Below are positions 1 to 64,000 of a DNA stretch of 64,000 bases, piece by piece (within the stretch, counting starts at the first letter, position 1; every line of letters starts with the position of its first letter). The DNA lies in NCBI RefSeq assembly GCF_021228125.1, contig NZ_JAJQQS010000003.1:806001-870000 (forward strand), given 5' to 3'. A program made the translations under genes and the position numbers. Under the pieces are notes generated by a model, which had not been told where the DNA came from, ran no database searches, and saw nothing but the letters and a program-made list of their open reading frames with translations. Source of the stretch: Streptomyces albireticuli (lineage in GTDB: Bacteria; Actinomycetota; Actinomycetes; Streptomycetales; Streptomycetaceae).

Positions 1-690
1 CAGCGCGGCCTCCTCCGGCCGTACGAGCGTCTCGGCGCCCGGCAGCGCCCCCAGCTCGCGGAGCTCCTTCGTGGTGAACCGGGCCTGGGACGGGCCGCGC
101 CGGCCCACCATGTGGACGTCCGTCACCCGGCTGTCGGCGAGCGCGGCCAGCGCCGCGTCCGGTACGTCGGTGTGCCGCAGCTCCTCGGCGCCGCGCGCCA
201 GCACGCGGGCCACGTCGACCGCCACATTGCCCACCCCGATGACTACCGCGGAACGCGCCCCGAGCACGAAACCGCCCGGCGCCGCGTCCGGGTGGGCGCT
301 GTACCAGGAGACGAACTCGGTGGCGGAGAAGCTGCCGGGCAGGTCCTCGCCGGGGATGCCGAGCCGCCGGTCGGTCGCGGCCCCGACGCAGTAGACCACC
401 GCGTGGTAGAGGTCCAGCAGCCGCCGGGGCGGCAGCTCGCGGGGGCCGTCCCCCACCGCGACATTGCCGAGGAAGGTGATGCCCGGGTGCTCCAGCGTGG
501 TCCGCAGGGTGTTCTGGAGCGACTTGATCTTCTCGTGGTCGGGCGCCACGCCGTAGCGCACCAGGCCGTACGGGCACGGCAGGCGGTCCAGGACGTCCAC
601 CGTCACCCCGGGGACGTCCCGCTGCTGGACGAGGGCCTGCGCGGCGTAGACCCCGCTCGGTCCCGATCCGACGACTGCGACGCGAAGCAC
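1..690 (-). CDS. Ferredoxin/NADP+ oxidoreductase (FprA/adrenodoxin-reductase type), 3' end cut by window
   Basis: The first 230 codons of a minus-strand gene whose C-terminus lies beyond position 1. The GTG start at 690 gives VLRVAVVGSGPSGVYAAQ, an FAD-binding Rossmann motif right at the N-terminus. It continues with CPYGLVRYGVAPDHEKIK, a hallmark of FprA/adrenodoxin reductases, and around residues 148-160 with VIGVGNVAVDVARVLA, the NADPH-binding fold. The family moves electrons between NADPH and ferredoxin, often to supply P450s or Fe-S enzymes. It is cytoplasmic. Family assignment is firm; the electron partner is unknown. The missing part is roughly the last half of a 450-residue protein. 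Confidence 0.9.
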   Translation of the reverse strand, partial: MLRVAVVGSGPSGVYAAQALVQQRDVPGVTVDVLDRLPCPYGLVRYGVAPDHEKIKSLQNTLRTTLEHPGITFLGNVAVGDGPRELPPRRLLDLYHAVVYCVGAATDRRLGIPGEDLPGSFSATEFVSWYSAHPDAAPGGFVLGARSAVVIGVGNVAVDVARVLARGAEELRHTDVPDAALAALADSRVTDVHMVGRRGPSQARFTTKELRELGALPGAETLVRPEEAAL

Positions 691-1275
691 GCTGGGCCCC
701 TTCCCGCGGCAGGGCCGCAGACGTCCCGCAGAGACGTCCAGGATGGCACCGGGGGACGGGATGCGGGAGAGGCGCGCGAGACAGGCGGCCGGGGCGGCCG
801 GAATCCGGGGGCCCGGAGTGCCGGGCCGCGCCGCTTCCGGGGGGTGCAACCCCGGGCCCGTACCAGGTGATTTCCGGGGCGCTTAATTGACGGGCGCGGC
901 CTCACCCGGGCGTGTTAGCGTGGTGATCGTTGGTGTTCGACCGGATTTTCGAGCGAGTAGGGAGGTGAGGTTGATGACCGTACTGAAGGCCGCTGCCATG
1001 CGTAGCGCCGCCCGGACCATCCTCACGTCCCGGGCCCCGGTCTGACCGTTCTCCGACCCTTCCGCGTGATGAGCCTTGTGCTCGGCACGAGCCTCGCGCT
1101 CGGCGCGGTGGTCGTCTCCGTGTGCTGACGGGGCCCCTTCCCGCAAGGGCCTTCCGACCTTGTTCCGCGGCTCTCTGCTTCTCGCGGTGCTCCGTCTGTC
1201 CTCCCGGCAGCCGGCGGTACCGGACCCTTCGGGAACGAACCGTGCCGATCCCATGAAACGGACAGTCATCCCGTC
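691..1275. other. Intergenic region between divergent genes, with two tiny ORFs
   Basis: No long gene is credible here. A strong Shine-Dalgarno (ggaggtgagg, 961-970) precedes a 23-codon ORF at 974-1045, and a 19-codon hydrophobic ORF follows at 1069-1128. A GC-rich imperfect hairpin near 1131-1152 (ggccccttcccgcaagggcc) follows these. This could be a leader or attenuator, or chance. Longer readings through this stretch lack codon bias and are shadows. Confidence 0.4.
974..1045 (+). CDS. Possible 23-residue peptide or leader ORF
   Basis: The reading is MTVLKAAAMRSAARTILTSR followed by APV and TGA. What supports it is an unusually good ribosome-binding site (ggaggtgagg) 3-8 nt upstream of ATG. 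The peptide is basic and Ala/Thr-rich. It resembles no family I recognise. It lacks the RRHVDL...C pattern common to actinobacterial sulfur-gene leaders. A second mini-ORF (1069-1128, ending VVVSVC) lies downstream. Neither is linked by spacing to the acetyltransferase gene at 1276. Confidence 0.25.
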   Translation: MTVLKAAAMRSAARTILTSRAPV

Positions 1276-1791
1276 ATGAACACTCGCACCAACTGGATCA
1301 CCCGCACCGAGACCGACGCCGACATCCCCGCGGTCCGCGCCATCGTCCTCGCCGCGTTCGACACCCCTATGGAGGCCGGCCTCGTCGACGCCCTGCGCGC
1401 CGACACCTCCTGGATCCCGGGCCTCTCCGTGGTCACCCTGACCCCGGACGGCACCGTCGTCGGCCATGCGCTGCTGACCCGCTGCCACATCGGCGACGCC
1501 CCGGCCCTGTGCCTGGCCCCCGTCGCCGTCCTCCCGGAGTACCAGAAGACCGGCGCCGGCTCCGCGGCCGTCCGCGCCGCTCTCGACGCCGCCGAGGGCA
1601 TGGGTGAGCACGCCGTCACCGTGCTCGGACACCCCGACTACTACCCGAGGTTCGGCTTCACCCGCGCCTCCGTGTACGGGATCCGCCCGCCCTTCGACGT
1701 CCCGGACGAGGCCATGATGGCCCTCGGCCTCGACGCCGGCCGGTCCATGCCCGGCGGAACCATTCGCTACGCGACCCCGTTCGGCGTCTAG
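1276..1791 (+). CDS. GNAT N-acetyltransferase (YhbS-like)
   Basis: A 171-residue single-domain acetyltransferase using acetyl-CoA; the substrate is unknown. The acetyl-CoA-binding motif is visible as LAPVAVLPEYQKTGAGSAAV (about residues 75-94: V-x-P-x-Y-Q-K-x-G-x-G). The following HPDYYPRFGF is typical of the YhbS subgroup (COG3153). The ATG start at 1276 gives an N-terminus of normal length for the family, though its ribosome-binding site is weak. It converges on the TetR gene at 1816-2445, with a shared hairpin at the junction. Confidence 0.85.
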   Translation: MNTRTNWITRTETDADIPAVRAIVLAAFDTPMEAGLVDALRADTSWIPGLSVVTLTPDGTVVGHALLTRCHIGDAPALCLAPVAVLPEYQKTGAGSAAVRAALDAAEGMGEHAVTVLGHPDYYPRFGFTRASVYGIRPPFDVPDEAMMALGLDAGRSMPGGTIRYATPFGV

Positions 1792-1812
1792 TCCGGGCGG
1801 TCGCTCGGCGGG

Positions 1813-1854
1813 CCCTCACCGCGCGGGGGTATCGAATCCCTCGCGCGGTGAGGG
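1813..1854. terminator. Hairpin at the convergent GNAT/TetR gene ends
   Basis: Arms 1813-1825 (ccctcaccgcgcg) and 1842-1854 are perfectly complementary over 13 bp with a 16-nt loop. The structure lies between the GNAT stop and the last codons of the TetR gene, as a bidirectional terminator would. There is no U-tract, as is common in Streptomyces. Confidence 0.6.
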
Positions 1855-2445
1855 GCCGGGCGGCACGCCCAGCTCCCAGTCCAGCCCGTACCGCCGGAAC
1901 AGCTCGGCGCGCAGCCGCTCGACGGGCATCGGCGCGCCCGGCAGCAGCACGGCCACGACCGCGCCCATCAACAGGGCGCGCAGCAGCCGGTAGTCGGACT
2001 CCGGGTCGGCCGAGCCGTAGCGCGCCATGGTGTCGCGCAGCAGGTGGGCGAGACGCTGCTGGTCCGGGCACTGGAGGAAGCCGTCCTCCTGGAGGATGCC
2101 CGCCATGTGCGTGCGCATCAGCAACGGACGGTCCCGGGCGAGGCCGAGGACCGCGTCGATCGCCCGCGCCAGCCGCTCCCGGCCGTCCCGCGCGCGCGGC
2201 GGACGCTCCAGCGCCGCGGCCAGCTCCAGATGCATCAACCGGTGCACGGCGGACTGGAGAAGCCGGCGCTTGCCGGGGAAGTAGTACGACACCAGACCGC
2301 GCGCCGTGCCCGCCCGGTCCGCGATGTCGGCGAGCGTCGTCGCCTCGTACCCCCGCTCGGCTACGAGTTCGACGGTCGCTCCGAGCAGCCGCTCGCGCGA
2401 ACGGCGCCGCAACTCCTCGTTGACGGACGCGCTGCGGGGAGACAT
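1816..2445 (-). CDS. TetR/AcrR-family transcriptional regulator
   Basis: A 209-residue one-domain repressor. The helix-turn-helix is at about residues 15-60 (RERLLGATVELVAERGYEAT, then ADIADRAGTARGLVSYYFPGKR), ending in the usual SYYF-K recognition helix. The C-terminal ligand-binding half (residues 65-200) shows no known ligand signature. The gene has its own ribosome-binding site (aggag, 7 nt before ATG). The upstream DNA contains an imperfect dyad TGGCTCC/GGGCCA near 2466-2478 that could be an autoregulatory operator. No divergent partner gene is adjacent, so the target is not evident. Confidence 0.88.
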   Translation of the reverse strand: MSPRSASVNEELRRRSRERLLGATVELVAERGYEATTLADIADRAGTARGLVSYYFPGKRRLLQSAVHRLMHLELAAALERPPRARDGRERLARAIDAVLGLARDRPLLMRTHMAGILQEDGFLQCPDQQRLAHLLRDTMARYGSADPESDYRLLRALLMGAVVAVLLPGAPMPVERLRAELFRRYGLDWELGVPPGPSPREGFDTPAR

Positions 2446-2746
2446 GTCCTAACTCCTGCGTTGACTGGCTCCGGGCCAATATACTCAGCGTGTCTCCGGT
2501 TGTCCTTGCCGCCAGCGCGCCGGCCGGGATCCGGTGCGTCCGCTGATCGGGCGCCGCGGGGGAGCGCCCGATCAGCGGACGATGCACGGATCAGCGCCAC
2601 TGCCGCGCTCGTCGACGGACGCCGTTGACGGGCACCCGTCGACGGACGGATGAGCACGGCGCCCACCGTTGCCTCGCACGGTACGCACGAGCCCTCACCG
2701 GGCACGATGCCGGGCGGGGCCTTTTCGTATGTGTCCCGGCCGTGTC
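2446..2746. other. Intergenic stretch with a strong hairpin
   Basis: About 300 bp between the pirin gene stop and the TetR gene start. It holds the perfect 18-bp hairpin annotated separately and the putative TetR promoter/operator at 2460-2480. Candidate reading frames crossing it lack coding bias and run on through the neighbouring genes, so I see no gene. Confidence 0.6.
2537..2581. terminator. Perfect 18-bp stem-loop
   Basis: Arms 2537-2554 and 2564-2581 (cgtccgctgatcgggcgc and its exact complement) flank a 9-nt loop. It lies downstream of the minus-strand pirin gene and upstream of the TetR promoter. It probably ends pirin transcription and insulates tetR, though it is about 165 nt from the pirin stop. 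Confidence 0.65.
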
Positions 2747-3712
2747 TCAGCGGACCCGTCCGCGCGGCTTGAGCGGCACCGGAGGCAAGTCGGGTGCCCG
2801 CAGCCGGGCTCCGTCGTACCCGTGGACGCTGCCGAAGCGGTCGCCGGTCATCCACGCCTCACGGGCCTGTGCGATCTCCTCTCCCGTACGGCCGATGAAG
2901 TTCCACCACATCACGATCTCTTCTTCGAAGGGCTCGCCGCCCAGCAGCATCAGACCGGCGTCCGACCCGGCCCGCAACGGCAGTTCGGTGCGGCCGCAGC
3001 CGAGGTAGAGCATGGAACCCGGCAGGACCGGCACGCCGTCGACATGGGCCTCGCCCGACATGGAGAGCACGGCGTACTCGAAGTCGGGGTGGAGCGGCAG
3101 GCTCGCCGTCGCGCTCTGGGAGAGCGTCAGATCCGCTCCGACGATCGGGGTGTACACGGTGCCGGGCGAGAGCACGCCGTCGAGCTCACCGAGGATGACG
3201 GTCGCGGTCAGTCCGGGCGCGGTGACCACCGGCAGGTCGGGGTGGTGCTCGAAGCGCGGTTCCACGTTCCGGTGCGCTTCGGGGAGGGCGACCCAGAGCT
3301 GAGCGCCGTGCAGGTAGCGGGCGTGCGGTCGCGGGCTCTCCTCGGAATGGGAGATGGCCCGGCCGGACGTCATCAGGCCGAGCTCTCGCGGCCGGACGGT
3401 CCGGAGGCTTCCGAGGCTGTCACGGTGCAGCACCTCCCCGTCGTGCAGCCAGCTGACGGTCTGCAGCCCCATGTGCGGGTGCGGCGGCACCTGCATGCCG
3501 GGTTCGTCGGCGATGTCGTCGGGACCGTAATGATCGACGAAGGCCCAACCGCCCACCATGCGACGGCCCAGGTTCGGGAGCAGCCGGCGCACCCGGGTCG
3601 ATTCGCCGAGCCGTACGTGGCGTGGGCTGAGCAGTTCGTGCACAGGCTCGCCGGGAACGAATCCACGGCCGCCGCAGACGGAGAGTGCGGCCTGACGATC
3701 AAGGTTGCTCAT
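2747..3712 (-). CDS. Pirin-family bicupin protein
   Basis: A 321-residue pirin-like protein. The N-terminal cupin carries the metal-site pattern PPHPHMGLQTVSWLHDGEVLHRDSLG (about residues 96-120) and the following MTSGRAISHSEES, where pirins have G-x-G-I-x-H-x-E. The C-terminal cupin (residues 200-300) ends with GEPFEEEIVMWWNFIG, characteristic of the family. Some bacterial pirins are quercetinase-like dioxygenases and others bind transcription or metabolic proteins; nothing here decides between these. Normal full length, ATG start. Confidence 0.9.
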   Translation of the reverse strand: MSNLDRQAALSVCGGRGFVPGEPVHELLSPRHVRLGESTRVRRLLPNLGRRMVGGWAFVDHYGPDDIADEPGMQVPPHPHMGLQTVSWLHDGEVLHRDSLGSLRTVRPRELGLMTSGRAISHSEESPRPHARYLHGAQLWVALPEAHRNVEPRFEHHPDLPVVTAPGLTATVILGELDGVLSPGTVYTPIVGADLTLSQSATASLPLHPDFEYAVLSMSGEAHVDGVPVLPGSMLYLGCGRTELPLRAGSDAGLMLLGGEPFEEEIVMWWNFIGRTGEEIAQAREAWMTGDRFGSVHGYDGARLRAPDLPPVPLKPRGRVR

Positions 3713-3802
3713 GACGACAACGTACCGGCACGCGGCACTTGCCGGGCCGGGCGTCGCCGGCAGGCGCGCCGGGCCCGCTCCCGAGGCAGGTGGTCGCGGG
3801 GC

Positions 3803-4198
3803 TCAGACGGGGAAGCGGGTCACCTTCCGCGGTGTCACCCGGACGATGAGCCGGAGCACCTCTTCCGGCTCGGGCGGCGGGTCCTCGCCCAGGTACTTCC
3901 GGGAGAGCTCGAGCGGCAACGACTTCCCGGGGTCCTCGATCAGCTCGACGGTGCCGCGGATGTCCACGGACCGGTACGGGTTCTCGGTGTCGAAGACGGT
4001 GAGGCTGACCCGTGGGTCCCGGGTGAGATTGCGTGCCTTCAGACGCCCCGCCGTGGTGGAGAACAGCACCGCGTCGCCGTCCCGCGCGATCCAGACCACC
4101 GAGGTCTGCGGCCCGCCGTCCCGGTTCAGGGTCGCGACGGTGGCGAAGTTCCTCCCGTCCAGCAGCTCGCGCGTCTCCTCGTCGAATGTCACTGACAC
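3803..4198 (-). CDS. PPOX-class F420/flavin-dependent oxidoreductase
   Basis: A 131-residue split-barrel flavoprotein. I chose GTG at 4198 because aGAAGGgtgaagtc-GTG gives a good ribosome-binding site; the ATG at 4222 would add 8 residues without one. Visible features are the N-terminal FATVATLNRDGGPQTSVVWI strand pair and the phosphate-binding GRLKARNLTRDPRVSLTVFD (about residues 49-68), both standard in Rv1155-like PPOX proteins. These bind F420 or FMN and reduce unknown substrates. It stands alone. A pirin gene follows it downstream on the same strand, 90 bp away. Confidence 0.85.
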   Translation of the reverse strand: MSVTFDEETRELLDGRNFATVATLNRDGGPQTSVVWIARDGDAVLFSTTAGRLKARNLTRDPRVSLTVFDTENPYRSVDIRGTVELIEDPGKSLPLELSRKYLGEDPPPEPEEVLRLIVRVTPRKVTRFPV

Positions 4199-4411
4199 GA
4201 CTTCACCCTTCTGTTGAAACACATGAGTTCACTACTCGCGCTGAACACACACGAGGGCTGATTCCTTCCCATCGCAGGATCATGACATTTCGGTGGTGTC
4301 CTTTAGGTGGCAGAAAATGCCCTCCCCCGCCCGACATGCCGGATGGCAGGCTGCCTGGGGTCGGATTCGGGCGTTGCCCGGAGCCCACGCCGGAGAAGGG
4401 AGAAGGGGTCC

Positions 4412-4792
4412 ATGCGTCGTACCATCCCGCTCGCCGTGGCGTCGGTCATCGCTCTCGGTACCGCTCTCGTCGCGCCCAGCGCGGTCGCCGCCCCCGGCGG
4501 AGGATCTTCCGCACTGAGCTACCCGTGCTCGCCCGGGACCTTCTGCATCTACTCCGACTGGAACGGCGGCGGGGAGAGATGTGAGTGGTCCGTGAGCAAG
4601 AAGGCCAACACCGCGGACGACTGCGGGTTCATCCAGAAGGGATGGAACGTCCGTTCCGTGCGGAACAACACCGGTCACCGCGTGCAGTACTACACGCAGA
4701 CCAACTACAAGGCGCGAGTGGGCTCCACCCCGAAGGGCGGGGAGGGAAACCTCCAGGGGAGCTACCAGATTCGTTCCTTCAAGCCGCAGTGA
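4412..4792 (+). CDS. Secreted peptidase-inhibitor I36-like protein
   Basis: A 126-residue protein with a clean Sec signal peptide (MRRTIPLAVASVIALGTALV, then APSAVAA, cleavage near residue 27). The mature domain of about 100 residues has four cysteines (YPCSPGTFCIYSDWNGGG..C..DDC), able to form two disulfides. It has the aromatic-rich beta/gamma-crystallin-like look of I36 (SMI) metalloprotease inhibitors. The start at 4412 is set by gggagaagggg directly upstream. Upstream in-frame codons lack coding sense. Monocistronic as far as can be seen. The inhibitor role is family knowledge, not proven. Confidence 0.8.
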   Translation: MRRTIPLAVASVIALGTALVAPSAVAAPGGGSSALSYPCSPGTFCIYSDWNGGGERCEWSVSKKANTADDCGFIQKGWNVRSVRNNTGHRVQYYTQTNYKARVGSTPKGGEGNLQGSYQIRSFKPQ

Positions 4793-4824
4793 CCGTGGCC
4801 CGACCCCTGGCCGGTGGCGTATTA

Positions 4825-4859
4825 CTTGAGGGCAGTCCGCTCGCTTGAGGGCAGTCCGC
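4825..4859. repeat. Two 16-bp direct repeats
   Basis: cttgagggcagtccgc occurs at 4825-4840 and again at 4844-4859, separated by 3 nt, just upstream of the acetyltransferase ribosome-binding site. It may be a duplicated binding site or replication slippage. Confidence 0.7.
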
Positions 4860-4882
4860 AATTCCACCGCTCAGGAGGTCCG

Positions 4883-5683
4883 GTGCCGGAACGTACGGAG
4901 TCGATCGAATCTATGGAGCAGCTCGCCGTGGGCTGGCGGGCCATGGTGCTCGACCGTGACGCGAACGCCGACGTACGGGACCTTCCGGGCATCGCCGTCC
5001 GCTGGGCCGACTGCCGGTTCGCCTTCTGGAACTGCGTCACGCTGACCGATGTCGACGCGGACGCGGCGCTCCTCGAGCAGCGCCTGTGCCAGGCCGCGGA
5101 CATCATGCGCGCGAAGAAACACCCCGGATTCCTGTGGCTCTTCGAGGACCTCCTCGACGACGAGGCACGCGCGGGACTGCGGACGGCGGCCGAGAAGGCG
5201 GGCCTTGAGCACGCCTTCCCCGGCGTCGGCATGGCCGGTGACCTCCTTCCCCTCCCCGAGCCGTCCCACCCCGACCTGACGTTCGTACGCGTGACCACCG
5301 ACGAACAGCTGCGGGCGTACGCGGACCTGAACTCACGGGCCTACGGATTCCCCTTGGAGGACGGCCGCGACGGGCTCGTCGGGTCGGCGCTGTGGAAGAA
5401 GCGGGTGCACGCCTACCTGGGACTACGGGACGGTGTCCCGGTGACGTGCGCCGGTACGGTGGAGGCGGCGGGCCGCCTCTTCGTCGTGCTCGTCGCCACG
5501 GCCCCGGAATGCGAGCGCAAGGGCTACGGAGAGGCGGTGACCCGCAAGGCCCTCCACGAAGGTGCCCGGGCCACCGGCCTGACACGTGCCACCCTGCACG
5601 CGACGGCGGCGGGGGCGCCGGTGTATCCCCGCATCGGTTTCAGGCCGAACTCACCGATGCACTTCTACGGCCTGAAGGGCTGA
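4883..5683 (+). CDS. GNAT-family N-acetyltransferase
   Basis: A 266-residue protein with a helical N-terminal half and a C-terminal GNAT domain. The acetyl-CoA signature lies near residues 205-225 (VLVATAPECERKGYGEAVTR), followed by LHATAAGAPVYPRIGF, the usual end of the fold. The GTG at 4883 follows aggaggtcc, so the upstream in-frame ATG is discarded. The substrate is unknown. This two-part architecture is common among Streptomyces acetyltransferases of unknown role. Confidence 0.83.
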   Translation: MPERTESIESMEQLAVGWRAMVLDRDANADVRDLPGIAVRWADCRFAFWNCVTLTDVDADAALLEQRLCQAADIMRAKKHPGFLWLFEDLLDDEARAGLRTAAEKAGLEHAFPGVGMAGDLLPLPEPSHPDLTFVRVTTDEQLRAYADLNSRAYGFPLEDGRDGLVGSALWKKRVHAYLGLRDGVPVTCAGTVEAAGRLFVVLVATAPECERKGYGEAVTRKALHEGARATGLTRATLHATAAGAPVYPRIGFRPNSPMHFYGLKG

Positions 5684-5725
5684 TCTTTTCGCCCTGCTGC
5701 GGCCTGCTGCGGCCTGCTGCGGCCT

Positions 5726-6139
5726 TCAGGCCGTGAACGCGTTCAGTTTCGCGCCCGTCACCGGGGCCTGCGGCTTGAACGTGTAGTCGAACTTGTACGT
5801 CGCCTCGTGCGAGGGCGTGAAGTGCGGGCACACCAGCGGGCCGACCATGCCGCCCTTCGCGCCTATCTCGATCCACCAGCCCGCGCAGCGCCCGTCCGGC
5901 GTGCCGCCCCAGCCCTTGCCGGGCAGCAGGTCCTCGACCCAGCCGGTGACCCGCGTGGTGCCGTCGCTCTGCGGACACATCGCTATCTCGCCGCGACCGA
6001 AGGACTTCGTCCCGGCGGCCGTGACGCACGCCGGCCCGTCGGACGGCGCGGCCTGGGCGGTGGGGGCGGTCAGCAGCGTCAGGGCGCCGGCCGCGGCGGT
6101 CGCTCCGGTCAGGGCCAGGGCGCGGACAAAGCGTCTCAT
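5726..6139 (-). CDS. Small secreted protein of unknown function
   Basis: A 137-residue protein with a signal peptide (MRRFVRALALTGATAAAGAL, then TLLTAPTAQAA; cleavage near residue 31). The mature part is about 105 residues with four Cys (ACVTAAG, AMCPQS, GRCAGWW, LVCPHF) and no recognised domain. The start at 6139 follows aggagagaaggaacgacc. An alternative in-frame ATG at 6196 would spoil the signal peptide. Just past its stop lies a triple cctgctgcgg repeat at 5693-5722. Confidence 0.7.
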   Translation of the reverse strand: MRRFVRALALTGATAAAGALTLLTAPTAQAAPSDGPACVTAAGTKSFGRGEIAMCPQSDGTTRVTGWVEDLLPGKGWGGTPDGRCAGWWIEIGAKGGMVGPLVCPHFTPSHEATYKFDYTFKPQAPVTGAKLNAFTA

Positions 6140-6378
6140 GGTCGTTCCTTCTCTCCTAAAAGGCTGGGAGACCGAGACAACCACGAAGTGGATCAAGAAC
6201 GCCAGAGGGTATGCGACCTTTCGTACCGGACCCGCGGGCCACTGGAGCGAACCGGTGCGTCCAAGGGCGTGTCGGAGGGAGGGAAGGGCGATCGCGGGTG
6301 GCCGGTGCGGAAGATTGATCTCATGGCGGTCCGGGGCCGTGTGCCGCGCGGGGCCGGGGTGAGCGGGAGGAGCTCGAC

Positions 6379-8049
6379 ATGCCCGTCGCGGACACCGAGG
6401 TGGCGGTACTGATCGTCGGTGGTGGACCGGTCGGGCTCACCGCCCGAGTGCTGCTGGAACGCTGGGGTGTGCGGTCCCTGCTGGTCGAGAGGCACCGCGA
6501 GCTGTCACCGTTTCCCCGGGCCCGGCTGGTCAACGTGCGCTCGATGGAGATCTTCCGCGGGCTCGGGCTCGCCGCCGGGATCACGGCGCGCGCGTTCGCG
6601 CCCGAGTACGGCCGCATCCGCTTCCGCGACACGCTGTACGACCGCGACTTCGCCACGGCGGCGATGGCCGGGGTCGACGCGCCCGTACCCGAGAGCCCCG
6701 CGACCGGCGTGGTCACCTCGCAGGACCGGCTGGAACCCCTCCTGCTCGCCGCGGCGGACACGCCGGTGCGGTTCGGGGCCGAGCTCGTCGACCTGGCGGA
6801 GGAGCCCGACGGCGTAGTGGCCTCGCTCGTCGACCACCGGAGCGGTCACGAGACCCGCGTCCGCGCCCGTTACGTACTCGCCGCCGACGGCGCGAACTCC
6901 ACCGTCCGGCAGCGGCTGGGAATCGACACCTCCGGCCCGGGAGCGATGGGGGGCTTCACGACCGTCGTGTTCGACGCCGACCTCAGCCGCTGGTGCGCCC
7001 GCCGGCCCGCCGGGGTCTACTTCACCGCGCACGGATCGTTCACCCCGCTCTACCCCGAAGGAGGCTGGGCCTGGTTCGGTCCCACACCCGAGGACGCCGC
7101 GCACGCCGACTGGCCCGGTCTCGTCTCCCGTGCCCTCGGCCCCGGCGCCGACGTACGTGTCGAGGTGGTGCGGGTCCAGCACTGGGTGATGAACGCGTCC
7201 GTCGCCGAACGCTTCCGTCACGGCCGGAACCTGCTGGCCGGCGACGCCGCGCACGCGATCCCCATCATCGGCGGCTTGGGCATGAACACCGGCATCGCCG
7301 ACGCGCACAACCTGTGCTGGAAGCTGGCGGGCGTGCTCCACGGGTGGGCCGCGCCCGGCCTGCTGGACACCTACGAGGCGGAACGGCACCCCGTCGCCCT
7401 CCGGACCCTCCGCCAGGCGGTGGCCAACGCCCAGCTCGCGCTCCATGTGCAGAACCGGCGCCGCGAGCAACTGCGCTCCGGTGAGACGGTGCCGTCCCAC
7501 GTCGAACTTCCCTGGTCGAAAGGCTTCTTCGCCCAGCTCGGCCTTGTCCTCGGCGCCGTCTACCGCTCCGGTGCCGTCCTCGCAGGCGACAGCACCCGAG
7601 CGGGGCCGTCGGGCGCGGGTGAGAAGACGGAGGAGAGGACGGAGGAGAGGGCGGACGAGGAAACGCACGAGGAATCGCACGAGGAAACGCGCGAGGAAAC
7701 GCACGAGGACCCGGACGCCGGTACGGAATACGTCCCCACCGCGGAGCCCGGCCACCGCATGCCACACCTCCGGCTCGCGCGCGACCGCTCCACCCTCGAC
7801 GCCTTCGGCGAATGGTTCACTCTCCTCACCCCGGACCCTTCCCGCTGGGCGCGATGCGCCGCCGCGCCGTGGCCGCTGCGCGTCGAAACCCTCCCCGGCG
7901 AGCACGCCGGCCGTTGCGGTATCGGCCCGAGCGGAGCGCTGCTCATCCGGCCCGACGGCCATGTCGGCGCCCGCTGGCCCGACCGTCCGCCGAGCGATGC
8001 CACCCTCCAGCACGCCCTCGCCACCCTCACCGGTCAGGCGCCCTCCTGA
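6379..8049 (+). CDS. PHBH-type FAD-dependent aromatic monooxygenase with an acidic repeat insert
   Basis: A 556-residue group A flavoprotein hydroxylase resembling polyketide and rifampicin hydroxylases. It has GGGPVG at residues 14-19 (FAD dinucleotide fold), LAADGANSTVR near 170 (DG motif) and LLAGDAAHAIPIIGGLGMNT near 285 (GD motif). A C-terminal thioredoxin-like domain follows (about 470-556). It uses NAD(P)H and O2 to hydroxylate an aromatic ring; the substrate is unknown. Odd feature: residues 415-444 are an EE(T/S)(H/R) low-complexity linker encoded by 12-bp tandem repeats. It is followed by a damaged quinone oxidoreductase and a TetR gene. It lies 6 kb left of the PKS cluster, so a role there is speculative. 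Confidence 0.88.
   Translation: MPVADTEVAVLIVGGGPVGLTARVLLERWGVRSLLVERHRELSPFPRARLVNVRSMEIFRGLGLAAGITARAFAPEYGRIRFRDTLYDRDFATAAMAGVDAPVPESPATGVVTSQDRLEPLLLAAADTPVRFGAELVDLAEEPDGVVASLVDHRSGHETRVRARYVLAADGANSTVRQRLGIDTSGPGAMGGFTTVVFDADLSRWCARRPAGVYFTAHGSFTPLYPEGGWAWFGPTPEDAAHADWPGLVSRALGPGADVRVEVVRVQHWVMNASVAERFRHGRNLLAGDAAHAIPIIGGLGMNTGIADAHNLCWKLAGVLHGWAAPGLLDTYEAERHPVALRTLRQAVANAQLALHVQNRRREQLRSGETVPSHVELPWSKGFFAQLGLVLGAVYRSGAVLAGDSTRAGPSGAGEKTEERTEERADEETHEESHEETREETHEDPDAGTEYVPTAEPGHRMPHLRLARDRSTLDAFGEWFTLLTPDPSRWARCAAAPWPLRVETLPGEHAGRCGIGPSGALLIRPDGHVGARWPDRPPSDATLQHALATLTGQAPS
7627..7704 (+). repeat. 12-bp in-frame minisatellite inside the monooxygenase gene
   Basis: Two copies of acggaggagagg (7627-7638, 7639-7650) are followed by four copies of gaggaaacgcac with one-base variants (7657-7704). 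The period is a multiple of three, so expansion or contraction changes only the length of the acidic linker. Confidence 0.9.
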
Positions 8050-8165
8050 CGGTCCGGCCCGGCCCGGCGCGTCGCAGGAGTGGACTTGTGGGTCCAATCC
8101 TGGCTGCCTACGGTGATCGCCATACCCCTTCACCACACGTTCGTTCACCCAGAGAGGTGCTGCTC

Positions 8166-9127
8166 ATGCACGCGATCCGTATCGAGGAACACGGCGGTCC
8201 CGAGGTCATGCGATGGACCGAGCTGCCGGATCCGGTCCCCGGCCCCGGTGAGGCGCTGGTCCGGCTCGGGGCCGCGGGAGTGAACTACATGGACACCGGC
8301 GCCCGCGCGCAGGGCGCCCCGGGCTGGGAGGCTCCCGTGGTCCTGGGCGCCGAAGGGATGGGATACGTCACGGCCCTGGGCGCGGGTGTCGAGGGCCTGG
8401 CCGTCGGTGACCGGGTGGCCTGGTTCTACCACCCGGGCAGCTACGCCGAGTTACTCGCCGTCTCGGCGGACTCGCTGGTCAAGGTGCCCGACGCCATCAC
8501 CGACGAGACCGCGGCCGCCGTCATGCTCCAAGGAATCACCGCGAGCCACCTCAGCACGGAGACCTATGCGATCGGTCCGGGCGACACGGCCGTGGTGCAC
8601 GCGGCGGCGGGCGGAGTGGGCCTGCTGCTCACTCAGATGATCAAGGCCCGTGGTGGTGAGGTGATCGGCCTGGTCTCCCGCGAGGAGAAGGTCGCCGCCG
8701 CGAAGGAGGCCGGCGCCGGCCATGTGCTCGTCCGATCCGGTGGCGGTTTCGAGGACCGGGTCAGGGAACTGACCGGCGGCCGGGGAGCCGATGTCGTCTA
8801 CGACGGTGGTGGCAGCGAGACGTTCCGCTCCTCCCAGCTCGCCCTGCGCCCGCACGGGGTGCACGTGTACTACGGCCCGTACATGGGCGTTCCGTCCCTC
8901 CGGCCGACCGACCTGCCCAACAGCATCATGCTGACCTACCCGGTGATGCACCACCACGTGCCCACCCGCGAGGCCCTGGTCCGCCGCACCGGAGAGATCT
9001 TCGACCTGGTCCTCGGCGGGCGGCTCACCCCCCGCATCGGAGGCCGCTACGCCCTGGCGGACGCGGCGAAGGCCACGCGGACATCGAGTCGCGCAGGACC
9101 ACCGGGAAACTGCTCCTCCTGCCCTGA
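8166..9127 (+). pseudogene. Zinc-independent quinone oxidoreductase (QOR family), frameshifted near its 3' end
   Basis: From ATG 8166 (ribosome-binding site gagaggtg) the reading is a typical NADPH:quinone reductase: MHAIRIEEHGGPEVMRWTEL, then AAAGGVGLLLTQMIKARGGE (nucleotide fold, about residues 150-170). After GGRYALADAAKA the frame breaks at about 9073. The +1-shifted frame continues HADIESRRTTGKLLLLP and stops at 9125-9127, exactly the usual family ending. One missing C in ggccacg (expected gcccacg) explains it. The unbroken frame instead runs on through the following TetR gene to 9818, which is not credible. There is a TTA codon near 8453. Either a true single-base deletion affecting about the last 18 residues, or a sequencing error. 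Confidence 0.8.
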
Positions 9128-9177
9128 CCGGCCTTGGGCATCCCCGCCGGACATGCTTCACCGCACAAGGAGGACCT

Positions 9178-9786
9178 GTGCCGTTGACCCGCAAGGGCGC
9201 CGCGACCAAGCGGCGCATCATCGAGGGAGCCGCCGAGGAGTTCCGCGACCAAGGAGTGTTCTCCCTGCGGCTCGAGGACGTCATGGCGCGCACGGCGACC
9301 AGCAAGAGCCAGCTGTTCCACTACTTCCCCGGCGGGAAGGACGAATTGCTGCTGGCCGTGGCCCGGCACGAGGCGGACCGGGTCATCGACGACCAGCAGC
9401 CGGAGCTGGGCTCGCTCACCAGCTGGGCCGCTTGGTGGGAGTGGCGGGACAAGGTGGTCGCCCGCTACCGCGAGCAGGGCGAGAACTGTCCGCTGCACGC
9501 GGCCGTGTCCCAGCTCGGATCGGCCACGGACGCCGCGCGGTCCGTGGCCCGCGGACTCCTGGGGCGATGGCAGGACCAACTCGCCGCGGGAATCCGCCAT
9601 ATGCAGGGCAGTGGCGAGGTGGTCCCCGGCCTGGACGCCGATCGCGAAGCCGCGGCACTCCTCGCCGGAGTCCAGGGCGGCGTGATGATCCTGATGACGA
9701 CGGGAGGCATGGAACATCTGGAAGCGGCCCTGGACCGGGGCATCGCGCATCTGCGGGGGTCCGGCGATCAGGGGTCCGGCGGCTGA
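9178..9786 (+). CDS. TetR-family transcriptional regulator
   Basis: 202 residues, GTG start at 9178 after aaggagg. The HTH lies at residues 8-55 (TKRRIIEGAAEEFRDQGVFS, then SKSQLFHYFPGGKDELL), with a C-terminal dimerisation/ligand domain of the TetR_C_6/YcdC kind (ENCPLHAAVSQLGSATDAAR). It sits directly after the damaged quinone oxidoreductase and in the same direction. Regulators of this type often control a neighbouring oxidoreductase in response to electrophiles or quinones. That link is inferred from position. Confidence 0.87.
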   Translation: MPLTRKGAATKRRIIEGAAEEFRDQGVFSLRLEDVMARTATSKSQLFHYFPGGKDELLLAVARHEADRVIDDQQPELGSLTSWAAWWEWRDKVVARYREQGENCPLHAAVSQLGSATDAARSVARGLLGRWQDQLAAGIRHMQGSGEVVPGLDADREAAALLAGVQGGVMILMTTGGMEHLEAALDRGIAHLRGSGDQGSGG

Positions 9787-9799
9787 GTGATCACGTCGG

Positions 9800-9983
9800 T
9801 CGGGGGCCGGCGCGATGACCGTTGTCGTGCACCACGTCCTCCCGGAAGAGGGTTGGTGTGCGGCCCGCCACCGGCCTCCGGCGCCGCCTCGTACACCTCG
9901 ACGCGCAGACCGGACCGGGCCATGGCGACCGCGGCCGACAGGCCGTTCGGCCCGCTGCCGACCACGACGACATCCGCTGTCAT
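9800..9983 (-). pseudogene. Remnant of an FAD-dependent oxidoreductase (phytoene-dehydrogenase-like)
   Basis: The first 40 codons read MTADVVVVGSGPNGLSAAVA and on to YEAAPEAGGG, the exact start of NAD(P)/FAD oxidoreductases of the CrtI-like family, normally about 500 residues. After GGG the frame degenerates. A different frame shows LFREDVVHDNGH, which looks like the shifted continuation, and then homology stops at the TetR gene end. It is therefore a 5' stub with an internal frameshift and a deleted body. Both neighbours seem intact, so this is probably old decay. Confidence 0.65.
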
Positions 9984-10020
9984 GTGCCTTCCCTCCGCCT
10001 TCCCCGCCGTCCGGACCGGC

Positions 10021-10782
10021 TCAGCTGCCGGGTTCGTACACGAAGGGCCTCGTCCAGGTCACGACCTCGAACCCCCGCTTGCACAAGGTGGGTTCGGAGG
10101 TGGGCAGCGCGTCGACGAAGACGTGGGTACGCCCCCGCTCGCGCGCCTCCCGCAGCCTGCTGCCCACCAGCGCCGTGAACAGTCCCTTCCGCCGGTGCTC
10201 CGGGCGGGTCCTGCCGCCCGCCAGCTCGGCGTAGGGGCCGCCCGGCCGGAAGTGGACCCGGCCGCAGGAGGCCGGCACCCCGTCGACGTAGGCGATGTGG
10301 ATGCTCATCGCCTCGGGCGCGTCGCGCAGTTCGGCGGCGAGCCGCCGCCGCTCCTCCTCGGCGTTCTTCCGCCCGAGCGCGCGGGCGATCTCCGCGTAGT
10401 CCTCCAGCCCGCGTTCGTCGGTCACGCGCCTGATGTCCCGGCCCTCCGGGGTGAAGGAGGCCAGGGCCGCCTCGTCCACGGGAAGTACCAGCACGCTCTC
10501 CCGGTCGTCCGCCTCGAACCCGGCCGCGGTGAGCCGGTCAGCCAGATCCGCGGGGGTGTCATGGCCGTACAGCTTCCACTCCAGGGTGCCGCCCTGGGCC
10601 TTCGCCCGCGCCATCTCCTCCTGGATCACGTCGTCCAGCTCCTCGGGTGCACAACGCGCGTACACGATCCGGCACTCGGAGTCGTCCGCGGCGTACTCGC
10701 GGACGACTCCGCCCCGTCCGGAGCTCTCCCCGGAAGCCCGGCGCTCCTCGTCGAGCCCCACCAGAATGTCCTCGCTGTTCAC
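10021..10782 (-). CDS. GNAT-family N-acetyltransferase
   Basis: 253 residues, with an N-terminal acidic region and a C-terminal GNAT fold. The acetyl-CoA loop is GGRTRPEHRRKGLFTALVGS (about residues 200-219; R-x-x-x-R-x-G-L/I-F), followed by VDALPTSEPTLCKRGFEVVT. The substrate is unknown. It is preceded by an AT-richer promoter segment (10820-10870) holding a perfect 6-bp inverted repeat. Confidence 0.85.
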   Translation of the reverse strand: MNSEDILVGLDEERRASGESSGRGGVVREYAADDSECRIVYARCAPEELDDVIQEEMARAKAQGGTLEWKLYGHDTPADLADRLTAAGFEADDRESVLVLPVDEAALASFTPEGRDIRRVTDERGLEDYAEIARALGRKNAEEERRRLAAELRDAPEAMSIHIAYVDGVPASCGRVHFRPGGPYAELAGGRTRPEHRRKGLFTALVGSRLREARERGRTHVFVDALPTSEPTLCKRGFEVVTWTRPFVYEPGS

Positions 10783-10829
10783 GCGGACCCATCCCCTTCC
10801 CGCGTCGGAATGTCGGAGACCGGAATATC

Positions 10830-10847
10830 CTCGATCATGAAATCGAG
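10830..10847. promoter_or_regulatory. Operator-like inverted repeat upstream of the acetyltransferase gene
   Basis: CTCGAT-catgaa-ATCGAG (10830-10835/10842-10847) lies 48 bp upstream of the minus-strand start at 10782. It sits in the only AT-rich pocket of the intergenic region, where a TATTCT -10-like hexamer also occurs on the minus strand. It may bind a regulator; not assigned. Confidence 0.35.
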
Positions 10848-11043
10848 AATAGAGCAGAGCCCTTTCAGCAGACCCCGCGTACGCTCCCCGGCCGGGCGGG
10901 GTAGCGGCCTCCCCTCACAATTCGAGACGTCGAGTGACGACATGAAGAAATGGCCGCTGGAAAACGGGCCCTACCGCAGCGGAGCCTGGTCGCCTTTGTT
11001 CCCATCGGTTTGCGCGGGCCGGCCCTACCGGGCCGGCGGGGCG

Positions 11044-11449
11044 TTACGCGCCTCCGGCGCTCCGCGTGTCCTCCTCCCCGCGCGCGTACGAGCTGTCCAT
11101 CGCCGCCGCCAGCCGCAAGTACGGAGCCGCGTCCTCCATGCGGTTCTGGCGTTCCAGGCTGCGGCCCAGCAGCAGGTAGGCGTAGGCCTCCGCCGGGGCG
11201 TGGGCGATCACGCGGCGGGCCTCCGCCTCGGCCCGTCGGAGCTGGGCGGAGTGGTAGTAGGAGCGCGCGAGCAGCAGCCGGGCCGCGAGGTGGGCCCGGC
11301 TCGGCCTCGACGACCGGGGCCAGGATGCGGGCGGCCTCGGTGTAGTCCCTGGCCTCGAAGAAGAGGTGGGCGCGCGCGTACTCGTCCGCCAGCGGGTGCG
11401 GCGTGGCCGGCGGCTCGGCGGTGGGCGAGAACGGGGTGAAGTCGGTCAT
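11044..11449 (-). pseudogene. Small tetratricopeptide-repeat protein, frameshifted
   Basis: The first frame gives MTDFTPFSPTAEPPATPHPL, then ADEYARAHLFFEARDYTEAA and RILAPVVEAEPG, the start of a common Streptomyces TPR protein of about 130 residues. At about 11297 the frame is lost. The next frame carries AHLAARLLLARSYYHSAQLR, then RAEAEARRVIAHAPAEAYAY, LLLGRSLERQNRMEDAAPYL and a TAA at 11044-11046. Together they form two and a half TPR units of normal total length. A net one-base gain (or two-base loss) in gagccgggcccacctc would explain the break. It is a recent mutation or a sequencing error. Confidence 0.78.
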
Positions 11450-11491
11450 GGACGGCTCCTTTCCCCCACCCCAACATAAGTGAAGCTTGAA

Positions 11492-12268
11492 CTATTTCCG
11501 CGGGTCCTTCCGAGGCCGTTTCCCGGTTCCCGCCCCGGTTCCGGCCCCGGCCCCGGTCCCGGCCCCGGCGGCGACCCCGCTCCGTCCCGCCGCCCTCGCG
11601 TACGCCCCCGCCGACACCGCCACCAGCGCCCCGCCCAGCAGACACCCGCCCACCACGTCCGACAGCCAGTGCACCCCCAGATACACCCGGGTGAAGCCCA
11701 CCCCGGCCACCGACACCACGGCGGCCGCCGAAGCGCCGCGCACCCACCGCGGGCCGGCGCCGTGCAGCCACAGCAGCCACACCAGCAGCCCGCAGGCCAC
11801 CGTCGCGGTCAGGGCGTGGCCCGACGGAAACGCCTGGTAGCGCGCCGTCGCCACCGGATCGGGCCACGACGGCCGGTCGCGGCCCACGGCCGCCTTCAGC
11901 CCCTGCTGGAGGGCGGTGCCGAGGAGTGACGTGACGGCGATCCAGAGCGCCAGTACCCCTTCCCGCCGCCGAAGCAGCCAGAGGGCCGTCATGGCGAGCG
12001 CCGCCCGCATCGTCCAGGGGTCCCAGAGCCAGTCCGACAGCACGCGCATGGCATGGGTCCAGCCGCGGTGACCCGTGGCCACCGGGTGCAGCCCGTCCGC
12101 GAGCCGCCCGTCCAGCGTCAGCAGCGGAGCCCAGCTCGTGCTCACCAGCACCAGGAGCACCACAAACAGCGCGCCGAGGGTGGCACCCACTCGTAGCGGC
12201 GCCATGGGCCTGTACGGGCGGAGGGAGTCGGCCGGGGGCGGGGGAGGAGGGCGCCGCGGAGAATGCAT
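11492..12268 (-). CDS. PAP2-family membrane phosphatase
   Basis: A 258-residue multi-pass membrane protein. The three phosphatase signatures are present: KAAVGRDRP (K-x6-RP, near residue 126), FPSGHALT (PSGH, near 147) and TRVYLGVHWLSDV (R-x5-H-x3-D, near 192). The first SRxxxxxH residue is T instead of S. Such enzymes dephosphorylate lipid phosphates or undecaprenyl pyrophosphate at the membrane. The C-terminus is a Gly/Ala/Thr repeat tail (GAGTGAGAGTGAGTG), and the N-terminus begins with a proline run. Confidence 0.88.
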   Translation of the reverse strand: MHSPRRPPPPPPADSLRPYRPMAPLRVGATLGALFVVLLVLVSTSWAPLLTLDGRLADGLHPVATGHRGWTHAMRVLSDWLWDPWTMRAALAMTALWLLRRREGVLALWIAVTSLLGTALQQGLKAAVGRDRPSWPDPVATARYQAFPSGHALTATVACGLLVWLLWLHGAGPRWVRGASAAAVVSVAGVGFTRVYLGVHWLSDVVGGCLLGGALVAVSAGAYARAAGRSGVAAGAGTGAGAGTGAGTGKRPRKDPRK

Positions 12269-12322
12269 GATCAGATCGTCGCCGATCGGACCGCGCCGGC
12301 ACCAGACGCCGGTGGCCGCCCG

Positions 12323-13258
12323 TCAGCCGAGCGCGCTGAGCCCCGGCACGAAGGTGACCAGCAGGGGGACCGCCGGCACCAGCGCCGCCGCGGCGGTGAG
12401 CCGCAGCCGCCGCGCCGCCGTCAGCCGGGGCGTCGGTGCCAGCAGCCGGTGCACTCGGCCGGGCACCTGAGAGAGCTGGGCCGGACAGGGCCCGAACACC
12501 CCGCGGTCCTCGTTGAGTTCGACCAGCGCCAGCGCGGTGTTCAGCCTGCCGAACCGGCGCGACGCCGCGTCGTCCGCGGCCAGCTCCACCAGGTGGTGCA
12601 CCTGGTCACGGAACGCCGCGAACACCGGCACCTGCGGGAAGCCGTTCGCCAGCGCGCCCGAGCAGTGCAGCAGCCAGTCGTGCCGGGCCCGGGCGTGTCC
12701 CTGCTCGTGAGCCAGTACGGCGTCCAGCCGCTCGCCCTTGAGCCGCCGCAGCGCCGCCGTGGTGATCACCAGCTGAGGAGCGGCGCCGCCCAGCGACCAC
12801 GCGTCGGGCCGCTCGCCCTCCAGCACCACCAGCCGCTCCGCGCCCGCGTCCTCGCCGGGCAGCCGGGGGGAGCGTACGACCAGCTCCGCGCGCCGGCGCC
12901 GGCGCCGGGCCCGCGCCCCACGCACCTCCCGGGTGAGCATGGCCGCCGTCCACACCGCCCCGCACGCCAGGGCGACCGCCAGCGGCGCCGCCCACGAGGC
13001 ATAGGAGGTCAGGGCGTACGCCTCCACCACCGCGTGCGGCGCGACCGCGAAGACATGGCCGCGCACCGCCTCCCAGGCCGCGGCAGCGCTCAGCGACATC
13101 GCGAGGGCGCAGCACAGCAGCACGGCCGCCACGACGCACTGCCATACCCACAGGGCCACGACGGGTTCGCGGTCGGGCCAGTCGGAGCGGGTCAGCAGGC
13201 GCGGCGCCATTGCCGCGACCAGTCCGGCGAGGACCAGCAAGGCGAGCGGGACCATCAT
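12323..13258 (-). CDS. M56-family (BlaR1/MecR1-like) membrane metallopeptidase
   Basis: 311 residues with N-terminal transmembrane helices (MMVPLALLVLAGLVAAMAPR and others up to about 120) and the zinc site HEQGHARARHDW near residue 190 (HExxH). The second-half residues LVELAADDAA supply the third ligand. In BlaR1 systems this domain cleaves a BlaI-type repressor. Here no penicillin-sensor domain is present and no BlaI gene is adjacent. The neighbour upstream is a DUF5134 membrane protein. Substrate unknown. Confidence 0.87.
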   Translation of the reverse strand: MMVPLALLVLAGLVAAMAPRLLTRSDWPDREPVVALWVWQCVVAAVLLCCALAMSLSAAAAWEAVRGHVFAVAPHAVVEAYALTSYASWAAPLAVALACGAVWTAAMLTREVRGARARRRRRRAELVVRSPRLPGEDAGAERLVVLEGERPDAWSLGGAAPQLVITTAALRRLKGERLDAVLAHEQGHARARHDWLLHCSGALANGFPQVPVFAAFRDQVHHLVELAADDAASRRFGRLNTALALVELNEDRGVFGPCPAQLSQVPGRVHRLLAPTPRLTAARRLRLTAAAALVPAVPLLVTFVPGLSALG

Positions 13259-13358
13259 GGCCGCAGCCTATGAGGGCCGGGCCGTGCGCGGGTACGCCCC
13301 GGTGCGCGAAGTGACGCATGCCACGGCCCCGCGCGGCGCCCTCGGGGAACCGGACCAC

Positions 13359-13392
13359 CCGTTCACATCGTCAGGCCGTTCACATCGTCAGG
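13359..13392. repeat. Perfect 17-bp tandem duplication at the DUF5134 stop codon
   Basis: ccgttcacatcgtcagg is repeated exactly at 13359-13375 and 13376-13392. The second copy carries the stop codon and last codons (LTM-stop) of the minus-strand DUF5134 gene; the first copy is an extra one downstream. Confidence 0.95.
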
Positions 13393-13952
13393 AGCATCGC
13401 CAGCATGCCGATGCCCATGGACAACCGGCAGGCGTTGGTGAGGTTCGGGCGGCCCGGCCAGGTGACCTCACCCGACGTCGCGGCCACCACCGGCACCAGC
13501 ACCGCCACCGTGCGGACCACGTACACCGCGAAATACACCAGCAGCAGTCCTGTCAGCAGCGGTGTTCCCGCCGGTTCGTGACCCGCCGCCGTATGCCCCG
13601 AGTGACCGGCCATGGGGGCGCCCGCCATCGCCAGCGCCATATAGACCATCGCGAACGCGCCCACCGCGTGGTGCAGGTGGTTCGGCTCCGTGCGGCCCCG
13701 CGCCGCCACCAGCAGCGACCGCAGCCCGGCCGCTCCGAAGACGGCCGCGAACAGCGGCGCGCCCCACGGGCGGGTGTCCAGCACGGCGGTCGGCACGGCC
13801 ATCGCGGCCATGCCGAGCCCCATCAGGGCGTCCCCGCCGGTGGCCCTGCCGCCCACCGGGCCCGCGTCCGCCCCTATCCGGGCCAGGCAGTACGCGCCCG
13901 TCGCGGCGCACAGCGCCACCAGCAACCAGCCGACCAGCGGCGGTCCTTGCAC
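13380..13952 (-). CDS. DUF5134-like integral membrane protein
   Basis: 190 residues with five to six predicted transmembrane helices (LVGWLLVALCAATGAYCLAR, ALMGLGMAAMAVPTAV and others). A His-rich stretch lies in the middle (EPNHLHHAV, AGHSGHTAAGHEP), as in actinobacterial DUF5134 proteins found beside copper-related or M56 genes. Metal binding is a guess from the histidines. It lies just upstream of the M56 peptidase gene on the same strand, so a two-gene unit is plausible. Confidence 0.75.
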   Translation of the reverse strand: MQGPPLVGWLLVALCAATGAYCLARIGADAGPVGGRATGGDALMGLGMAAMAVPTAVLDTRPWGAPLFAAVFGAAGLRSLLVAARGRTEPNHLHHAVGAFAMVYMALAMAGAPMAGHSGHTAAGHEPAGTPLLTGLLLVYFAVYVVRTVAVLVPVVAATSGEVTWPGRPNLTNACRLSMGIGMLAMLLTM

Positions 13953-14458
13953 GGCACACCTCCCCGGACGCGCGGGTCCGCCCGGACGCGCGGATCCACC
14001 TCCGGAGGATTCCCCTTACCGCGCGTGGCACGGGAGCGCACGGGCGCACAGGGGGAGCACAGGGCGCCCGAGCGTGCGCCCGCGCATTCGCCTGAGGCGC
14101 CCCGCCCGGCCGAAGATCGAAAAACCTGACGAGGTGTCACTGGTAAGGGTTCACCGGTCACTTCGGTGATTTCGATCAGGAGGGAATTCGGTCAATACGG
14201 TAACTTGACTCGCATGAATTGATCATTCCGGGGTGGAATGCTTTGTTCCCGATCGAAGAGGTGCCATGCTTGACAGAAGCATCAAAGGCCGGTCTCGCTC
14301 GGGCGCGGCCGGCGGGGGAAATTGGCGGGGGTCGCTTCCCAGGCTTCGTCAGCCTGGTCGAAGGGTGGCTGATCTGCACTGACCTGCACTGATCGGCGCC
14401 CTATTTCACAGGGGGATCCCAAGGCCGGAAGACGACGTGAAATGCCGGGGGAATGCCA
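13953..14458. promoter_or_regulatory. Upstream region of the SARP gene
   Basis: About 500 bp without a credible gene. The first half is GC-rich. From about 14110 it becomes AT-richer, as promoters do in this genome. It contains a perfect inverted repeat ATGCTT-gacag-AAGCAT (14266-14271/14277-14282), with TTGACA inside it (14270-14275), and a ggaatt...attcc pair around 14183-14229. I could not place a convincing -10, so the SARP promoter itself is not assigned. The dyad is a candidate site for whatever controls the cluster activator. Confidence 0.45.
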
Positions 14459-15298
14459 GTGAAGTTCAACGTGCTCGGTGCTCTGGAAATGGTGACCGAC
14501 GACGGACGGTCCCTGGAGCTGAACACCTCGAAGACGGGACAGGTGATCGCGCTGCTCCTTGTGCGGTGCCGGGAGACGGTCAGTTCCGACACTCTCCTCG
14601 AAGAGCTGTGGGGGCAGCGATTACCGCGCAGCGCCCGGACCACGCTGCAGACGTACGTCTACCACGCACGGCAGATGTTCGACCGGGAGCTGCCCGGGCA
14701 GGCCGGGCACGAGGTGCTCGTGACCCGGCCGCCCGGGTACGCCATCCTGGCCGACGAGGAGCTCGTCGACAGCAAGCGCTTCGAGCGCCTCGTCAGGGAA
14801 GGCAAGGGGCTCCTGGACGCGGGCCGCCCCGAGGACGCGATGGCGCGGCTGGACGAGGCCCTGGCGATGTGGCACGGCCCCGCCTTCTCCGGAATGGCCT
14901 TGGGCAGAGTGCTCAGCGCGCACCTTACACACCTGTGCGAGGTGCGCATCCGGGCGATCAACCTGCGTATCGAGGTGCTGCGGCGGCTCGGCTTCTACCA
15001 GGAGCTGGTGCCCGAGCTCAGCTCGCTGGTCGCGTTCCACCCGCTCAACGAGCACTTTCACGCCCAGCTGATCGAAGCCCTGTACAAGACCGGGCGGCGG
15101 GCCGACGCCCTTCGGGCGTACCAGCAGCTGCGCACCGTCCTGGACCAGGAACTCGGCGTCGAACCGGCGCCGGAGATCCGGCGGCTCCAGTACGAGGTGC
15201 TGAACCACGGCCGGTACGACGAGGACCGGCCCACGCGGGGTGTCGCTCCGCGCGACCGCTTCGACGTGCCCTGGGGCCTGCGCGCCAAGGCCGGCTAG
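14459..15298 (+). CDS. SARP-family cluster activator (AfsR/DnrI/RedD type) with a TTA codon
   Basis: 279 residues from GTG 14459, preferred because gggggaatgcca gives proper spacing and the protein then begins VKFNVLGALEM like other SARPs. ATG 14453 adds two residues. An OmpR-type winged helix occupies about residues 1-95 (SRTTLQTYVYHARQMF-like segment, GYAIL), and a bacterial transcriptional activation domain about 97-245 (DSKRFERLV...LDQELGVEPAPEIRRLQ). Family members bind TCGAG direct repeats of 11-bp period and activate antibiotic promoters. Codon 55 is TTA (14621-14623), so translation should need the bldA tRNA. It is the only activator in the cluster. Confidence 0.93.
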   Translation: MKFNVLGALEMVTDDGRSLELNTSKTGQVIALLLVRCRETVSSDTLLEELWGQRLPRSARTTLQTYVYHARQMFDRELPGQAGHEVLVTRPPGYAILADEELVDSKRFERLVREGKGLLDAGRPEDAMARLDEALAMWHGPAFSGMALGRVLSAHLTHLCEVRIRAINLRIEVLRRLGFYQELVPELSSLVAFHPLNEHFHAQLIEALYKTGRRADALRAYQQLRTVLDQELGVEPAPEIRRLQYEVLNHGRYDEDRPTRGVAPRDRFDVPWGLRAKAG

Positions 15299-15329
15299 CC
15301 CCGGTCCGTCACGCGCGTCGCGGGCCGCC

Positions 15330-15364
15330 CCCGGTGCCCGGGCCCGACAGGCCCGGGCACCGGG
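15330..15364. terminator. 15-bp stem-loop between convergent SARP and monooxygenase genes
   Basis: Arms 15330-15344 (cccggtgcccgggcc) and 15350-15364 are exact complements with a cgaca loop. It lies between the SARP stop (15298) and the stop of the minus-strand flavin monooxygenase (15426), as a bidirectional terminator. Confidence 0.85.
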
Positions 15365-15425
15365 TCGTGCGTCCGCCCCGGCCCGGGGCGTGCCGGTCTT
15401 CCCGGGGTCCTTTCCGGTCCCGTGC

Positions 15426-16598
15426 TCAGATCGCCAGGCACTGGGCCGCGTAGGAGTCCGCCGCGGGCTGGAACTGGAGCGCGATGTGGCTGGCGGCGGA
15501 GTTGACGTCCCGCCACAGCCGTTGCAGCGGGTTGCTCTCGGCCTGCCCCGAGGTGCCCGCCGCGTGAAAGAGCCGGTTCACCGAAGTGACCAGGACGTCG
15601 ACGGCGTAGGAGCAGTCGCGCAGATTGCGCGTCACCTCGAGGCGGGTGGCCGCCGCGCCCTTGTCGCCGATCAGCGAGGCGCGTTCGAGGAGGAGTGCCG
15701 CGGCGTCGATGTCGGCCGCGCAGCGCGCCAGCGTGGCGTGCGCCGAGGCCCGGTCGACCTGCGGGGCGTCCGGGCGCGCCGCGGCGGACCTGGCCTTCTC
15801 GGTGAGGTACGCCGACCAGGCGGCGAGCGCCCCGCGCGCGGCGCCGAGCACCGGGGTCGCGAAGGAAAGGCCGTTGACCGCTTCGAGCGGCACCGAGTGG
15901 CAGGGTGCGGCCGAGTCCACGGCGCGTCCGGTGAAGAGGTCCTGGCGGTCGAAGCACCGGGCGTCGGGGACGAGGACGTCCTCGACCGTGACGGTGTTGC
16001 TTCCGGTGGCCCGCATGCCGATGTTGAACCAGGTGTCGGCGACGGAGAACTGCGCCCTGGGCACCGCGAACACCTTGGCCGAGGAGCGCTCCGCGCCGGG
16101 GACGGTGGCGCACACCAGCGCCCAGTGGGAGGAGTCCACCGCGCTGATGTAGGACCACCGGCCGCTCACCCGCCAGCCGCCCGGCACCTTGCGGGCCCGG
16201 CCGGCCGGCATCAGGGACCCGACCACGACGGCGTCCGGACCGTCCGCCCACACCTCGCGGAAGCCCTCCGCGGGCAGGAACGCGGCCATCCGCGAGAGGT
16301 TGGCCATCAGCGAGGCGCACCAGGCGGTGGCCGCGCACTCCCGGCCTATCTCGGCCACCGCCGGGGTCAGTTCCCGGAACGTGCCGGCGTTCCCGCCGCA
16401 CTCGAGGGGGACGAAGTGCCGGGAGAATCCGGCGTCGACCAGGGCCCGGGCCACGTCCGGGTCGAGCCTGCGCGCGGCTTCCGCCGAGGTCGCGCGCTCG
16501 GCGGCGAGGGCGGCGACGCCGGCGGCCGCCGGAGCCGCTTCGGACATGGTCGTGGAGGGTGCGGTGGTGGCGACGCGCTGTGGGGATCGGTCCAGCAT
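15426..16598 (-). CDS. Acyl-CoA-dehydrogenase-fold flavin-dependent monooxygenase (ActVA-ORF5-like)
   Basis: 390 residues of the class D flavin monooxygenase/acyl-CoA dehydrogenase fold. Segments seen are ATAWCASLMANLSRMAAFLP (about 90-110), SGRWSYISAVDSSHWALVCA (about 150-170), TWFNIGMRATGSNTVTVEDV (about 205-225) and a C-terminal helical domain with NPLQRLWRDVNSAASHIALQ. The W-R-D-x-x-x-x-x-x-H ending is typical of the HsaA/ActVA-5 branch, which uses reduced flavin from a separate reductase to hydroxylate aromatic polyketides. The likely partner is the flavin reductase at 26894-27499. It has its own promoter with a SARP box at 16672-16689. Confidence 0.88.
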   Translation of the reverse strand: MLDRSPQRVATTAPSTTMSEAAPAAAGVAALAAERATSAEAARRLDPDVARALVDAGFSRHFVPLECGGNAGTFRELTPAVAEIGRECAATAWCASLMANLSRMAAFLPAEGFREVWADGPDAVVVGSLMPAGRARKVPGGWRVSGRWSYISAVDSSHWALVCATVPGAERSSAKVFAVPRAQFSVADTWFNIGMRATGSNTVTVEDVLVPDARCFDRQDLFTGRAVDSAAPCHSVPLEAVNGLSFATPVLGAARGALAAWSAYLTEKARSAAARPDAPQVDRASAHATLARCAADIDAAALLLERASLIGDKGAAATRLEVTRNLRDCSYAVDVLVTSVNRLFHAAGTSGQAESNPLQRLWRDVNSAASHIALQFQPAADSYAAQCLAI

Positions 16599-16671
16599 CC
16601 CGGTACCTCACTGGTCTCCGTGGCAGCCCACGGCTCGGCTCGGTTGGGGCGTTCCAGACACTCGTCCGCCG

Positions 16672-16689
16672 CCGTCGAAGTCGGCTCGA
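16672..16689 (-). promoter_or_regulatory. SARP box upstream of the flavin monooxygenase gene
   Basis: On the minus strand TCGAGCC-gact-TCGACGG: two heptamers starting 11 bp apart, the spacing SARPs need. Eight bases after the second repeat comes GAGTGT, a -10-like hexamer, which is the known SARP promoter geometry. The monooxygenase start (16598) is 74 bp downstream. Confidence 0.7.
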
Positions 16690-16712
16690 TACCGGCTGGA
16701 AGAGCCGGAGGT

Positions 16713-17360
16713 TCAGCCCAGCGACCAGCGCAGGAGGTCGTCGAGACCGGTCTTGACGTCCTGGGCGGTCATCCCCCGCGCCTTCCGCTGATGGTCCATC
16801 AAGAGGGCGGAGAGCGGAGCGAGGAGCGCGTCGGCGAGGAAGCGCGCGTCCGCCCCCGGGGGCCTCGCCTGCGTGAGCAGCGTGACCAGATGCGTGTGGT
16901 GGACCGCGTACGGACCGCTGCGGTAGCGGGCCCCGGGAGCGCTGGACTCGGCCGCGAGGATCAGCTCGAACTGTGCGGTGACCCGGTCGGCGAGGGCGTG
17001 CAGGAAGGCCCGGACGCGTGCGACGGGTTCGGCCCCCGGTCCCAGCGGTGGCGGCCCCGCCAGGAAATCCCGCTGGAAACGGTGCTCGTGCTCGTCGAGG
17101 AGGGCGAAGATCAGTCCCGCCCGGTCGCCGAAGCGGCGGTAGATGGTGCCCACGCCGATCCCGGCCTCGCCCGCGACCAGGTCGACGGTGAGCTCGCGCA
17201 CACCGTGCCGGGCCACGATGCGGCTCGCGGCGTCGAGGATCCTGCGGCGGTTGCGGGCGGCGTCGGCGCGCTCGGGAGCGGTCCTTCCGGCCAGTGGCAG
17301 CGGTGTCAGCGGTCCCGGCGCGCCGGACGGGGGCGGCGGGGCCGGGCGGCGGCTGTCCAC
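16713..17360 (-). CDS. TetR-family repressor of the cluster
   Basis: 215 residues, GTG start. A proline-rich leader (about 25 residues) precedes the HTH (ARNRRRILDAASRIVARHGV, GEAGIGVGTIYRRFGDRAGL). The C-terminal domain is of the PF21597-like kind seen in many Streptomyces TetRs. It lies divergent from wrbA, with a 22-bp dyad in the intervening promoter, so it probably represses the plus-strand operon (and perhaps itself) until a pathway product binds. Target and ligand are inferred. Confidence 0.88.
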   Translation of the reverse strand: MDSRRPAPPPPSGAPGPLTPLPLAGRTAPERADAARNRRRILDAASRIVARHGVRELTVDLVAGEAGIGVGTIYRRFGDRAGLIFALLDEHEHRFQRDFLAGPPPLGPGAEPVARVRAFLHALADRVTAQFELILAAESSAPGARYRSGPYAVHHTHLVTLLTQARPPGADARFLADALLAPLSALLMDHQRKARGMTAQDVKTGLDDLLRWSLG

Positions 17361-17448
17361 CGTGGTTCCTCACTTCCTGCCGGGAGGGCGGTCGGGGCAG
17401 TCTACGTGGCCTCTTCGGAACCGGGCGGGAGGGGTTGTCCGATCCCGC

Positions 17449-17477
17449 TTGTAATCGGAGTGCGCTCCGGTTAGTGT
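17449..17477 (+). promoter_or_regulatory. wrbA-operon promoter with a TetR-type operator in its spacer
   Basis: TTGTAA (17449-17454), a 17-bp spacer and TAGTGT (17472-17477) form a good sigma-70-type promoter. The spacer and its edges form the dyad taatCGGAGtgcgCTCCGgtta (17452-17473; 9 of 11 pairs match). A repressor bound there would cover both hexamers. The divergent TetR gene begins 92 bp away. Confidence 0.75.
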
Positions 17478-17642
17478 CTGGCCCCGTACGCTAGCACGGC
17501 ACAACTCCCGCTGAGCAAAGGGAAGTTCCAGGAGAGGGAGGCCGGTCGCCGCGGTTCGTGGGCGCGGCGCCGGACCTGCCCGACTCGCATCGCACGCGCC
17601 CCTCGGCCGAGCCCGCGCAGGACGACAAGGCAGGAATCCGTG

Positions 17643-18251
17643 ATGAGCCTGAACATCGCCGTCATCTACTACTCCGCGACCGGGAACGTGCACCGGATAG
17701 CCCAGGCGGTCGCCGAGGGAGCGGACAAGGGAGGCGCGGAGGTGCGCCTGCGCCGGGTCGCCGAACTGGCCCCGGACAGCGCGATCGACGCCAACCCCGC
17801 GTGGCGGGCGCACCTCGACGCCACCACCGGCGTCGAGCTCGCCGCACTCGACGACCTGGCCTGGGCCCACGGCGTCGCCTTCGGCACCCCGACCCGGTTC
17901 GGAAACGTCTCCGCGCAGCTCAAGCAGTTCCTGGACACCACCGGCGGGCTGTGGGCCTCCGGTGAGCTCGCGGACAAGACGGCGACCGGGTTCACCAGCG
18001 CCGCCAATGACCACGGCGGCAACGAGTCCACGCTGCTCGCGCTGTACAACACCATGCACCACTGGGGCGCGATCACCGTCCCGCCCGGCTACACCGACGC
18101 CAGTGTCTATCCCGCGGGCGGCAATCCCTACGGCACCTCCCACGCCTCGCAGGGCGGCGGCCCCTCGCCGGAGGTGCTCGCCGCGGCCCGCTTCCAGGGC
18201 CTGCGCCTGGCCCGGATCACCGCCCGGATCGTCGGCGACGGCCGGAACTGA
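17643..18251 (+). CDS. WrbA-like FMN-dependent NAD(P)H:quinone oxidoreductase
   Basis: 202 residues of flavodoxin fold. The FMN phosphate loop is YYSATGNVHRIAQA (residues 9-22), followed by AFGTPTRFGNVSAQLKQFLD (about 78-97) and FTSAANDHGGNESTLLALYN (about 117-136), all WrbA signatures. It reduces quinones by two electrons and is often a self-protection or tailoring enzyme in quinone pathways. ATG 17643 is preferred over GTG 17640 for spacing from caggaa. It heads the plus-strand operon from the TetR-controlled promoter. Confidence 0.92.
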   Translation: MSLNIAVIYYSATGNVHRIAQAVAEGADKGGAEVRLRRVAELAPDSAIDANPAWRAHLDATTGVELAALDDLAWAHGVAFGTPTRFGNVSAQLKQFLDTTGGLWASGELADKTATGFTSAANDHGGNESTLLALYNTMHHWGAITVPPGYTDASVYPAGGNPYGTSHASQGGGPSPEVLAAARFQGLRLARITARIVGDGRN

Positions 18252-18313
18252 ACCGCCGCACGGCACCACGGGCGCGGGCCCGGCCGTACGGCGGCGCGCG
18301 ACCGCACCGCGCC

Positions 18314-18331
18314 TTCGAGCCGTCTTCGAGC
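18314..18331 (+). promoter_or_regulatory. SARP box upstream of the first DUF6081-like gene
   Basis: TTCGAGC-cgtc-TTCGAGC: two identical heptamers starting 11 bp apart (18314-18320 and 18325-18331), about 108 bp before ATG 18439. It suggests a second, SARP-driven promoter inside the wrbA operon. No clear -10 was found at the ideal distance (agaggg). Confidence 0.65.
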
Positions 18332-18438
18332 GGTCCTGGAGAGGGTCGCACGGGACAGGCCGCCCAGCGCGGCGACGGCCGGACGCGGCAGGCACGGCCG
18401 GGCAGACATCCAGGCATCACAGGGGGAGAACAGCAGCC

Positions 18439-19488
18439 ATGGCAGACCGCCCCGACGAACAGCGATTACACCGGGCCACGACGCCGGCGGGCGAACCTCC
18501 GCACCAGGGCGAGGTGCTGTGGGACACCGACTTCAGCGAGGGCTTCGCCACCAGCGGGCCCGGTGCGCGCTGGTACCACTCCGCGACCGGTCCCCACACC
18601 GGGGACGACGGGGTGGTCACCACCGGTGCGCACGGCCTGCGGGTCGACTCCGGCGGCGTCGGCGAGAACGGCACCCCCGCGTTCGTCCGCACCCTCGCCC
18701 AGGAGCGGGAGAACGGCCAGGGGCTGCCCGGCCTGCTCGACCACGTCAAATGGCTCGCCTACATCCAGCACGAATCCTCCGCCGGACTCCCCGGCTTCGA
18801 CGCGCCGCCCGAAGGGGAGCTGATATTCGAGGCCGATGTGTCCGGCCGTACGTACGGCACGGAAGGCCATCCCTTCGGTGAGGCCGTCGCCGATCCCGAG
18901 GACGACCTGCGCCTCGCCTCGATCGCGGTCAACGCCTTCGACCCGGAGACGCTCCTGGTCGTCGACTTCTTCCTGACCAACTCCCGGATCTACGCCTTCT
19001 ACGAGCGTTTGCCGTTCGCCCGCCGGCAGCTGGGCGACTACGCCTCGTTCTCCTACGCGATCCCCGTCGCCCGGCGCTCGCCCGGTCAGCGGCACCGCCT
19101 CGCGCTGCACTACGACCGCTCCGCCGGCCGGGTGCGCTGGGTGGCCGACGGCGACGAGGTCTTCCGCACGGACCGGCTCGGCCGTCGCCTCGACTCCTCG
19201 CGGCACCTCGTCCTCGACCACGGGGGCGAGGAGACACCCATCGCGCCGCGCCAGCTCAACGGCGGCATGGGCATGTTCAGCCTCCTCGACGGCGCGCGGC
19301 CGGGACAGGCAGGAGCCGCTCTGGTGCGGCTGTCCGACGCGGAGGACTTCTACTTCGCCCCGGCCCTGGGACAGCCCCGGCCGCAGACCTTCCTGGACGA
19401 CAAGAGCGCGCGGACCGGCCGGCTCTTCGGCCAGGGCGCGAGCCTCTCCGTGGCCCGCTACACCGTTCGGAAGGGGCACGGCAGGTGA
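18439..19488 (+). CDS. DUF6081-like protein, copy 1 (function unknown)
   Basis: 349 residues, cytosolic (no signal peptide). It is paralogous to the protein at 22087-23097. Shared blocks are DHVKWL, SGRTYGT..HPFGEAVADP, DLRLAS, FFLTN, ERLPFxRxQLGDYAxFxYAxPVA, HGGExTPxxPRQ and RLFGQGA. The alternating hydrophobic pattern suggests a beta-sandwich (lectin/LamG-like) fold. I recall this family as DUF6081; that name needs an HMM check. Codon 10 is TTA (18466-18468). Its stop overlaps the lipocalin-like gene start (GTGA), so the two are translationally coupled. Role in the polyketide pathway unknown; a cyclase or binding protein is possible. Confidence 0.75.
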   Translation: MADRPDEQRLHRATTPAGEPPHQGEVLWDTDFSEGFATSGPGARWYHSATGPHTGDDGVVTTGAHGLRVDSGGVGENGTPAFVRTLAQERENGQGLPGLLDHVKWLAYIQHESSAGLPGFDAPPEGELIFEADVSGRTYGTEGHPFGEAVADPEDDLRLASIAVNAFDPETLLVVDFFLTNSRIYAFYERLPFARRQLGDYASFSYAIPVARRSPGQRHRLALHYDRSAGRVRWVADGDEVFRTDRLGRRLDSSRHLVLDHGGEETPIAPRQLNGGMGMFSLLDGARPGQAGAALVRLSDAEDFYFAPALGQPRPQTFLDDKSARTGRLFGQGASLSVARYTVRKGHGR

Positions 19489-19946
19489 ACCACCGCGACG
19501 CCGGGCGGCCCGTCCCGGCAGCGGCCGAGCTGGCCGGGACCTGGCGCCTCGTCTCGTACGTCGACGTGGACGAGGCGGGCGGCACCGGTGAGGGGCCGCT
19601 CGGCCCCGCACCCGAAGGGCTCCTCATCTACGACGAGCAGGGGTACATGGCGGTCAGCATGATGCGCACCGGCCCCTCCGCGGCCGCCGGGCCGGGGCAG
19701 CGGGCCGGGGGAGCGGCCCCGGCCCGGCAACACGAGACGTTCATGGGGTACGCGGGGCGGTGGCGCCTCGCCGACGAGCGCACCGTGGTGCACCACGTCG
19801 AGGTCAGCGCCCACGGCCACCAAGTGGGCCGGGAACTCGTCCGCGAGCTGGAGCAGGACGGCGATCGGATCGTCCTGCACGGCACGGCGATGATCGGCGG
19901 GCGGCCGCAGCGGCGGCGGCTCTGCTGGGAACGGGTGCGCGGGTGA
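19485..19946 (+). CDS. Lipocalin-like domain protein
   Basis: 153 residues, GTG start overlapping the preceding stop. The sequence ELAGTWRLVSYVDVDEAGGT, then PEGLLIYDEQGYMAVSMMRT, YAGRWRLADERTVVHHVEVS and VLHGTAMIGGRPQRRRLCWE matches the small beta-barrel Lipocalin_5 pattern (G-x-W near the N-terminus, repeated two-strand units). Such proteins bind hydrophobic ligands, and related barrels in natural-product clusters act as cyclases or isomerases. Between residues 60 and 85 lies a Gly/Ala/Pro-rich loop. A catalytic role here is inference. Confidence 0.7.
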   Translation: MNHRDAGRPVPAAAELAGTWRLVSYVDVDEAGGTGEGPLGPAPEGLLIYDEQGYMAVSMMRTGPSAAAGPGQRAGGAAPARQHETFMGYAGRWRLADERTVVHHVEVSAHGHQVGRELVRELEQDGDRIVLHGTAMIGGRPQRRRLCWERVRG

Positions 19947-20088
19947 GCCCGTCCCGCGCACCTCGCACCGAAGGCCGGACGGGGTGACCCCACCCCGCCG
20001 TGCCCGGGGCCGGACGACGGCCCCGCACCCGCACGACAGCGGACCACGGGCAATGTCCATCGTTCTTCAACGCAAAGGAAACTCCGCC

Positions 20089-21018
20089 ATGAAGGCTCTG
20101 ATCGCTTCCTCCTACGGCCCGGTCGACCAGCTGACGGTCACCGACGTGACCAAGCCGGCACCCGAGGCCGGGCAGGTTCTGATCAAGGTGCGGGCCGCGA
20201 GCCTGAACGCCCTGGACATCCGCCTCACCACGGGCGAGTTCCGCGAGCAGATGCCCGTGGAGCACCCCTTCCACCTCGGGCTCGACGCCGCGGGAACGGT
20301 GGAGGCCGTGGGCGAGGGCGTGTCCCGCTTCAAGGCGGGCGACGAGGTCGTGGCCTTCACCTACCCGTTCTTCGGCACCGTCGCCGAATACGCGCTGGCC
20401 ACCGAGGGCCCGAACCTGGTGCACCGCCCGCAGTCCCTGTCGCCGGAGACCGCCGCCGCCCTCCCGCAGGCGGCCATGACCGCCGCCGCCGCGCACGACG
20501 CGGCCCAGCTCAAATCCGGCCAGAGCGCGCTGGTGATCGGCGCGTCCGGCGGCGTCGGGTCCTACCTGGTGCAGCTCGCCCACCGGTCCGGAGCCCAGGT
20601 GCTCGCCACCGGCAAACCCGAGGACGACGAGTACCTGCGCCGCCTGGGAGCCGTCGAGACGATCGACTACACCGGCAAGGACGTCGTCGAGGAGGCGCGC
20701 CGCCTCCGCCCCGACGGCGTGGACGTGGTGATCGACCTGGTCAACGCCGGGCCCGGCCTCGCCGCCACCGCGGCCGCGGCCAAGCCCGACGGGCTCCTCG
20801 TCTCCACGCTGGGCGGCGCGCCGGGGTTCGAGCGCGGGGTCACGGCGGCCTATGTGGGCGTGGAGCAGGGCATCGGGCAGCTCGAGGACCTCGTCCGGCG
20901 CGCCGCCGAGCGGCAGCTGGACACGCACGTCGACGCCCTCCCGTTCTCCCGGGCCGTCGAGGCGGCGCAGCGGTTCGCCGGCTCCCACTCCCGCGGCAAG
21001 CTCGTCATCACCTTCTGA
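20089..21018 (+). CDS. Medium-chain NADP-dependent reductase (zinc-independent QOR/ActVI-ORF2 superfamily)
   Basis: 309 residues; ATG 20089 follows aaaggaaactccgcc. GroES-like domain 1-120 (MKALIASSYGPVDQLTVTDV, then NALDIRLTTGEFREQMPVEH); Rossmann domain with SALVIGASGGVGSYLVQLAH (about 145-164). It ends SHSRGKLVITF, typical of QORs. It lacks the zinc-ligand cysteines of alcohol dehydrogenases. In actinorhodin biosynthesis a relative (ActVI-2) reduces an enoyl bond, so an enoyl or quinone reduction of the polyketide is likely. Fourth gene of the plus-strand operon. Confidence 0.87.
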   Translation: MKALIASSYGPVDQLTVTDVTKPAPEAGQVLIKVRAASLNALDIRLTTGEFREQMPVEHPFHLGLDAAGTVEAVGEGVSRFKAGDEVVAFTYPFFGTVAEYALATEGPNLVHRPQSLSPETAAALPQAAMTAAAAHDAAQLKSGQSALVIGASGGVGSYLVQLAHRSGAQVLATGKPEDDEYLRRLGAVETIDYTGKDVVEEARRLRPDGVDVVIDLVNAGPGLAATAAAAKPDGLLVSTLGGAPGFERGVTAAYVGVEQGIGQLEDLVRRAAERQLDTHVDALPFSRAVEAAQRFAGSHSRGKLVITF

Positions 21019-21082
21019 GCCCACGCCGCCCGCGGCCCCGGCGGGCCGCGGGCGGCACCCCGCGCGAAGCGACCCCACCGAG

Positions 21083-22090
21083 GTGACCGCCGTGGCCTAC
21101 GACTACGATCCCGAGCTCGCTCCCTGGGCGGCGCGCCTCGCCCCGGTCGACTACACGGACCCGGTGGCCGCCCGCGCCGCGGTCCGGGCCGTCACCGAGC
21201 GTCGGCCGCCCTACCGGCCCCTCGGCGCCGTCGAGGTGTCCGAGGCCGCCGCCCCCGGACCGGACGGCGCCCCACCGGTGCCGCTCCGCGTCTACCGGCC
21301 CGCCGCCCGGGACGCGCGGCCCGGCCCCGGACTGCTGTACCTGCACTGGGGCGGCTTCGTCTGCGGCGGCCCGGACGCCCTGCACCCCACGTGTCTGCGC
21401 CTGGCGGACCGCACCGGCGCCGTCGTGATCGCGCCGGCCTACCGCCTCGCACCCGAGCACCCCTTCCCCGCCGGTCTCGAGGACGCCTACGCCGCCCTGC
21501 TCTGGACGGCGGGCGACGCGGACCGGCTCGGTGTGGACCGGGACCGGCTCGGGATCGGCGGCGAGAGCGCCGGAGGCGGACTGGCCGCCGCGGTGGCCCT
21601 GCTGGCCCGCGACCGCGGTGGACCCCCTCTGCGCATGCAGTGCCTGATGTGGCCGGAGCTCGACGACCGCCTCGAAACGGTCTCGGCCCGTGCCTTCACC
21701 GACACACCGAAATGGAACCGGGCGTGCGCGCAGGCGAGTTGGGGTCACTACCTGGGGCCGCGCCACCGGCCCGGCGCCGACGCGGTGCCTGCGTACGCCG
21801 CGCCCGCCCGAGCGGCGGACCTGTCCGGACTGCCGCCCGCGTATGTGGGCGCCTGCGAGTACGACCCGGGGCGCGACGAGGCCCTCATCTACGCCCACCG
21901 GCTCATCCAGGCGGGGGTGCGCACCGAGATCGGCTACTGGCCGGGCACGTTCCACGCCTCGGTCTCGGTCGCCGACGCGGCCGTGAGCCGCAGGATGCTC
22001 ATGGACCAGACCGACGCGCTCGTCCGCGGACTGGGCGGCACGGCACACCGCACACCGCACGCCGACACCGAGGAAGGGAAACGCACGTGA
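21083..22090 (+). CDS. Alpha/beta hydrolase, hormone-sensitive-lipase (family IV) type
   Basis: About 335 residues; GTG 21083 and in-frame GTG 21092 are both possible starts. The oxyanion motif is LYLHWGGFVCGG (HGG variant with W inserted in place of one G), the nucleophile elbow GIGGESAGGGLAA (Ser near residue 159) and the acid/base pair YDPGRDEALIYA and FHASVS. It hydrolyses esters or lactones. Since a Baeyer-Villiger monooxygenase is in the cluster, opening of the resulting ester or lactone is an attractive substrate hypothesis. The stop overlaps the next start (GTGA). Confidence 0.85.
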   Translation: MTAVAYDYDPELAPWAARLAPVDYTDPVAARAAVRAVTERRPPYRPLGAVEVSEAAAPGPDGAPPVPLRVYRPAARDARPGPGLLYLHWGGFVCGGPDALHPTCLRLADRTGAVVIAPAYRLAPEHPFPAGLEDAYAALLWTAGDADRLGVDRDRLGIGGESAGGGLAAAVALLARDRGGPPLRMQCLMWPELDDRLETVSARAFTDTPKWNRACAQASWGHYLGPRHRPGADAVPAYAAPARAADLSGLPPAYVGACEYDPGRDEALIYAHRLIQAGVRTEIGYWPGTFHASVSVADAAVSRRMLMDQTDALVRGLGGTAHRTPHADTEEGKRT

Positions 22091-23097
22091 GTCATGGCGC
22101 GGCAGAGAAGGTGATCTGGGACGCCGACTTCGCCGGCGGGTTCACCGCGACGGGCCCGGACGCCCGCTGGTGGCACTACGCGCAGCAGTCCTACGTCGGC
22201 GACGACGGCCGTGTGACGACCTCGGACCAAGGGTTGCGCGTGGTCTCCGGCGGCGTCAACCCGGTCACGGGAGAGCCCGCCTTCGTACGCGGCCTGGGGC
22301 AGGACCACGTCAACGGCGCCGGGCTGCCCGGCGAGATCGACCACGTCAAATGGCTGTCCTACGCCAACGAGCGCGCCGCCGGGGGGATGCCGGGCTTCGA
22401 CGCGGTCCGCGGACAGGTGCTCCACTTCGACACGGTGTTCTCGGGGCGCACCTACGGCACGGCCGCACACCCCTTCGGCGAGGCGGTCGCCGACCCGGAC
22501 AGCGACCTGCGACTGGCCTCGGCGGCAGCCCCGATCGTGGACTTCGAAAGCTTCATCGGTGTCGAGTTCTTCCTCACCAACGCCAAGGTGTACGCCTGCT
22601 ACGAACGGCTGCCCTTCGGGCGCGGACAGCTCGGCGACTACGCGGCGTTCCTCTACGCCGTTCCCGTCGCCGACCGCGCACCCGGGGACGTGCACCACTG
22701 CCGGGTCTCCTACGACCGCGCCGCCGGAACGGTGCGCTACCTCCTGGAGGGCGAGGAGGTCTTCCGGGTGGACCGGCTCGGATACCGTCTGGCGGGCCGC
22801 GAGCACCTGATGCTCGAGCACGGGGGCGAGGACACGCCGGCCGAGCCGCGTCAGTTCGCCGCCGGTATCGGCCTGTTCACCGTACTGGACGGAGCGCTGA
22901 CGGGCCACGCGAACGCGTCCGGCCTGGTCCGCCTCACTCCCCGGCCGGAGCAGTACCACAGCACGCTCCAGGGACCGCCCGTACCGCAGACGTTCGTGGA
23001 CCCCGACAGCGCGGAGACCAGCCGGCTCTTCGGACAGGGGGCCGAGGTGACGGTGGCCTCCTATACGGTCTCCGTCTCCGAGGCGGCCGGCGGCTGA
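22087..23097 (+). CDS. DUF6081-like protein, copy 2 (function unknown)
   Basis: 336 residues, GTG start inside the hydrolase stop. It is clearly paralogous to the protein at 18439-19488 along its whole length (VIWDADFAGGFTATGPDARW against VLWDTDFSEGFATSGPGARW), with the same conserved blocks. No signal peptide, no cofactor motif. Two diverged copies retained in one operon suggest either a heterodimer or two successive reactions. It is the last gene of the operon, ending 67 bp from the convergent BBE gene. Confidence 0.75.
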   Translation: MSHGAAEKVIWDADFAGGFTATGPDARWWHYAQQSYVGDDGRVTTSDQGLRVVSGGVNPVTGEPAFVRGLGQDHVNGAGLPGEIDHVKWLSYANERAAGGMPGFDAVRGQVLHFDTVFSGRTYGTAAHPFGEAVADPDSDLRLASAAAPIVDFESFIGVEFFLTNAKVYACYERLPFGRGQLGDYAAFLYAVPVADRAPGDVHHCRVSYDRAAGTVRYLLEGEEVFRVDRLGYRLAGREHLMLEHGGEDTPAEPRQFAAGIGLFTVLDGALTGHANASGLVRLTPRPEQYHSTLQGPPVPQTFVDPDSAETSRLFGQGAEVTVASYTVSVSEAAGG

Positions 23098-23120
23098 GGC
23101 CCTTCGGCGAGCGCGCGCGA

Positions 23121-23146
23121 GCGGGGCCCGCCTACGCGGGCCCCGC
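23121..23146. terminator. Terminator between the two convergent PKS operons
   Basis: gcggggcccgc (23121-23131), loop ctac, then the exact complement (23136-23146). It lies between the stops at 23097 (+) and 23164 (-). Confidence 0.85.
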
Positions 23147-23163
23147 GGTGTTCCCGGGAGCGC

Positions 23164-24774
23164 TCAGGGCCTGTGCGGAAGTTCGACGGACTGCGAGTGG
23201 CGGAAGAAGTCCGTGGGGTCGAACCGCGCCTTGGCCCGCTGCAGCCTGCGGTAGTTGTCCTTGTAGTACAGGGCGTGCCAGGGCACCCCCGACTTGTTGA
23301 ACCGCGGGTCCTTGATGTCGGTGTCCGGCGAGTTGATGTAGCAGCCGTCGGACTGCTCGTTGGGCACCGGGTACCCGCCGGTCGAGGCGAAGGCGGTGTG
23401 GTAGATCTCGCGGAGCCAGCCCATGTGCTGCTCGTCCTCGCGGGGGTCCTGCCAGTAGTTCTCGAACAGGGCGAGGAACGCCGAGTCGCGGTGCACGGAG
23501 GCGGTGGCGTGCGGATCGACGGCGTTGATCCGGCCGCCCGCCACCCCGGTGAGCTGGAGCGTGGCGTTGGGGTTGACGTAGTCGTCCCGGGTCATCTGGT
23601 CGTAGAACGTGCCTATCTGGGCGTCGGTGAAGCCCTTGCGCATATACGCGGTCTTCACGCCGCTGCGCATGGCGGGGCTGGTCATCAGCGTGGGGTTGCT
23701 GGTGCCGATCAGCTCGGTCGCGTCCAGCCAGGACAGCCTGGCCGCCGGCGGGACGGCGGCCTTCGTGCCCTGGGTGATCGCCGAGAGATAGCCGGCCAGC
23801 AGCTCCTCGGCGTTCGGTATCCCGGCGTCGATCTGGGTCAGGATGTTGATGGACCGCGACGCCTTGTGCTGGAGGAACACCACTCCGGTCAGCGAGGTGT
23901 ACGGCGATTCCGGGGCCATGTTCTGCTCGTGCCAGGTGCCGAAGTTGCGCACCAGGTGGGTGAAGCCGGTGCGGTCCAGGTCGGACCAGGGGATCGGGAC
24001 GACGCTCAGGAGCACGCTCTTGGGCGGGCGCGGGAGCTGCTCGGCCGGGGCGGCTCCGCGGCTGCCCGGAGAGCGGAACCAGTAGCGCGTGACGATGCCG
24101 AAGTTGCCGCCACCGCCGCCGGTGACCGCCCACCACAGGTCGTGGTTCGGGTCGTCGGGGTTGCGGGACGCGGTGATCCGGCGAGCCCGGCGGTCGCGGC
24201 CGACGACCACCATCTCCACCGCCTCCAGGTGGTCCACCACATAGCCGAACTTACGGGAGAGCAGCCCGTACCCTCCGCCGCTGGCGTGGCCGCCGATGCC
24301 GACGCCGGGGCACACCCCGCCCGGCAGCGTCACCCCCCAGCCCTTGAACAGCCACTCGTAGATCCGGCCGAGCTGGGCGCCGCCCTCGACGGCGAAGGCC
24401 CGCCGCCGGTCGCAGTAGTAGACGTCGTACATCAGCGACAGGTCGATGATGACCTCGGCCTCGGGGTGGTAGACGAACGGGGCGTAGCTGTGGCCGCCGC
24501 CGCGCACGGAGACCCGCTTCCCGGCCCGGGCGGCCCGGTCCACGGCGTGCAGGACCTGGTCGGAATCGCCGACCACCTGGACGTATTCGGGCGCGGCGAC
24601 CCAGCGCTTGTCATTGCCGGTGACGAGGTCGGGATAGCGGGGGTCGTCCGGTGCGACCCGTACCGGACGGAAGGGCGCGGCGATGCTCTGTACGGGCTCG
24701 ACGTCGAGCGCGACGGCCTCGGGCAGGGAAACCCCTCTGCGCTCCGCTGGTTGATCGCTCATCGTGATGTCCAT
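23164..24774 (-). CDS. Berberine-bridge-enzyme-type oxidase with bicovalent FAD
   Basis: 536 residues. FAD-binding PCMH domain about 40-230, BBE C-terminal segment at 480-530 (DNYRRLQRAKARFDPTDFF). Both covalent anchors are visible: His95 in RGGGHSY and Cys155 in GGVCPGVGIGGHASGGGYG, as in GilR and AknOx. The family oxidises alcohols, hemiacetals or phenols with O2, often as a last tailoring step. No signal peptide is evident. ATG 24774 follows agaagga. Last gene of the minus-strand operon, 18 bp after the BVMO. Confidence 0.92.
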   Translation of the reverse strand: MDITMSDQPAERRGVSLPEAVALDVEPVQSIAAPFRPVRVAPDDPRYPDLVTGNDKRWVAAPEYVQVVGDSDQVLHAVDRAARAGKRVSVRGGGHSYAPFVYHPEAEVIIDLSLMYDVYYCDRRRAFAVEGGAQLGRIYEWLFKGWGVTLPGGVCPGVGIGGHASGGGYGLLSRKFGYVVDHLEAVEMVVVGRDRRARRITASRNPDDPNHDLWWAVTGGGGGNFGIVTRYWFRSPGSRGAAPAEQLPRPPKSVLLSVVPIPWSDLDRTGFTHLVRNFGTWHEQNMAPESPYTSLTGVVFLQHKASRSINILTQIDAGIPNAEELLAGYLSAITQGTKAAVPPAARLSWLDATELIGTSNPTLMTSPAMRSGVKTAYMRKGFTDAQIGTFYDQMTRDDYVNPNATLQLTGVAGGRINAVDPHATASVHRDSAFLALFENYWQDPREDEQHMGWLREIYHTAFASTGGYPVPNEQSDGCYINSPDTDIKDPRFNKSGVPWHALYYKDNYRRLQRAKARFDPTDFFRHSQSVELPHRP

Positions 24775-24792
24775 GGTTCCTTCTCGTTTCCC

Positions 24793-26796
24793 TCATCGCT
24801 TGCCTGATGACGCCGCCGGGTCCGCGGCACGGCCGGGACGGTCCGGGGTCTCGTAGTCGGATGGGTCGACACGGCGGGTGCGGCGCCAGTACTCCTGCGC
24901 CGTGAAAGGCCAGTTCTGCGCCGAGCGCCCTTTCTCGTTGGTGAACCAGTTGCTCACCTTCGACCACCCCCAGGCCCGCTCCGAGTTGGCCCGGTCGACC
25001 CAGGCGTTGTACGCGTCGTGAACATCCCTCTTCACGTCCAGGGACCGCCGTCCGCTTTCGAGCAGCAGCCGAACGGCATCGAGAAGGTAGGTCACTCCGC
25101 ACTCGGAGAAGTAGAAAATACTGCCTCCCTGCCCCGAGAGGTTGGTGTTCGGGCCATAAAGGCAGAAGAGATTGGGAAAACCGGGAACCGTCAGGCCGAG
25201 GTACGCGCGGGCGTCCCCGTCCCAGGTGTCATGCAGATCCGCGCCGCCGATACCGGTGACGCGCATAGGCGCCAGAAAATGGGAAGCGGCAAATCCAGTT
25301 CCGTAAATGAGGATATCGATCTCGTGCAGAACGCCGTCCGCGGTGCGCACACCGTCCTCGGTGATTTCCGAGATTTTTTCGGTGATCAACGAGACATTGT
25401 CCCGCCGTAACGTCCGTAACCACATTCCGTTGTCCCGCAGCACCCGCTTGGCTCCCACCGGATACCGCGGAAGCACCAGCGGAAGCAGTTCGGGCGCGTC
25501 GGTGAGCTGCGCCTCCAGGTGGCGCGTGAGAGTGGCGCGCAACTCGTCGTTGGCGGCGGAGACGGCGCGCTCGGTGGGCGGGTGGTCCGGGTCCACGATC
25601 CAGCCCTCGAGCACACCCCGCAGGCCCGGGGCGAAGAGCCAGAAGCGGTGCCAGGCCGCGTAGTAGGGGAGGTGCTCGTACAGCCAGGCGGTGCTCGGCG
25701 GCACCGCGTCGTGGTAGTGCGGGGTGGGGCGCAGCCACGGCGGTGTGCGCTGGAACACGGTCAGCTCGCCCGCGCTCTCGGCCACCTCCGGAATGAACTG
25801 GTACGCGCTGGCGCCCGTCCCCACGACGGCCACCCGGCGGCCGGCGAGCGGTACGCCGTGGTCCCAGGCGGCGGAGTGGAACGCCGGACCGGCGAACCGC
25901 TCCCGGCCGGGGATGTCCGGCAGTTTGGGCCGGTTCAGCTGTCCTACGGCGCTCACCAGCACTTCGCTCCGCACGCTCCGCGTCCCGTCCGGGCCGCACA
26001 ACTCCAGCCGCCAGCGTGCGTGCTCCTCCTCCCAGCACGCCTCGCGCACCTCGGTGTCGAACCGGATGTGCTCGTACAGTCCGTACTCCTCGGCGAACGC
26101 CCGGAAGTACTCGAGGAGCTGGTCCTGCGTGCAGAAGTGATCCGGCCAGTCGGAGCGGTTGGCGAACGGGTAGCTGTACAGATGGCTGGGGACGTCGACC
26201 CGGCAGCCCGGGTACCGGTTCTCCAGCCAGGTGCCGCCGACGTCCTCGTTCTTCTCGTAGATGGTGAACGGCACGCCCGCCTGGGCCAGCCGGTGTCCGG
26301 CGAGCAGCCCGCTCATCCCGGCGCCGATGATCGACACGCGCACGGGGGCGGGATCCCGGGGCCCCTCGGGCGCCTCGCCGGCCGGTGCGGCGAGGTCCTT
26401 CGCCCGCCAGCGCGGAGCCCTCGGGTCCTGATCGGCGAGGACGATCTCCTCGGCGAGCAGGGGCAGCATGTCCTCGGTGTCGCCGCCCATGGCCCAGCCG
26501 CTGATCCGGCGCAGCGTCTCCCGGTCGGGCGGCGGCGGGGGCACGCTGCCGGCCCGCCGGTACCGTACGAGCGCGTCGAACGCGGTCTCCCGGGCCGCGG
26601 CCCGCTGCTCGGCGGAGAGGCCGCCCTGCGGGGCGAAGAGCCAGCCGGCGGCCCGCAGGTCCTCGCGCAGCACGGACAGGTCGCCCGTGAGGTGCGCCAC
26701 GGTCATCAGCAGCGCGGGCACCTCGGCGCTCTCCAAGTGGGCGCGCAGAGCGTCGTCATCGACGGTGATCGGCTTCAGCGGCCCGAGGAACGACAT
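24793..26796 (-). CDS. Type I Baeyer-Villiger monooxygenase with N-terminal extension (HAPMO-like)
   Basis: 667 residues. The first 150 form an extension as in 4-hydroxyacetophenone monooxygenase. The FAD Rossmann motif GAGMSG is at 158-163, the BVMO fingerprint FAGPAFHSAAWD at 301-312 (F-x-G-x-x-x-H-x-x-x-W-D) and the NADPH motif GTGAS at 326-330. It inserts oxygen next to a ketone. The substrate is presumably a polyketide intermediate. Two TTA codons lie at 25408-25410 and 25417-25419 (MWLRTLRR). The stretch around 25090-25440 is noticeably AT-richer than its neighbours. ATG 26796 was chosen; the longer upstream frame lacks coding character. Confidence 0.93.
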   Translation of the reverse strand: MSFLGPLKPITVDDDALRAHLESAEVPALLMTVAHLTGDLSVLREDLRAAGWLFAPQGGLSAEQRAAARETAFDALVRYRRAGSVPPPPPDRETLRRISGWAMGGDTEDMLPLLAEEIVLADQDPRAPRWRAKDLAAPAGEAPEGPRDPAPVRVSIIGAGMSGLLAGHRLAQAGVPFTIYEKNEDVGGTWLENRYPGCRVDVPSHLYSYPFANRSDWPDHFCTQDQLLEYFRAFAEEYGLYEHIRFDTEVREACWEEEHARWRLELCGPDGTRSVRSEVLVSAVGQLNRPKLPDIPGRERFAGPAFHSAAWDHGVPLAGRRVAVVGTGASAYQFIPEVAESAGELTVFQRTPPWLRPTPHYHDAVPPSTAWLYEHLPYYAAWHRFWLFAPGLRGVLEGWIVDPDHPPTERAVSAANDELRATLTRHLEAQLTDAPELLPLVLPRYPVGAKRVLRDNGMWLRTLRRDNVSLITEKISEITEDGVRTADGVLHEIDILIYGTGFAASHFLAPMRVTGIGGADLHDTWDGDARAYLGLTVPGFPNLFCLYGPNTNLSGQGGSIFYFSECGVTYLLDAVRLLLESGRRSLDVKRDVHDAYNAWVDRANSERAWGWSKVSNWFTNEKGRSAQNWPFTAQEYWRRTRRVDPSDYETPDRPGRAADPAASSGKR

Positions 26797-26893
26797 GGGG
26801 TGACGCCTTTCGTGAGGGAGGTGGTGCCGGGCGGTGCGCCGCCCGGCGGAGGCTAGGCACGGCTCCTGGACCGGAGCCGGGCCGGGACGGTGC

Positions 26894-27499
26894 TCAGGGG
26901 CCCGCTCCCCGGGGCATGTCGCTCCGGGCGCAGTCGGCACCGCACAGGGAGCGGAATCCCCGGTCGGCGTAGACGGCGGGGCGGCCGCCGCCTTCCGGCA
27001 GGATCACGTGCTCCGCCTCACCGAGGAAGATCGCGTGGTCGCCCGCGTCCACCCTGCGCCGCGTCACGCACTCCACGACCGCGAGCGCCCCGGCCACGAC
27101 GGTGCCCCCGCGCTCGGTGGGCACGAAGCCGCCGTCGGAGAACTTGTCCGGGCTCTTGCCCGCGAACCGCCGGGCGAGCTCGGAGTGTTCGTGCCCCTCC
27201 CGGAGCAGGCTGACGGCGAACCGCGGACTCCGCGCGAAGACCGGATAGCAACGCGCCGACGTGGCCAGACAGACCAGGAGCAGCGGCGGGTCCACCGAGA
27301 GCGAGCAGAGCGAACCGGCGGTGAAGCCGTGCGGCCTGCCGTGCCGGTCATGAGCGGTGACGATGGCGACACCGGTGGGCAAGCGGGCCATCGCGCCGCG
27401 GAACAGCGCGGGGTCCGGGCCGGCGCCCCCGCCGTCCGGACCCGAGGCCGCGAGGGCTCCCGGTGCCGACCGGGCGTCCACCCCGGGCCGTGCCGTCAC
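26894..27499 (-). CDS. FMN reductase-like flavoprotein (ActVB/HpaC type)
   Basis: 201 residues. GTG 27499 overlaps the upstream gene stop (GTGA). Flavin-reductase split barrel: FRGAMARLPTGVAIVTAHDR, then HGFTAGSLCSLSVDPPLLLV (residues 34-75), with GDHAIFLGEAEHV near 165. It supplies reduced FMN/FAD to a two-component monooxygenase, most likely the one at 15426-16598. Unusually it has a C-terminal tail with three residues of Cys context (FRSLCGADCARSDMP). The first 25 residues are a Gly/Ala-rich leader. Confidence 0.88.
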   Translation of the reverse strand: MTARPGVDARSAPGALAASGPDGGGAGPDPALFRGAMARLPTGVAIVTAHDRHGRPHGFTAGSLCSLSVDPPLLLVCLATSARCYPVFARSPRFAVSLLREGHEHSELARRFAGKSPDKFSDGGFVPTERGGTVVAGALAVVECVTRRRVDAGDHAIFLGEAEHVILPEGGGRPAVYADRGFRSLCGADCARSDMPRGAGP

Positions 27500-28455
27500 G
27501 GCGTCGCCTCGCGGTGCGTGAAGCCGGACATCGAGACCGTGTACTGCCGGGTGGCGCGGCTGTAGTCCATGCAGTACTCGGTCGGGTACCAGCCGGAGAC
27601 GGCCCACGCCTCGGGCTTCTTGACCGGCATGCAGCCGCCCGCGCGCCCGTTCGCGAGCCCCTCGATCCACTCCTTGGAGATCATGGGCTCGTAGAAGCTG
27701 ATCCGGCCGTCGTACGCGCCGTACATGAACGTCCGCGTGAACGGCTTGCCGTGCATCTCCGGCGCGTCCATGTCCATCAGGTGGTTGCCCATCTGCGGCA
27801 CCACGGCACCCATGTCCATGTACCGGGCCGGCATGTGCCGCTCCGGCACCGGCTTGCGCGCGGTCTTGAGGTCGTCGCAGTTCATCAGGCCGGCGCACGG
27901 GCCGGTGCGGATCCGGCGCACGGCCGCCTCGTCCTGGATGTAGAAGTGGAAGTCGAAGTGCGGGATGCCGTAGCTCTCCGGCGGATGGCCCCGCGGGTCC
28001 CAGGTCAGCTGCGCCCAGGTGAAGGGGCCCCCGACGTTCTCGCGGAACCCCTTGGGAAGGTCCAGTGCCGTCTCGACCTCGTCCACGCACTCCGTGGCCC
28101 GGTCCGTTCTGCCGTCGCCGTTCACGTCGTAGCAGAGCTTGCCGTCGCCCTCCTTGGGCAGGTTCCGCAGGGCGGCGGCGGAGAAGGTGTACCCGAGGGT
28201 GAGCGGGCGGGAGCCGCGGCGCTGCGAGTAGACGCGGACGGTGCCGTCGCCCAAGGGCTGGGGTGTGCCGTACTCGGTCCTGACACGGCCGTGGGCCGCC
28301 GGGCTCGCGTCGGACCGCGAGTCGTCCGCGCGGCCGGTGTCCGCCGCCACCCAGGCGCCGAGCAGGGCGGCGGCCGCGAGGCCGGCCATGACGGCACGGC
28401 GTGCGCGCCGGCCGCGGGTGGCCGGGTCGGACTGTCGAAGGGGTGCCGTCTGCAC
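27496..28455 (-). CDS. Exported DUF5602/TTHB210-like protein inside the PKS operon
   Basis: 319 residues from GTG 28455 (aaagga upstream). The N-terminus GRRARRAVMAGLAAAALLGA is a signal peptide or membrane anchor with an RR pair. The mature part has PHFDFHFYIQDEAA (about residue 155), the His/Asp cluster I associate with DUF5602/TTHB210-like proteins, and later DMGAVVPQMGNHLMD. It also has DVNGDGRTDRATE, an EF-hand/dockerin-like DxNxDGxxD calcium loop, and several Cys. It is coupled by GTGA to the flavin reductase. An exported protein in the middle of a polyketide operon is unusual; metal-dependent late-stage chemistry outside the membrane is conceivable but unproven. Confidence 0.72.
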   Translation of the reverse strand: MQTAPLRQSDPATRGRRARRAVMAGLAAAALLGAWVAADTGRADDSRSDASPAAHGRVRTEYGTPQPLGDGTVRVYSQRRGSRPLTLGYTFSAAALRNLPKEGDGKLCYDVNGDGRTDRATECVDEVETALDLPKGFRENVGGPFTWAQLTWDPRGHPPESYGIPHFDFHFYIQDEAAVRRIRTGPCAGLMNCDDLKTARKPVPERHMPARYMDMGAVVPQMGNHLMDMDAPEMHGKPFTRTFMYGAYDGRISFYEPMISKEWIEGLANGRAGGCMPVKKPEAWAVSGWYPTEYCMDYSRATRQYTVSMSGFTHREATP

Positions 28456-28603
28456 GGGCGAGGTCCTTTCCGGATCGGGGAAGGTGAGGCGTGTCGATCG
28501 GTTGCGCCGTCGGCGGTGCGGCAGGGAGCGCGGGGCGCGACGCGCGGCCCGCCGCTCGGCCACCCGGGTCAGGCGCGCGTCGTCGGGCCCTGGGACATGG
28601 CGG

Positions 28604-29587
28604 TCACCGCGTCCCCTCGTGAGGCGGACCGCCCGGCGCGAGCGCCGAGGCGTTCGCGCCGGCGTGGGCGGCCGCGTGGCCGAGCGTGGTGCGGCTGTTG
28701 GCGCCCAGCGCCGCACGCAGGTAGGCCCGGGCGTCGGCCAGGGTGCGGCCCTCGCCGAGCACCTTGGGGACGGCGGCCGGGTCGACCGCGACGGTGTGCC
28801 GGGCGACGGCCACGGCGCCGCCCGCCCCGTCCGGCGTGAACTCCCAGGCCCCGCTGTGCCCGAACAGCAGCGCGGGCGGCACCAGTTGCTTGTAGACGAT
28901 CGACGAGTCCGGGAAGCAGAGCCGCACGGAGCGGGTCGTGTGCGCGCTGCCGTCCGCGGTCACCGTGTCCATCTCCATGTCCTGCACCCCGGGCGGGTCC
29001 TCGCGCAGCCGCACCCGGCGCACATGCGGCAGCCGCTCGGGCCAGGCGTCGGCGCGGTCCACGAACGCGTAGGCGTCCGCCGCCGCGCCGGAGAGCTCGA
29101 GACGGTCGGTGAACGAGAAGACCAGATCGTCTATCGCGTGCGGAAGTTCGGCGATCCGCGCGAGGGCCGCCAGCTCCCGTTCGGAATTGCGGTTCACCCC
29201 CTCGGTGGCCCACGCCCCCGCCTCCTGACCGGGCACGGTGAAGTCGTGGGTGAGGCTCACCATGGTCCTGCCGTCCCGCTGCGGGGCGAACCGCCACTGG
29301 CCGCCCATCGAGGCGAACGGCGGCCGGCTGTGCTCCTGGCGGAACGATACGGTGCGCCCCTCGGGGTCCAGCACGCGTCGCGAGGTCCAGTCCTTGACCT
29401 CGCCGTTGACCAGGGCCCACAGACGGAAGCGCTCGTTGTCGCCGTCCCGCTCCAGATGCCGGACGTGCAGCGTGGGCTCGAAGATCACCGGCCATCGGGT
29501 CACATCGGCCACCAGCTGGTACACGGTGTCCGCGGGAGCCGCGACGACGCGGGTGTGCAGGGTGTGGTGCTCTCGTAACTCGGTCAT
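28604..29587 (-). CDS. Di-domain aromatase/cyclase (ActVII-like, START/SRPBCC fold)
   Basis: 327 residues with two SRPBCC domains (about 8-150: VVAAPADTVYQLVADVTRWP; about 165-310: AAADAYAFVDRADAWPERLP, each with the W-P helix turn). Di-domain enzymes aromatise the first ring of C9-reduced polyketides, consistent with the KR in this operon. Codon 4 is TTA (29576-29578), which suggests bldA-dependent translation. Spacing to the ACP gene is 51 bp. Confidence 0.92.
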   Translation of the reverse strand: MTELREHHTLHTRVVAAPADTVYQLVADVTRWPVIFEPTLHVRHLERDGDNERFRLWALVNGEVKDWTSRRVLDPEGRTVSFRQEHSRPPFASMGGQWRFAPQRDGRTMVSLTHDFTVPGQEAGAWATEGVNRNSERELAALARIAELPHAIDDLVFSFTDRLELSGAAADAYAFVDRADAWPERLPHVRRVRLREDPPGVQDMEMDTVTADGSAHTTRSVRLCFPDSSIVYKQLVPPALLFGHSGAWEFTPDGAGGAVAVARHTVAVDPAAVPKVLGEGRTLADARAYLRAALGANSRTTLGHAAAHAGANASALAPGGPPHEGTR

Positions 29588-29638
29588 GGTCGAGGGCCTT
29601 CCGGGTCGCGGGTCGGTCGGCGCGCGTGGCGCGCCGGT

Positions 29639-29902
29639 TCACACGGTCTTCGCGGCGGAGCCGTTGACCAGGTCGAGTACGTCGCGAGGGCTGGTGAGCA
29701 GCGGGACCACCTCGTCCGGCACCTGCACGCCGAATTCGTTCTCGATGCGCACGGCGGCCTCCAGCAGGGCGAGGGAGTCGTACCCGAGCTCCTGGAAGGG
29801 CCGGTCGCGCACGTCCTCGCCGGCGGGCCAGTCCTCGCTCGCGCCCCCGCAGTCGGCCAGGATGCGGTGCAGGTCGTCAAGGGTCATGGTGGTGTTCGGC
29901 AT
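29639..29902 (-). CDS. Type II PKS acyl carrier protein
   Basis: 87 residues from ATG 29902 (aagga upstream). Phosphopantetheine site LGYDSLALLE with Ser43; acidic four-helix ACP with DEVVPLLTSPRDVLDLVNG at the end, typical of aromatic PKS ACPs. Lies between CLF and ARO/CYC, the standard order. The longer frame from 29938 adds a non-conserved leader and was rejected. Confidence 0.95.
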   Translation of the reverse strand: MPNTTMTLDDLHRILADCGGASEDWPAGEDVRDRPFQELGYDSLALLEAAVRIENEFGVQVPDEVVPLLTSPRDVLDLVNGSAAKTV

Positions 29903-29952
29903 GGTCGAATCCTTGCTGTCGTCAGGAAGGCGGCGCATGTGCGGACGGAGGG

Positions 29953-31284
29953 TCAGAGGGTTGCCTCACGGACCACCACGGCCGAGTTGAAGCCCCATCG
30001 GCCGCGGGCGAGGACCAGGGCGCAGGAGACGCGGGCCTCCCGCGGGCCTCCGGTCACCAGGTCGATTCCGTAATCGGCCGGGACGTCGGAGCTGGCCCCG
30101 GAAGCGGGGATCACGCCGTCCCGGACGGTCAGGAGCGCGGTGGCGACGTCCAGCGGCCCGCCTCCCGCGTACAGCCTCCCGGTGAGCGCCTTGGGCGCGG
30201 TCACCGGCACCCGGCGCACCCCGAACAACTCCCGGATCGCCGTGGCCTCGGCACGGTCCAGGTCGCGGTCACCGGCCGCGTCCGCGAACACCACGTCCAC
30301 GTCCGCGGGCGTCAACCCGGCCTGGGCCAGTGCCTGTTCGGCCGCCCTGCGCAGCCCGGGCGGCCGCCCGGGACGTGCCGGGAGATCCTCCCGGACGCCC
30401 TCCGGGGCGGGGTCGAAGGTCGAGGCGTACCCGGCGATCTCCCCGTACACCCGGCGCACCCCGCGCGCCCGGGCCGCCACGGGGTCCTCGACCACCAGGA
30501 TCGCCCCGCCCTCGCCCGGCACATAGCCGCGGGCCGCCGCGTCGAACGGCAGGTAGGCGCGCTCCGGGTCGGTGGCGTGGCTGATCCGCCCGCTGGCGAG
30601 ATGGGAGACCCACCCCCAGGGGTCGAAGGCGGAGTCCACGCCTCCGGTGACCACCAGGGGAGTGCCGCGCCCGATGGTGCGCCGGGCGTGTCCGAGGGCG
30701 TCGAGGCCGCCGGCCTGCTCGGCCACCAGGGCGCTGCTGGGTCCGCGCATGCCGTTGCGGATCGAGATCTGGCCGGTGTTGACCGCGTAGAACCAGGCGA
30801 AGGACTCGTACACGCTCACCGCCTGGGAGCCGACGCTCCACAGCTTCTTGAACTCCCGGTGGGTGAACTCGAAGCCCCCGCACCCGGTGGAGGTCACCAC
30901 GCCCATGTCGTAGTCCGTGGCCTTCGACGGATCCACGCCCGCGTCGGCGATCGCCCAGTCCGCCGCGGCCAGCGCGAGCCGGGTGGAGACGTCGGTCTGC
31001 GGAAGGAGCCGGCTCGGCAGATGGGCGGACGCGTCGAAGCCCTCGATCTGACCCGCCAGCCGGGCCGGATAGCGGGACGTGTCGAAGCGGGTGATCGGTA
31101 CGACGCCCGAGCGGCCCGCGAGGACCGCCTCCCAGTAGCGCTCCAGGCCGAGGCCGTTGGGAGCGGCGACGCCGATGCCGGTCACATACACCGGGCGGGT
31201 GCCCGGGTGCGGGCCCGGGCCGGGGCCGGGGCGCCGTGTGACGGCCTGCGCCCGGCCCGCGTCCGCCACGCCGACGGCACTCAT
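29953..31284 (-). CDS. Ketosynthase beta / chain length factor
   Basis: 443 residues, thiolase fold. The active-site Cys is replaced by Gln190 in [18 protein letters not shown], the defining CLF change, which decarboxylates malonyl-ACP for priming. The N-terminus has a 28-residue Gly/Pro-rich extension ([16 protein letters not shown]) before [15 protein letters not shown]. The start overlaps the KS-alpha stop (ATGA), so the two subunits are coupled. Chain length cannot be read with confidence. Overall likeness to act-type systems would suit an octaketide. Confidence 0.96.
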
Positions 31285-32546
31285 GAGACCTCCTGGGGGC
31301 TGCGGAGGACCATCGCGCTCTGGAACCCGCCGAAGCCGCTGCCCACGGTGAGGACCGTGTCCACCCGGTGCTCACGGGCGGTGACCGGTACGTAGTCCAG
31401 GTCGCACTCCGGGTCGCTGGTGTGCAGATTGGCCGTGGGAGGGACCACGTTGTGCTCGATGGCGAGCAGCGATGCCGCGATCTCCACCGAGCCGATGGCG
31501 CCGAGCGAGTGCCCCACCATCGACTTGATCGAGCTGACCGGGGTCTCGTAGGCGTGCTGCCCGAGACTGCGCTTGAACGCGGCGGTCTCGTGGCGGTCGT
31601 TCTGCTTGGTCCCCGAGCCGTGCGCGTTGATGTAGTCCACGGCCGTCACATCGGCCCTCGACTCGTCGAGGGCGACCCGGATCGCCTCGGCCATCTCCCG
31701 GCCGTCCGGCTTGAGCCCGGTCATGTGGAACGCGTTGGAACGGGTCGCGTATCCGGTGACCTCGGCGTAGATGTGCGCGTCGCGGCGCCGGGCGCTCTCG
31801 TACTCCTCGAGGACGAACACGGCCGCGCCCTCGGCGAGTACGAAGCCGTTCCGGGAACCGTCGAAAGGGCGGGAGGCGTGCTCCGGGTCGTCGTTGCGCG
31901 GCGTGGTCGCCTTGATGGCGTCGAAGCAGGCCACCACGATCGGGGTGATCGGGGTGTCGCAGGCACCGGCCACCATCACGTCGGCGCTGCCCTCGCGGAT
32001 CAGCTGCACGGCGTGGCCGACCGAGTCGAGCCCCGAGGTGCAGCCGTTGGAGACCATCGCCACCGGCCCCTCGGCGCCCACCGTCCACGCGACCTCGGCC
32101 GCCATCACACTCGGCACCAAGTAGTCGAACATGTGCGGAGAGAGCCTCGCGGGGTCCATCTCCCAGTCACGGCCCCGGTCGGACAGGGCCAGGTACTCGC
32201 GCTCCAGGCTCGTGGCGGCCGCGACCGCGCTGCCCAGACCGACACCGACGCGGTACGGGTCCAGGCCGCCGAGCTCCAGCCCGCTGTCGCCGACGGCCTC
32301 TCGGGCGCAGACCACCGCGAACTGGGTGGCCCGGTCCATGCGGTCGGTCTCCGACGCCGTGAGTCCCTCGATGACCGGGTCGAAATCGGCTTCCGCGGCG
32401 ACCTGCGAGCGGTAGGGCGAGGGGTCGAAGAACGTGATCCTGCGGGTGGCGGTGCGGCCGCTGGTCAGTGTGGACCAGAACTCCTTCGCGCCCTTGCCTC
32501 CGGGGGCCCGGATGCCGATACCGGTGATCACGACACGGCGCGTCAT
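31281..32546 (-). CDS. Ketosynthase alpha of a type II (aromatic) PKS
   Basis: 421 residues. Catalytic triad visible: Cys169 in [15 protein letters not shown], His309 in [14 protein letters not shown] and His346 in [13 protein letters not shown]. It condenses malonyl-ACP units with the CLF partner. Most family members have VSTGCTSG, so Asn167 is a substitution two residues before the nucleophile. No strong ribosome-binding site precedes ATG 32546. The gap to the KR gene is 138 bp and holds a 15-bp palindrome. Confidence 0.97.
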
Positions 32547-32578
32547 CGGGGGCCGTCCACGGCCGTGGGCACGGTTGA

Positions 32579-32593
32579 ACTGAGCATCTCAGT
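32579..32593. promoter_or_regulatory. 15-bp palindrome between KR and KS-alpha genes
   Basis: ACTGAG-cat-CTCAGT is a perfect inverted repeat (32579-32584/32588-32593), 33 bp upstream of the KS-alpha start. It could be an operator, an RNA processing site or a small stabilising hairpin for the PKS messenger. I saw no second copy elsewhere in the window. Confidence 0.45.
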
Positions 32594-32684
32594 ACGTTCC
32601 TTTGCATTAGTGTGGGGCCGGGGAGCGGGTGGCGCGACCGACGCGTGCCGGCCCCTTCCCGGCCCGGGGCGCGGACCGGCGGGA

Positions 32685-33470
32685 TCAGTAGTTGCCGAGC
32701 CCGCCACATACGTTCAGGGCCTGGGCGGTCACCGCGTCGGCGCCCTCGCCGACCAGGTAGTCGACCATCGCGGCGACCTCGCCGGACTCCACGTACCGGC
32801 CGATGGGCGCGCGGGCGCTGATCCGGCGGTGGGCCTCCTCCTCGTCCACGCCCCAGATCGCCGCGTAGTGCTCGCGCACGCGCTCCGCCATGGGCGTCTC
32901 GACGAAGCCCGGGCAGACCGCGTTCACCGTGATGCCGGTCTTGGCGAGCTCCAGACCGAGCGCCTTGGAGAAGCCGACGACGCCGTGCTTGGACGCCGAG
33001 TACGGGGCGGCGTGGATCACGCCCTGCTTGCCGCCGGTGGACGCGATGTTGATGATCCGGCCCCAGCTCTTGTCCCGCAGGCCGCCGCGCGTCAACACCT
33101 GCTTGGTGACGAGGAAGACGCTGTTCAGGTTGGTGTCGATCACGTCGTACCAGAGCTCGTCCTCGATCTCGGCGGTGTTCCCGCCACCGGGCCGGCCGGC
33201 GTTGTTGACCAGGATGTCGATGGGGCCGAAGCGGTCGACGGCCGCGTCCACGAGCGCGCGGACCCGTTCCGGCTTCCGCACGTCGCAGGGGCGCCCGTCC
33301 ACGTCGAGGCCCAGATCGCGCAGCTCCTTGACGGTCGCCGCCACCGCGTCCTCGCGCCGCGAGCAGAGGTAGACGCTGATGCCCTGCCGGCCCAGGCTCT
33401 TGGCGATCTCTAGGCCCATGCCGCTGGTCGCTCCGGTGACCAGTGCCACTCGCCGGGTGCGTTCCGCCAT
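32685..33470 (-). CDS. Polyketide C9 ketoreductase (ActIII-like SDR)
   Basis: 261 residues, the same length as ActIII. NADPH motif TGATSGMG at 12-19; NNAG near 89-92; PGG at 94-96, the S-face stereochemistry motif of ActKR; catalytic Ser144, Tyr157 and Lys161 (STGGKQG..YSASK). The C-terminus VTAQALNVCGGLGNY is nearly the ActIII ending. It reduces the C9 carbonyl of the nascent chain. It is the first gene of the minus-strand operon; ATG 33470 follows agagg. Confidence 0.96.
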   Translation of the reverse strand: MAERTRRVALVTGATSGMGLEIAKSLGRQGISVYLCSRREDAVAATVKELRDLGLDVDGRPCDVRKPERVRALVDAAVDRFGPIDILVNNAGRPGGGNTAEIEDELWYDVIDTNLNSVFLVTKQVLTRGGLRDKSWGRIINIASTGGKQGVIHAAPYSASKHGVVGFSKALGLELAKTGITVNAVCPGFVETPMAERVREHYAAIWGVDEEEAHRRISARAPIGRYVESGEVAAMVDYLVGEGADAVTAQALNVCGGLGNY

Positions 33471-33550
33471 GGTCGGTCCTCTCGGGTTCTGCCGGGATAG
33501 CCCGGGCGTTTCGCTCTGGCTGCGAACTGCGCTCCACGCTTGCCGGAGGT

Positions 33551-33579
33551 GCTCGAACCCGGATCCAATCGGACTGGAA
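33551..33579 (-). promoter_or_regulatory. Possible degenerate SARP box for the KR-led operon
   Basis: On the minus strand TTCCAGT, TTGGATC and TTCGAGC start 11 bp apart; only the last matches the SARP heptamer well (the others match 5 of 7). It ends 81 bp upstream of the KR start. Weak alone, but the geometry fits, and this operon should be a SARP target. Confidence 0.4.
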
Positions 33580-33640
33580 GTCCGGTCGCGCCGGAGCGGG
33601 CCGGCACCCGTGACCGGGCGGCCAGGGGCCGGGAGCCGCC

Positions 33641-33669
33641 TCGAGCGGACTTCGAGGGGACTTGGACGA
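33641..33669 (+). promoter_or_regulatory. SARP box upstream of the NTF2-fold gene
   Basis: TCGAGCG-gact-TCGAGGG-gact-TGGACGA: three heptamers starting exactly 11 bp apart, the first two near-perfect. The gene starts 73 bp downstream (33742). It lies in the divergent region between this gene and the KR operon, so bound SARP might serve both. Confidence 0.7.
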
Positions 33670-33741
33670 GCAGGCCGGACGGTGGCGGGGCCGACGACAG
33701 TGAAGGGTCGCCCGGCACCGTCCACCGAAGGGGCTCCAGCC

Positions 33742-34191
33742 ATGACGAGCAGGCGTAGCGGCAGCGAACCGGACGATCGCCTCCTGTACGCGGAGGTCCA
33801 GCAGTACTACGCGCGGCAGATGCAGTCACTCGACGCGCGCAAGCTCGAGGCGTACGCGGAGACGTTCACCGAGGACGGCGAGTTCTCCCATACGCCGGGC
33901 CGCGAACCGTCCCGGACCCGCGCGGGCATCACCGCGGACCTGTACGACTTCCACAAGCGGTTCGAGGGCGACCCGGTACAGCGCCGCCACTGGTTCAACA
34001 TGATCGACCTGGATCCGCAGGACGACGGCAGCATCCACTCCACGTTCTACGTGCTCGTGGTGACCACCAGGCCCGGCGTGCGCGAGCCCGAGGTCGCCCC
34101 GAGCTGTCTGGTGCACGACGTGCTGGTGCGCGAGAACGGCGAACTGCGCAACCGCTCCCGGCGGGTGGGGTACGACCAGTTCCTCATCTGA
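33742..34191 (+). CDS. NTF2/SnoaL-fold protein (SnoaL_4-like)
   Basis: 149 residues: DDRLLYAEVQQYYARQMQSL, then DARKLEAYAETFTEDGEFSH and LVRENGELRNRSRRVGYDQF. This cone-shaped alpha+beta barrel occurs in polyketide cyclases, dehydratases (ActVI-A-like) and dioxygenase beta subunits. Two such proteins flank the aldo/keto reductase, suggesting roles in ring formation or dehydration. Exact reaction unknown. It is driven from the SARP-box promoter at 33641. Confidence 0.82.
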   Translation: MTSRRSGSEPDDRLLYAEVQQYYARQMQSLDARKLEAYAETFTEDGEFSHTPGREPSRTRAGITADLYDFHKRFEGDPVQRRHWFNMIDLDPQDDGSIHSTFYVLVVTTRPGVREPEVAPSCLVHDVLVRENGELRNRSRRVGYDQFLI

Positions 34192-34224
34192 GTCCCGGGT
34201 CCCACGCCGCCGGGGCGGTCCGGG

Positions 34225-35205
34225 TCAGCGATCGATGTGCGACATGTCCGGGTACCGCTCGCCGCGCACCGCGCCGGTGGGGACGGCCGACTCCAGAGCC
34301 GAAAGCGTCGCGCCGGACAGCTCCACCTCCGCGGCGGCCACGTTCTCCTCCAGGTAGCGCAGCCGCTTGGTGCCCGGAATCGGCACGATGTCCTCGCCCC
34401 GCGCGAGCAGCCAGGCGAGGGAGAGCTGGGCCGGGCTGAGCCCGGCCTCGTTCGCGATCTCCCGGATCCTGGCCACGAGACGCGCGTTGTGCTCGGCGTT
34501 GTCACCGGTGAAGCGGGGCGCCGCCCGGCGGAAGTCGCCGTCGGCCAGTTCGGAAGCGGGCGGCAGGGCGCCGCCGAGCAGGCCCCGGCTGATCGGCGCG
34601 TAGGCGACCAGGGAGGTGCCGAGCTCCCGGGCCGCGGGCAGCACGCTCTCCTCGACGTCCCGGCTGAACAGCGAGAATTCGCTCTGCAAAGCGGAGATCG
34701 GATGCACCGCGCAGGCCCGGCGAAGGGTCCGCGCGCTCACCTCGGACAGCCCGAGCCAGCGCACCTTGCCGGCCCGCACCAGCTCGGCCATCGCCCCTAC
34801 CGTCTCCTCGATGGGCACCCGGGGGTCACGACGGTGCAGGTAGTAAAGGTCGATGTGCTCCACGCCGAGCCTGGCCAGGGACGCGTCGCAGGCGGCGCGC
34901 ACATACTCCGGGCTGCCGTTGATGCCACGCGCCGCGGGGTCCCCGTCGCGGACCACGCCGAACTTGGTGGCGAGCAGCACACGGTCGCGACGGTCCGCGA
35001 CGGCACGCCCGACCAGGCGCTCGTTCTCCCCGATCCCGTACATGTCGGCGGTGTCCAGCAGATTCACACCGAGGTCGAGGGCGCGGTGGACGACCGCGAT
35101 CGACTCCGACTCCCGGGCGCCGCCGTAGAACTCCGACATGCCCATGCAGCCGAGTCCGAGAGGAAAGACCTCGGGTCCCGCACGGCCGATGCGGCGGAGC
35201 CTCAT
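34225..35205 (-). CDS. Aldo/keto reductase
   Basis: 326 residues, (beta/alpha)8 barrel. Catalytic tetrad: Asp and Tyr in [14 protein letters not shown] (about residues 50-60), Lys in VLLATKFG (about 83) and His in LYYLHRRDP (about 123). NADPH-binding end [16 protein letters not shown]. It reduces a ketone or aldehyde, presumably on the polyketide. The start overlaps the upstream SnoaL-like stop (ATGA). Confidence 0.9.
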
Positions 35206-35612
35206 CCGGCGTCCTCGATCAATTCCTCGAGGGAGGAGCCCTCGGGCAGGCCCTGGCCCACGTCCCAGTGCTCGGCGATGCGGCCGTCCTCGACCCGCCA
35301 GATGTCCACCACGATCGAGGGCGGCGCGTCCGGCGCGGCCTTGGCCACGCTGTGCGTCCAGACCTGGTCGCCCTCGGCCACCACGCGCCGTACCGTCAGC
35401 GAGAACCCGGGTAAGGCGGTGGCGACGGCCGAGAACGACTCGACGGTCCGGTCGCGGCCCGCGCCGACGCCGGGGTGGTGGTTGACGAAGCCCTCGGTGA
35501 GCAGCCGACGGGCCCGGTCGAAGTCCTTGTCGTTGTAGAACAGCCGGATGTACTCGGCCACGAGATCCTTGTTCGCCTGCAGGGACTTCGCTGAAGAGTT
35601 CACTGAGTTCAT
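35202..35612 (-). CDS. SnoaL-like polyketide cyclase/ester cyclase family protein
   Basis: 136 residues: [40 protein letters not shown], then [20 protein letters not shown]. The last motif (D-x-W-R-x-x-x-G-x-I-x-E-H-W-D) is a SnoaL hallmark carrying the catalytic Asp in true fourth-ring cyclases. TTA at codon 67 (35412-35414). It is translationally coupled to the aldo/keto reductase and forms the right edge of the cluster as I see it. Confidence 0.85.
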
Positions 35613-35687
35613 TCGCTCACCTCTACCACGAACGAATGTGGCCCCACTAGGTGTTCCGTCAAGGTGAGAACCCGGCCTCGCACTTAC

Positions 35688-36080
35688 CTAGATCCCCGGG
35701 CGGTAGCGCATCGGATGGTCCTCCGGCACCTCCACCACCGCGATCCGCACCCCGTCCGGATCCGCGATCCACATCTCGATCAGCCCCCAGGGCTTGCGCT
35801 CCGGCGGCTCCAGGATCTCGACGCCCTGCCGGGCCAGCTCCTCGTGCGCGGCCGCCGCGTCCGCGACCTGCAACCACAGCTCCATGCCGGGCCCCGGGGG
35901 CGCCTCGGAGCGGCCCGAGACCTCCAGGAATCCGCCGCCCAGGAAATAGACGGTGCCGCGCTCCGGGCCCGTGCCGAACTCGCGGTAGACCGCGAGTCCC
36001 AGCGTGCGCCCGTAGAAGGTACGGGAGCGCTCGGGGTCGGTGGGCCGGAGAAGCACTCTGCTGCTGAGTACGTGCGCCAT
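35688..36080 (-). CDS. VOC (glyoxalase/bleomycin-resistance) family protein
   Basis: 130 residues from ATG 36080: SRVLLRPTDPERSRTFYGRT, GLAVYREFG, then ELWLQVADAAAAHEEL and LIEMWIADPDGVRIAVVEVP. Two beta-alpha-beta-beta-beta units, the second with the E-x-x-x-x-x-D-P-D-G pattern. Members are metal-dependent lyases, dioxygenases or drug-binding resistance proteins. It adjoins the cluster, so a resistance role is possible but not shown. Confidence 0.85.
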   Translation of the reverse strand: MAHVLSSRVLLRPTDPERSRTFYGRTLGLAVYREFGTGPERGTVYFLGGGFLEVSGRSEAPPGPGMELWLQVADAAAAHEELARQGVEILEPPERKPWGLIEMWIADPDGVRIAVVEVPEDHPMRYRPGI

Positions 36081-36152
36081 GACTGCGACTGTACGCACCA
36101 TCGATCGGGTTAGTGTTCATACGAGTCGAAACGTATGGAGAGGAACCCACGG

Positions 36153-36707
36153 GTGACCATGGAAACCGCCGGCAGCCGCGCTGCCGAGCCGACCTTCCGC
36201 ACCGCCACCGCCGCCGATGTGCCCGAACTCGTCGCGCTCGTCGAATCGGCCTACCGGGGTGACGACAGCCGGGCCGGGTGGACGACCGAGGCGGACCTGC
36301 TGGACGGCCAGCGGACCGACCCGGACGGCGTCCTGGCCGTGGTGACCGACGCGAACAGCCGGCTGCTCGTGGTCGAGCTGGACGGCGCCCTGGTCGCCTG
36401 CTGCCAGCTCGAACACCGCGGTGACCACGCCTACTTCGGGATGTTCGCGGTCCGGCCGGCGATGCAGGGCGCCGGCCTCGGAAAGGTGATCATCGCGGAG
36501 GCCGAGCGGTTCGTCCGGGCCGAGTGGGACGCCCGCGAGATGCACATGACGGTCATCCGGCAGCGCGACGACCTGATCGCCTGGTACGAGCGCCGAGGCT
36601 ACGCCCGCACGGGGAAGATGAGCCCCTTCCCCTACGGCGACGAGCGCTTCGGCATCCCGCAGCGCGACGACCTGGAGTTCGAGCTGCTGGTGAAGAAGCT
36701 GCCGTAG
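36153..36707 (+). CDS. GNAT-family N-acetyltransferase
   Basis: 184 residues from GTG 36153 (ggagagg 9 nt upstream); ATG 36159 is equally possible. Acetyl-CoA loop FAVRPAMQGAGLGKVIIAEA (about 103-122; Q-x-x-G-x-G), then MHMTVIRQRDDLIAWYERRG, the common ending. Substrate unknown. Confidence 0.87.
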   Translation: MTMETAGSRAAEPTFRTATAADVPELVALVESAYRGDDSRAGWTTEADLLDGQRTDPDGVLAVVTDANSRLLVVELDGALVACCQLEHRGDHAYFGMFAVRPAMQGAGLGKVIIAEAERFVRAEWDAREMHMTVIRQRDDLIAWYERRGYARTGKMSPFPYGDERFGIPQRDDLEFELLVKKLP

Positions 36708-36737
36708 GCGGTGAGGCCACAGTCCTCACGGCTGCTG

Positions 36738-36771
36738 GTAAGGGGCTCCGGCCACGGCCGGAGCCCCTTAC
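36738..36771. terminator. 16-bp stem-loop terminator
   Basis: gtaaggggctccggcc (36738-36753) and its exact complement (36756-36771) with a 2-nt centre. Between convergent genes ending at 36707 (+) and 36796 (-). Confidence 0.88.
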
Positions 36772-36795
36772 GCGTGCCCGTTCCTCCACGGGCCG

Positions 36796-37632
36796 TCACA
36801 GCCTGCCGGCCTCCACCAGCCGCCGCAGGAACCGCCGGGTGCGCTCCTCCCGCGGGTCGCCGAAGACCTGGGCAGCCGTGCCGCGCTCCAGCACCACCCC
36901 GCCGTCCAGGAAGCAGACCTGATCGGCGACGTCCCGGGCGAAGCCCATCTCGTGGGTGGCCAGGACCATGGTCATCCCCTCCTCCTTGAGATCGCGCACG
37001 ACGCCCAACACCTCCCCGACCAACTCCGGGTCGAGGGCCGCGGTGATCTCGTCGAGCAGCAGCAGCCGGGGCCGGCCCGCCAGCGCCCGTACGATCGCGA
37101 CCCGCTGCTGCTGGCCGCCGCTGAGCCGGTCCGGGTACTCGCCCGCCTTGCCGCCCAGGCCCAGCCGCTCCAGCAGCTCCCGCGCCCGCTCCTCGGCCCG
37201 CGCGCGCGGCTCCCCGTGCACCCGGCGCGGCGCCAGGGTGATGTTGTCGAGCACCGTCATGTGGGGGAAGAGGTTGTACGCCTGGAAGACCACGCCGATC
37301 CGGCGGCGCACGGTGTCCGGGTCCGCACGGGGGTCGGTGATCTCCTCGCCGTCGAGGAAGATCGCGCCGTCGTCGATCTCCTCCAGCAGGTTCGCGCAGC
37401 GCAGCAGCGTCGACTTGCCGGAGCCGGAGGCTCCGATCAGGGCCGTGACGGTGTGCGGCGCGACCTCGAGGTCGACGTCGCGCAGGACGACGGTCCGTCC
37501 GAAGGTCTTGCGGACGGCCTCCAGCCGCAGCACGGGCGTCGCGCCGCCGCCCTGCCCCGGCACCCGGGCCGGGGCGTCCTTCCGCGGCGCGGCGGCCGCC
37601 GGTGTGCCTTCGTCCTTACGGTCGCTGGTCAT
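36796..37632 (-). CDS. Polar amino acid ABC transporter ATP-binding protein
   Basis: 278 residues: Walker A GASGSGKST (about 68-76), Q-loop VFQAYNLFPHM, signature LSGGQQQRV, Walker B LLLLDEITAALDPE (glutamate present) and H-loop ATHEMGF. Strong resemblance to GlnQ/HisP. The first 35 residues are a Lys/Pro/Gly-rich extension. The start overlaps the permease stop (ATGA). Confidence 0.93.
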   Translation of the reverse strand: MTSDRKDEGTPAAAAPRKDAPARVPGQGGGATPVLRLEAVRKTFGRTVVLRDVDLEVAPHTVTALIGASGSGKSTLLRCANLLEEIDDGAIFLDGEEITDPRADPDTVRRRIGVVFQAYNLFPHMTVLDNITLAPRRVHGEPRARAEERARELLERLGLGGKAGEYPDRLSGGQQQRVAIVRALAGRPRLLLLDEITAALDPELVGEVLGVVRDLKEEGMTMVLATHEMGFARDVADQVCFLDGGVVLERGTAAQVFGDPREERTRRFLRRLVEAGRL

Positions 37633-38564
37633 ACGATCCCTCCCTGGGCCCGGCGGCGGTCCATCCGGGCCGTGACCCAGTCCGTGAACCGGGTCGCGGG
37701 GATGGTGAGGGCGACGAAGATCAGCCCGGCGACCACGTACGGCGTGTAGTTGAAGCTCTTGCTCGCGACGATCTGCGCCGCGTACACGGCGTCGACCGCG
37801 CCCGCGATCGACACGAGGCCGGTGTCCTTCTGGAGCGAGACCAGGTCGTTGAGGAGCGGCGGCACGACCCGGCGCACCGCCTGCGGCAGGACGACGAAGC
37901 GCAGGGTCTGCCGCCCGTTGAGCCCCAGGGAGCGGGCGGCGGCCCGCTGACTGGGATGGACGGACTCGATGCCCGCCCGGAAGACCTCCGCCACGTATGC
38001 CGAGTAGGTGAGGACCAGCGCCGTCCCGCCCAGCAGCACCGGGTCGGTGGTGACGCCCTGGAGCCGGAGGGCCGGGATGCCGAAGACCACCATGAGCAGG
38101 CAGATGACCAGCGGCAGCCCGCGGAAGAAGTCGGTGTAGGCGGTGGCCAGCGCGCGCAGCGGGAAGAACACCGGGCCCCGCAGCGTACGGGCCACGGCGA
38201 TCAGCAGCCCGAGCACCAGGACGGCCGCCCCGCAGACGACCAGCAGCCGCAGGTTGAGCCACAGGCCGTCGAGGACCTCCGGCAGTGCCTCGCGGGCGTA
38301 GTGCGCGCTGAAGAACGTCTCCCGGGTGCGGGGCCAGCCGGGGGAGTTGACGACGGCGAGGAACAGCACGACGCCGGTGACCAGGGTGCTGAGGGCGGCC
38401 ACCGCCGTGGCCCGGCGGGCCCGCGTCCGTTTGAAGCGCTCGCGCTCCAGGCGCCGCGCGGACGGTACGTACCGGTCCTCGCCGGCCGGGCCCGCCGTCT
38501 CCGTCGTCTCCGCCACGGGTGCGGCCCCCGCATGAGGCCCGGACGCCGTGTCGCCGGCCGTCAC
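37629..38564 (-). CDS. Amino acid ABC transporter permease
   Basis: 311 residues. A long cytoplasmic N-terminus (about 60, charged RLERERFKRTRARRATA) is followed by five or six transmembrane helices. The EAA loop is SAYVAEVFRAGIESVHPSQR, AAARSLGLNGRQTLRFVVLP (about 190-230), which contacts the ATPase. GTG 38564 overlaps the binding-protein stop. Confidence 0.92.
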   Translation of the reverse strand: MTAGDTASGPHAGAAPVAETTETAGPAGEDRYVPSARRLERERFKRTRARRATAVAALSTLVTGVVLFLAVVNSPGWPRTRETFFSAHYAREALPEVLDGLWLNLRLLVVCGAAVLVLGLLIAVARTLRGPVFFPLRALATAYTDFFRGLPLVICLLMVVFGIPALRLQGVTTDPVLLGGTALVLTYSAYVAEVFRAGIESVHPSQRAAARSLGLNGRQTLRFVVLPQAVRRVVPPLLNDLVSLQKDTGLVSIAGAVDAVYAAQIVASKSFNYTPYVVAGLIFVALTIPATRFTDWVTARMDRRRAQGGIV

Positions 38565-39493
38565 TTCAGCACCGGCGCGTCGACGGCCTCGGAGAGCCAC
38601 CGCTTCTCCAGCTTCGCCAGCGTGCCGTCCTCGCGCAGGGAGTCGACGGCCCGGCTGACGCAGCCGGTGAGCCGGCTGCCCTTGTCGAGGACGAGCCCGA
38701 ACTGTTCGGCCTTCCCGCTCCCGGCCTCGAACTGTCCGACGATCTTCGCGTCGGTGACCTCGGCCGAGGTGATGTAGAAGGCGGTGGGCAGGTCCACGAC
38801 GATCGCGTCGACCTGGCCGTTCTTCAGGGCCGTCTTGGCGAAGTCGTTCTTCTGGAACACGGCCGGTGCCGTGCCGGGCTTGATGACGTCGTTGACGACG
38901 TCGAGGCTGGTGGTGCCGACCTGCGCCCCCAGCTTCACCCCCTTGAGTCCCTCGGCCGTGGTGGCCTTGGCGGCGGGGGAGTCCTTGAGGGCGACGACGG
39001 CCTGCCGTACGTCGTAGTAGCCGGAGGAGAAGTCGACGGCCCGGCGGCGTTCGTCGCTGACGGAGATCTGGTTGACGTCGAAATCGAACTTCTTCGCGCC
39101 GGGTGCGACGGCGCTGTTGAAGGGCACGGTCCGCCACACCACGTCGGTCCTGGCGTAGCCGAGCCGGTCGGCGACGGCGTAGGCGACGGCGGACTCGAAG
39201 CCCTCGCCGCTCGTGGGGTCGTCGTCGCGGAACCAGGGGGCGTAGGCGGGCTTGTCGGTGCCCACGGTGAGCTTTCCGGCGGTCTCGGTGGCGAGCCCGC
39301 CCTTGGCGCAGGCGGCGGCCCCGGCGGACGGCCCGGCGGGGGACTTCGCGGCGTCGGTGTCGTCCTGCGCCGCACAGCCGACGGCGGCCGTGAGGAGGAC
39401 GGCGAGGCCGGCCGCGAACGGGGCGGCGCGGCGTGTGGCGCGGCGGCGCGGGAGCGGATCGGCGTGGTGTACGCGCTGGTTGACGACGGGCAT
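38561..39493 (-). CDS. Amino acid ABC transporter solute-binding lipoprotein
   Basis: 310 residues. The signal peptide ends in LTAAVGCAAQ, a plausible lipobox with Cys near residue 40, so it is probably membrane-anchored. SBP_bac_3 domain: GKLTVGTDKPAYAPWFRDDD, FDFDVNQISVSDERRRAVDF, and VDAIVVDLPTAFYI. The first gene of the transporter operon. Arg and Asp in the ISVSDERR region are the usual amino-acid carboxylate/amine contacts. Confidence 0.92.
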   Translation of the reverse strand: MPVVNQRVHHADPLPRRRATRRAAPFAAGLAVLLTAAVGCAAQDDTDAAKSPAGPSAGAAACAKGGLATETAGKLTVGTDKPAYAPWFRDDDPTSGEGFESAVAYAVADRLGYARTDVVWRTVPFNSAVAPGAKKFDFDVNQISVSDERRRAVDFSSGYYDVRQAVVALKDSPAAKATTAEGLKGVKLGAQVGTTSLDVVNDVIKPGTAPAVFQKNDFAKTALKNGQVDAIVVDLPTAFYITSAEVTDAKIVGQFEAGSGKAEQFGLVLDKGSRLTGCVSRAVDSLREDGTLAKLEKRWLSEAVDAPVLK

Positions 39494-39841
39494 GGCGGGA
39501 GACTGGCAGTGCCCCGGGCGGTCTGTCCAGGTCAGGCCATGATCCGTCCGAATAGCGGAAGACTGTTGCCGGTTCGTGAACAGTGCGCGTCCGGGGTGGC
39601 CCCGGGAAATGCGCCGGAAACTGGCCGGAAACCGCCCTGCGGCTGACTAGGACGCCGTCCGGTGCCTGTGGGGCTCGTGGGGCGAAAACATACGTTTGAG
39701 GCGATCGGCGTTGCCGGAAGCAGGAAAAAACGCGGCTTCACCGGGGGTCCGGCAGGATAATTTGTCGCTCTACCTCTTGAGGTGGAGAACCGCGCATGGA
39801 TACGGTGTCTTAACGCCAAGTTCTCCTGAGGAGGGGTAGCC
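39494..39841. promoter_or_regulatory. Divergent regulatory region of the ABC operon and DUF6421 operon
   Basis: 348 bp. The right part is AT-richer and holds TAATTT at 39759-39764 as a -10 candidate, a short dyad ACCTC-tt-GAGGT at 39772-39783 and a strong ribosome-binding site (gaggagggg, 39829-39837) for the gene at 39842. No further gene seen; the minus-strand frame 39532-39891 lacks coding bias. Confidence 0.5.
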
Positions 39842-41239
39842 ATGACGGAAATTCTTGCGTCGACGGCGATAGCAGCCGAGGAATCGACCACCGAGCGGGT
39901 AGTCGATCACCCGGCCTGGGAGGTGCTCAAGAGCGCTGTCGAGACGATCCGGCCGTGGCAGTCCCCCGACGGATCCATCGACTTCGGTGCGGAGGGCGCA
40001 CCCCCGGGCGACGCCGTCCGGGCGGAGATCGGCCGCGTCGTCGCGGCCGTCGAGGAGCTCTCACCCCTCCTGCCCCACGACGCGGCCTACCACACGGCCC
40101 TCGTCGCGGACCTCCGCCGCTGGGCCGACGCCGGCTTCGGCGTCCCGGACTTCCTCGACTCGCTGCTGGTGTTCCACCCCGCCGCGCACCGCGCCGACGG
40201 CCTCCAGCACCTCGTCGTCTTCCCGATGTACACGCAGAACGGCAACCCCGACCGCAATCTCGAGGCGGTCGTGATGCGCGTCGTGTGGCCGGAGTGGCTC
40301 GCCGAGCTGGAGCGCACCCGCTTCGACAACCCCCTCTTCCTCAGCATCACCTTCGAGGACTTCACCGCGGGCTACGACACCCACTCCGCGGTCCTCTTCC
40401 CGGAGACCATCGCCGTGCGCGAGGCCCCCGAGCGCTTCACCTGGGGCGCCATCTTCTGCGACCGCGAGGGCGCCCGCTTCCGCCGCGTCACCGAGGCGGC
40501 CGTCACCGCCCTCGGCCTGGAGCTGCCCGCCGACATCGCCGCGATGATCGGCGACCAGCACCGCTGCCAGCAGGCGTTCGCCCTGTGGGACATGGTCCAC
40601 GACCGCACCCACAGCCACGGCGACCTGCCCTTCGACCCGTTCATGATCAAGCAGCGGCAGCCGTTCTGGATGTACGGCCTGGAGGAGCTGCGCTGCGACC
40701 TCACCGCCTTCAAGGAGGCCGTGAAGCTCGAGGCCGACGGCTACGGCCAGGGCCGCGACGCGCAGTACGCCATCCTCTTCGACCGGATGTTCCGCTTCCC
40801 GGTCAGCGGCGAGCGCGTGCGCAACTACGACGGCCTCGGCGGTCAGCTGCTCTTCGCCTACCTCCACCAGCACGACGTCGTACGCTGGACGGACAACACC
40901 CTCCACATCGACTGGGACCGGGCCCCGCAGGTCACCAACCAGCTGTGCGCCGAGATCGAGAAGCTCTACCGCGACGGCATCGACCGCCCCAAGCTCGTCC
41001 ACTGGCTCGCCGCCTACGAGCTCGTCTCGACCTACCTCGCCCCGCACCCCGGCTCCGTGTGGGCCAAGGGCCCCGACGCCCTCGACCTCACCCTGCCGCC
41101 CCGCAAGCTCGTCGACGACGTGCTTCCGGACGAGTTCCCGCTCAGCATGTTCTTCGAGGCCCTTGCCAAGAAGCTGCGCACCGTGATCGCCTCGACCAAG
41201 GGGATCACCGCCGCGGACGCCGAGCGGGTGGCGGCGTGA
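39842..41239 (+). CDS. DUF6421-like protein of unknown function
   Basis: 465 residues, soluble, rich in aromatic/His motifs (DMVHDRTHSHGDLPFDPFMI near 250, YAILFDRMFRFPVSGERVRN near 310, DEFPLSMFFEAL near 425). I recall it as DUF6421, found in actinomycetes ahead of an SDR and a threonine-aldolase-like gene, as here. No cofactor motif is recognised, though the HDRTHSHGD cluster could bind metal. The stop overlaps an alternative SDR start (GTGA at 41236). Confidence 0.8.
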   Translation: MTEILASTAIAAEESTTERVVDHPAWEVLKSAVETIRPWQSPDGSIDFGAEGAPPGDAVRAEIGRVVAAVEELSPLLPHDAAYHTALVADLRRWADAGFGVPDFLDSLLVFHPAAHRADGLQHLVVFPMYTQNGNPDRNLEAVVMRVVWPEWLAELERTRFDNPLFLSITFEDFTAGYDTHSAVLFPETIAVREAPERFTWGAIFCDREGARFRRVTEAAVTALGLELPADIAAMIGDQHRCQQAFALWDMVHDRTHSHGDLPFDPFMIKQRQPFWMYGLEELRCDLTAFKEAVKLEADGYGQGRDAQYAILFDRMFRFPVSGERVRNYDGLGGQLLFAYLHQHDVVRWTDNTLHIDWDRAPQVTNQLCAEIEKLYRDGIDRPKLVHWLAAYELVSTYLAPHPGSVWAKGPDALDLTLPPRKLVDDVLPDEFPLSMFFEALAKKLRTVIASTKGITAADAERVAA

Positions 41240-41265
41240 GCGAGCTCGAGAAAGAGGCGACGAAG

Positions 41266-42027
41266 ATGAGCATTCCGACGAACGGCGGCGGCCGCCTGGA
41301 CGGCGCCGTGGTGGCGGTGGCGGGAGCGGCCGGCCCGGCCGGCCGCGCGGCCCTGCTGCGCCTGGCGGAGGCCGGGGCCACGGTCGTCGCCTCCGACGCC
41401 GACGCCGCGCGCCTCGCCGAGGCCGTGGACGCCGCCCGCTACGCCCACGGCGGCGCCACCGTCACCGGCGACACCGTGGACCTCCTGGACCTCGGGGCCA
41501 CCCGCGCCTGGGTGGACCGCACCGAGAAGGAGTTCGGCCGCATCGACGGCCTCGTGCACCTCGTGGGCGGCTGGCGCGGCTCCTCGACCTTCGCCGAGAC
41601 CGACCTCGCCGACTGGGAGCTGCTGGAGAAGCTGCTCATCCGTACGGTGCAGCACACCTCGCTCGCCTTCGAGGGCGCCCTCCAGCGCAGCGGCAACGGC
41701 CGCTATCTGCTGATCAGCGCCGCCGGCGCCAGCAAGCCCACCGCGGGCAACGCCGCCTACGCCGCCTCCAAGGCCGCGGCCGAGGCGTGGACGCTCGCGC
41801 TCGCCGACTCCTTCCGCAAGGCGGGGGGCGAGGAGGGCCCGAAGGCGGCCGCTGCCATCCTGGTGATCAAGGCGCTGGTGCACGACGCCATGCGCGCCGA
41901 GCGCCCGACCGCGAAATTCGCGGGCTTCACGGACGTCAAGGACCTGGCCGAGGCCATCGTCGGCGTCTGGGACATGCCCGCCCAGGAAGTGAACGGAACC
42001 CGTCAGTGGCTGACTCCGCAACCGTGA
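41266..42027 (+). CDS. Short-chain dehydrogenase/reductase
   Basis: 253 residues from ATG 41266 (aaagaggcg upstream); GTG 41236 overlapping the previous stop would add 10. The coenzyme loop is degenerate (VAVAGAAGPAGRAALLRLAE; usual TGxxxGxG). DVDLLDL-type acid turn (GDTVDLLDL), HLVGGW in place of NNAG, and YAASKAAAE with the catalytic Tyr and Lys near 157-161. Altered cofactor loop suggests an atypical SDR. Middle gene of a three-gene unit. Confidence 0.85.
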   Translation: MSIPTNGGGRLDGAVVAVAGAAGPAGRAALLRLAEAGATVVASDADAARLAEAVDAARYAHGGATVTGDTVDLLDLGATRAWVDRTEKEFGRIDGLVHLVGGWRGSSTFAETDLADWELLEKLLIRTVQHTSLAFEGALQRSGNGRYLLISAAGASKPTAGNAAYAASKAAAEAWTLALADSFRKAGGEEGPKAAAAILVIKALVHDAMRAERPTAKFAGFTDVKDLAEAIVGVWDMPAQEVNGTRQWLTPQP

Positions 42028-43109
42028 CCCAGGCACCCTCCTCGGGGGCGACCGACGCGATACGCCGGCACGACCCCGAGCTGCGCGGCTTCGCCAGCGA
42101 CAACTACGCGGGTGCCCACCCCGAGATCCTCGCGGCGCTCGCCCTCGCCAACGGCGGCCACCAGGTCGCCTACGGCGAGGACGACTACACCGCCCATCTC
42201 CAGGACGTGATGCGCGCCCATTTCGGGCCGACCGCCGAGGCCTTCCCGGTCTTCAACGGCACCGGCGCCAACGTGGTCGCGCTCCAGGCGGCCACCGAGC
42301 GCTGGGGCGCGGTGGTCTGCGCCGCCTCCGCCCACATCAACGTCGACGAGTGCGGGGCGCCCGAGCGGGTCGGCGGCCTCAAGCTGCTGACCGTCCCCAC
42401 CGAGCACGGCAAGCTCACCCCCGAGCTCATCGACCGAGAGGCATGGGGCTGGGAGGACGAGCACCGCGCGCAGCCGCAGGTCGTCTCGATCACCCAGACC
42501 ACCGAGCTGGGCACCTGCTACACCCCCGAGGAGATCCGGGAGATCTGCGACCACGCCCACGAGCGCGGGATGAAGGTCCACCTGGACGGCGCGCGGATCG
42601 CCAACGCGGCGGCCACGCTCGGCGTCCCGCTGCGCGCCTTCACCACCGACGCGGGCGTGGACCTGCTCTCCTTCGGTGGCACGAAGAACGGCATGGTCTT
42701 CGGCGAGTGCGTCGTCGTGCTCAACCCCGGTGCCGTGCGGGCGATGAAGCACCTGCGCAAGATGTCGATGCAGCTCGCCTCCAAGATGCGCTTCGTCTCC
42801 GCGCAGTTCGAGGCCCTGCTCACCGGCGACCTGTGGCTGCGCAGCGCCACGCACGCCAACGCCATGGCCACCCGGCTGGCCGAGGGCGTGCGGTCCGTCG
42901 AGGGCGTCGAGGTCCTGCACCCCGTGCAGTCCAACGCCGTCTTCGCCCGGCTCCCGCACGACGTCAGCGAGCGTCTCCAGAAGCGCTACCGCTTCTACTT
43001 CTGGGACGAGGCGGCCGGTGACGTCCGCTGGATGTGCTCCTTCGACACCACCGAGGCCGACGTGGACGCCTTCGCGAAGGCGGTCGCGGAGGAGATGAGC
43101 AAGCAGTAG
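42006..43109 (+). CDS. Low-specificity L-threonine aldolase-like PLP enzyme
   Basis: 367 residues from GTG 42006; GTG 42024, overlapping the SDR stop, is an alternative. Fold-type I aldolase/beta-eliminating lyase: FASDNYAGAHPEILAALALA (N-terminus), PVFNGTGANVVALQ (PLP phosphate), HLDGARIANAAA (Asp ring contact) and SFGGTKNGMVFGE with the Schiff-base Lys (about 222). Family members cleave threonine to glycine and acetaldehyde. The context with DUF6421 and an SDR suggests a specialised aldol step. Confidence 0.88.
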   Translation: MADSATVTQAPSSGATDAIRRHDPELRGFASDNYAGAHPEILAALALANGGHQVAYGEDDYTAHLQDVMRAHFGPTAEAFPVFNGTGANVVALQAATERWGAVVCAASAHINVDECGAPERVGGLKLLTVPTEHGKLTPELIDREAWGWEDEHRAQPQVVSITQTTELGTCYTPEEIREICDHAHERGMKVHLDGARIANAAATLGVPLRAFTTDAGVDLLSFGGTKNGMVFGECVVVLNPGAVRAMKHLRKMSMQLASKMRFVSAQFEALLTGDLWLRSATHANAMATRLAEGVRSVEGVEVLHPVQSNAVFARLPHDVSERLQKRYRFYFWDEAAGDVRWMCSFDTTEADVDAFAKAVAEEMSKQ

Positions 43110-43121
43110 CGCGTACGCGTG

Positions 43122-43161
43122 TGCGCCCGGCCCCGGGTCGACGACCAGGGGGCCGGGCGCA
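43122..43161. terminator. 13-bp stem-loop after the aldolase gene
   Basis: tgcgcccggcccc (43122-43134) pairs with 43149-43161, 14-nt loop, between convergent genes (43109 + and 43210 -). Confidence 0.8.
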
Positions 43162-43209
43162 TACATATACCGGCCGGTACGGGCCCGTCCTCGGGCCCGT
43201 GGCGCCCGG

Positions 43210-43938
43210 CTAGCGGCGGTCCAGGACGGCCGCCTCGGCCGGGGTCGGCGCCGTGCCGCCCAGGTGGGCCGGGATCCACCAGGTGTCGGAGGCGTCCTTG
43301 GGACGGACGGGATAGGCCCGCTGGGCGGCCTCCAGCAGCTCCTGGACGCGCCCGCGCACCCGCTCGGTCACCGTGTCCGCGTGCTCGGCCGGGTCGGCCG
43401 TCAGCGGCTCGCCCACGCGCATCGTGATCGGGAAGTGGTTGCGGCCCAGATTCCGCTTATGCCCCTTGGTCCACAGCCGCTGGGTGCCCCACAGCGCCAT
43501 CGGCAGCAGCGGCACCCCCGCCTCCTGCGCCAGCCGGGCCGCGCCCGACTTGAAGTTCTTCAGCGTGAACGACTGCGAGATCGTCGCCTCCGGGAAGACC
43601 CCGATGATCTCGCCCGAGCGGAGCGCGGACAGCGCGTGCTTGTAGGCGTCCATGCCGGCCGCCCGGTCCACCGGGATGTGCTTCATCGCCCGCATCAGGG
43701 GCCCCGACACCTTGTGCCGGAACACCGACTCCTTCGCCATGAAGCGCACCAGCCGCTTGGCGGGCCGGGCGGCCAGGCCGCAGAAGATGAAGTCCAGGTA
43801 CCCGATGTGGTTGCTCACCAGGACCGCCCCGCCGCGCGGCGGAACGTGCTCGGTGCCCTGGATGTCGAAACGCAGGTCGAGCGCCTTGAACATGGTGCGG
43901 GCGGTACCGATCACCGGCGGGTAGACGAGCTCTGCCAT
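43210..43938 (-). CDS. Lysophospholipid (1-acylglycerol-3-phosphate) acyltransferase
   Basis: 242 residues from ATG 43938 (agagga 9 nt upstream). PlsC motifs: I VSNHIGYLD (N-H-x4-D, about 44-52); II near HIPVDRAAG; III IIGVFPEATIS (F-P-E-A-T); IV LLPMALWGTQ. Transfers an acyl chain to lysophosphatidate at the membrane. Normal length. Confidence 0.9.
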   Translation of the reverse strand: MAELVYPPVIGTARTMFKALDLRFDIQGTEHVPPRGGAVLVSNHIGYLDFIFCGLAARPAKRLVRFMAKESVFRHKVSGPLMRAMKHIPVDRAAGMDAYKHALSALRSGEIIGVFPEATISQSFTLKNFKSGAARLAQEAGVPLLPMALWGTQRLWTKGHKRNLGRNHFPITMRVGEPLTADPAEHADTVTERVRGRVQELLEAAQRAYPVRPKDASDTWWIPAHLGGTAPTPAEAAVLDRR

Positions 43939-44269
43939 ATCGGACAATCCTCTGGGCCTGGGGGAGGGGGCTCCCGGCTGAAGTTACGCGGCCGTAGGTT
44001 GTCGGCCCGTGCCGAATCGTGCCTGATCGTCCGGGTCAGGGACCAGCGAGGGCCCCCCGCGGGCCGGGAGATTCTCATCACGTCGGCCCACCGCCCGGTT
44101 ACCGCCGAAGGTACACCGCCCCCCACGGGACCCCCCGGGAGACGCCGGGCGGAAATTTTCGCGCCCCCGGCGGTGCTGCAATCGGCGACGACCACGGGCC
44201 CGGCCCGTGGGGACGACCACACGACGACCACGATCATCACAGGGCGACAACGACCGCGGAGGGAAGAAC
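43939..44269. other. Intergenic region between divergent acyltransferase and thioredoxin genes
   Basis: 331 bp. I see the two ribosome-binding sites (agagga for the minus gene, ggagggaag for the plus gene) and a short AT pocket (gaaattttcgc, 44151-44161) that may belong to a promoter. No coding frame with convincing bias. Confidence 0.5.
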
Positions 44270-44596
44270 GTGCCGGGGCGGGACGAAGAGGTACGGCTCG
44301 ACGCCGACGACATCGGCGCGGAGCTGGGGGAGCGGGCCACGCTCGTCCAGTTCTCCAGCGCCTTCTGCCAGCCGTGCCGGGCGACCAGACGCACCCTCGC
44401 CGAGGTCGCCGCCATGGTCGGGGGCGTCACCCACGTCGAGATCGACGCCGAGGCCCGGCTCGGCCTGGTCCGCGCCCTGGGGATCGCCGCCACCCCCACC
44501 ACGCTCGTCCTCGACGCGCGCGGCCGGGTCGTGCGCCGGGCCGCCGGGCAGCCGAGGAAGGCCGATGTCATCGCGGCACTCGGCGCCGCCCTGTGA
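44270..44596 (+). CDS. Thioredoxin-family protein
   Basis: 108 residues from GTG 44270 (ggagggaag). Redox motif FCQPCR near residues 34-39 (C-x-x-C, QP in place of the usual GP), cis-Pro in ATPTTLVLDARG. Thiol-disulfide reductase or detoxification thioredoxin. Normal size for the domain with no signal peptide. Confidence 0.88.
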   Translation: MPGRDEEVRLDADDIGAELGERATLVQFSSAFCQPCRATRRTLAEVAAMVGGVTHVEIDAEARLGLVRALGIAATPTTLVLDARGRVVRRAAGQPRKADVIAALGAAL

Positions 44597-44818
44597 TCGC
44601 CGTGATCCGTCTCCCATATGCCCGGCCGCACTTGACGCTGTGCGCCACGAATCGTCAGGGTGACGTTATGTGGCCTGGACCGCTTCCCCTCGGGCGCGCG
44701 CACATCGATCCGCCGCGGACCGCGAGCGCGCGCCGTCCGGGGCGGTGACCCCCTCGCGCCCGTACGGCTCCTGGTTCGACACCACTTCTGGTCCGACCTC
44801 CAGCAGAAGGACAGATCC

Positions 44819-45325
44819 ATGACGGCCACGCAGGCCCTCGGTACGCCCGCCCTCGCCACCCCCGAACTGCTGCGCTCCGTCTTCCGCCGGCACGCCGCCG
44901 GCGTCGCCGTGATCACGGCGCGGGGCACGCGCCCGGTCGGTTTCACGGCCACCTCGCTCACCTCCGTCGCCGCCGAACCCCCGCTGGTCTCCTTCGGGGT
45001 GGGCACCGGCTCCTCCAGCTGGCCCGTCATGGCCGAGGCGGAGCACGTCGGCGTGCACATACTCGGCGAGCACCAGAAGGAGCTGGCCGGCACCTTCGCG
45101 CGCAGCGGCGCCGACCGCTTCGCCCCGCCCACCAGCTGGCGCGCGGGCCCCGAGGGGGTGCCGCTGCTGGACGGCGTGCTGGCCTGGATGGTGTGCCGCG
45201 TCGTGGCCCGGGTGCCCGCCGGCGACCACCGCCTCGTGCTCGCCGAGGTGGTCGCCGGCGACCCCGACGGCGCGGGCCGCCCGCTCATCCACCACCAGGG
45301 GCGCTTCAACGGTCTGCGGGACTGA
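44819..45325 (+). CDS. Flavin reductase-like FMN-binding protein
   Basis: 168 residues: LRSVFRRHAAGVAVITARGT, VGFTATSLTSVAAEPPLVSF, then GDHRLVLAEVVAGDPDG. Split-barrel flavin reductase fold. Ribosome-binding site agaagga. Outside the PKS cluster and probably generic; it could nonetheless supply reduced flavin to several monooxygenases. Confidence 0.88.
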   Translation: MTATQALGTPALATPELLRSVFRRHAAGVAVITARGTRPVGFTATSLTSVAAEPPLVSFGVGTGSSSWPVMAEAEHVGVHILGEHQKELAGTFARSGADRFAPPTSWRAGPEGVPLLDGVLAWMVCRVVARVPAGDHRLVLAEVVAGDPDGAGRPLIHHQGRFNGLRD

Positions 45326-45514
45326 GACGTCCCTGATCTCCCGCGTTGGGCAGATCACAGCCGACCACCCTTGCGCTCGGGTGACACGCTCGATGTACTG
45401 ACGAGTAACATTCCGCTCGGGGCGCAGGCCGGTCCGACCGGAATCCGCCCCACAAGGCGCCTATGCTGCCTGCACAAGGCAGCTACGAAGAGACGATGCA
45501 GTAGGAGAGCCGGC

Positions 45515-46300
45515 GTGAGCTTGAGGATCGTTGTCTGTGTGAAGTACGTGCCCGACGCCACCGGCGACCGGCACTTCGCCGAGGACCTGACCGTCGACCG
45601 TGACGACGTGGACGGCCTGCTCTCGGAGCTCGACGAGTACGCCGTCGAGCAGGCGCTGCAGATCGCCGACGAGGCGGACGACGCGGAGATCACCGTGCTG
45701 ACCGTCGGCCCCGAGGACGCCAAGGACGCGCTGCGCAAGGCGCTCTCCATGGGTGCCCACAAGGCCGTCCACGTCGAGGACGACGACCTGCACGGCACCG
45801 ACGCGCTCGGCACCTCGCTGGTGCTGGCCAAGGCCGTCGAGCACGTCGGTTACGACCTGGTCATCTCCGGCATGGCCTCCACCGACGGTGGCATGGGCGT
45901 CGTCCCGGCGATGCTCGCCGAGCGCCTGGGCGTCCCGCAGGTGACCCTGCTGTCCGAGGTCGCCGTGGCCGACGGCAAGGTGACCGGCCGCCGTGACGGC
46001 GACGCCGCGAGCGAGCAGCTCGAGGCCTCCCTCCCGGCCGTCGTGTCCGTCACCGACCAGTCCGGCGAGGCCCGTTACCCGTCCTTCAAGGGCATCATGG
46101 CCGCCAAGAAGAAGCCGGTGGAGTCCCTGGACCTCTCTGACCTGGGCCTGGAGGCCGAGGAGGTCGGCCTGGAGGGCGCCTGGACGAAGGTCGACGAGGC
46201 CAACGAGCGCCCGGCCCGCACGGCCGGCACCGTCGTCAAGGACGAGGGCGAGGGCGGCAAGCAGCTCGCCGAGTTCCTCGCGGGCCAGAAGTTCATCTAG
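45515..46300 (+). CDS. etfB: Electron transfer flavoprotein beta subunit
   Basis: 261 residues, GTG 45515 after taggagag. SLRIVVCVKYVPDATGDRHF, ISGMASTDGGMGVVPAMLAE (AMP/FAD region with the ETF-beta signature) and PSFKGIMAAKKKPVESLDLS. With EtfA it carries electrons from acyl-CoA dehydrogenases to the quinone pool. Followed 116 bp later by etfA. Confidence 0.95.
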   Translation: MSLRIVVCVKYVPDATGDRHFAEDLTVDRDDVDGLLSELDEYAVEQALQIADEADDAEITVLTVGPEDAKDALRKALSMGAHKAVHVEDDDLHGTDALGTSLVLAKAVEHVGYDLVISGMASTDGGMGVVPAMLAERLGVPQVTLLSEVAVADGKVTGRRDGDAASEQLEASLPAVVSVTDQSGEARYPSFKGIMAAKKKPVESLDLSDLGLEAEEVGLEGAWTKVDEANERPARTAGTVVKDEGEGGKQLAEFLAGQKFI

Positions 46301-46416
46301 CGGCCGGTCCGGGGGCGGGCCCGTCCCGTACCCCCGGAGCGCACCGCGGCTGAGCTTCCGTCAGCCCGTAAGAACGCCGTCACCCGCCCTATCTTTCCGC
46401 TCAGGAGTGCAATCCC

Positions 46417-47379
46417 ATGGCTGAAGTCCTCGTCTACGTCGACCACGTGGACGGCGCCGTCCGCAAGCCCACCCTCGAACTGCTCACCCTCGCCCGCCGC
46501 ATCGGCGAGCCCGTCGCCGTGCACCTGGGTGCCGGCGCGGACGCCGCCGCCGCGACGCTGGCCGAGTACGGCGCGGTGAAGGTCCTCACCGCCGACGCGC
46601 CCGAGTTCGCCGACTACCTCGTCGTGCCGAAGGTCGACGCGCTCCAGGCCGCCTTCGAGGCCGTCTCCCCGGCCGCCGTGCTCGTCCCGTCCTCCGCCGA
46701 GGGCAAGGAGATCGCGGCCCGCCTCGCGGTCCGCATCGGCTCCGGCATCATCACCGACGCCGTCGACCTGGAGGCCGGCGCCGAGGGCCCGGTGGCCACG
46801 CAGTCCGTCTTCGCGGCCTCGTACTCCACCAAGTCCCGCGTCACCAAGGGCACGCCGGTCATCACCGTCAAGCCCAACTCCGCCGCCCCGGAGGCCGCCC
46901 CGGCCGCCGGTACGGTCGAGCAGCTCGCCGTCTCCTTCGGAGAGAAGTCCACCGGCACCAAGGTCGTCTCCCGCACCCCGCGCGAGTCCACCGGCCGCCC
47001 GGAGCTGACCGAGGCCGCGATCGTGGTCTCCGGCGGCCGCGGCGTCAACGGCGCCGAGAACTTCTCCCTCATCGAGGGCCTGGCCGACTCGCTCGGCGCG
47101 GCCGTCGGCGCCTCGCGCGCCGCCGTCGACGCCGGCTGGTACCCGCACACCAACCAGGTCGGCCAGACCGGCAAGTCGGTCTCGCCGCAGCTGTACATCG
47201 CGGCGGGCATCTCCGGCGCGATCCAGCACCGCGCCGGCATGCAGACCTCGAAGACGATCGTCGCCATCAACAAGGACGCCGAGGCCCCGATCTTCGACCT
47301 GGTCGACTACGGCGTGGTCGGCGACCTCTTCGAGGTCGTCCCGCAGCTGACCGAGGAGGTCAAGTCCCGCAAGGGCTGA
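46417..47379 (+). CDS. etfA: Electron transfer flavoprotein alpha subunit
   Basis: 320 residues. N-terminal domain to about 190. FAD domain VSGGRGVNGAENFSLIEGLA, VGASRAAVDAGWYPHTNQVG, QTGKSVSPQLYIAAGISGAI, QH and AINKDAEAPIFDLVDYGVVG, the full ETF-alpha signature. Operon with etfB. Ends at a strong hairpin. Confidence 0.96.
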   Translation: MAEVLVYVDHVDGAVRKPTLELLTLARRIGEPVAVHLGAGADAAAATLAEYGAVKVLTADAPEFADYLVVPKVDALQAAFEAVSPAAVLVPSSAEGKEIAARLAVRIGSGIITDAVDLEAGAEGPVATQSVFAASYSTKSRVTKGTPVITVKPNSAAPEAAPAAGTVEQLAVSFGEKSTGTKVVSRTPRESTGRPELTEAAIVVSGGRGVNGAENFSLIEGLADSLGAAVGASRAAVDAGWYPHTNQVGQTGKSVSPQLYIAAGISGAIQHRAGMQTSKTIVAINKDAEAPIFDLVDYGVVGDLFEVVPQLTEEVKSRKG

Positions 47380-47389
47380 CCCCGCTCGC

Positions 47390-47429
47390 CCCTGGGCCCC
47401 CGTGCGCGCACGCGCACGGGGGCCCAGGG
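47390..47429 (+). terminator. 17-bp stem-loop after etfA
   Basis: Arms 47390-47406 and 47413-47429 are exact complements (ccctgggcccccgtgcg) with a 6-nt loop, 11 bp after the etfA stop. Confidence 0.92.
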
Positions 47430-47549
47430 CGTTCTCCGCGTCCCCGCCGAACCCCGTGCCGCCCGGGGCTGTTGACCTTCCGCCAGGGCCGTCGGTAGCT
47501 TCGCCGGACGGACAGTCGGTTCCGCTCAGCGGAAGTACGGAGGCGTGTC

Positions 47550-48824
47550 ATGGGGCAGCAGCGGACGGTCGCGACCACCCTCGCGAGCGCGGTGACGGAA
47601 CGGATCGGCGCCTCCCTCGCGGGCGTCGACGCCGAGCTCGCGCGCCGCTACCCGGGCGACCCCGGCACCCGCCAGCCCGTCCACACCGTCTACGTCCCCG
47701 CCGACGCCCTCACGGCCGGCACCCCGCGCTCCTGGGGCGACCAGGCGCTCGCCGCCCTCGACGCGCACGCCCCCGACGCCGGGGCGTTCGCCGCCGTCCT
47801 CGGCATACCCGGCGACCTCGCCGGGCCCGTCCACGCGCGCGTACGGGCGAAGCTGGAGCGCGAGCCCGTGGAGGACCTGCGGATCGACTTCGAGGACGGC
47901 TACGGGCCGCGGCCGGACGACGAGGAGGACGCGGCGGCCGCGCGCGCCGCGGAGCTGGTGGCCCGCGCGTGCGCCGACGGCACCGCCACCCCGTACGTCG
48001 GCATCCGCATGAAGTGTCTGGAGGCCGCCGTCAGGGACCGCGGCATCCGCACCCTCGACGTCTTCCTCACCGGCCTGATGGACGCGGGCGGCCTGCCCGA
48101 CGGGCTCGTCCTCACCCTCCCCAAGGTGAGCTACGCCGAGCAGGTCACGGCGATGGCGGGCCTGGCCGGGGAGTTCGAGAAGGCCCGCGGCCTGGAGCAC
48201 GGCAGGCTCCGGTTCGAGATCCAGGTCGAGACCACCCAGGCGGTGCTCGGCGCGGACGGCCGCGCCACCGTGGCCCGCATGATCGACGCCGCCGGGGGCC
48301 GCGTCACCTCCCTGCACTACGGCACCTTCGACTACAGCGCCGCCTGCGGGGTCGGCGCCGCCCACCAGTCGCTCGCCCACCCCGCGGCCGACCACGCCAA
48401 GGCCGTGATGCAGGTCGCCGCCGCCGGCACCGGCGTCCGGCTCTCCGACGGCTCGACCAACGTCCTGCCCGTCGGCCCGACGCCGCGGGTCCACGACGCC
48501 TGGCGGCTCCACCACCGGCTCGTACGGCGCTCGCTGGAACGCGCGTACTACCAGGGCTGGGACATGCACCCGGGCCACCTGCCGACGCGGTACGCGGCGG
48601 TGTACGCCTTCTACCGCGAGGGGCTGGAGGCCACCGCGGCGCGGCTCGCCGCGTACGTCGCCCGCTCCGGCGGCGAGGTCCTGGACGAGCCCGCCACCGC
48701 GCGGGCGCTCAGCGGCCATCTGCTGCGCGGCCTGGACTGCGGGGCGGTCGACGCGGCGGAGGTGGCCGGGCTCACCGGGCTCTCCCGCGCGGACCTCGAC
48801 CGGCTCGCGGGGCGGGCGGGGTAG
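47550..48824 (+). CDS. DUF6986-like aldolase/citrate-lyase-fold protein
   Basis: 424 residues: LRIDFEDGYGPRPDDEEDAA (about 112-131), YVGIRMKCLEAAVRDRG, LPKVSYAEQV, RFEIQVETTQAVLGADG and SLHYGTFDYSAACGV. E-D and K positions recall HpcH/HpaI and malate-synthase-like TIM barrels that bind metal and an enolate. I recall it as DUF6986, often near purine-degradation genes; no such genes are next to it here. Reaction unknown. Confidence 0.8.
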   Translation: MGQQRTVATTLASAVTERIGASLAGVDAELARRYPGDPGTRQPVHTVYVPADALTAGTPRSWGDQALAALDAHAPDAGAFAAVLGIPGDLAGPVHARVRAKLEREPVEDLRIDFEDGYGPRPDDEEDAAAARAAELVARACADGTATPYVGIRMKCLEAAVRDRGIRTLDVFLTGLMDAGGLPDGLVLTLPKVSYAEQVTAMAGLAGEFEKARGLEHGRLRFEIQVETTQAVLGADGRATVARMIDAAGGRVTSLHYGTFDYSAACGVGAAHQSLAHPAADHAKAVMQVAAAGTGVRLSDGSTNVLPVGPTPRVHDAWRLHHRLVRRSLERAYYQGWDMHPGHLPTRYAAVYAFYREGLEATAARLAAYVARSGGEVLDEPATARALSGHLLRGLDCGAVDAAEVAGLTGLSRADLDRLAGRAG

Positions 48825-48849
48825 CGGACGCCCGCCCGCGGCGGGGGAC

Positions 48850-49884
48850 TCAGCCCTCGGCGGGCGGGAGTTCGCCCGAGCCGCGCACGACGAGACGGGT
48901 CGGCAGCTCCACCCGCCGGGGCGGCTCCAGCACCCCGTCCAGGCGGCGGAAGAGCCGCTCCGCCGCGGTGCGGCCCAGCCGGGCCGCGTCCTGGGCGACG
49001 ACCGTGACGCCGGGGGAGAGCAGGTCGGCGAGCTCGAAGTCGTCGAAGCCGACGAGCGCGACCGGGCGCCGCGCCGTGGCGAGGACGCGCACCACCGTGA
49101 CCGTCACGCGGTTGTTGCCCGCGAACAGGGCCGTGACCGGCCGGGGCCCGCCGAGCATGCGCTCCGCCTCCCGCCGGACCCGCTCGGGGGCGGTCGTGCC
49201 CAGGGACACCCAGGCGTCGTCCACGGGCAGCCCGGCGTCGGCCATGGCCGCGCGGTAGCCGCGCAGCCGCTCGGTGGCGGTGTGGATGTGCGGCTGGTCG
49301 CCGAGGAAGCCGATGCGGCGGTGGCCGTGCGCGACGAGGTGGGCGACGCCCTCGCGGGCGCCGCCGAAGCTGTCGGAGAGGACGACGTCGGCGTCCAGCA
49401 GGCCGGCCGGGCGGTCCACGAAGACGGTGGCGACGCCGGCGGCTATCTCCGGTTCGAGGTAACGGTGGTCGCTGCCCGCGGGGATGACGATCAGGCCGTC
49501 GACCCGGCGCGCGCAGAACGCCAGCGCCAGCTCGCGCTCGCGCTCGGCGTCCTCGGCGCTGGAGCCGTTGATGAGCAGCGCCCCGTGGGCCCGGGCCACC
49601 TCCTCCACGGCGCGGTTCAGCGGCGCGTAGAAGGGGTCGGCGAGGTCTTCGAGCACGAGCCCGATGGAGGCGGTCCGGCCCTTGCGCAGGATGCGCGCGC
49701 TGTCGTTGCGGCGGAAGCCGAGCGCGGTGATGGCGTCCCGCACGCGCCGCTCGGTGTCCGGCGTGACGCCCGGCTCGCCGTTCACCACCCGCGAGACGGT
49801 CTTCAGCCCCACCCCGGCGCGCGCGGCCACGTCCTTCATGGTCGGACGGGTGCCGTAGCGCTGCTGAGGGCTCTTCTCGACCAC
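48850..49884 (-). CDS. LacI-family transcriptional regulator
   Basis: 344 residues, GTG 49884 (gaaga upstream). HTH at residues 15-65 (TMKDVAARAGVGLKTVSRVV, NGEPGVTPDTERRV), hinge, then periplasmic-binding-like sensor (SIGLVLEDLADPFYAPLNRA, GFDDFELADLLSPGVTVVAQ). Divergent from a ROK kinase gene with a GACAACGTTGTC site between them, so it probably represses that gene and itself in response to a sugar. Confidence 0.93.
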   Translation of the reverse strand: MVEKSPQQRYGTRPTMKDVAARAGVGLKTVSRVVNGEPGVTPDTERRVRDAITALGFRRNDSARILRKGRTASIGLVLEDLADPFYAPLNRAVEEVARAHGALLINGSSAEDAERERELALAFCARRVDGLIVIPAGSDHRYLEPEIAAGVATVFVDRPAGLLDADVVLSDSFGGAREGVAHLVAHGHRRIGFLGDQPHIHTATERLRGYRAAMADAGLPVDDAWVSLGTTAPERVRREAERMLGGPRPVTALFAGNNRVTVTVVRVLATARRPVALVGFDDFELADLLSPGVTVVAQDAARLGRTAAERLFRRLDGVLEPPRRVELPTRLVVRGSGELPPAEG

Positions 49885-49944
49885 GGTGCATCTTCCTTCG
49901 CGCGGGACGCCGGGAGTACGGGGTGACGTCGAGCATAGAGCCTG

Positions 49945-49956
49945 GACAACGTTGTC
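49945..49956. promoter_or_regulatory. LacI-family operator
   Basis: gacaacgttgtc is a perfect 12-bp palindrome with the central CG typical of LacI/GalR sites. It lies 61 bp from the regulator start and 65 bp from the kinase start, positioned to control both promoters. Confidence 0.85.
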
Positions 49957-50020
49957 AACTCTGGGGAGACTGACGACCTCACGCCCTCTCGCACGCCGTG
50001 GACCAGGAGAGATCGCCTCC

Positions 50021-51028
50021 ATGCCCGCCATGCCCGCCAAACCCACCACCCCCGCCGCCCCACCCGCCTCCCCGCACCCCGACCTCGTCGCGGCTCTCGA
50101 CATCGGCGGCACCAAGATCGCCGGCGCGCTGGTGGACAGCCGGGGCCGGCTGCTCGCCCGGGCGCGGCGGCCGACGCCCGCCCGGGAGGACGGCGCGACC
50201 GTGATGGGCGCGGTGGCCGAGGTGCTCGACGCGCTCGCGGCGGACGCCGGATGGCCCCGGGTGCGCGCCGTGGGCATCGGCAGCGCGGGGCCCGTGGACG
50301 CTTCCCGGGGCACCGTCAGCCCGGTCAACGTCCCCGGCTGGCGGCGCTATCCGCTGGTCGAGGAGGTGGCGCGGCGGGTGTCCGGGCGCCCGGTCACGCT
50401 GGTGGGCGACGGGGTCGCGATGACCGCGGCCGAGCACTGGCGGGGCGCGGCGCGGGGCCGGGCCAACGCGCTGTGCATGGTGGTGTCCACCGGGGTCGGC
50501 GGCGGCCTCGTCCTCGACGGCCGACTGCACACCGGGCCCACGGGCAACGCGGGACACATCGGCCACATCAGTGTCGACCTCGACGGGGATCCATGCCCGT
50601 GCGGTGCCCGCGGCTGTGTCGAGCGCATCGCCAGCGGCCCCAACATCGCGCGCCGGGCGCTGGAGGCCGGCTGGCACCCCGGCCCCGACGGCGACCGTAC
50701 CGCCGCGGCCGTCGCGGCGGCCGCCCGCGCCGGGGACGCGGTGGCCCTCGCCTCGTTCGAGCGCGCCGCCCAGGCGCTCGCCGCGGGCATCGCCGCCACG
50801 GCGACGCTGGTGGAGATCGAGGTGGCCGTCATAGGCGGCGGGGTGGCGGGGGCGGGTGACGTCCTCTTCGCGCCGCTGCGCGCGCGGCTGCGCGACTACG
50901 CGACGCTGTCCTTCGCGGCGGGCGTCGAGGTGCTGCCCGCCGTGCTCGGCCCGGACGCGGGTCTGGTGGGCGCCGCGGCCGCGGCGGCCCAGGGCACGGG
51001 GCTCTGGCAGGTGCCCGGGGCACGCTGA
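50021..51028 (+). CDS. ROK-family sugar kinase
   Basis: 335 residues. ATP loop ALDIGGTKIAGALVD (about 27-41), catalytic-region VPGW..LVGDGVAMTAAEHW, zinc motif CPCGARGCVERIASG (about 192-206; C-x-C-G-x-x-G-C-x-E) and GGGVAGAGDVLF. Phosphorylates a hexose such as glucose or N-acetylmannosamine. The N-terminus is Pro/Ala-rich; ATG 50021 or ATG 50030 may start it. Confidence 0.9.
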   Translation: MPAMPAKPTTPAAPPASPHPDLVAALDIGGTKIAGALVDSRGRLLARARRPTPAREDGATVMGAVAEVLDALAADAGWPRVRAVGIGSAGPVDASRGTVSPVNVPGWRRYPLVEEVARRVSGRPVTLVGDGVAMTAAEHWRGAARGRANALCMVVSTGVGGGLVLDGRLHTGPTGNAGHIGHISVDLDGDPCPCGARGCVERIASGPNIARRALEAGWHPGPDGDRTAAAVAAAARAGDAVALASFERAAQALAAGIAATATLVEIEVAVIGGGVAGAGDVLFAPLRARLRDYATLSFAAGVEVLPAVLGPDAGLVGAAAAAAQGTGLWQVPGAR

Positions 51029-51336
51029 CGGCGGGCCGGTCGTAGAGCGGGCCCGACGACGTCGGTACGGCCCGCTGGACGCCCCCGACCTGTCGGGCCG
51101 TCATGGCTCCCGCGCCCCGGTCACCCCACGGGCGGCACCCCGTCCCTGGCGCGACGGCGTACGCACCGGTCGGCGTGGCCGGGAGCGCGCCGGGCAAGGC
51201 CCGCGCGGGGGCGCGAGGGCGGAATCCGGATGCCGGCGGGCGTCCGGGAGCCCCACCGTGCGTCATGCCGCTCGCACGCGTTTCCGTGGCAAGGTGTTCC
51301 GGGCACGTCACAGGGGCCTACGGAGAAGGGGGAACC
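51029..51336. other. Intergenic, no feature seen
   Basis: 308 bp of high-GC DNA between two plus-strand genes. Frames that cross it lack a ribosome-binding site or codon bias. Only the ribosome-binding region ggagaagggggaacc before GTG 51337 is recognisable. Confidence 0.5.
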
Positions 51337-52374
51337 GTGATCGTCTGGCTTAACGGCGCGTTCGGTGCGGGGAAGACCAGCACGGCGAGGGAGCTGACCG
51401 AGCTGGTCCCGGACAGCGCCCTGTACGACCCCGAGGTGATCGGCGGGGCGCTGGGCCACCTCCTGCCGCCGAAGAGACTGGGCGAGGCCGGTGACTTCCA
51501 GGACCTGCCGGTCTGGCGCCGGCTGGTCGTCGACGCGGCGGCCGCGGTGCTCGCGGAGGTCGGCGGGGTGCTCCTGGTCCCCATGACGCTGCTGCGGCAG
51601 GAGTACCGCGACGAGATCTTCGGCGGGCTGGCCGCGCGGCGCATCCCGGTCCGGCATGTGCTGCTGGACACCGACGAAACGATCCTGCGCAGCCGGATCG
51701 AGGGCCGTGAGGACTACCCCGACGACCCCGGCCGCACCGAGTCCGTCCGCCGGTGGTGCCGCGACCACATCGGCCCCTACCGGGCCGCCCTGCCCTGGTT
51801 GCGGGCCGACGCCTTCACCCTCGACACCGGCGCGCTGACCCCCCGGGAGGCCGCCGAGCGGGTCGCCGACGCCCTGCGCACGGGCGCCGCCGGCACCTGC
51901 GCCATCGTCCAGACCCCCGAGCCCAAAGCCGAGACCCTGGCCGCCGGGGTGCTGCTCTTCGACGAGGAGGACCGCGTGCTCCTCGTCGACCCCACCTACA
52001 AGCCCGGCTGGGAGTTCCCCGGCGGGGTCGTCGAACCGGGCGAGGCGCCCGCCCGCGCCGGCGTGCGCGAGGTCGCTGAGGAGTTAGGCGTCGAACTCCC
52101 CTCCGTGCCCCGGCTGCTCGTCGTCGACTGGGAGCCGCCGCACCCGCCCGGCTTCGGCGGGATGCGCTTCCTCTTCGACGGCGGCCGGCTCCCGGGCGCG
52201 GCCGGCGACCGGCTGCTGCTGCCCGGCTCGGAGCTGCGCGGCTGGCGCTTCGTCACCGAGGACGAGGCCGCCGCGCTGCTGCCGCCCGTCCGCCTCAACC
52301 GGCTCCGGTGGGCGCTGCGCGCCCGGGAACAGGGCCGCCCGCTCAACCTCGAGGCGGGCGTGCCCGTCGGCTGA
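51337..52374 (+). CDS. Fusion of a P-loop kinase-like domain and a NUDIX hydrolase, with a TTA codon
   Basis: 345 residues from GTG 51337. N-terminal AAA/kinase domain: IVWLNGAFGAGKTSTARELT (Walker A, residues 2-21) and VLLDTDETILRSRIEGRED (about 105-123). C-terminal NUDIX: GGVVEPGEAPARAGVREVAE, ELGV (about 229-252), which keeps the G-x5-E-x7-REVxEExG box. Codon 250 is TTA (52084-52086). The two parts may phosphorylate and hydrolyse related nucleotides or nucleotide sugars. Family of each part is clear; substrate is unknown. Confidence 0.87.
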   Translation: MIVWLNGAFGAGKTSTARELTELVPDSALYDPEVIGGALGHLLPPKRLGEAGDFQDLPVWRRLVVDAAAAVLAEVGGVLLVPMTLLRQEYRDEIFGGLAARRIPVRHVLLDTDETILRSRIEGREDYPDDPGRTESVRRWCRDHIGPYRAALPWLRADAFTLDTGALTPREAAERVADALRTGAAGTCAIVQTPEPKAETLAAGVLLFDEEDRVLLVDPTYKPGWEFPGGVVEPGEAPARAGVREVAEELGVELPSVPRLLVVDWEPPHPPGFGGMRFLFDGGRLPGAAGDRLLLPGSELRGWRFVTEDEAAALLPPVRLNRLRWALRAREQGRPLNLEAGVPVG

Positions 52375-52394
52375 CGGGCCGTCCGCGACGCCGT

Positions 52395-52432
52395 GCCCGG
52401 CGAGGGTGCCCGCACGGGCACCCTCGCCGGGC
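52395..52432 (+). terminator. 17-bp stem-loop after the NUDIX gene
   Basis: gcccggcgagggtgccc (52395-52411), loop gcac, exact complement 52416-52432. Its right arm runs into the first unit of the 16-bp tandem repeat. Confidence 0.88.
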
Positions 52433-52569
52433 CGGCTTTGCGCCGGGCCGGCTTTGCGCCGGGCCGGCTTTGCGCCGGGCCGGCTTTGCGCCGGGCCGGC
52501 TTTGCGCCGGGCCGGCTTTGCGCCGGGCCGGCTTTGCGCCGGGCCGGCTTTGCGCCGGGCCGGCTTCGC
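52426..52569. repeat. Tandem array of nine 16-bp units
   Basis: gccgggccggctttgc is repeated nine times without spacers; only the last unit differs (t to c at its 14th base). It lies between convergent genes, so it is non-coding. Each unit contains the palindrome gccgggccggc, so successive units can form alternative hairpins. It looks like a length-variable minisatellite, perhaps grown from the adjacent terminator arm. Confidence 0.97.
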
Positions 52570-52647
52570 GCGGTTCAGGCGCGGAGGCCGCACCGGCACC
52601 GGCGGCGGGCCCGGTGCCCGCTCGGGCCCGGCGGTATCAGCCCCTGA

Positions 52648-54033
52648 TCAGCCCCTGCTCTCCGCGTAATGGGTGAGGAAGAGGGCCTCGGCGAGCGAGA
52701 GCCGCTCCAGCTCCTCCGGGGAGACGCTCTCGTTCACCGCGTGGATCTGGGCCTCCGGCTCGCTCAGACCGATCAGGAGGATCTCCGCCTCGGGGTAGAG
52801 GGCGTCCAGGGCGTTGCACAGCGGGATCGAGCCGCCCATGCCGGAGACCTGCATCTCCTGGCCCGGGTACGCGACGCGCATGGCCTCGGCCATCGACGCG
52901 TACGCCGGGCTCGCGGTGTCGGCGCGGAACGCCTGGCCCTGGCCCACCTGCTCCACGGCCACCCGCGCGCCCCACGGCGCGGCCGACTCCAGGTGGGCCG
53001 TCAGCAGCTTCGTCGCCTCGATCGCGCACGTGCCCGGCGGCACCCGCAGGCTGACGAGGGCCCGCGCACCCGCGTGCACGGCCGGGGTGGCGCCCACGAC
53101 CGGCGGGCAGTCGATGCCGAGCACGGTGACGGCCGGGCGCGCCCACAGGCGGTCGGCGACCGTGCCCGAGCCCATCAGACCCACCCCGTCGAGGACCTTG
53201 GCGTCCTCGCGGAACTCCTCCTCCGGGTACTGCAGCCCCTCCCAGCGCGCGTCCGACGGCAGGCCGTCCACCACGGTCGTGCCGTCCTCGGCGCGCAGCG
53301 AGTCGAGGATGCGGATCAGCGCGGCCAGCGCGTCCGGCGCCGCCCCGCCGAACTGACCGGAGTGCAGGTTGCCCGCCAGCGTGTCCACCTGGACGCGGAC
53401 CAGCGTCATACCGCGCAGCGTCGCCGTCACGGTGGGCAGGCCGACCCGGAAGTTCCCCGCGTCACCGATGACGATGGCGTCGGCGGCCAGCAGCTCCGGG
53501 TGCTCCTGCGCGTAGCGCTCCAGACCACCGGTGCCCTGCTCCTCCGAGCCCTCCACGACGACCTTCAGGTTGACCGGTACGCCGCCGTGCTCCTTCAGCG
53601 CCCGGATCGCGGTGAGGTGCATGATCAGGCCACCCTTGCAGTCGGCGGCGCCCCGCCCGTACCAGCGCCCGTCGCGCTCGGTCAGCTCGAACGGGGGCGA
53701 GAGCCAGGCGGCCTCGTCCAGGGGCGGCTGCACGTCGTAGTGCGCGTAGAGCAGCACCGTGGGGGCGCCCGCCGGGCCCGGCAGGAATCCGTAGACGGAC
53801 TGCGTGCCGTCCGGGGTGTCCAGGAGCGCCACGTCCGTGAAGCCCTCGGCGCGCAGCGCCCGGACCACCCAGTCCGCCGCGGCCTCGCACTCGCTGCGGG
53901 GGAACTGCGCCTCGTCCGCGACCGACGCGAAGGCCACCAGCTCCGTCAGCTCCGCCCGGGCACGGGACTGGAGGGCGGCGACGGTCTCCGCGAGCGCGGT
54001 CGGCCGGGGCGGGACGGGCGAGGACGGTTCCAT
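52648..54033 (-). CDS. M20-family dipeptidase
   Basis: 461 residues. Metal ligands: LLYAHYDVQPPLDEAAW (His and Asp, about 94-98), GRGAADCKGG (bridging Asp, about 128), VEGSEEQGTGG (Glu general base and ligand, about 162) and IHAVNESVSPEEL (C-terminal His, about 432). Di-zinc exopeptidase of the carnosinase/DapE-like type. Cytosolic, full length. Confidence 0.93.
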   Translation of the reverse strand: MEPSSPVPPRPTALAETVAALQSRARAELTELVAFASVADEAQFPRSECEAAADWVVRALRAEGFTDVALLDTPDGTQSVYGFLPGPAGAPTVLLYAHYDVQPPLDEAAWLSPPFELTERDGRWYGRGAADCKGGLIMHLTAIRALKEHGGVPVNLKVVVEGSEEQGTGGLERYAQEHPELLAADAIVIGDAGNFRVGLPTVTATLRGMTLVRVQVDTLAGNLHSGQFGGAAPDALAALIRILDSLRAEDGTTVVDGLPSDARWEGLQYPEEEFREDAKVLDGVGLMGSGTVADRLWARPAVTVLGIDCPPVVGATPAVHAGARALVSLRVPPGTCAIEATKLLTAHLESAAPWGARVAVEQVGQGQAFRADTASPAYASMAEAMRVAYPGQEMQVSGMGGSIPLCNALDALYPEAEILLIGLSEPEAQIHAVNESVSPEELERLSLAEALFLTHYAESRG

Positions 54034-54259
54034 GGGAACGCTCCTTGGGGGCGAGGCGTTATATCCGTACGTACGGGCTGATTGTCTGCCGATCCTCCCA
54101 TGGTCCGTCGCACGGCTCCCCTCCGGACCCGGGCCGCCCGCGCCCCTCGGCCCGGACCCGGATCCTCCCGGAGCGTGGTCGACGGCCTGCGCGGGTTCCG
54201 GGGGCCTTAGGATGCGGGCGGTAGCCCTAGCCGGTGATCGAGCGGGAGTAGAAGCACAG

Positions 54260-55486
54260 GTGAGCAGCGAAAACGCAGCCCAGGACGCGGAGCGGGACGC
54301 GACCGGGGGTCAGGAACCGGTGTGGGACGTCGTGGTGGTGGGCGCCGGGCCCGCGGGGGCGTCGGCCGCCCACGCGGCGGCGTCCGCCGGCCGCCGGGTG
54401 CTCCTCCTGGAGAAGGCGGAACTGCCGCGCTACAAGACGTGCGGCGGCGGCATCATCGGTCCCTCCCGGGACTCCCTGCCGCCCGGCTTCGAACTGCCCC
54501 TGCGCGACCGGGTGCACGCCGTCACCTTCTCCCTCAACGGGAAGCTGACGCGCACCCGCCGCTCCAAGCGGATGCTCTTCGGCCTCATCAACCGCCCGGA
54601 GTTCGACGCCGCGCTCGTCGACTCCGCCCGTGCGGCCGGCGCCGAGGTGCGCACGGGCGTCACGGTCTCGCGCGTCGAGCAGCACGGCCCGGCCGTGCCC
54701 GACCGGCGCACCGTCGCGGTCGTGCTCGGTGACGGCACCACCGTCCTGGCCCGCGCCGTCGTCGGCGCCGACGGCAGCGCCGGGCGCATAGGAGCCCACG
54801 TCGGCGTCAAGCTCGACCAGGTCGACCTCGGCCTGGAGGCCGAGATCCCGGTCCCGCCGACCGTCGCCGAGGACTGGGCCGGCCGGGTGCTCATCGACTG
54901 GGGCCCGATCCCGGGCAGTTACGGCTGGGTCTTCCCCAAGGGCGACACCCTCACCGTGGGCGTGATCTCGGCCCGTGGCGACGGCTCGGGCACCAAGCGC
55001 TATCTGGACGACTTCATCGCCCGGCTCGGCCTGGCGGGCTTCGAGCCCAGCATCTCCTCCGGGCACCTCACGCGCTGCCGTTCGGACGACTCGCCGCTGT
55101 CGCGCGGCCGGGTGATCGTCTGCGGTGACGCCGCCGGACTGCTGGAGCCGTGGACCCGCGAGGGCATCTCCTTCGCCCTGCGCTCGGGGCGGCTGGCGGG
55201 GGAGTGGGCCGTCCGCATCGGCGAGGCGCAGGACGCCGTCGACGCCCGCCGCCAGGCGCTCAACTACGCCTTCGCCATCAAGGCGGGCCTCGGTGTGGAG
55301 ATGGGCGTCGGTCGGCGCATGCTCGCCTTCTACCAGCGCCGCCCCGGCCTGATGCACGCCGCGCTCACCGGCTTCCGGCCGGCGTGGCAGGTCTTTGTGA
55401 AGATCACCCGGGGGACGACCACGCTCGCCGAGGTCGTCCGCACCCACTCCATGGCACGGCGGGTGCTGTCCTCGATGGACCGCTGA
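54260..55486 (+). CDS. Geranylgeranyl-reductase-family FAD-dependent oxidoreductase
   Basis: 408 residues from GTG 54260. FAD motif VVVVGAGPAGASAAHAAASA (about 28-47), PRYKTCGGGII (family motif, about 60-70), RGRVIVCGDAAGLLEPWTRE, GISFAL (second FAD contact, about 282-308). Members saturate isoprenoid chains of quinones or lipids, or act on polyketides. No prenyl genes are nearby. Confidence 0.9.
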   Translation: MSSENAAQDAERDATGGQEPVWDVVVVGAGPAGASAAHAAASAGRRVLLLEKAELPRYKTCGGGIIGPSRDSLPPGFELPLRDRVHAVTFSLNGKLTRTRRSKRMLFGLINRPEFDAALVDSARAAGAEVRTGVTVSRVEQHGPAVPDRRTVAVVLGDGTTVLARAVVGADGSAGRIGAHVGVKLDQVDLGLEAEIPVPPTVAEDWAGRVLIDWGPIPGSYGWVFPKGDTLTVGVISARGDGSGTKRYLDDFIARLGLAGFEPSISSGHLTRCRSDDSPLSRGRVIVCGDAAGLLEPWTREGISFALRSGRLAGEWAVRIGEAQDAVDARRQALNYAFAIKAGLGVEMGVGRRMLAFYQRRPGLMHAALTGFRPAWQVFVKITRGTTTLAEVVRTHSMARRVLSSMDR

Positions 55487-55835
55487 CGGCTCCGGCCGGC
55501 GGCGCGGGAGGGCAGGCCGGTGTCACCCTGTTCCGCCCGGTGCCGGTCCGGTTCCGTACGCTCCGGGACCGGGCGGGCCGCCGCCCGCCGCCGTCCGGCC
55601 CCGGCCCCGGCTCGTTCCGTCCGGAAGGGACCGGCTCTCTCCGGTCCGTGCCCTGGTTCGTTCCGTCCGGGGAGGGGGCTGGTGTTGTCCGGTCCGCGCC
55701 CTGGCCCGTCCCCGGACCGGAAACGGGACCGGCTCGCTCCGGTCCGGGCCCGGCCCGCCGGACATGAAGCGGGTTCCCTCCGGTCCGGTCTCCCGAGCTT
55801 TCCGGCCCGGGTCGGAACAGGGCGTCCTGCCCGGG
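55487..55835. other. GC-rich non-coding stretch with degenerate repeats
   Basis: 349 bp. Variants of tccggtccgxgccctgg recur at about 55640, 55690 and 55738, and a 22-bp near-exact repeat lies at the right end. No ORF with coding character. Probably decayed repeat DNA between convergent genes. Confidence 0.6.
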
Positions 55836-55851
55836 TCAGAACAGGGCGTCC
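55806..55851. repeat. 22-bp direct repeat of 24-bp period spanning the DUF2797 stop
   Basis: cccgggtc(g/a)gaacagggcgtcc at 55806-55827 and 55830-55851. The single mismatch is the stop codon itself: tca (TGA on the minus strand) in the coding copy, tcg (CGA) in the other. Confidence 0.9.
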
Positions 55852-56729
55852 GGCTCCGCCGGCTCCGGCGGGCGGACGGTCGCGGTGACGGCCGTCCCCG
55901 GGGCCGAGGCCCGCAGTGCCCACCCCGCCAGCTGCCGGGTGTCGAGGAGCAGCAGCCGTCCGTCCGCCGCGTCCAGATACACGTCGGGCCCGGCGACCGC
56001 CGCGACCCGCCCCGATATCGCGCACCCGGGGGAGAGTCCGACCAGGCCGGGGCCGGGCCGGAGGCCGCCGAGGTGGAACTCCTCGTCGTGGTGCACCGGC
56101 GCGAACGCGCGGACCGCCAGCGACTCCGGCAGACCGGCGAGCCCGAGGGCCCGCCCGTGGAGCTCCGCCAGCTCGGCCGTCCGCGACTCCCGCGCGGGCA
56201 GCGGGTGCCGGGCGGCGCGCTTGGCGGCGTACGGAAAGCGGTCGGGGACCGCGAGGGCCGCGCCGAGCACGGCCTCCGCCCGGCGGGCGGCCATCAGCGG
56301 GCCGCGCCCGAGCAGCGCGTAGGACAGCGCCGCCTGCTCCCGCAGCCGGGCGCCCTCGCGCTCGGCCGCCGTGATCCCGACTTTGATCAGGCCCGGGCCG
56401 AACCACGCCAGGTAGACGTCGTACGGGCGCGGGTCGTCGGTGACGGTGTCGGCGGCCACGGAGTGCGCCCGGTCCAGCCGCGCGCACTCCGCGCACTGCG
56501 CCGAGACGGCTGTGGACGTCAGCGCCGCGCCGGCCGGGCACGGGGTGTGCCGGCCGCCCCTGCGGACCCCGAGGCAGCGCCGGGCCTTCCCGGTGACGAA
56601 GGCGAGCTGCCGCCCGGCCGGCAGCGGCGAGGTGCGCCCGCCGAGGACCGGGTGCAGCCAGGCCAGCTCGGGCCCGGTGGGCGGCCAGCGCACCCCGGCG
56701 CACCGCCAGTCGTCGCCCTCCGCGCGCAT
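55836..56729 (-). CDS. DUF2797-like protein
   Basis: 297 residues from ATG 56729 (ggaagggg upstream). Four Cys in C...C and CAECARLDRAHS suggest a zinc site (about 47-95), then YDVYLAWFGPGLIKVGITAA (about 104-123), a GIY-YIG-like segment usual in DUF2797. Function unknown. An extended start further upstream would add a Gly/Thr-repeat leader without ribosome-binding site. Confidence 0.82.
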   Translation of the reverse strand: MRAEGDDWRCAGVRWPPTGPELAWLHPVLGGRTSPLPAGRQLAFVTGKARRCLGVRRGGRHTPCPAGAALTSTAVSAQCAECARLDRAHSVAADTVTDDPRPYDVYLAWFGPGLIKVGITAAEREGARLREQAALSYALLGRGPLMAARRAEAVLGAALAVPDRFPYAAKRAARHPLPARESRTAELAELHGRALGLAGLPESLAVRAFAPVHHDEEFHLGGLRPGPGLVGLSPGCAISGRVAAVAGPDVYLDAADGRLLLLDTRQLAGWALRASAPGTAVTATVRPPEPAEPDALF

Positions 56730-56844
56730 GCGGCCCCGCCCCTTCCCGTTCACCGGACCCGTCGTCCCGTTCCCGTCCACCGGCCCCGTCGTCCCGCTGC
56801 CTCGAATTGTGTCAGCGGCCACTGACAACGCCCGCCCGGACACC

Positions 56845-58068
56845 TCACCGGGCCGCGGCCCGCACCATGTTCCGGGTGCCGTAGGCGATCAGCGCGGCCA
56901 TGGCCGCGAGGCCCGCGACCGTGGTCAGGGCGGTGGGCAGCGAGAACCACTCCGCGAGGAAGCCGATCGCCGGCGGTCCGAGCAGCATGCCGCCGTAGCC
57001 GAATGTGGACGCCAGCGCGACCCCACCGGGCCCGGCCAGCTCACCCGCCCGCCCGATCGCGACCGGGAAGATGTTGGCCAGCCCGAACCCCGTGATCGCG
57101 AAGCCCGCGATCGCCATCCAGGCCGTCGGGGCGAGAGAGCCGAGCAGCATGCCCAGCGACGCCGTCGCGCCGCCCGCGACCAGCGTCCTCGTCTGGCCCA
57201 GCCGTTCGAGGAGCGCGGTGCCCGACAGCCGTCCGACGGTCATCGTGAGCGCGAAGACGGAGTAGCCGACGGCCGCGAGGCCCGCCCGCGCGCCGAGGTC
57301 CTGCTGGAGGTGGAGCGCGCCCCAGTCGGCGAGCGCCCCCTCGCCGTAGGAGTCGCACAGGGCGATGAGGCCCAGGACCGCGACCAGACCGCGCCGGTTG
57401 CCGGCCGGCTTCGCGCCGGGCTCCTTCGCGGGGGCCACCCGGTCGACGACGGGTGCCGGGCGGGACAGGAGCGCGCGCCCGGCGAGCACGCTGACGACGA
57501 GCCCAAGGCCGGTGAGGAGCAGCAGGTGGCGGGTGACGGAAAGCTGCCCGGCGATCAGTCCGCCGAGGCCCGCGCCGAGCATCCCGCCGAGGCTGTACGC
57601 GGCGTGGAAGCTGGGCATCACCGGCCTGCGCAGCGCCGCGACGAGGTCCACCGCGGCGCTGTTCATGGAGACGTTGAGACCGCCGTAGGCGACGCCGAAG
57701 ACGAGGAGGACGAGACCGAGGGCGAGCGCCGAGTGGGCGAACGACGGCAGGGCGATGCCCAGGCACATCAGCACACCGGCGGCGACCGTCACGGGATGGC
57801 TCCCGAACCTGCGGCACAGCCGGCCGGTCACGGTCATGGTGGCCACGGCACCCGCCGACACGCCGAGCAGGGCGAGGCCGAGATCCCCGGCGGAGGCCCC
57901 GGTCTGCTCCTTGATCGCGGGAATGCGGACCACCCAGCCGGCGAAGAGAAGGCCGTCGAGGGCGAAGAAGAGGGTGAGGGCGGTGCGGAGGCGGCGGAGG
58001 TCGGGGTCGGTGGGTATCCGGCCGGATCGGCTCGAAATGGCTGTCCGTATTTTGTTCAGCGTCGGCAC
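56845..58068 (-). CDS. MFS transporter
   Basis: 407 residues from GTG 58068, with about 12 transmembrane helices. N-half from TALTLFFALDGLLFAGWVVR; loop motif GRLCRRFGSHPV between TM2 and TM3; central cytoplasmic loop near 200 (PAPVVDRVAPAKEPGAKPAG). Resembles fucose/sugar-permease-like or drug MFS carriers of actinomycetes. Divergent from a ROK regulator 17 bp away, apparently with a leaderless message. Confidence 0.88.
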   Translation of the reverse strand: MPTLNKIRTAISSRSGRIPTDPDLRRLRTALTLFFALDGLLFAGWVVRIPAIKEQTGASAGDLGLALLGVSAGAVATMTVTGRLCRRFGSHPVTVAAGVLMCLGIALPSFAHSALALGLVLLVFGVAYGGLNVSMNSAAVDLVAALRRPVMPSFHAAYSLGGMLGAGLGGLIAGQLSVTRHLLLLTGLGLVVSVLAGRALLSRPAPVVDRVAPAKEPGAKPAGNRRGLVAVLGLIALCDSYGEGALADWGALHLQQDLGARAGLAAVGYSVFALTMTVGRLSGTALLERLGQTRTLVAGGATASLGMLLGSLAPTAWMAIAGFAITGFGLANIFPVAIGRAGELAGPGGVALASTFGYGGMLLGPPAIGFLAEWFSLPTALTTVAGLAAMAALIAYGTRNMVRAAAR

Positions 58069-58104
58069 AAAGTCAGAATAGGGGTGTGACCCAGACTCGG
58101 ACAA
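58052..58104. promoter_or_regulatory. Overlapping divergent promoters of the MFS and ROK-regulator genes, apparently leaderless
   Basis: Plus strand: TTGTTC (58052-58057), 16-bp spacer, CAGAAT (58074-58079), 6 nt, GTG 58086. Minus strand: TTGTCC (58104-58099), 18-bp spacer, TATTCT (58080-58075), 6 nt, GTG 58068. The two -10 hexamers are the same DNA read on opposite strands, so polymerase cannot use both at once. No ribosome-binding site fits either start. Confidence 0.6.
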
Positions 58105-59309
58105 CACGTTTGGAACGGGGCCGTGGCGCCCTCGGCCCGGCCCTGGAGCTCGTCCACACCGGCCGCGCCCCCACCCGGGCCGTGCTCACCGCCGAGCTCG
58201 GCGTGACCCGCGCGACCGCGGGCGCCGTCGCGGCCGAGCTGGAGGCCCTCGGGCTGATCGAGGTCGACGCGCGCCCCGGCGCCGCCGCCGGCTCCCAGGG
58301 CCGGCCCTCCCACCGGCTCTCCCTCGCCCCGGACGGGCCGGTCGTGCTCGCCGCGCAGATCCACGCCGACGGCTTCCGCGCCGCCCTCGTCGGCCTCGGC
58401 GGCCGCATGGTCGCCACCGCCCCCGGCTGTATGACCGTACCCGCCGACCCCGCGCACATCATCGACGCCGTCGTCGAGGCCGGAGCGGGTCTGCTGCGCG
58501 GGACGGGCCGCCGCTGTCTGGGCGCGGGCCTCGCCGTCCCCTCGGCCGTCGCCGAACCGGAGGGCACCGCCCTCAACCCGCTGCACCTCTCCTGGCCCGC
58601 CGGGGCGCCGGTCCGGGAACTGTTCACGGAGGCGCTCGCCAAGGCGGACGTGCCCGGCCCGGGCGGTACCCCCGCCCTCGGAGTCACCGGCAACGACGTC
58701 AACCTGGCCGCTCTGGCCGAGCACCGCCACGGCGCGGGGCGCGGCGCCCGGCACCTGCTGTGCGTCGCCACCGGGCACCGGGGCGTCGGCGGCGCGCTCG
58801 TACTCGACGGCCGGCTGCACAGCGGCAGCTCCGGCCTGGCCCTGGAAGTGGGCCACCTTACGGTCAACCCCGCGGGCCTGCCCTGTCACTGCGGCAGCCG
58901 TGGCTGCCTGGACGTGGAGGCGGACCCGCTGGCCTTCCTGACCGCCGCGGGCCGCGACCCCGGGCCCGAGGTCTCCCTGCTCCAGCAGTCCCGCGACCTG
59001 CTCCGCACGGAGTACGCCGACCCGGCCGTGCGCGCCGCCGCGGAACTGATCGTCGACCGGCTCGGCCTCGGTCTCGCGGGCCTGGTCAACATCCTCAACC
59101 CGGACCGCATCATCCTCGGCGGCCTCCACCGCGAACTGCTGGAGGCGGACCCCGAACGCCTCCGCGCGGTCGTCGCCGACCGTAGCCTGTGGGGCCGCAG
59201 CGGCGGCGTGCCCATCCTGTCCTGCACCCTGGACCACAACAGCCTCATCGGCGCGGCCGAGGCGGCGTGGCAGCCGGTCCTGGACGACCCCTTGGCGGCA
59301 CTCGGCTGA
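58086..59309 (+). CDS. ROK-family transcriptional regulator (NagC/XylR type)
   Basis: 407 residues. N-terminal winged helix (GPALELVHTGRAPTRAVLTA, ELGVTRATAGAVAAELEALG; about 14-60) precedes a ROK domain with CHCGSRGCLDVEAD (zinc motif, about 263-276) and NPDRIILGG. The ATP-site DxGxT appears lost, fitting a sugar-sensing regulator rather than a kinase. Probably controls the divergent MFS gene. Confidence 0.9.
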   Translation: MTQTRTTRLERGRGALGPALELVHTGRAPTRAVLTAELGVTRATAGAVAAELEALGLIEVDARPGAAAGSQGRPSHRLSLAPDGPVVLAAQIHADGFRAALVGLGGRMVATAPGCMTVPADPAHIIDAVVEAGAGLLRGTGRRCLGAGLAVPSAVAEPEGTALNPLHLSWPAGAPVRELFTEALAKADVPGPGGTPALGVTGNDVNLAALAEHRHGAGRGARHLLCVATGHRGVGGALVLDGRLHSGSSGLALEVGHLTVNPAGLPCHCGSRGCLDVEADPLAFLTAAGRDPGPEVSLLQQSRDLLRTEYADPAVRAAAELIVDRLGLGLAGLVNILNPDRIILGGLHRELLEADPERLRAVVADRSLWGRSGGVPILSCTLDHNSLIGAAEAAWQPVLDDPLAALG

Positions 59310-59451
59310 ACTCCCGTCACCCGGAGATGAACCGGCGGAGGGGCCGGGCAGCGCCTGCCGAACCTTCGCCGACGGCCCTCCCGGGCGGCCGTGAGATCGA
59401 CGAGGACGGGTACCGCCGCCGGTCGGCCGTCCCGGAGGAGGGCTCCGGCAC

Positions 59452-60246
59452 TCACACGGGAGGCACGAGAGCGAAGTAGCGGTCGAGCGCGCGCCGGTCG
59501 CCCCTCACGTCGAGCCGCTCCGCGGGGATCCGCTGCCACAGGAACAGCAGCAGGTCCGAGGCGGTGCCCGCCACCTCGACGTCCCGGGGGCCGGTGCCGT
59601 CGGCGGTCCGGACGTCGTCCCCGTGGAAGGACACGGTCCAGTCGCCGGGGCCGTCCGTACGCCGGAACCCGAACCGCTCTCCCGCGCCGGCCGGGACGCG
59701 TCGCCAGGTCCGCCGGGCCGGTACGAACACCTCGAAGTTGTGGCCGATGGCGTCCGCCGCGAAATCCGCCTCCAGCGGCCGGGCCGTGCCGAGCGCCCGC
59801 TCGGCGTCCCAGCGGTGCACCGACGCCTCGACGGCCTGCACCCGCCGCCAGAAGCCGACCGTCCGCTCCCCGGACCACGTCCACGCCCACGCGTCCGGCG
59901 CGCGGTCGCCCAGCGCCGACTCCAGGGCGGCGGCCCCGGCCGCGAACCAGTCGGAAAGGCTCGTGGGCAACGGCCCGTGATGGGGCGCGTCCTCGGGGCG
60001 CGGCCAGTCGTGGGTGTCCGCGGGAAGATCGAGGAAGGTGAGGTCCGAGGTCTCCGGCGGGCCGTCGAGCCGCCGCGTCACGATATGGGTCACTGCCCGG
60101 TGGACGCTGCCGAGATGCACGACCAGATCGGCCACCGACCAGCCGGGGCAGGAGGGGACCAGGGGTGATCCACCGGAGTCGGCCGCTCGTCGTACCACGG
60201 CCTCGAACGCCAGGACTTCACGGTGGAATACGGAGAGGTGGTCCAC
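59452..60246 (-). CDS. Maleylpyruvate-isomerase/DinB-like family protein
   Basis: 264 residues from GTG 60246. N-terminal four-helix metal domain: VPSCPGWSVADLVVHLGSVH (about 28-47; His ligands), VQAVEASVHRWDAERALG (about 133-150), followed by a C-terminal beta domain (VSFHGDDVRTADGTGPRDVE, ASDLLLFLWQRIPAERLDV). This architecture is the TIGR03083-like family: mycothiol-dependent isomerase relatives of mostly unknown substrate. Confidence 0.87.
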   Translation of the reverse strand: MDHLSVFHREVLAFEAVVRRAADSGGSPLVPSCPGWSVADLVVHLGSVHRAVTHIVTRRLDGPPETSDLTFLDLPADTHDWPRPEDAPHHGPLPTSLSDWFAAGAAALESALGDRAPDAWAWTWSGERTVGFWRRVQAVEASVHRWDAERALGTARPLEADFAADAIGHNFEVFVPARRTWRRVPAGAGERFGFRRTDGPGDWTVSFHGDDVRTADGTGPRDVEVAGTASDLLLFLWQRIPAERLDVRGDRRALDRYFALVPPV

Positions 60247-60506
60247 GGTCCCACTCTGCCACGCGGCGCCGCCCGGGAAGGGGCGGTCGGCCGGGCCTCG
60301 GGGGCCTGTACGGCCGGCCGTGGCGCGCGGGCGTCCGACGGAGGCGTGCGGAGACGCCCGTCCGTCCACCGGGCCCGGGACCCGGCCCGCCCGGCGGGCG
60401 GCGCGTCCGACGGGTGTCGCGCGCCGTCGCGGCCGGGTAAAGGCCGCTCCCGCGAGGGTGGGTGGGGTGTGAGTGGGGCCGGCCGGTGGACGCGCCCTCG
60501 TCCGGC

Positions 60507-61055
60507 TCAGCCGGGGACGGGGGAGCGGCCGCCGAGCGACGCCGTCCGGAGAGCCGCCGCGGGCTCCTCGAAGACGGACTCGTCCAGCGCGGGCAACCGG
60601 GTGACGGTCTGTTCGAACGCGGCGGCGCGCTCGGCCTGGATCCGCCGGGCCGCGGGCGTACCGGGCACGGCGAGGGTGAACCACACGACCTTCCCGCCGT
60701 CGTGCCGCTCCTGCACCCCCCAGCTCGCGCTGACGGCGGCGATCAGCGCCAGACCGCGGCCGTGCGTGCTGCCGGTGTCGGCGTCCCCGAGACGCGGCAG
60801 CCGGGGGTCGTGGTCCCGCACCGAGACCGTGAGCTGGTCCAGCACGAGGTCGATCTCGACGGTGCAGCGCTTGTCGGGTTCCGCGTGCCGGTGCACGTTG
60901 GTCAGGAGCTCGGTGACGCCGAGCGCGGCGGTGTCGATGAGGGGATCGAGGTGCCAGTAACGGAGCTGCGCAGATACGATTCTGCGGACCTGGCCGATCC
61001 GCGGCGGCAGAGCCTGGAGCTCTACGGTGCAGTGCTTGTTCGGTCGACTGATCAC
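60507..61055 (-). CDS. RsbW-like ATP-binding regulatory protein (anti-sigma type)
   Basis: 182 residues, GHKL ATPase only. N box LGVTELLTNVHRHAEPD (about 46-62), G1 VSVRDHDPRLPRLG (about 77-90), G2 THGRGLALIAAVSASWG (about 97-113). No dimerisation or kinase phosphoacceptor domain. Streptomycetes have dozens of these, some sequestering stress sigma factors. A 50-residue C-terminal tail is unrelated to the domain. Confidence 0.9.
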   Translation of the reverse strand: MISRPNKHCTVELQALPPRIGQVRRIVSAQLRYWHLDPLIDTAALGVTELLTNVHRHAEPDKRCTVEIDLVLDQLTVSVRDHDPRLPRLGDADTGSTHGRGLALIAAVSASWGVQERHDGGKVVWFTLAVPGTPAARRIQAERAAAFEQTVTRLPALDESVFEEPAAALRTASLGGRSPVPG

Positions 61056-61252
61056 GGCTGCGACTCCCTGAAGAAGTAGGGCTAGCCTGATGCAGATAGG
61101 CGTTCCGGCACGCGCCGGGTCCGGTCCGACGGCGGTGGTGGCTGAGCCGGTCGGCGAACACTGATCCGGAGTGTAATCGCCGCTCTACCCTCGGTGATGC
61201 CGATATGGGTCAAGGGTCGGTTCTCACTGCCACATGCGCAACTCCTACGCCT

Positions 61253-61582
61253 TCAGCCCCGCGCATCACTGTCGCGCGCGGAGCGGACCGCCTCCAGGAA
61301 CCGCCGGACCGCCGATGGCCCCGGTTCCTCGGCCGCACCGTCCCGGCCGCCCAGTGTGAGGACGTAGCGTGTGCCGTTCACCCGTGCCCGCGCCCGGTCC
61401 CGGGCGGCGAACCAGGGTTTGCTCGCGTGGACCGCGTCCAGGGGAGCGCTGTCGATCTCCCGGCCGTAGCTCGTCAGCAGCTCCAGCCTGCCGTCCTTGA
61501 TCTTCACCTGCCCGGCCCTGGTGAGAGAGCGCAGAGCCCGCTCGATCCGTACTCCGGTCGCGTTGAACTCCGGCTCCGCCAC
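61253..61582 (-). CDS. Small conserved-looking protein of unknown function
   Basis: 109 residues from GTG 61582, preceded by ggggaggcggttgcc. EPEFNATGVRIERALRSLTR, AGQVKIKDGRLELLTSYGRE, then NGTRYVLTLGG. The short beta-rich pattern suggests a PH-like or regulatory domain. I do not recognise the family. It is divergent from the PLP enzyme gene. Confidence 0.65.
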   Translation of the reverse strand: MAEPEFNATGVRIERALRSLTRAGQVKIKDGRLELLTSYGREIDSAPLDAVHASKPWFAARDRARARVNGTRYVLTLGGRDGAAEEPGPSAVRRFLEAVRSARDSDARG

Positions 61583-61718
61583 GGCAACCGCCTCCCCGGC
61601 CGAATCGTGTGCCTGCTGCGCAGTCTGCCTGTGAGGCGGCTCACGCACCAGTGCCCATTTATGATCGAAACGTCCGGGTGCTCCCGTACGAGCCAGGACG
61701 AACTGCGTGAGGAGCGTC

Positions 61719-62861
61719 GTGAACAGCACCGTGCGCGCGGGCGGCTCCGCCGGCCCCACTCCCGTCCCCACCGTCGACATCGACCGCAGCGACCCCGCCC
61801 ACCGGGCCTGGCTGGCCGAGGCCGTCCGGAAGGTGCAGGCCGACGCGAACCGCTCGGCCGACACCCACCTGCTGCGCTTCCCGCTGCCGCAGGAGTGGGG
61901 CATCGACCTCTATCTCAAAGACGAATCCACCCACCCCACCGGAAGCCTCAAACACCGCCTCGCCCGCTCGCTCTTCCTCTACGGCCTGTGCAACGGCTGG
62001 ATCCGCCCCGACGCCCCCGTCGTGGAGGCGTCCAGCGGCTCCACCGCCGTCTCCGAGGCGTACTTCGCCGCCCTGATCGGCGTCCCGTTCGTCGCCGTCA
62101 TGCCCCGCACCACCAGCCGGGAGAAGTGCCGCCTGATCCAGGCCCAGGGCGCCCGCTGCCACTTCGTCGACGACCCCCGGACGATGTACGCCGAGGCGGC
62201 CGCCCTCGCCGAGCGGACCGGCGGCCACTACATGGACCAGTTCACCTACGCCGAACGGGCCACGGACTGGCGGGGCAACAACAACATCGCCGAGTCGATC
62301 TACCAGCAACTGCGTCTCGAACGCCACCCGGTGCCCGCCTGGATCGTCGCCACCGCCGGCACCGGGGGCACCTCCGCGACCCTCGCCCGCTATGTGCGCT
62401 ACATGCAGCACGACACCCACATCTGTGTCGCCGACCCCGAGAACTCCTGCTTCTTCGACGGCTGGCGGGACCACGACCCCACCGCGACCAGCGACCGCGG
62501 CTCACGCATCGAGGGCATCGGCCGGCCCCGCATGGAACCCAGCTTCGTGGCCGGGGCGATCGACCGGATGATGAAGGTACCGGACGCCGCGAGCATCGCG
62601 GCCGTACGCGCCCTGGACGCGGCCGTCGGCCGTAAGGCGGGCGGCTCCAGCGGCACCGGGCTCTGGAGCGCGCTGAAGATCGTCGCCGAACTCGCCGACC
62701 AGGGCCGCTAGGGCAGCGTCGTCACCCTCATCTGCGACCCCGGCGAGCGCTACCTCGACACGTACTACTCCGACGCCTGGCTCGCCGAGCAGGGCCTGGA
62801 CATCGCCCCGTACACCACGGCCATCACCACCTTCCTGGCGACCGGCCACTGGCCCGGCTGA
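61719..62861 (+). pseudogene. PLP-dependent cysteine synthase/desulfhydrase (Cds1-like) interrupted by an in-frame TAG
   Basis: Reading from GTG 61719: PLP Lys in [20 protein letters not shown] (about 65-84), substrate loop [11 protein letters not shown], phosphate loop [16 protein letters not shown]. Codon 331 is TAG (62709-62711) where relatives have an ordinary residue. The same frame goes on with GSVVTLICDPGERYLDTYYS, DAWLAEQGLDIA and stops at 62859-62861, the proper family C-terminus. The truncated product would lack 50 residues. Either a nonsense mutation (CAG to TAG is one change), a sequencing error or readthrough. GTG 61707 is an alternative start. Confidence 0.82.
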
Positions 62862-62922
62862 CGCCTCCCACGGGGTGGTACGGGCGCCCCGCGCCCGGTC
62901 TCCGGACGAGGCCGTTCCGGGC

Positions 62923-63768
62923 CTAGGGATCCGCCGTCTCGCCGAAGCCGTCCGCCACCACCAGCTCCGGCAGCCGCTCGGCGATCTCCCGGCGCGCCGC
63001 CGGCGGCAGCCCCGCGTCCGTCACCAGGGCGTCCACCTCGTCCAGCGCGGCGAACGAACTCAGCGCCACCGTCCCCCATTTGGTGTGGTCGGCGAGGACC
63101 ACGACGCGGCGCGCCGCCCGCACGAAGTGCCGGTTGGTCTCGGCCTCCGCGAGATTCGGGGTCGACAGACCCGCCTCGGCGGAGATCCCGTGCACCCCGA
63201 TGAACAGCACGTCGAAGTGGAGCGAGCGGATCGCGGCGTCCGCGACCGGGCCGACCAGCGTGTCCGAGGGCGTCCGCACCCCGCCCGTGAGCACCACCGT
63301 CGCCGCTCCGGGCCGGGCCGCGGGCCCCGTGGACGACACGGACCGCTGCGCCGTGTGGAACACGTCGGCGGCCCGCACCGAGTTCGTCACCACCGTCAGA
63401 TCCGGGACGTCGACCAGCCGCCGGGCCAGCGCGAACACCGTCGTCCCGCCGGCCAGCGCGATCGCCCCGCCCCGCGCGGCCATCCGCGCCGCCGCACGCG
63501 CGATGTCCTCCTTCGCCGCCAGCTCCAGCGCCGACTTGGCCTCGAAGCCCGGCTCGTGGGCCGTCGCCTCCGCGACCGGCACGGCACCGCCGTGCACCTT
63601 CTCCACGACGCCCGCCCTCGCCAACGCGTCCAGGTCCCGCCGGACCGTCATGTCCGAGACGTTCAGCCTGCGCGTCAGCTCGTTGACCCGCACGCCCCCG
63701 CGCCGCCGGACCTCGTCGAGGATCAGGGCGCGCCGCTGCTCCGCGAGGAGGTTCTGGTTGTCGCTCAC
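62923..63768 (-). CDS. DeoR/GlpR-family transcriptional regulator
   Basis: 281 residues, GTG 63768. HTH 10-60 (RRALILDEVRRRGGVRVNEL, NVSDMTVRRDLDALARAGVV, the DeoR signature), sensor domain with GGTTVFALARRL (sugar-phosphate loop, about 105), IGVHGISAEAGLSTPNLAEA and ADHTKWG near 225. Represses sugar or polyol genes in response to a phosphorylated sugar. A target gene may lie beyond the right edge. Confidence 0.92.
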   Translation of the reverse strand: MSDNQNLLAEQRRALILDEVRRRGGVRVNELTRRLNVSDMTVRRDLDALARAGVVEKVHGGAVPVAEATAHEPGFEAKSALELAAKEDIARAAARMAARGGAIALAGGTTVFALARRLVDVPDLTVVTNSVRAADVFHTAQRSVSSTGPAARPGAATVVLTGGVRTPSDTLVGPVADAAIRSLHFDVLFIGVHGISAEAGLSTPNLAEAETNRHFVRAARRVVVLADHTKWGTVALSSFAALDEVDALVTDAGLPPAARREIAERLPELVVADGFGETADP

Positions 63769-63953
63769 CCGGGCCGTCCTTTCCGGTCAGCCGCCGACAG
63801 CTGTGCCCGCTCATCTTCCCACGCACGTAAGGCAGATGATCGGCTTCGTTCGACTCGCATCACGATTGCGCCTCGTTCCCCGCCTCCGCGCATTGTCAGT
63901 GCCTCCTGCGACGATTCTGGAAGTGAGGGACCACACCGGGATCGGGGGACGCG

Positions 63954-64000
63954 GTGGCAGCACAGGAACAGCCGGAGACACGGGCGGCACGTCCGACACA
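63954..64000 (+). CDS. Possible start of a plus-strand gene cut by the window end
   Basis: GTG 63954 preceded by a purine-rich ggggga gives AAQEQPETRAARPT, open to the end of the window. Divergent from the DeoR gene, where a regulated sugar gene would be expected. Too short to identify. Confidence 0.3.
   Translation, partial: MAAQEQPETRAARPT

Follow-up and report, generated by a model that had tools for sequence, protein, structure and literature searches.

Two DUF6081 proteins in a type II polyketide synthase cluster of Streptomyces albireticuli as candidate cofactor-independent oxidases

ActVA-3 and NcnN, of the actinorhodin and naphthocyclinone pathways, have been called cofactor-independent oxidases (PMC10697411). 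Knockout of ncnN stopped naphthocyclinone formation and knockouts of ncnN and actVA-3 blocked or strongly cut production; deletion of ncnM, the gene for the reductase partner, caused no change (PMC10697411). ActVA-3 was assigned two oxidations in the actinorhodin pathway, and an actVA-3 mutant still produced about 8% actinorhodin (PMC10697411). The tailoring genes that another account, in its available text, lists as indispensable do not include ActVA-ORF3 (PMC12645565). Aln6 of the alnumycin pathway, a relative of NcnN compared here by its description only, differs in that it is stated to cleave a C-C bond, citing Oja et al., and the family was stated to have no structure (PMC10697411).

The closest database entry to NcnN (S. 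arenae) was labelled DUF6081 in the same study (PMC10697411). ActVA-3 (ActVA-ORF3) of Streptomyces coelicolor was placed in DUF6081 through synteny: in eight Streptomyces actinorhodin-type loci, a DUF6081 gene occupied the ActVA-3 place beside ActVA-4-like and ActVA-5-like genes. ABM enzymes of the ActVA-ORF6 type are cofactor-independent polyketide oxygenases. SnoaL2/AclR are named among such enzymes in the available text of a further paper (PMC11315284). Both types carry out O2 chemistry on aromatic polyketides without flavin or metal, as is proposed for DUF6081. Their folds are smaller than that of DUF6081 and unrelated to it.

The window, which is the whole stretch of DNA analysed here, comprises 64,000 nt of Streptomyces albireticuli (GCF_021228125.1, NZ_JAJQQS010000003.1, positions 806,001 to 870,000, forward strand). 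Two DUF6081 genes, DUF_A and DUF_B, bracket genes for a Lipocalin_5 protein, a medium-chain dehydrogenase/reductase (MDR) and an esterase in the setting of a type II PKS cluster:

14453..15298, + strand, SARP regulator
15426..16598, - strand, acyl-CoA-dehydrogenase-type flavin monooxygenase, ActVA-5-like (49-51% to the same-place gene of actinorhodin-type loci)
17640..18251, + strand, WrbA-type NAD(P)H:quinone oxidoreductase, first gene upstream of DUF_A (TIGR01755 above cut-off)
18439..19488, + strand, DUF_A, DUF6081 (PF19559) protein of 349 aa, without a signal peptide by hydropathy
19485..19946, + strand, Lipocalin_5 (PF13924), 153 aa, modelled barrel, overlaps DUF_A by 4 nt
20089..21018, + strand, MDR reductase, ADH_N and ADH_zinc_N_2 (top NCBIfam model quinone_pig3, under its cut-off)
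21083..22090, + strand, esterase, Abhydrolase_3/hormone-sensitive-lipase (HSL) type, by Pfam and NCBIfam
22087..23097, + strand, DUF_B, DUF6081, 336 aa, overlaps the esterase gene by 4 nt; Tyr218 where other members have Trp
23164..24774, - strand, BBE-type FAD oxidase, relative of TamL/AknOx/GilR, convergent with DUF_B
24793..26940, - strand, FMO/Baeyer-Villiger-type monooxygenase
26900..27523, - strand, flavin reductase, ActVB family, ends approximate
28604..29587, - strand, didomain aromatase/cyclase
29639..32546, - strand, minimal PKS, all three genes
29639..29938, - strand, ACP
29953..31284, - strand, KS-beta (top PDB match actinorhodin CLF 1tqy_B, E 9.2e-180)
31281..32546, - strand, KS-alpha
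32685..33743, - strand, ketoreductase of the SDR type with an uncertain start (69-72% to KR genes in actinorhodin-type loci)
33742..34188, + strand, NTF2-like gene (53-57% to its counterpart in the ActVI-ORFA position of actinorhodin-type loci)

The earlier note had proposed a lipocalin-like protein, a reductase and an esterase between the paralogues in a polyketide setting, and the profile identifications and the PKS genes in the window agree with this. BIQ-type octaketide features were present, namely an actinorhodin-like KS/CLF/ACP, an ActIII-like KR, an ActVII-type ARO and the NTF2 gene. The actinorhodin cluster has the same PKS core type, an ActVA-5-like monooxygenase and a flavin reductase. 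However, each of the eight actinorhodin-type loci has a single DUF6081 copy followed by the NmrA-type reductase ActVA-4, whereas the window has two copies and gave no tblastn match to ActVA-4; a 54% ActVA-4 homologue lies in a separate locus of the genome (C31, about 288 kb). None of the 19 Lactamase_B matches of the genome, the family of the ActIV-type MBL second-ring cyclase, falls in the window, and an MBL gene lies about 550 kb away in a naphthocyclinone-like locus. The literature searched by title, including producer names, yielded no described product of the cluster. The rubrolone cluster, in the available part of its description, has ActVA-5-like and AknOx-like genes in common with the window cluster. 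As no counterparts of its luciferase-like, P450 and sugar genes were seen, however, the window cluster was not assigned to that type.

Both proteins proved to be true PF19559 members (E values of 2.2e-97 for DUF_A and 9.9e-93 for DUF_B; 326 and 310.7 bits vs. a cut-off of 25.9), with the coordinates and lengths that the earlier note had given for its DUF6081-like pair. Their identity of 57% over 321 residues (E 1e-125) contradicts the claim that they have diverged widely. A Pfam search detected only DUF6081 in either protein and NCBIfam gave nothing at an E threshold of 0.1. The searches thus revealed no cofactor domain, in keeping with the cofactor motif reported as absent; ActVA-3 likewise has no cofactor domain. 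The GTGA-coupled operon described earlier was borne out at two of the four junctions, DUF_A/lipocalin and esterase/DUF_B, where 4-nt GTGA overlaps occur and where the start contexts repeat in all three relatives checked (ATGA once), but not at the lipocalin/reductase and reductase/esterase junctions, where 142 and 64 nt, respectively, separate the genes. We infer that the five genes are transcribed as one operon.

DUF_A and DUF_B each kept all 11 columns that were invariant in a 25-member alignment (W28, D40, P64, D152, R174, P193, G232, G247, G316, Q317, and G318 in DUF_B numbering). Trp28, Asp152, Tyr172, Arg174, and Pro193 were kept, with few exceptions, in long, actinorhodin-type and short members. 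Position 218 is Tyr in DUF_B and its three orthologues and Trp in the remaining 45 of 49 aligned members; DUF_A has Ser at A254, where 39 of 41 others have Arg. Both copies are under purifying selection (dN/dS 0.34-0.52 for DUF_A, 0.20-0.32 for DUF_B). Actinorhodin-type members, 36-40% identical to the nearer window copy, lack a C-terminal insertion of about 45 residues found in the window pair. NcnN, with 180 aa, is about half the length of the window copies, and the ncn-like DUF6081 member of the window's own genome covers only profile positions 6-121 of 272.

The AlphaFold2 monomer model of DUF_B (pLDDT 95.6) predicted a beta-sandwich, as the earlier note had anticipated. The model aligned with the GH16 fold over 228 residues (VIA-align Z 15.9, rmsd 4.2), and in Foldseek solved GH16 structures matched it loosely, with TM to the query only up to 0.43. 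DUF_B is predicted to have a jelly roll like that of GH16 enzymes, but it lacks their acid motif. The jelly roll is shared with GH16 endo-glucanases (3dgt of Streptomyces sioyaensis; 6jh5, LamCAT), but these are only about 10% identical to DUF6081, and their strict motif E-x-D-x(x)-E was found in none of 99 DUF6081 sequences (a redundant set); a looser acid pattern occurred in two of the 99, elsewhere, near the N-terminus. The near-invariant Tyr172 and Arg174 lie on the modelled strand that is probably equivalent to the one bearing the GH16 acids. Phmmer searches of the PDB with DUF_A and DUF_B gave no match to E 1, and the 25-member profile gave none that was significant, the best being a laminarinase (E 0.12); this faint likeness, not significant, lies in the first strand and a W-x-x-D-G strand.

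The earlier note had named a family occurring mostly as single proteins outside biosynthetic clusters as a result that would speak against its idea, and had suggested a survey for pairs; the Streptomyces sample did not show that pattern. Among Streptomyces DUF6081 loci, counting only matches of at least 100 bits, 23 of 34 had a type II ketosynthase no more than 40 kb away. Two or three copies were present in 10 of the 23 linked loci vs. none of the 11 others, so that all 10 multi-copy loci were near a type II KS; these copy numbers are lower bounds, with at most six candidates scored per genome. DUF_A and DUF_B were retained together and in the same order in all four genomes of the window cluster type (the window and L072-L074), and one copy was in view in the related clusters L075, L076, L079, and L099. 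A WrbA-type gene (53-96% identical) adjoined DUF6081 upstream in 8 of 35 named loci, four of the eight without KS genes in view. Exported-like relatives made up 31 of 73, counted after setting aside stretches of less than 150 residues and 16 loci (the same genomes under another id, near-duplicates, half-length or very divergent members), a step that removed genome G162 (= L084) entirely, and copies within some clusters differed in predicted export. Both the exported-like relatives and those with no type II PKS close by show that BIQ chemistry is not the only function of the family. Plasmid and phage records gave no tblastn match with DUF_B, and a pattern search of viral contigs found no relative. 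Separately, Foldseek against BFVD matched giant-virus proteins.

An early tree made DUF_A and DUF_B sisters (95/86). In a larger tree, built without L101, L084 and 14 further loci (repeats of named genomes or highly divergent sequences), DUF_A joined Actinomadura copy 1 and the third copy of L082 (SH-aLRT 96); in a tree of 29 chosen rows it joined Actinomadura copy 1 (92/95). In both trees DUF_B grouped with the second copies of Actinomadura and Pseudonocardia (89 and 82/71, respectively). An AU test on the 29-row tree did not reject a local A/B duplication (p 0.105), so our claim concerns the recurrence of multi-copy loci and not the age of the window pair.

We consider with moderate confidence that DUF_A and DUF_B are two non-redundant, cytosolic, cofactor-independent oxidases of the ActVA-3/NcnN/Aln6 family, which use O2 to oxidize (hydro)quinone intermediates. 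PF19559 membership, the DUF6081 genes in the ActVA-3 place, the actinorhodin-type core, the predicted fold, the kept residues, the selection on both copies, the WrbA-type neighbours and the multi-copy loci near type II KS genes speak for this. Published work takes the family to act without a cofactor (PMC10697411), as the earlier note also suggested. Each copy would use the cleft of a GH16-type jelly roll to bind its substrate, a hydroxylated naphthol or a hydroquinone formed as an intermediate in an octaketide pathway like that of actinorhodin. Asp152 or Asp/Glu160, as a conserved acid, together with Arg174/Tyr172 may hold the substrate as an anion, which would pass electrons to O2 and lose two hydrogens to form a quinone and H2O2. 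The two proteins would serve different oxidation steps or substrates, possibly sharing out the two oxidations given to ActVA-3 alone in actinorhodin, and the reductase part of ActVA-4 could be taken here by either WrbA or the MDR enzyme as a nearby NAD(P)H reductase. Two distinct roles fit the conservation of both copies and the presence of two copies in Actinomadura, Pseudonocardia, and Dactylosporangium loci as well. That much of the earlier proposal of two successive cyclisation steps stands; cyclisation itself is unsupported because the studied relatives are assigned oxidation. Since the window has no ActVA-4 homologue, dimerisation chemistry is not simply transferable. Against the oxidase reading, the residual actinorhodin of the actVA-3 mutant indicates that ActVA-3 is not absolutely needed. 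Also counting against it are the list of indispensable genes without ActVA-ORF3 (PMC12645565), the unchanged outcome on ncnM deletion (PMC10697411), the additional 45 or so residues of the window pair, the exported-like and PKS-unlinked members and the loose Foldseek match.

An obligate heterodimer, with DUF_A as the catalytic subunit and DUF_B as a structural or regulatory one, would suit the co-retention in all four genomes and the Tyr218 of DUF_B and its orthologues, but it is unlikely: DUF_B keeps the invariant columns and almost every other conserved position, departures at near-conserved sites such as A254 occur in DUF_A too, related clusters have one copy in view, and the export differences between copies speak against such a pairing in those clusters. 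The lack of a Lactamase_B match in the window means that another protein may close the second ring, and a jelly roll with a putative cleft could template ring closure. That DUF6081 replaces the ActIV-type cyclase is nevertheless doubtful, given the MBL gene elsewhere in the genome, the SnoaL-like, lipocalin-like and aromatase genes of the cluster, which are equally good candidates, and the oxidations assigned to the studied relatives (PMC10697411).

A C-C bond-cleaving oxygenase in place of a dehydrogenating oxidase is suggested by what is stated for Aln6, citing Oja et al. (PMC10697411), and by the Baeyer-Villiger-type monooxygenase, which may point to a product with an opened or rearranged ring system. 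We regard this as improbable, since oxidation is the role assigned to ActVA-3 in the actinorhodin cluster and no sequence feature was found that separates an oxidase from a cleaving role. For concanavalin A-like folds, ligand binding is often the sole function. With the GH16 catalytic motif lost and some production retained in the actVA-3 mutant (PMC10697411), DUF_A and DUF_B might be non-catalytic ligand- or carbohydrate-binding proteins, chaperones or carriers kept for product binding. This is very unlikely in view of the near-invariant polar residues on the likely cleft strand and the blocked or strongly cut production in ncnN and actVA-3 knockouts (PMC10697411).

Returning to two cofactor-free oxidases, a wider version of that reading is possible, although we put it forward only tentatively. 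DUF6081 would be a GH16-like glycosidase scaffold turned cofactor-free O2 oxidase, with Ala170-Tyr172-Arg174 now on the GH16 E-D-E strand; the co-inherited pair would split the two oxidations of ActVA-3, and sister clusters would have split further into exported and cytosolic oxidases, with the final oxidation to the active quinone outside the producer cell. The GH16-type fold, the recurrent multi-copy clusters and the exported vs. cytosolic members are new as far as the literature was searched. How O2 is activated toward an organic substrate without flavin or metal is an open question, and the confident predicted fold, the near-invariant cleft candidates, the natural pair with its Trp-to-Tyr change and the split into exported-like and cytosolic members bring it within reach of direct tests. 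What the second copy contributes can readily be approached by comparing single-copy with multi-copy clusters, which occur in several genera.

The earlier note had counted three cofactor-free candidate catalysts, which agrees with the published view for the DUF6081 pair (PMC10697411); for the lipocalin-like protein the prediction extends only to a barrel fold. No literature linking a lipocalin with type II polyketide gene clusters of Streptomyces was found. The 19485-19946 gene product scored 86.8 bits against PF13924 (cut-off 25), and its model (pLDDT 84.2) had the lipocalin 4gzv as top PDB match (E 3.9e-5).

The arrangement of the two DUF6081 (PF19559) genes of the window, DUF_A and DUF_B, is real, conserved and recurrent, and their family is known but little understood. 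The pair lies in a five-gene block within a type II polyketide synthase (PKS) cluster:

14.4 to 36.1 kb, the cluster, with genes for a SARP, an ActVA-5-like monooxygenase, a TetR, WrbA and the five-gene block
18439-19488, DUF_A, 349 residues, full-length PF19559 match
22087-23097, DUF_B, 336 residues, full-length PF19559 match
After the five-gene block, a BBE oxidase, a Baeyer-Villiger-type monooxygenase, a flavin reductase and a putative secreted protein
PKS part, ARO, ACP, KS-beta, KS-alpha and KR
Beyond KR, an NTF2-like gene, an aldo/keto reductase, and SnoaL-like and glyoxalase-like genes

Genes for a Lipocalin_5 protein, a medium-chain reductase and an HSL-type esterase sit between DUF_A and DUF_B, and the gene immediately before DUF_A encodes a WrbA-type quinone reductase. 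Four-base overlaps join DUF_A to the lipocalin gene and the esterase gene to DUF_B, and these start contexts recur in three relatives. DUF_B and the BBE gene converge, and in the gap between them is a G+C-rich hairpin whose folding is only modestly better than that of shuffled sequences (z -1.59). The pair had been described in the earlier note as widely diverged, a description refuted by 57% identity over 321 aligned residues. The actinorhodin chain-length factor was the best solved relative of KS-beta (E 9.2e-180). The putative secreted protein (27496-28380, minus strand) is conserved, has only a sub-threshold TTHB210-like match, and has homologues in the window-type relatives L072-L074 and in locus L086.

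Matches to DUF6081 above the cut-off occurred in 36 of 392 Streptomyces genomes and 5 of 396 genomes of the phylum sample, the window's own genome counted in each (Streptomyces counts are lower bounds). Grouping Streptomyces matches of at least 100 bits gave 34 loci. In the survey of pairing in type II PKS clusters proposed earlier, a type II KS-alpha gene lay within 40 kb in 23 of the 34, and two to three DUF6081 copies were present in 10 of these 23 vs. none of the 11 others (Fisher p 0.014; loci not independent). The contig bearing the locus had no KS-alpha match in 7 of the 11, so some neighbors may lie hidden beyond its ends. Among 35 named loci, window-type pairs were found in S. eurocidicus, S. 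griseocarneus and Streptomyces sp. B-S-A12, and in 16 a DUF6081 gene is immediately followed by a relative of the window Lipocalin_5 gene. Two copies flank a lipocalin and a reductase in Actinomadura syzygii and a lipocalin and an esterase in Pseudonocardia sp. CNS-139; Dactylosporangium roseum likewise has two. The first Pseudonocardia copy (L078:7546-8584) is split across three frames, reflecting sequencing error or decay. A single copy was found in four closely related clusters (L075, L076, L079, and L099; about 21 kb in view). In trees, DUF_A joined Actinomadura copy 1 and DUF_B joined copy 2 with moderate support, and local duplication was not rejected. In a different kind of type II PKS cluster (L081, L082, L085, L088, and L095; S. 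fulvorobeus and others), two to three DUF6081 genes, most of whose products have a signal-like N-terminus, are accompanied by Lipocalin_5, AKR, TetR and ActVA-5-like genes.

Among the papers searched, the word DUF6081 occurred in PMC10697411 alone. That paper, which cites Hashimoto et al. (2023) and Oja et al. (2012), reports that inactivation of ncnN abolished naphthocyclinone production and gave fogacin, that inactivation of actVA-3 left about 8% of actinorhodin, and that inactivation of the reductase gene ncnM caused no change. Its authors credit ActVA-3 with two O2-dependent oxidations, of monomer and dimer, and describe the family as lacking structural characterization. In passages of PMC12645565, ActVA-ORF3 is among the late-stage enzymes but outside the tailoring genes termed indispensable. 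The earlier guess of catalysis without a cofactor was a good one, and cyclization is disfavored by the oxidations assigned to ActVA-3 in PMC10697411.

DUF6081 is followed by ActVA-4-like and ActVA-5-like genes in eight Streptomyces genomes, with SARP, KR and KS genes farther out. This is the gene order of the act cluster, and the loci are called actinorhodin-type because of that synteny. With the counterpart at their ActVI-ORFA place, the window NTF2 gene shares 53-57% identity. ActVA-4-like genes were detected by tblastn in these eight loci and in L042, L064, L069, and L098; none was detected by tblastn in the window or in the multi-copy loci examined (flanks mostly about 10 kb). In 8 of the 35 named loci, the first gene upstream of DUF6081 is of the WrbA type (53-96% identical); four of these eight show no KS genes in view (L092, L093, L096, and L103). 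The Minicystis member is flanked by an FMN_red-family gene. Through gene association, these neighbors support quinone chemistry and reductase-oxidase pairing. Members lacking such a neighbor include L089, adjoined by MoaA-type and aquaporin-type genes, and L083, with ABC transporter genes nearby.

Outside the window, contig 31 of the same genome (about 272.9-292 kb; L107 and L069) holds a naphthocyclinone-like locus with genes for an MBL cyclase, SARP, SDR, an LLM-like protein (by eye), OMT, acyltransferase, NmrA, a half-length DUF6081, DoxX and an ActVA-5-like protein. Aligned pieces are 90-95% identical to an S. eurocidicus locus that has PKS genes; the KS-alpha/KS-beta/ACP/ARO block and ketoreductase are missing from within the contig 31 locus, in sequence free of N. 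Since the window cluster has PKS genes and no MBL (ActIV-type) or NmrA match was found within the window, supply in trans between the two is conceivable.

The likeliest reading is that DUF_A and DUF_B are oxidases, each with a task of its own. Both retain all 11 invariant columns, and dN/dS against three relatives was 0.34-0.52 for DUF_A and 0.20-0.32 for DUF_B. Residue 218 is Tyr in DUF_B and its three orthologs and Trp in the remaining 45 of 49 aligned members, the sole DUF_B deviation among positions common to all 41 other rows. Two residues conserved in 39 of 41 rows are replaced: an Asp by Ala at DUF_B position 13 and Thr at DUF_A position 30, and an Arg by Ser at DUF_A position 254.

A simple hydropathy rule, rather than a trained predictor, was clearly bimodal, with signal-like N-termini in 31 of 73 members, none in 42 and an empty gap between; by this rule neither DUF_A nor DUF_B has one. 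Both kinds occur within single clusters (L078, L082, L094, L105, and L106). Outside Actinomycetota, signal-like members were seen in Ruegeria (L083), a Myxococcales MAG (L087) and Minicystis (L091), with no KS match in the stretch in view.

The AlphaFold2 model of DUF_B, built with 48 relatives including DUF_A, had a pLDDT of 95.6 and a pTM of 0.93, and was grouped by Foldseek and VIA-align with GH16 glucanases and carrageenases (3dgt: Z 15.9, 228 residues, rmsd 4.2, 10% identity by VIA-align). Foldseek TM-scores to the query were modest, at most 0.43 among the 50 matches listed. GH16 laminarinases were faintly recovered by a 25-member DUF6081 profile at a non-significant E of 0.12; the alignment took in the first strand and the strand ending W-x-x-D-G. 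The strict GH16 motif occurred in none of 99 DUF6081 sequences and a looser pattern in two (redundant set). By strand and sequence order, rather than superposed coordinates, the equivalent of the GH16 catalytic strand should be DUF_B 167-174, along which Ala170, Tyr172 and Arg174 alternate. Of 49 aligned members, 48 carry Tyr172 and 48 carry Arg174, and both residues are kept in the eight actinorhodin-type and six short members examined. In BFVD, the model matched uncharacterized proteins of amoeba giant viruses (Tupanvirus, Pandoravirus, Lausannevirus, and Orpheovirus; TM 0.76-0.84, 16-24% identity, E 1e-25 to 2e-22), which by Foldseek are far nearer to it than any listed solved structure.
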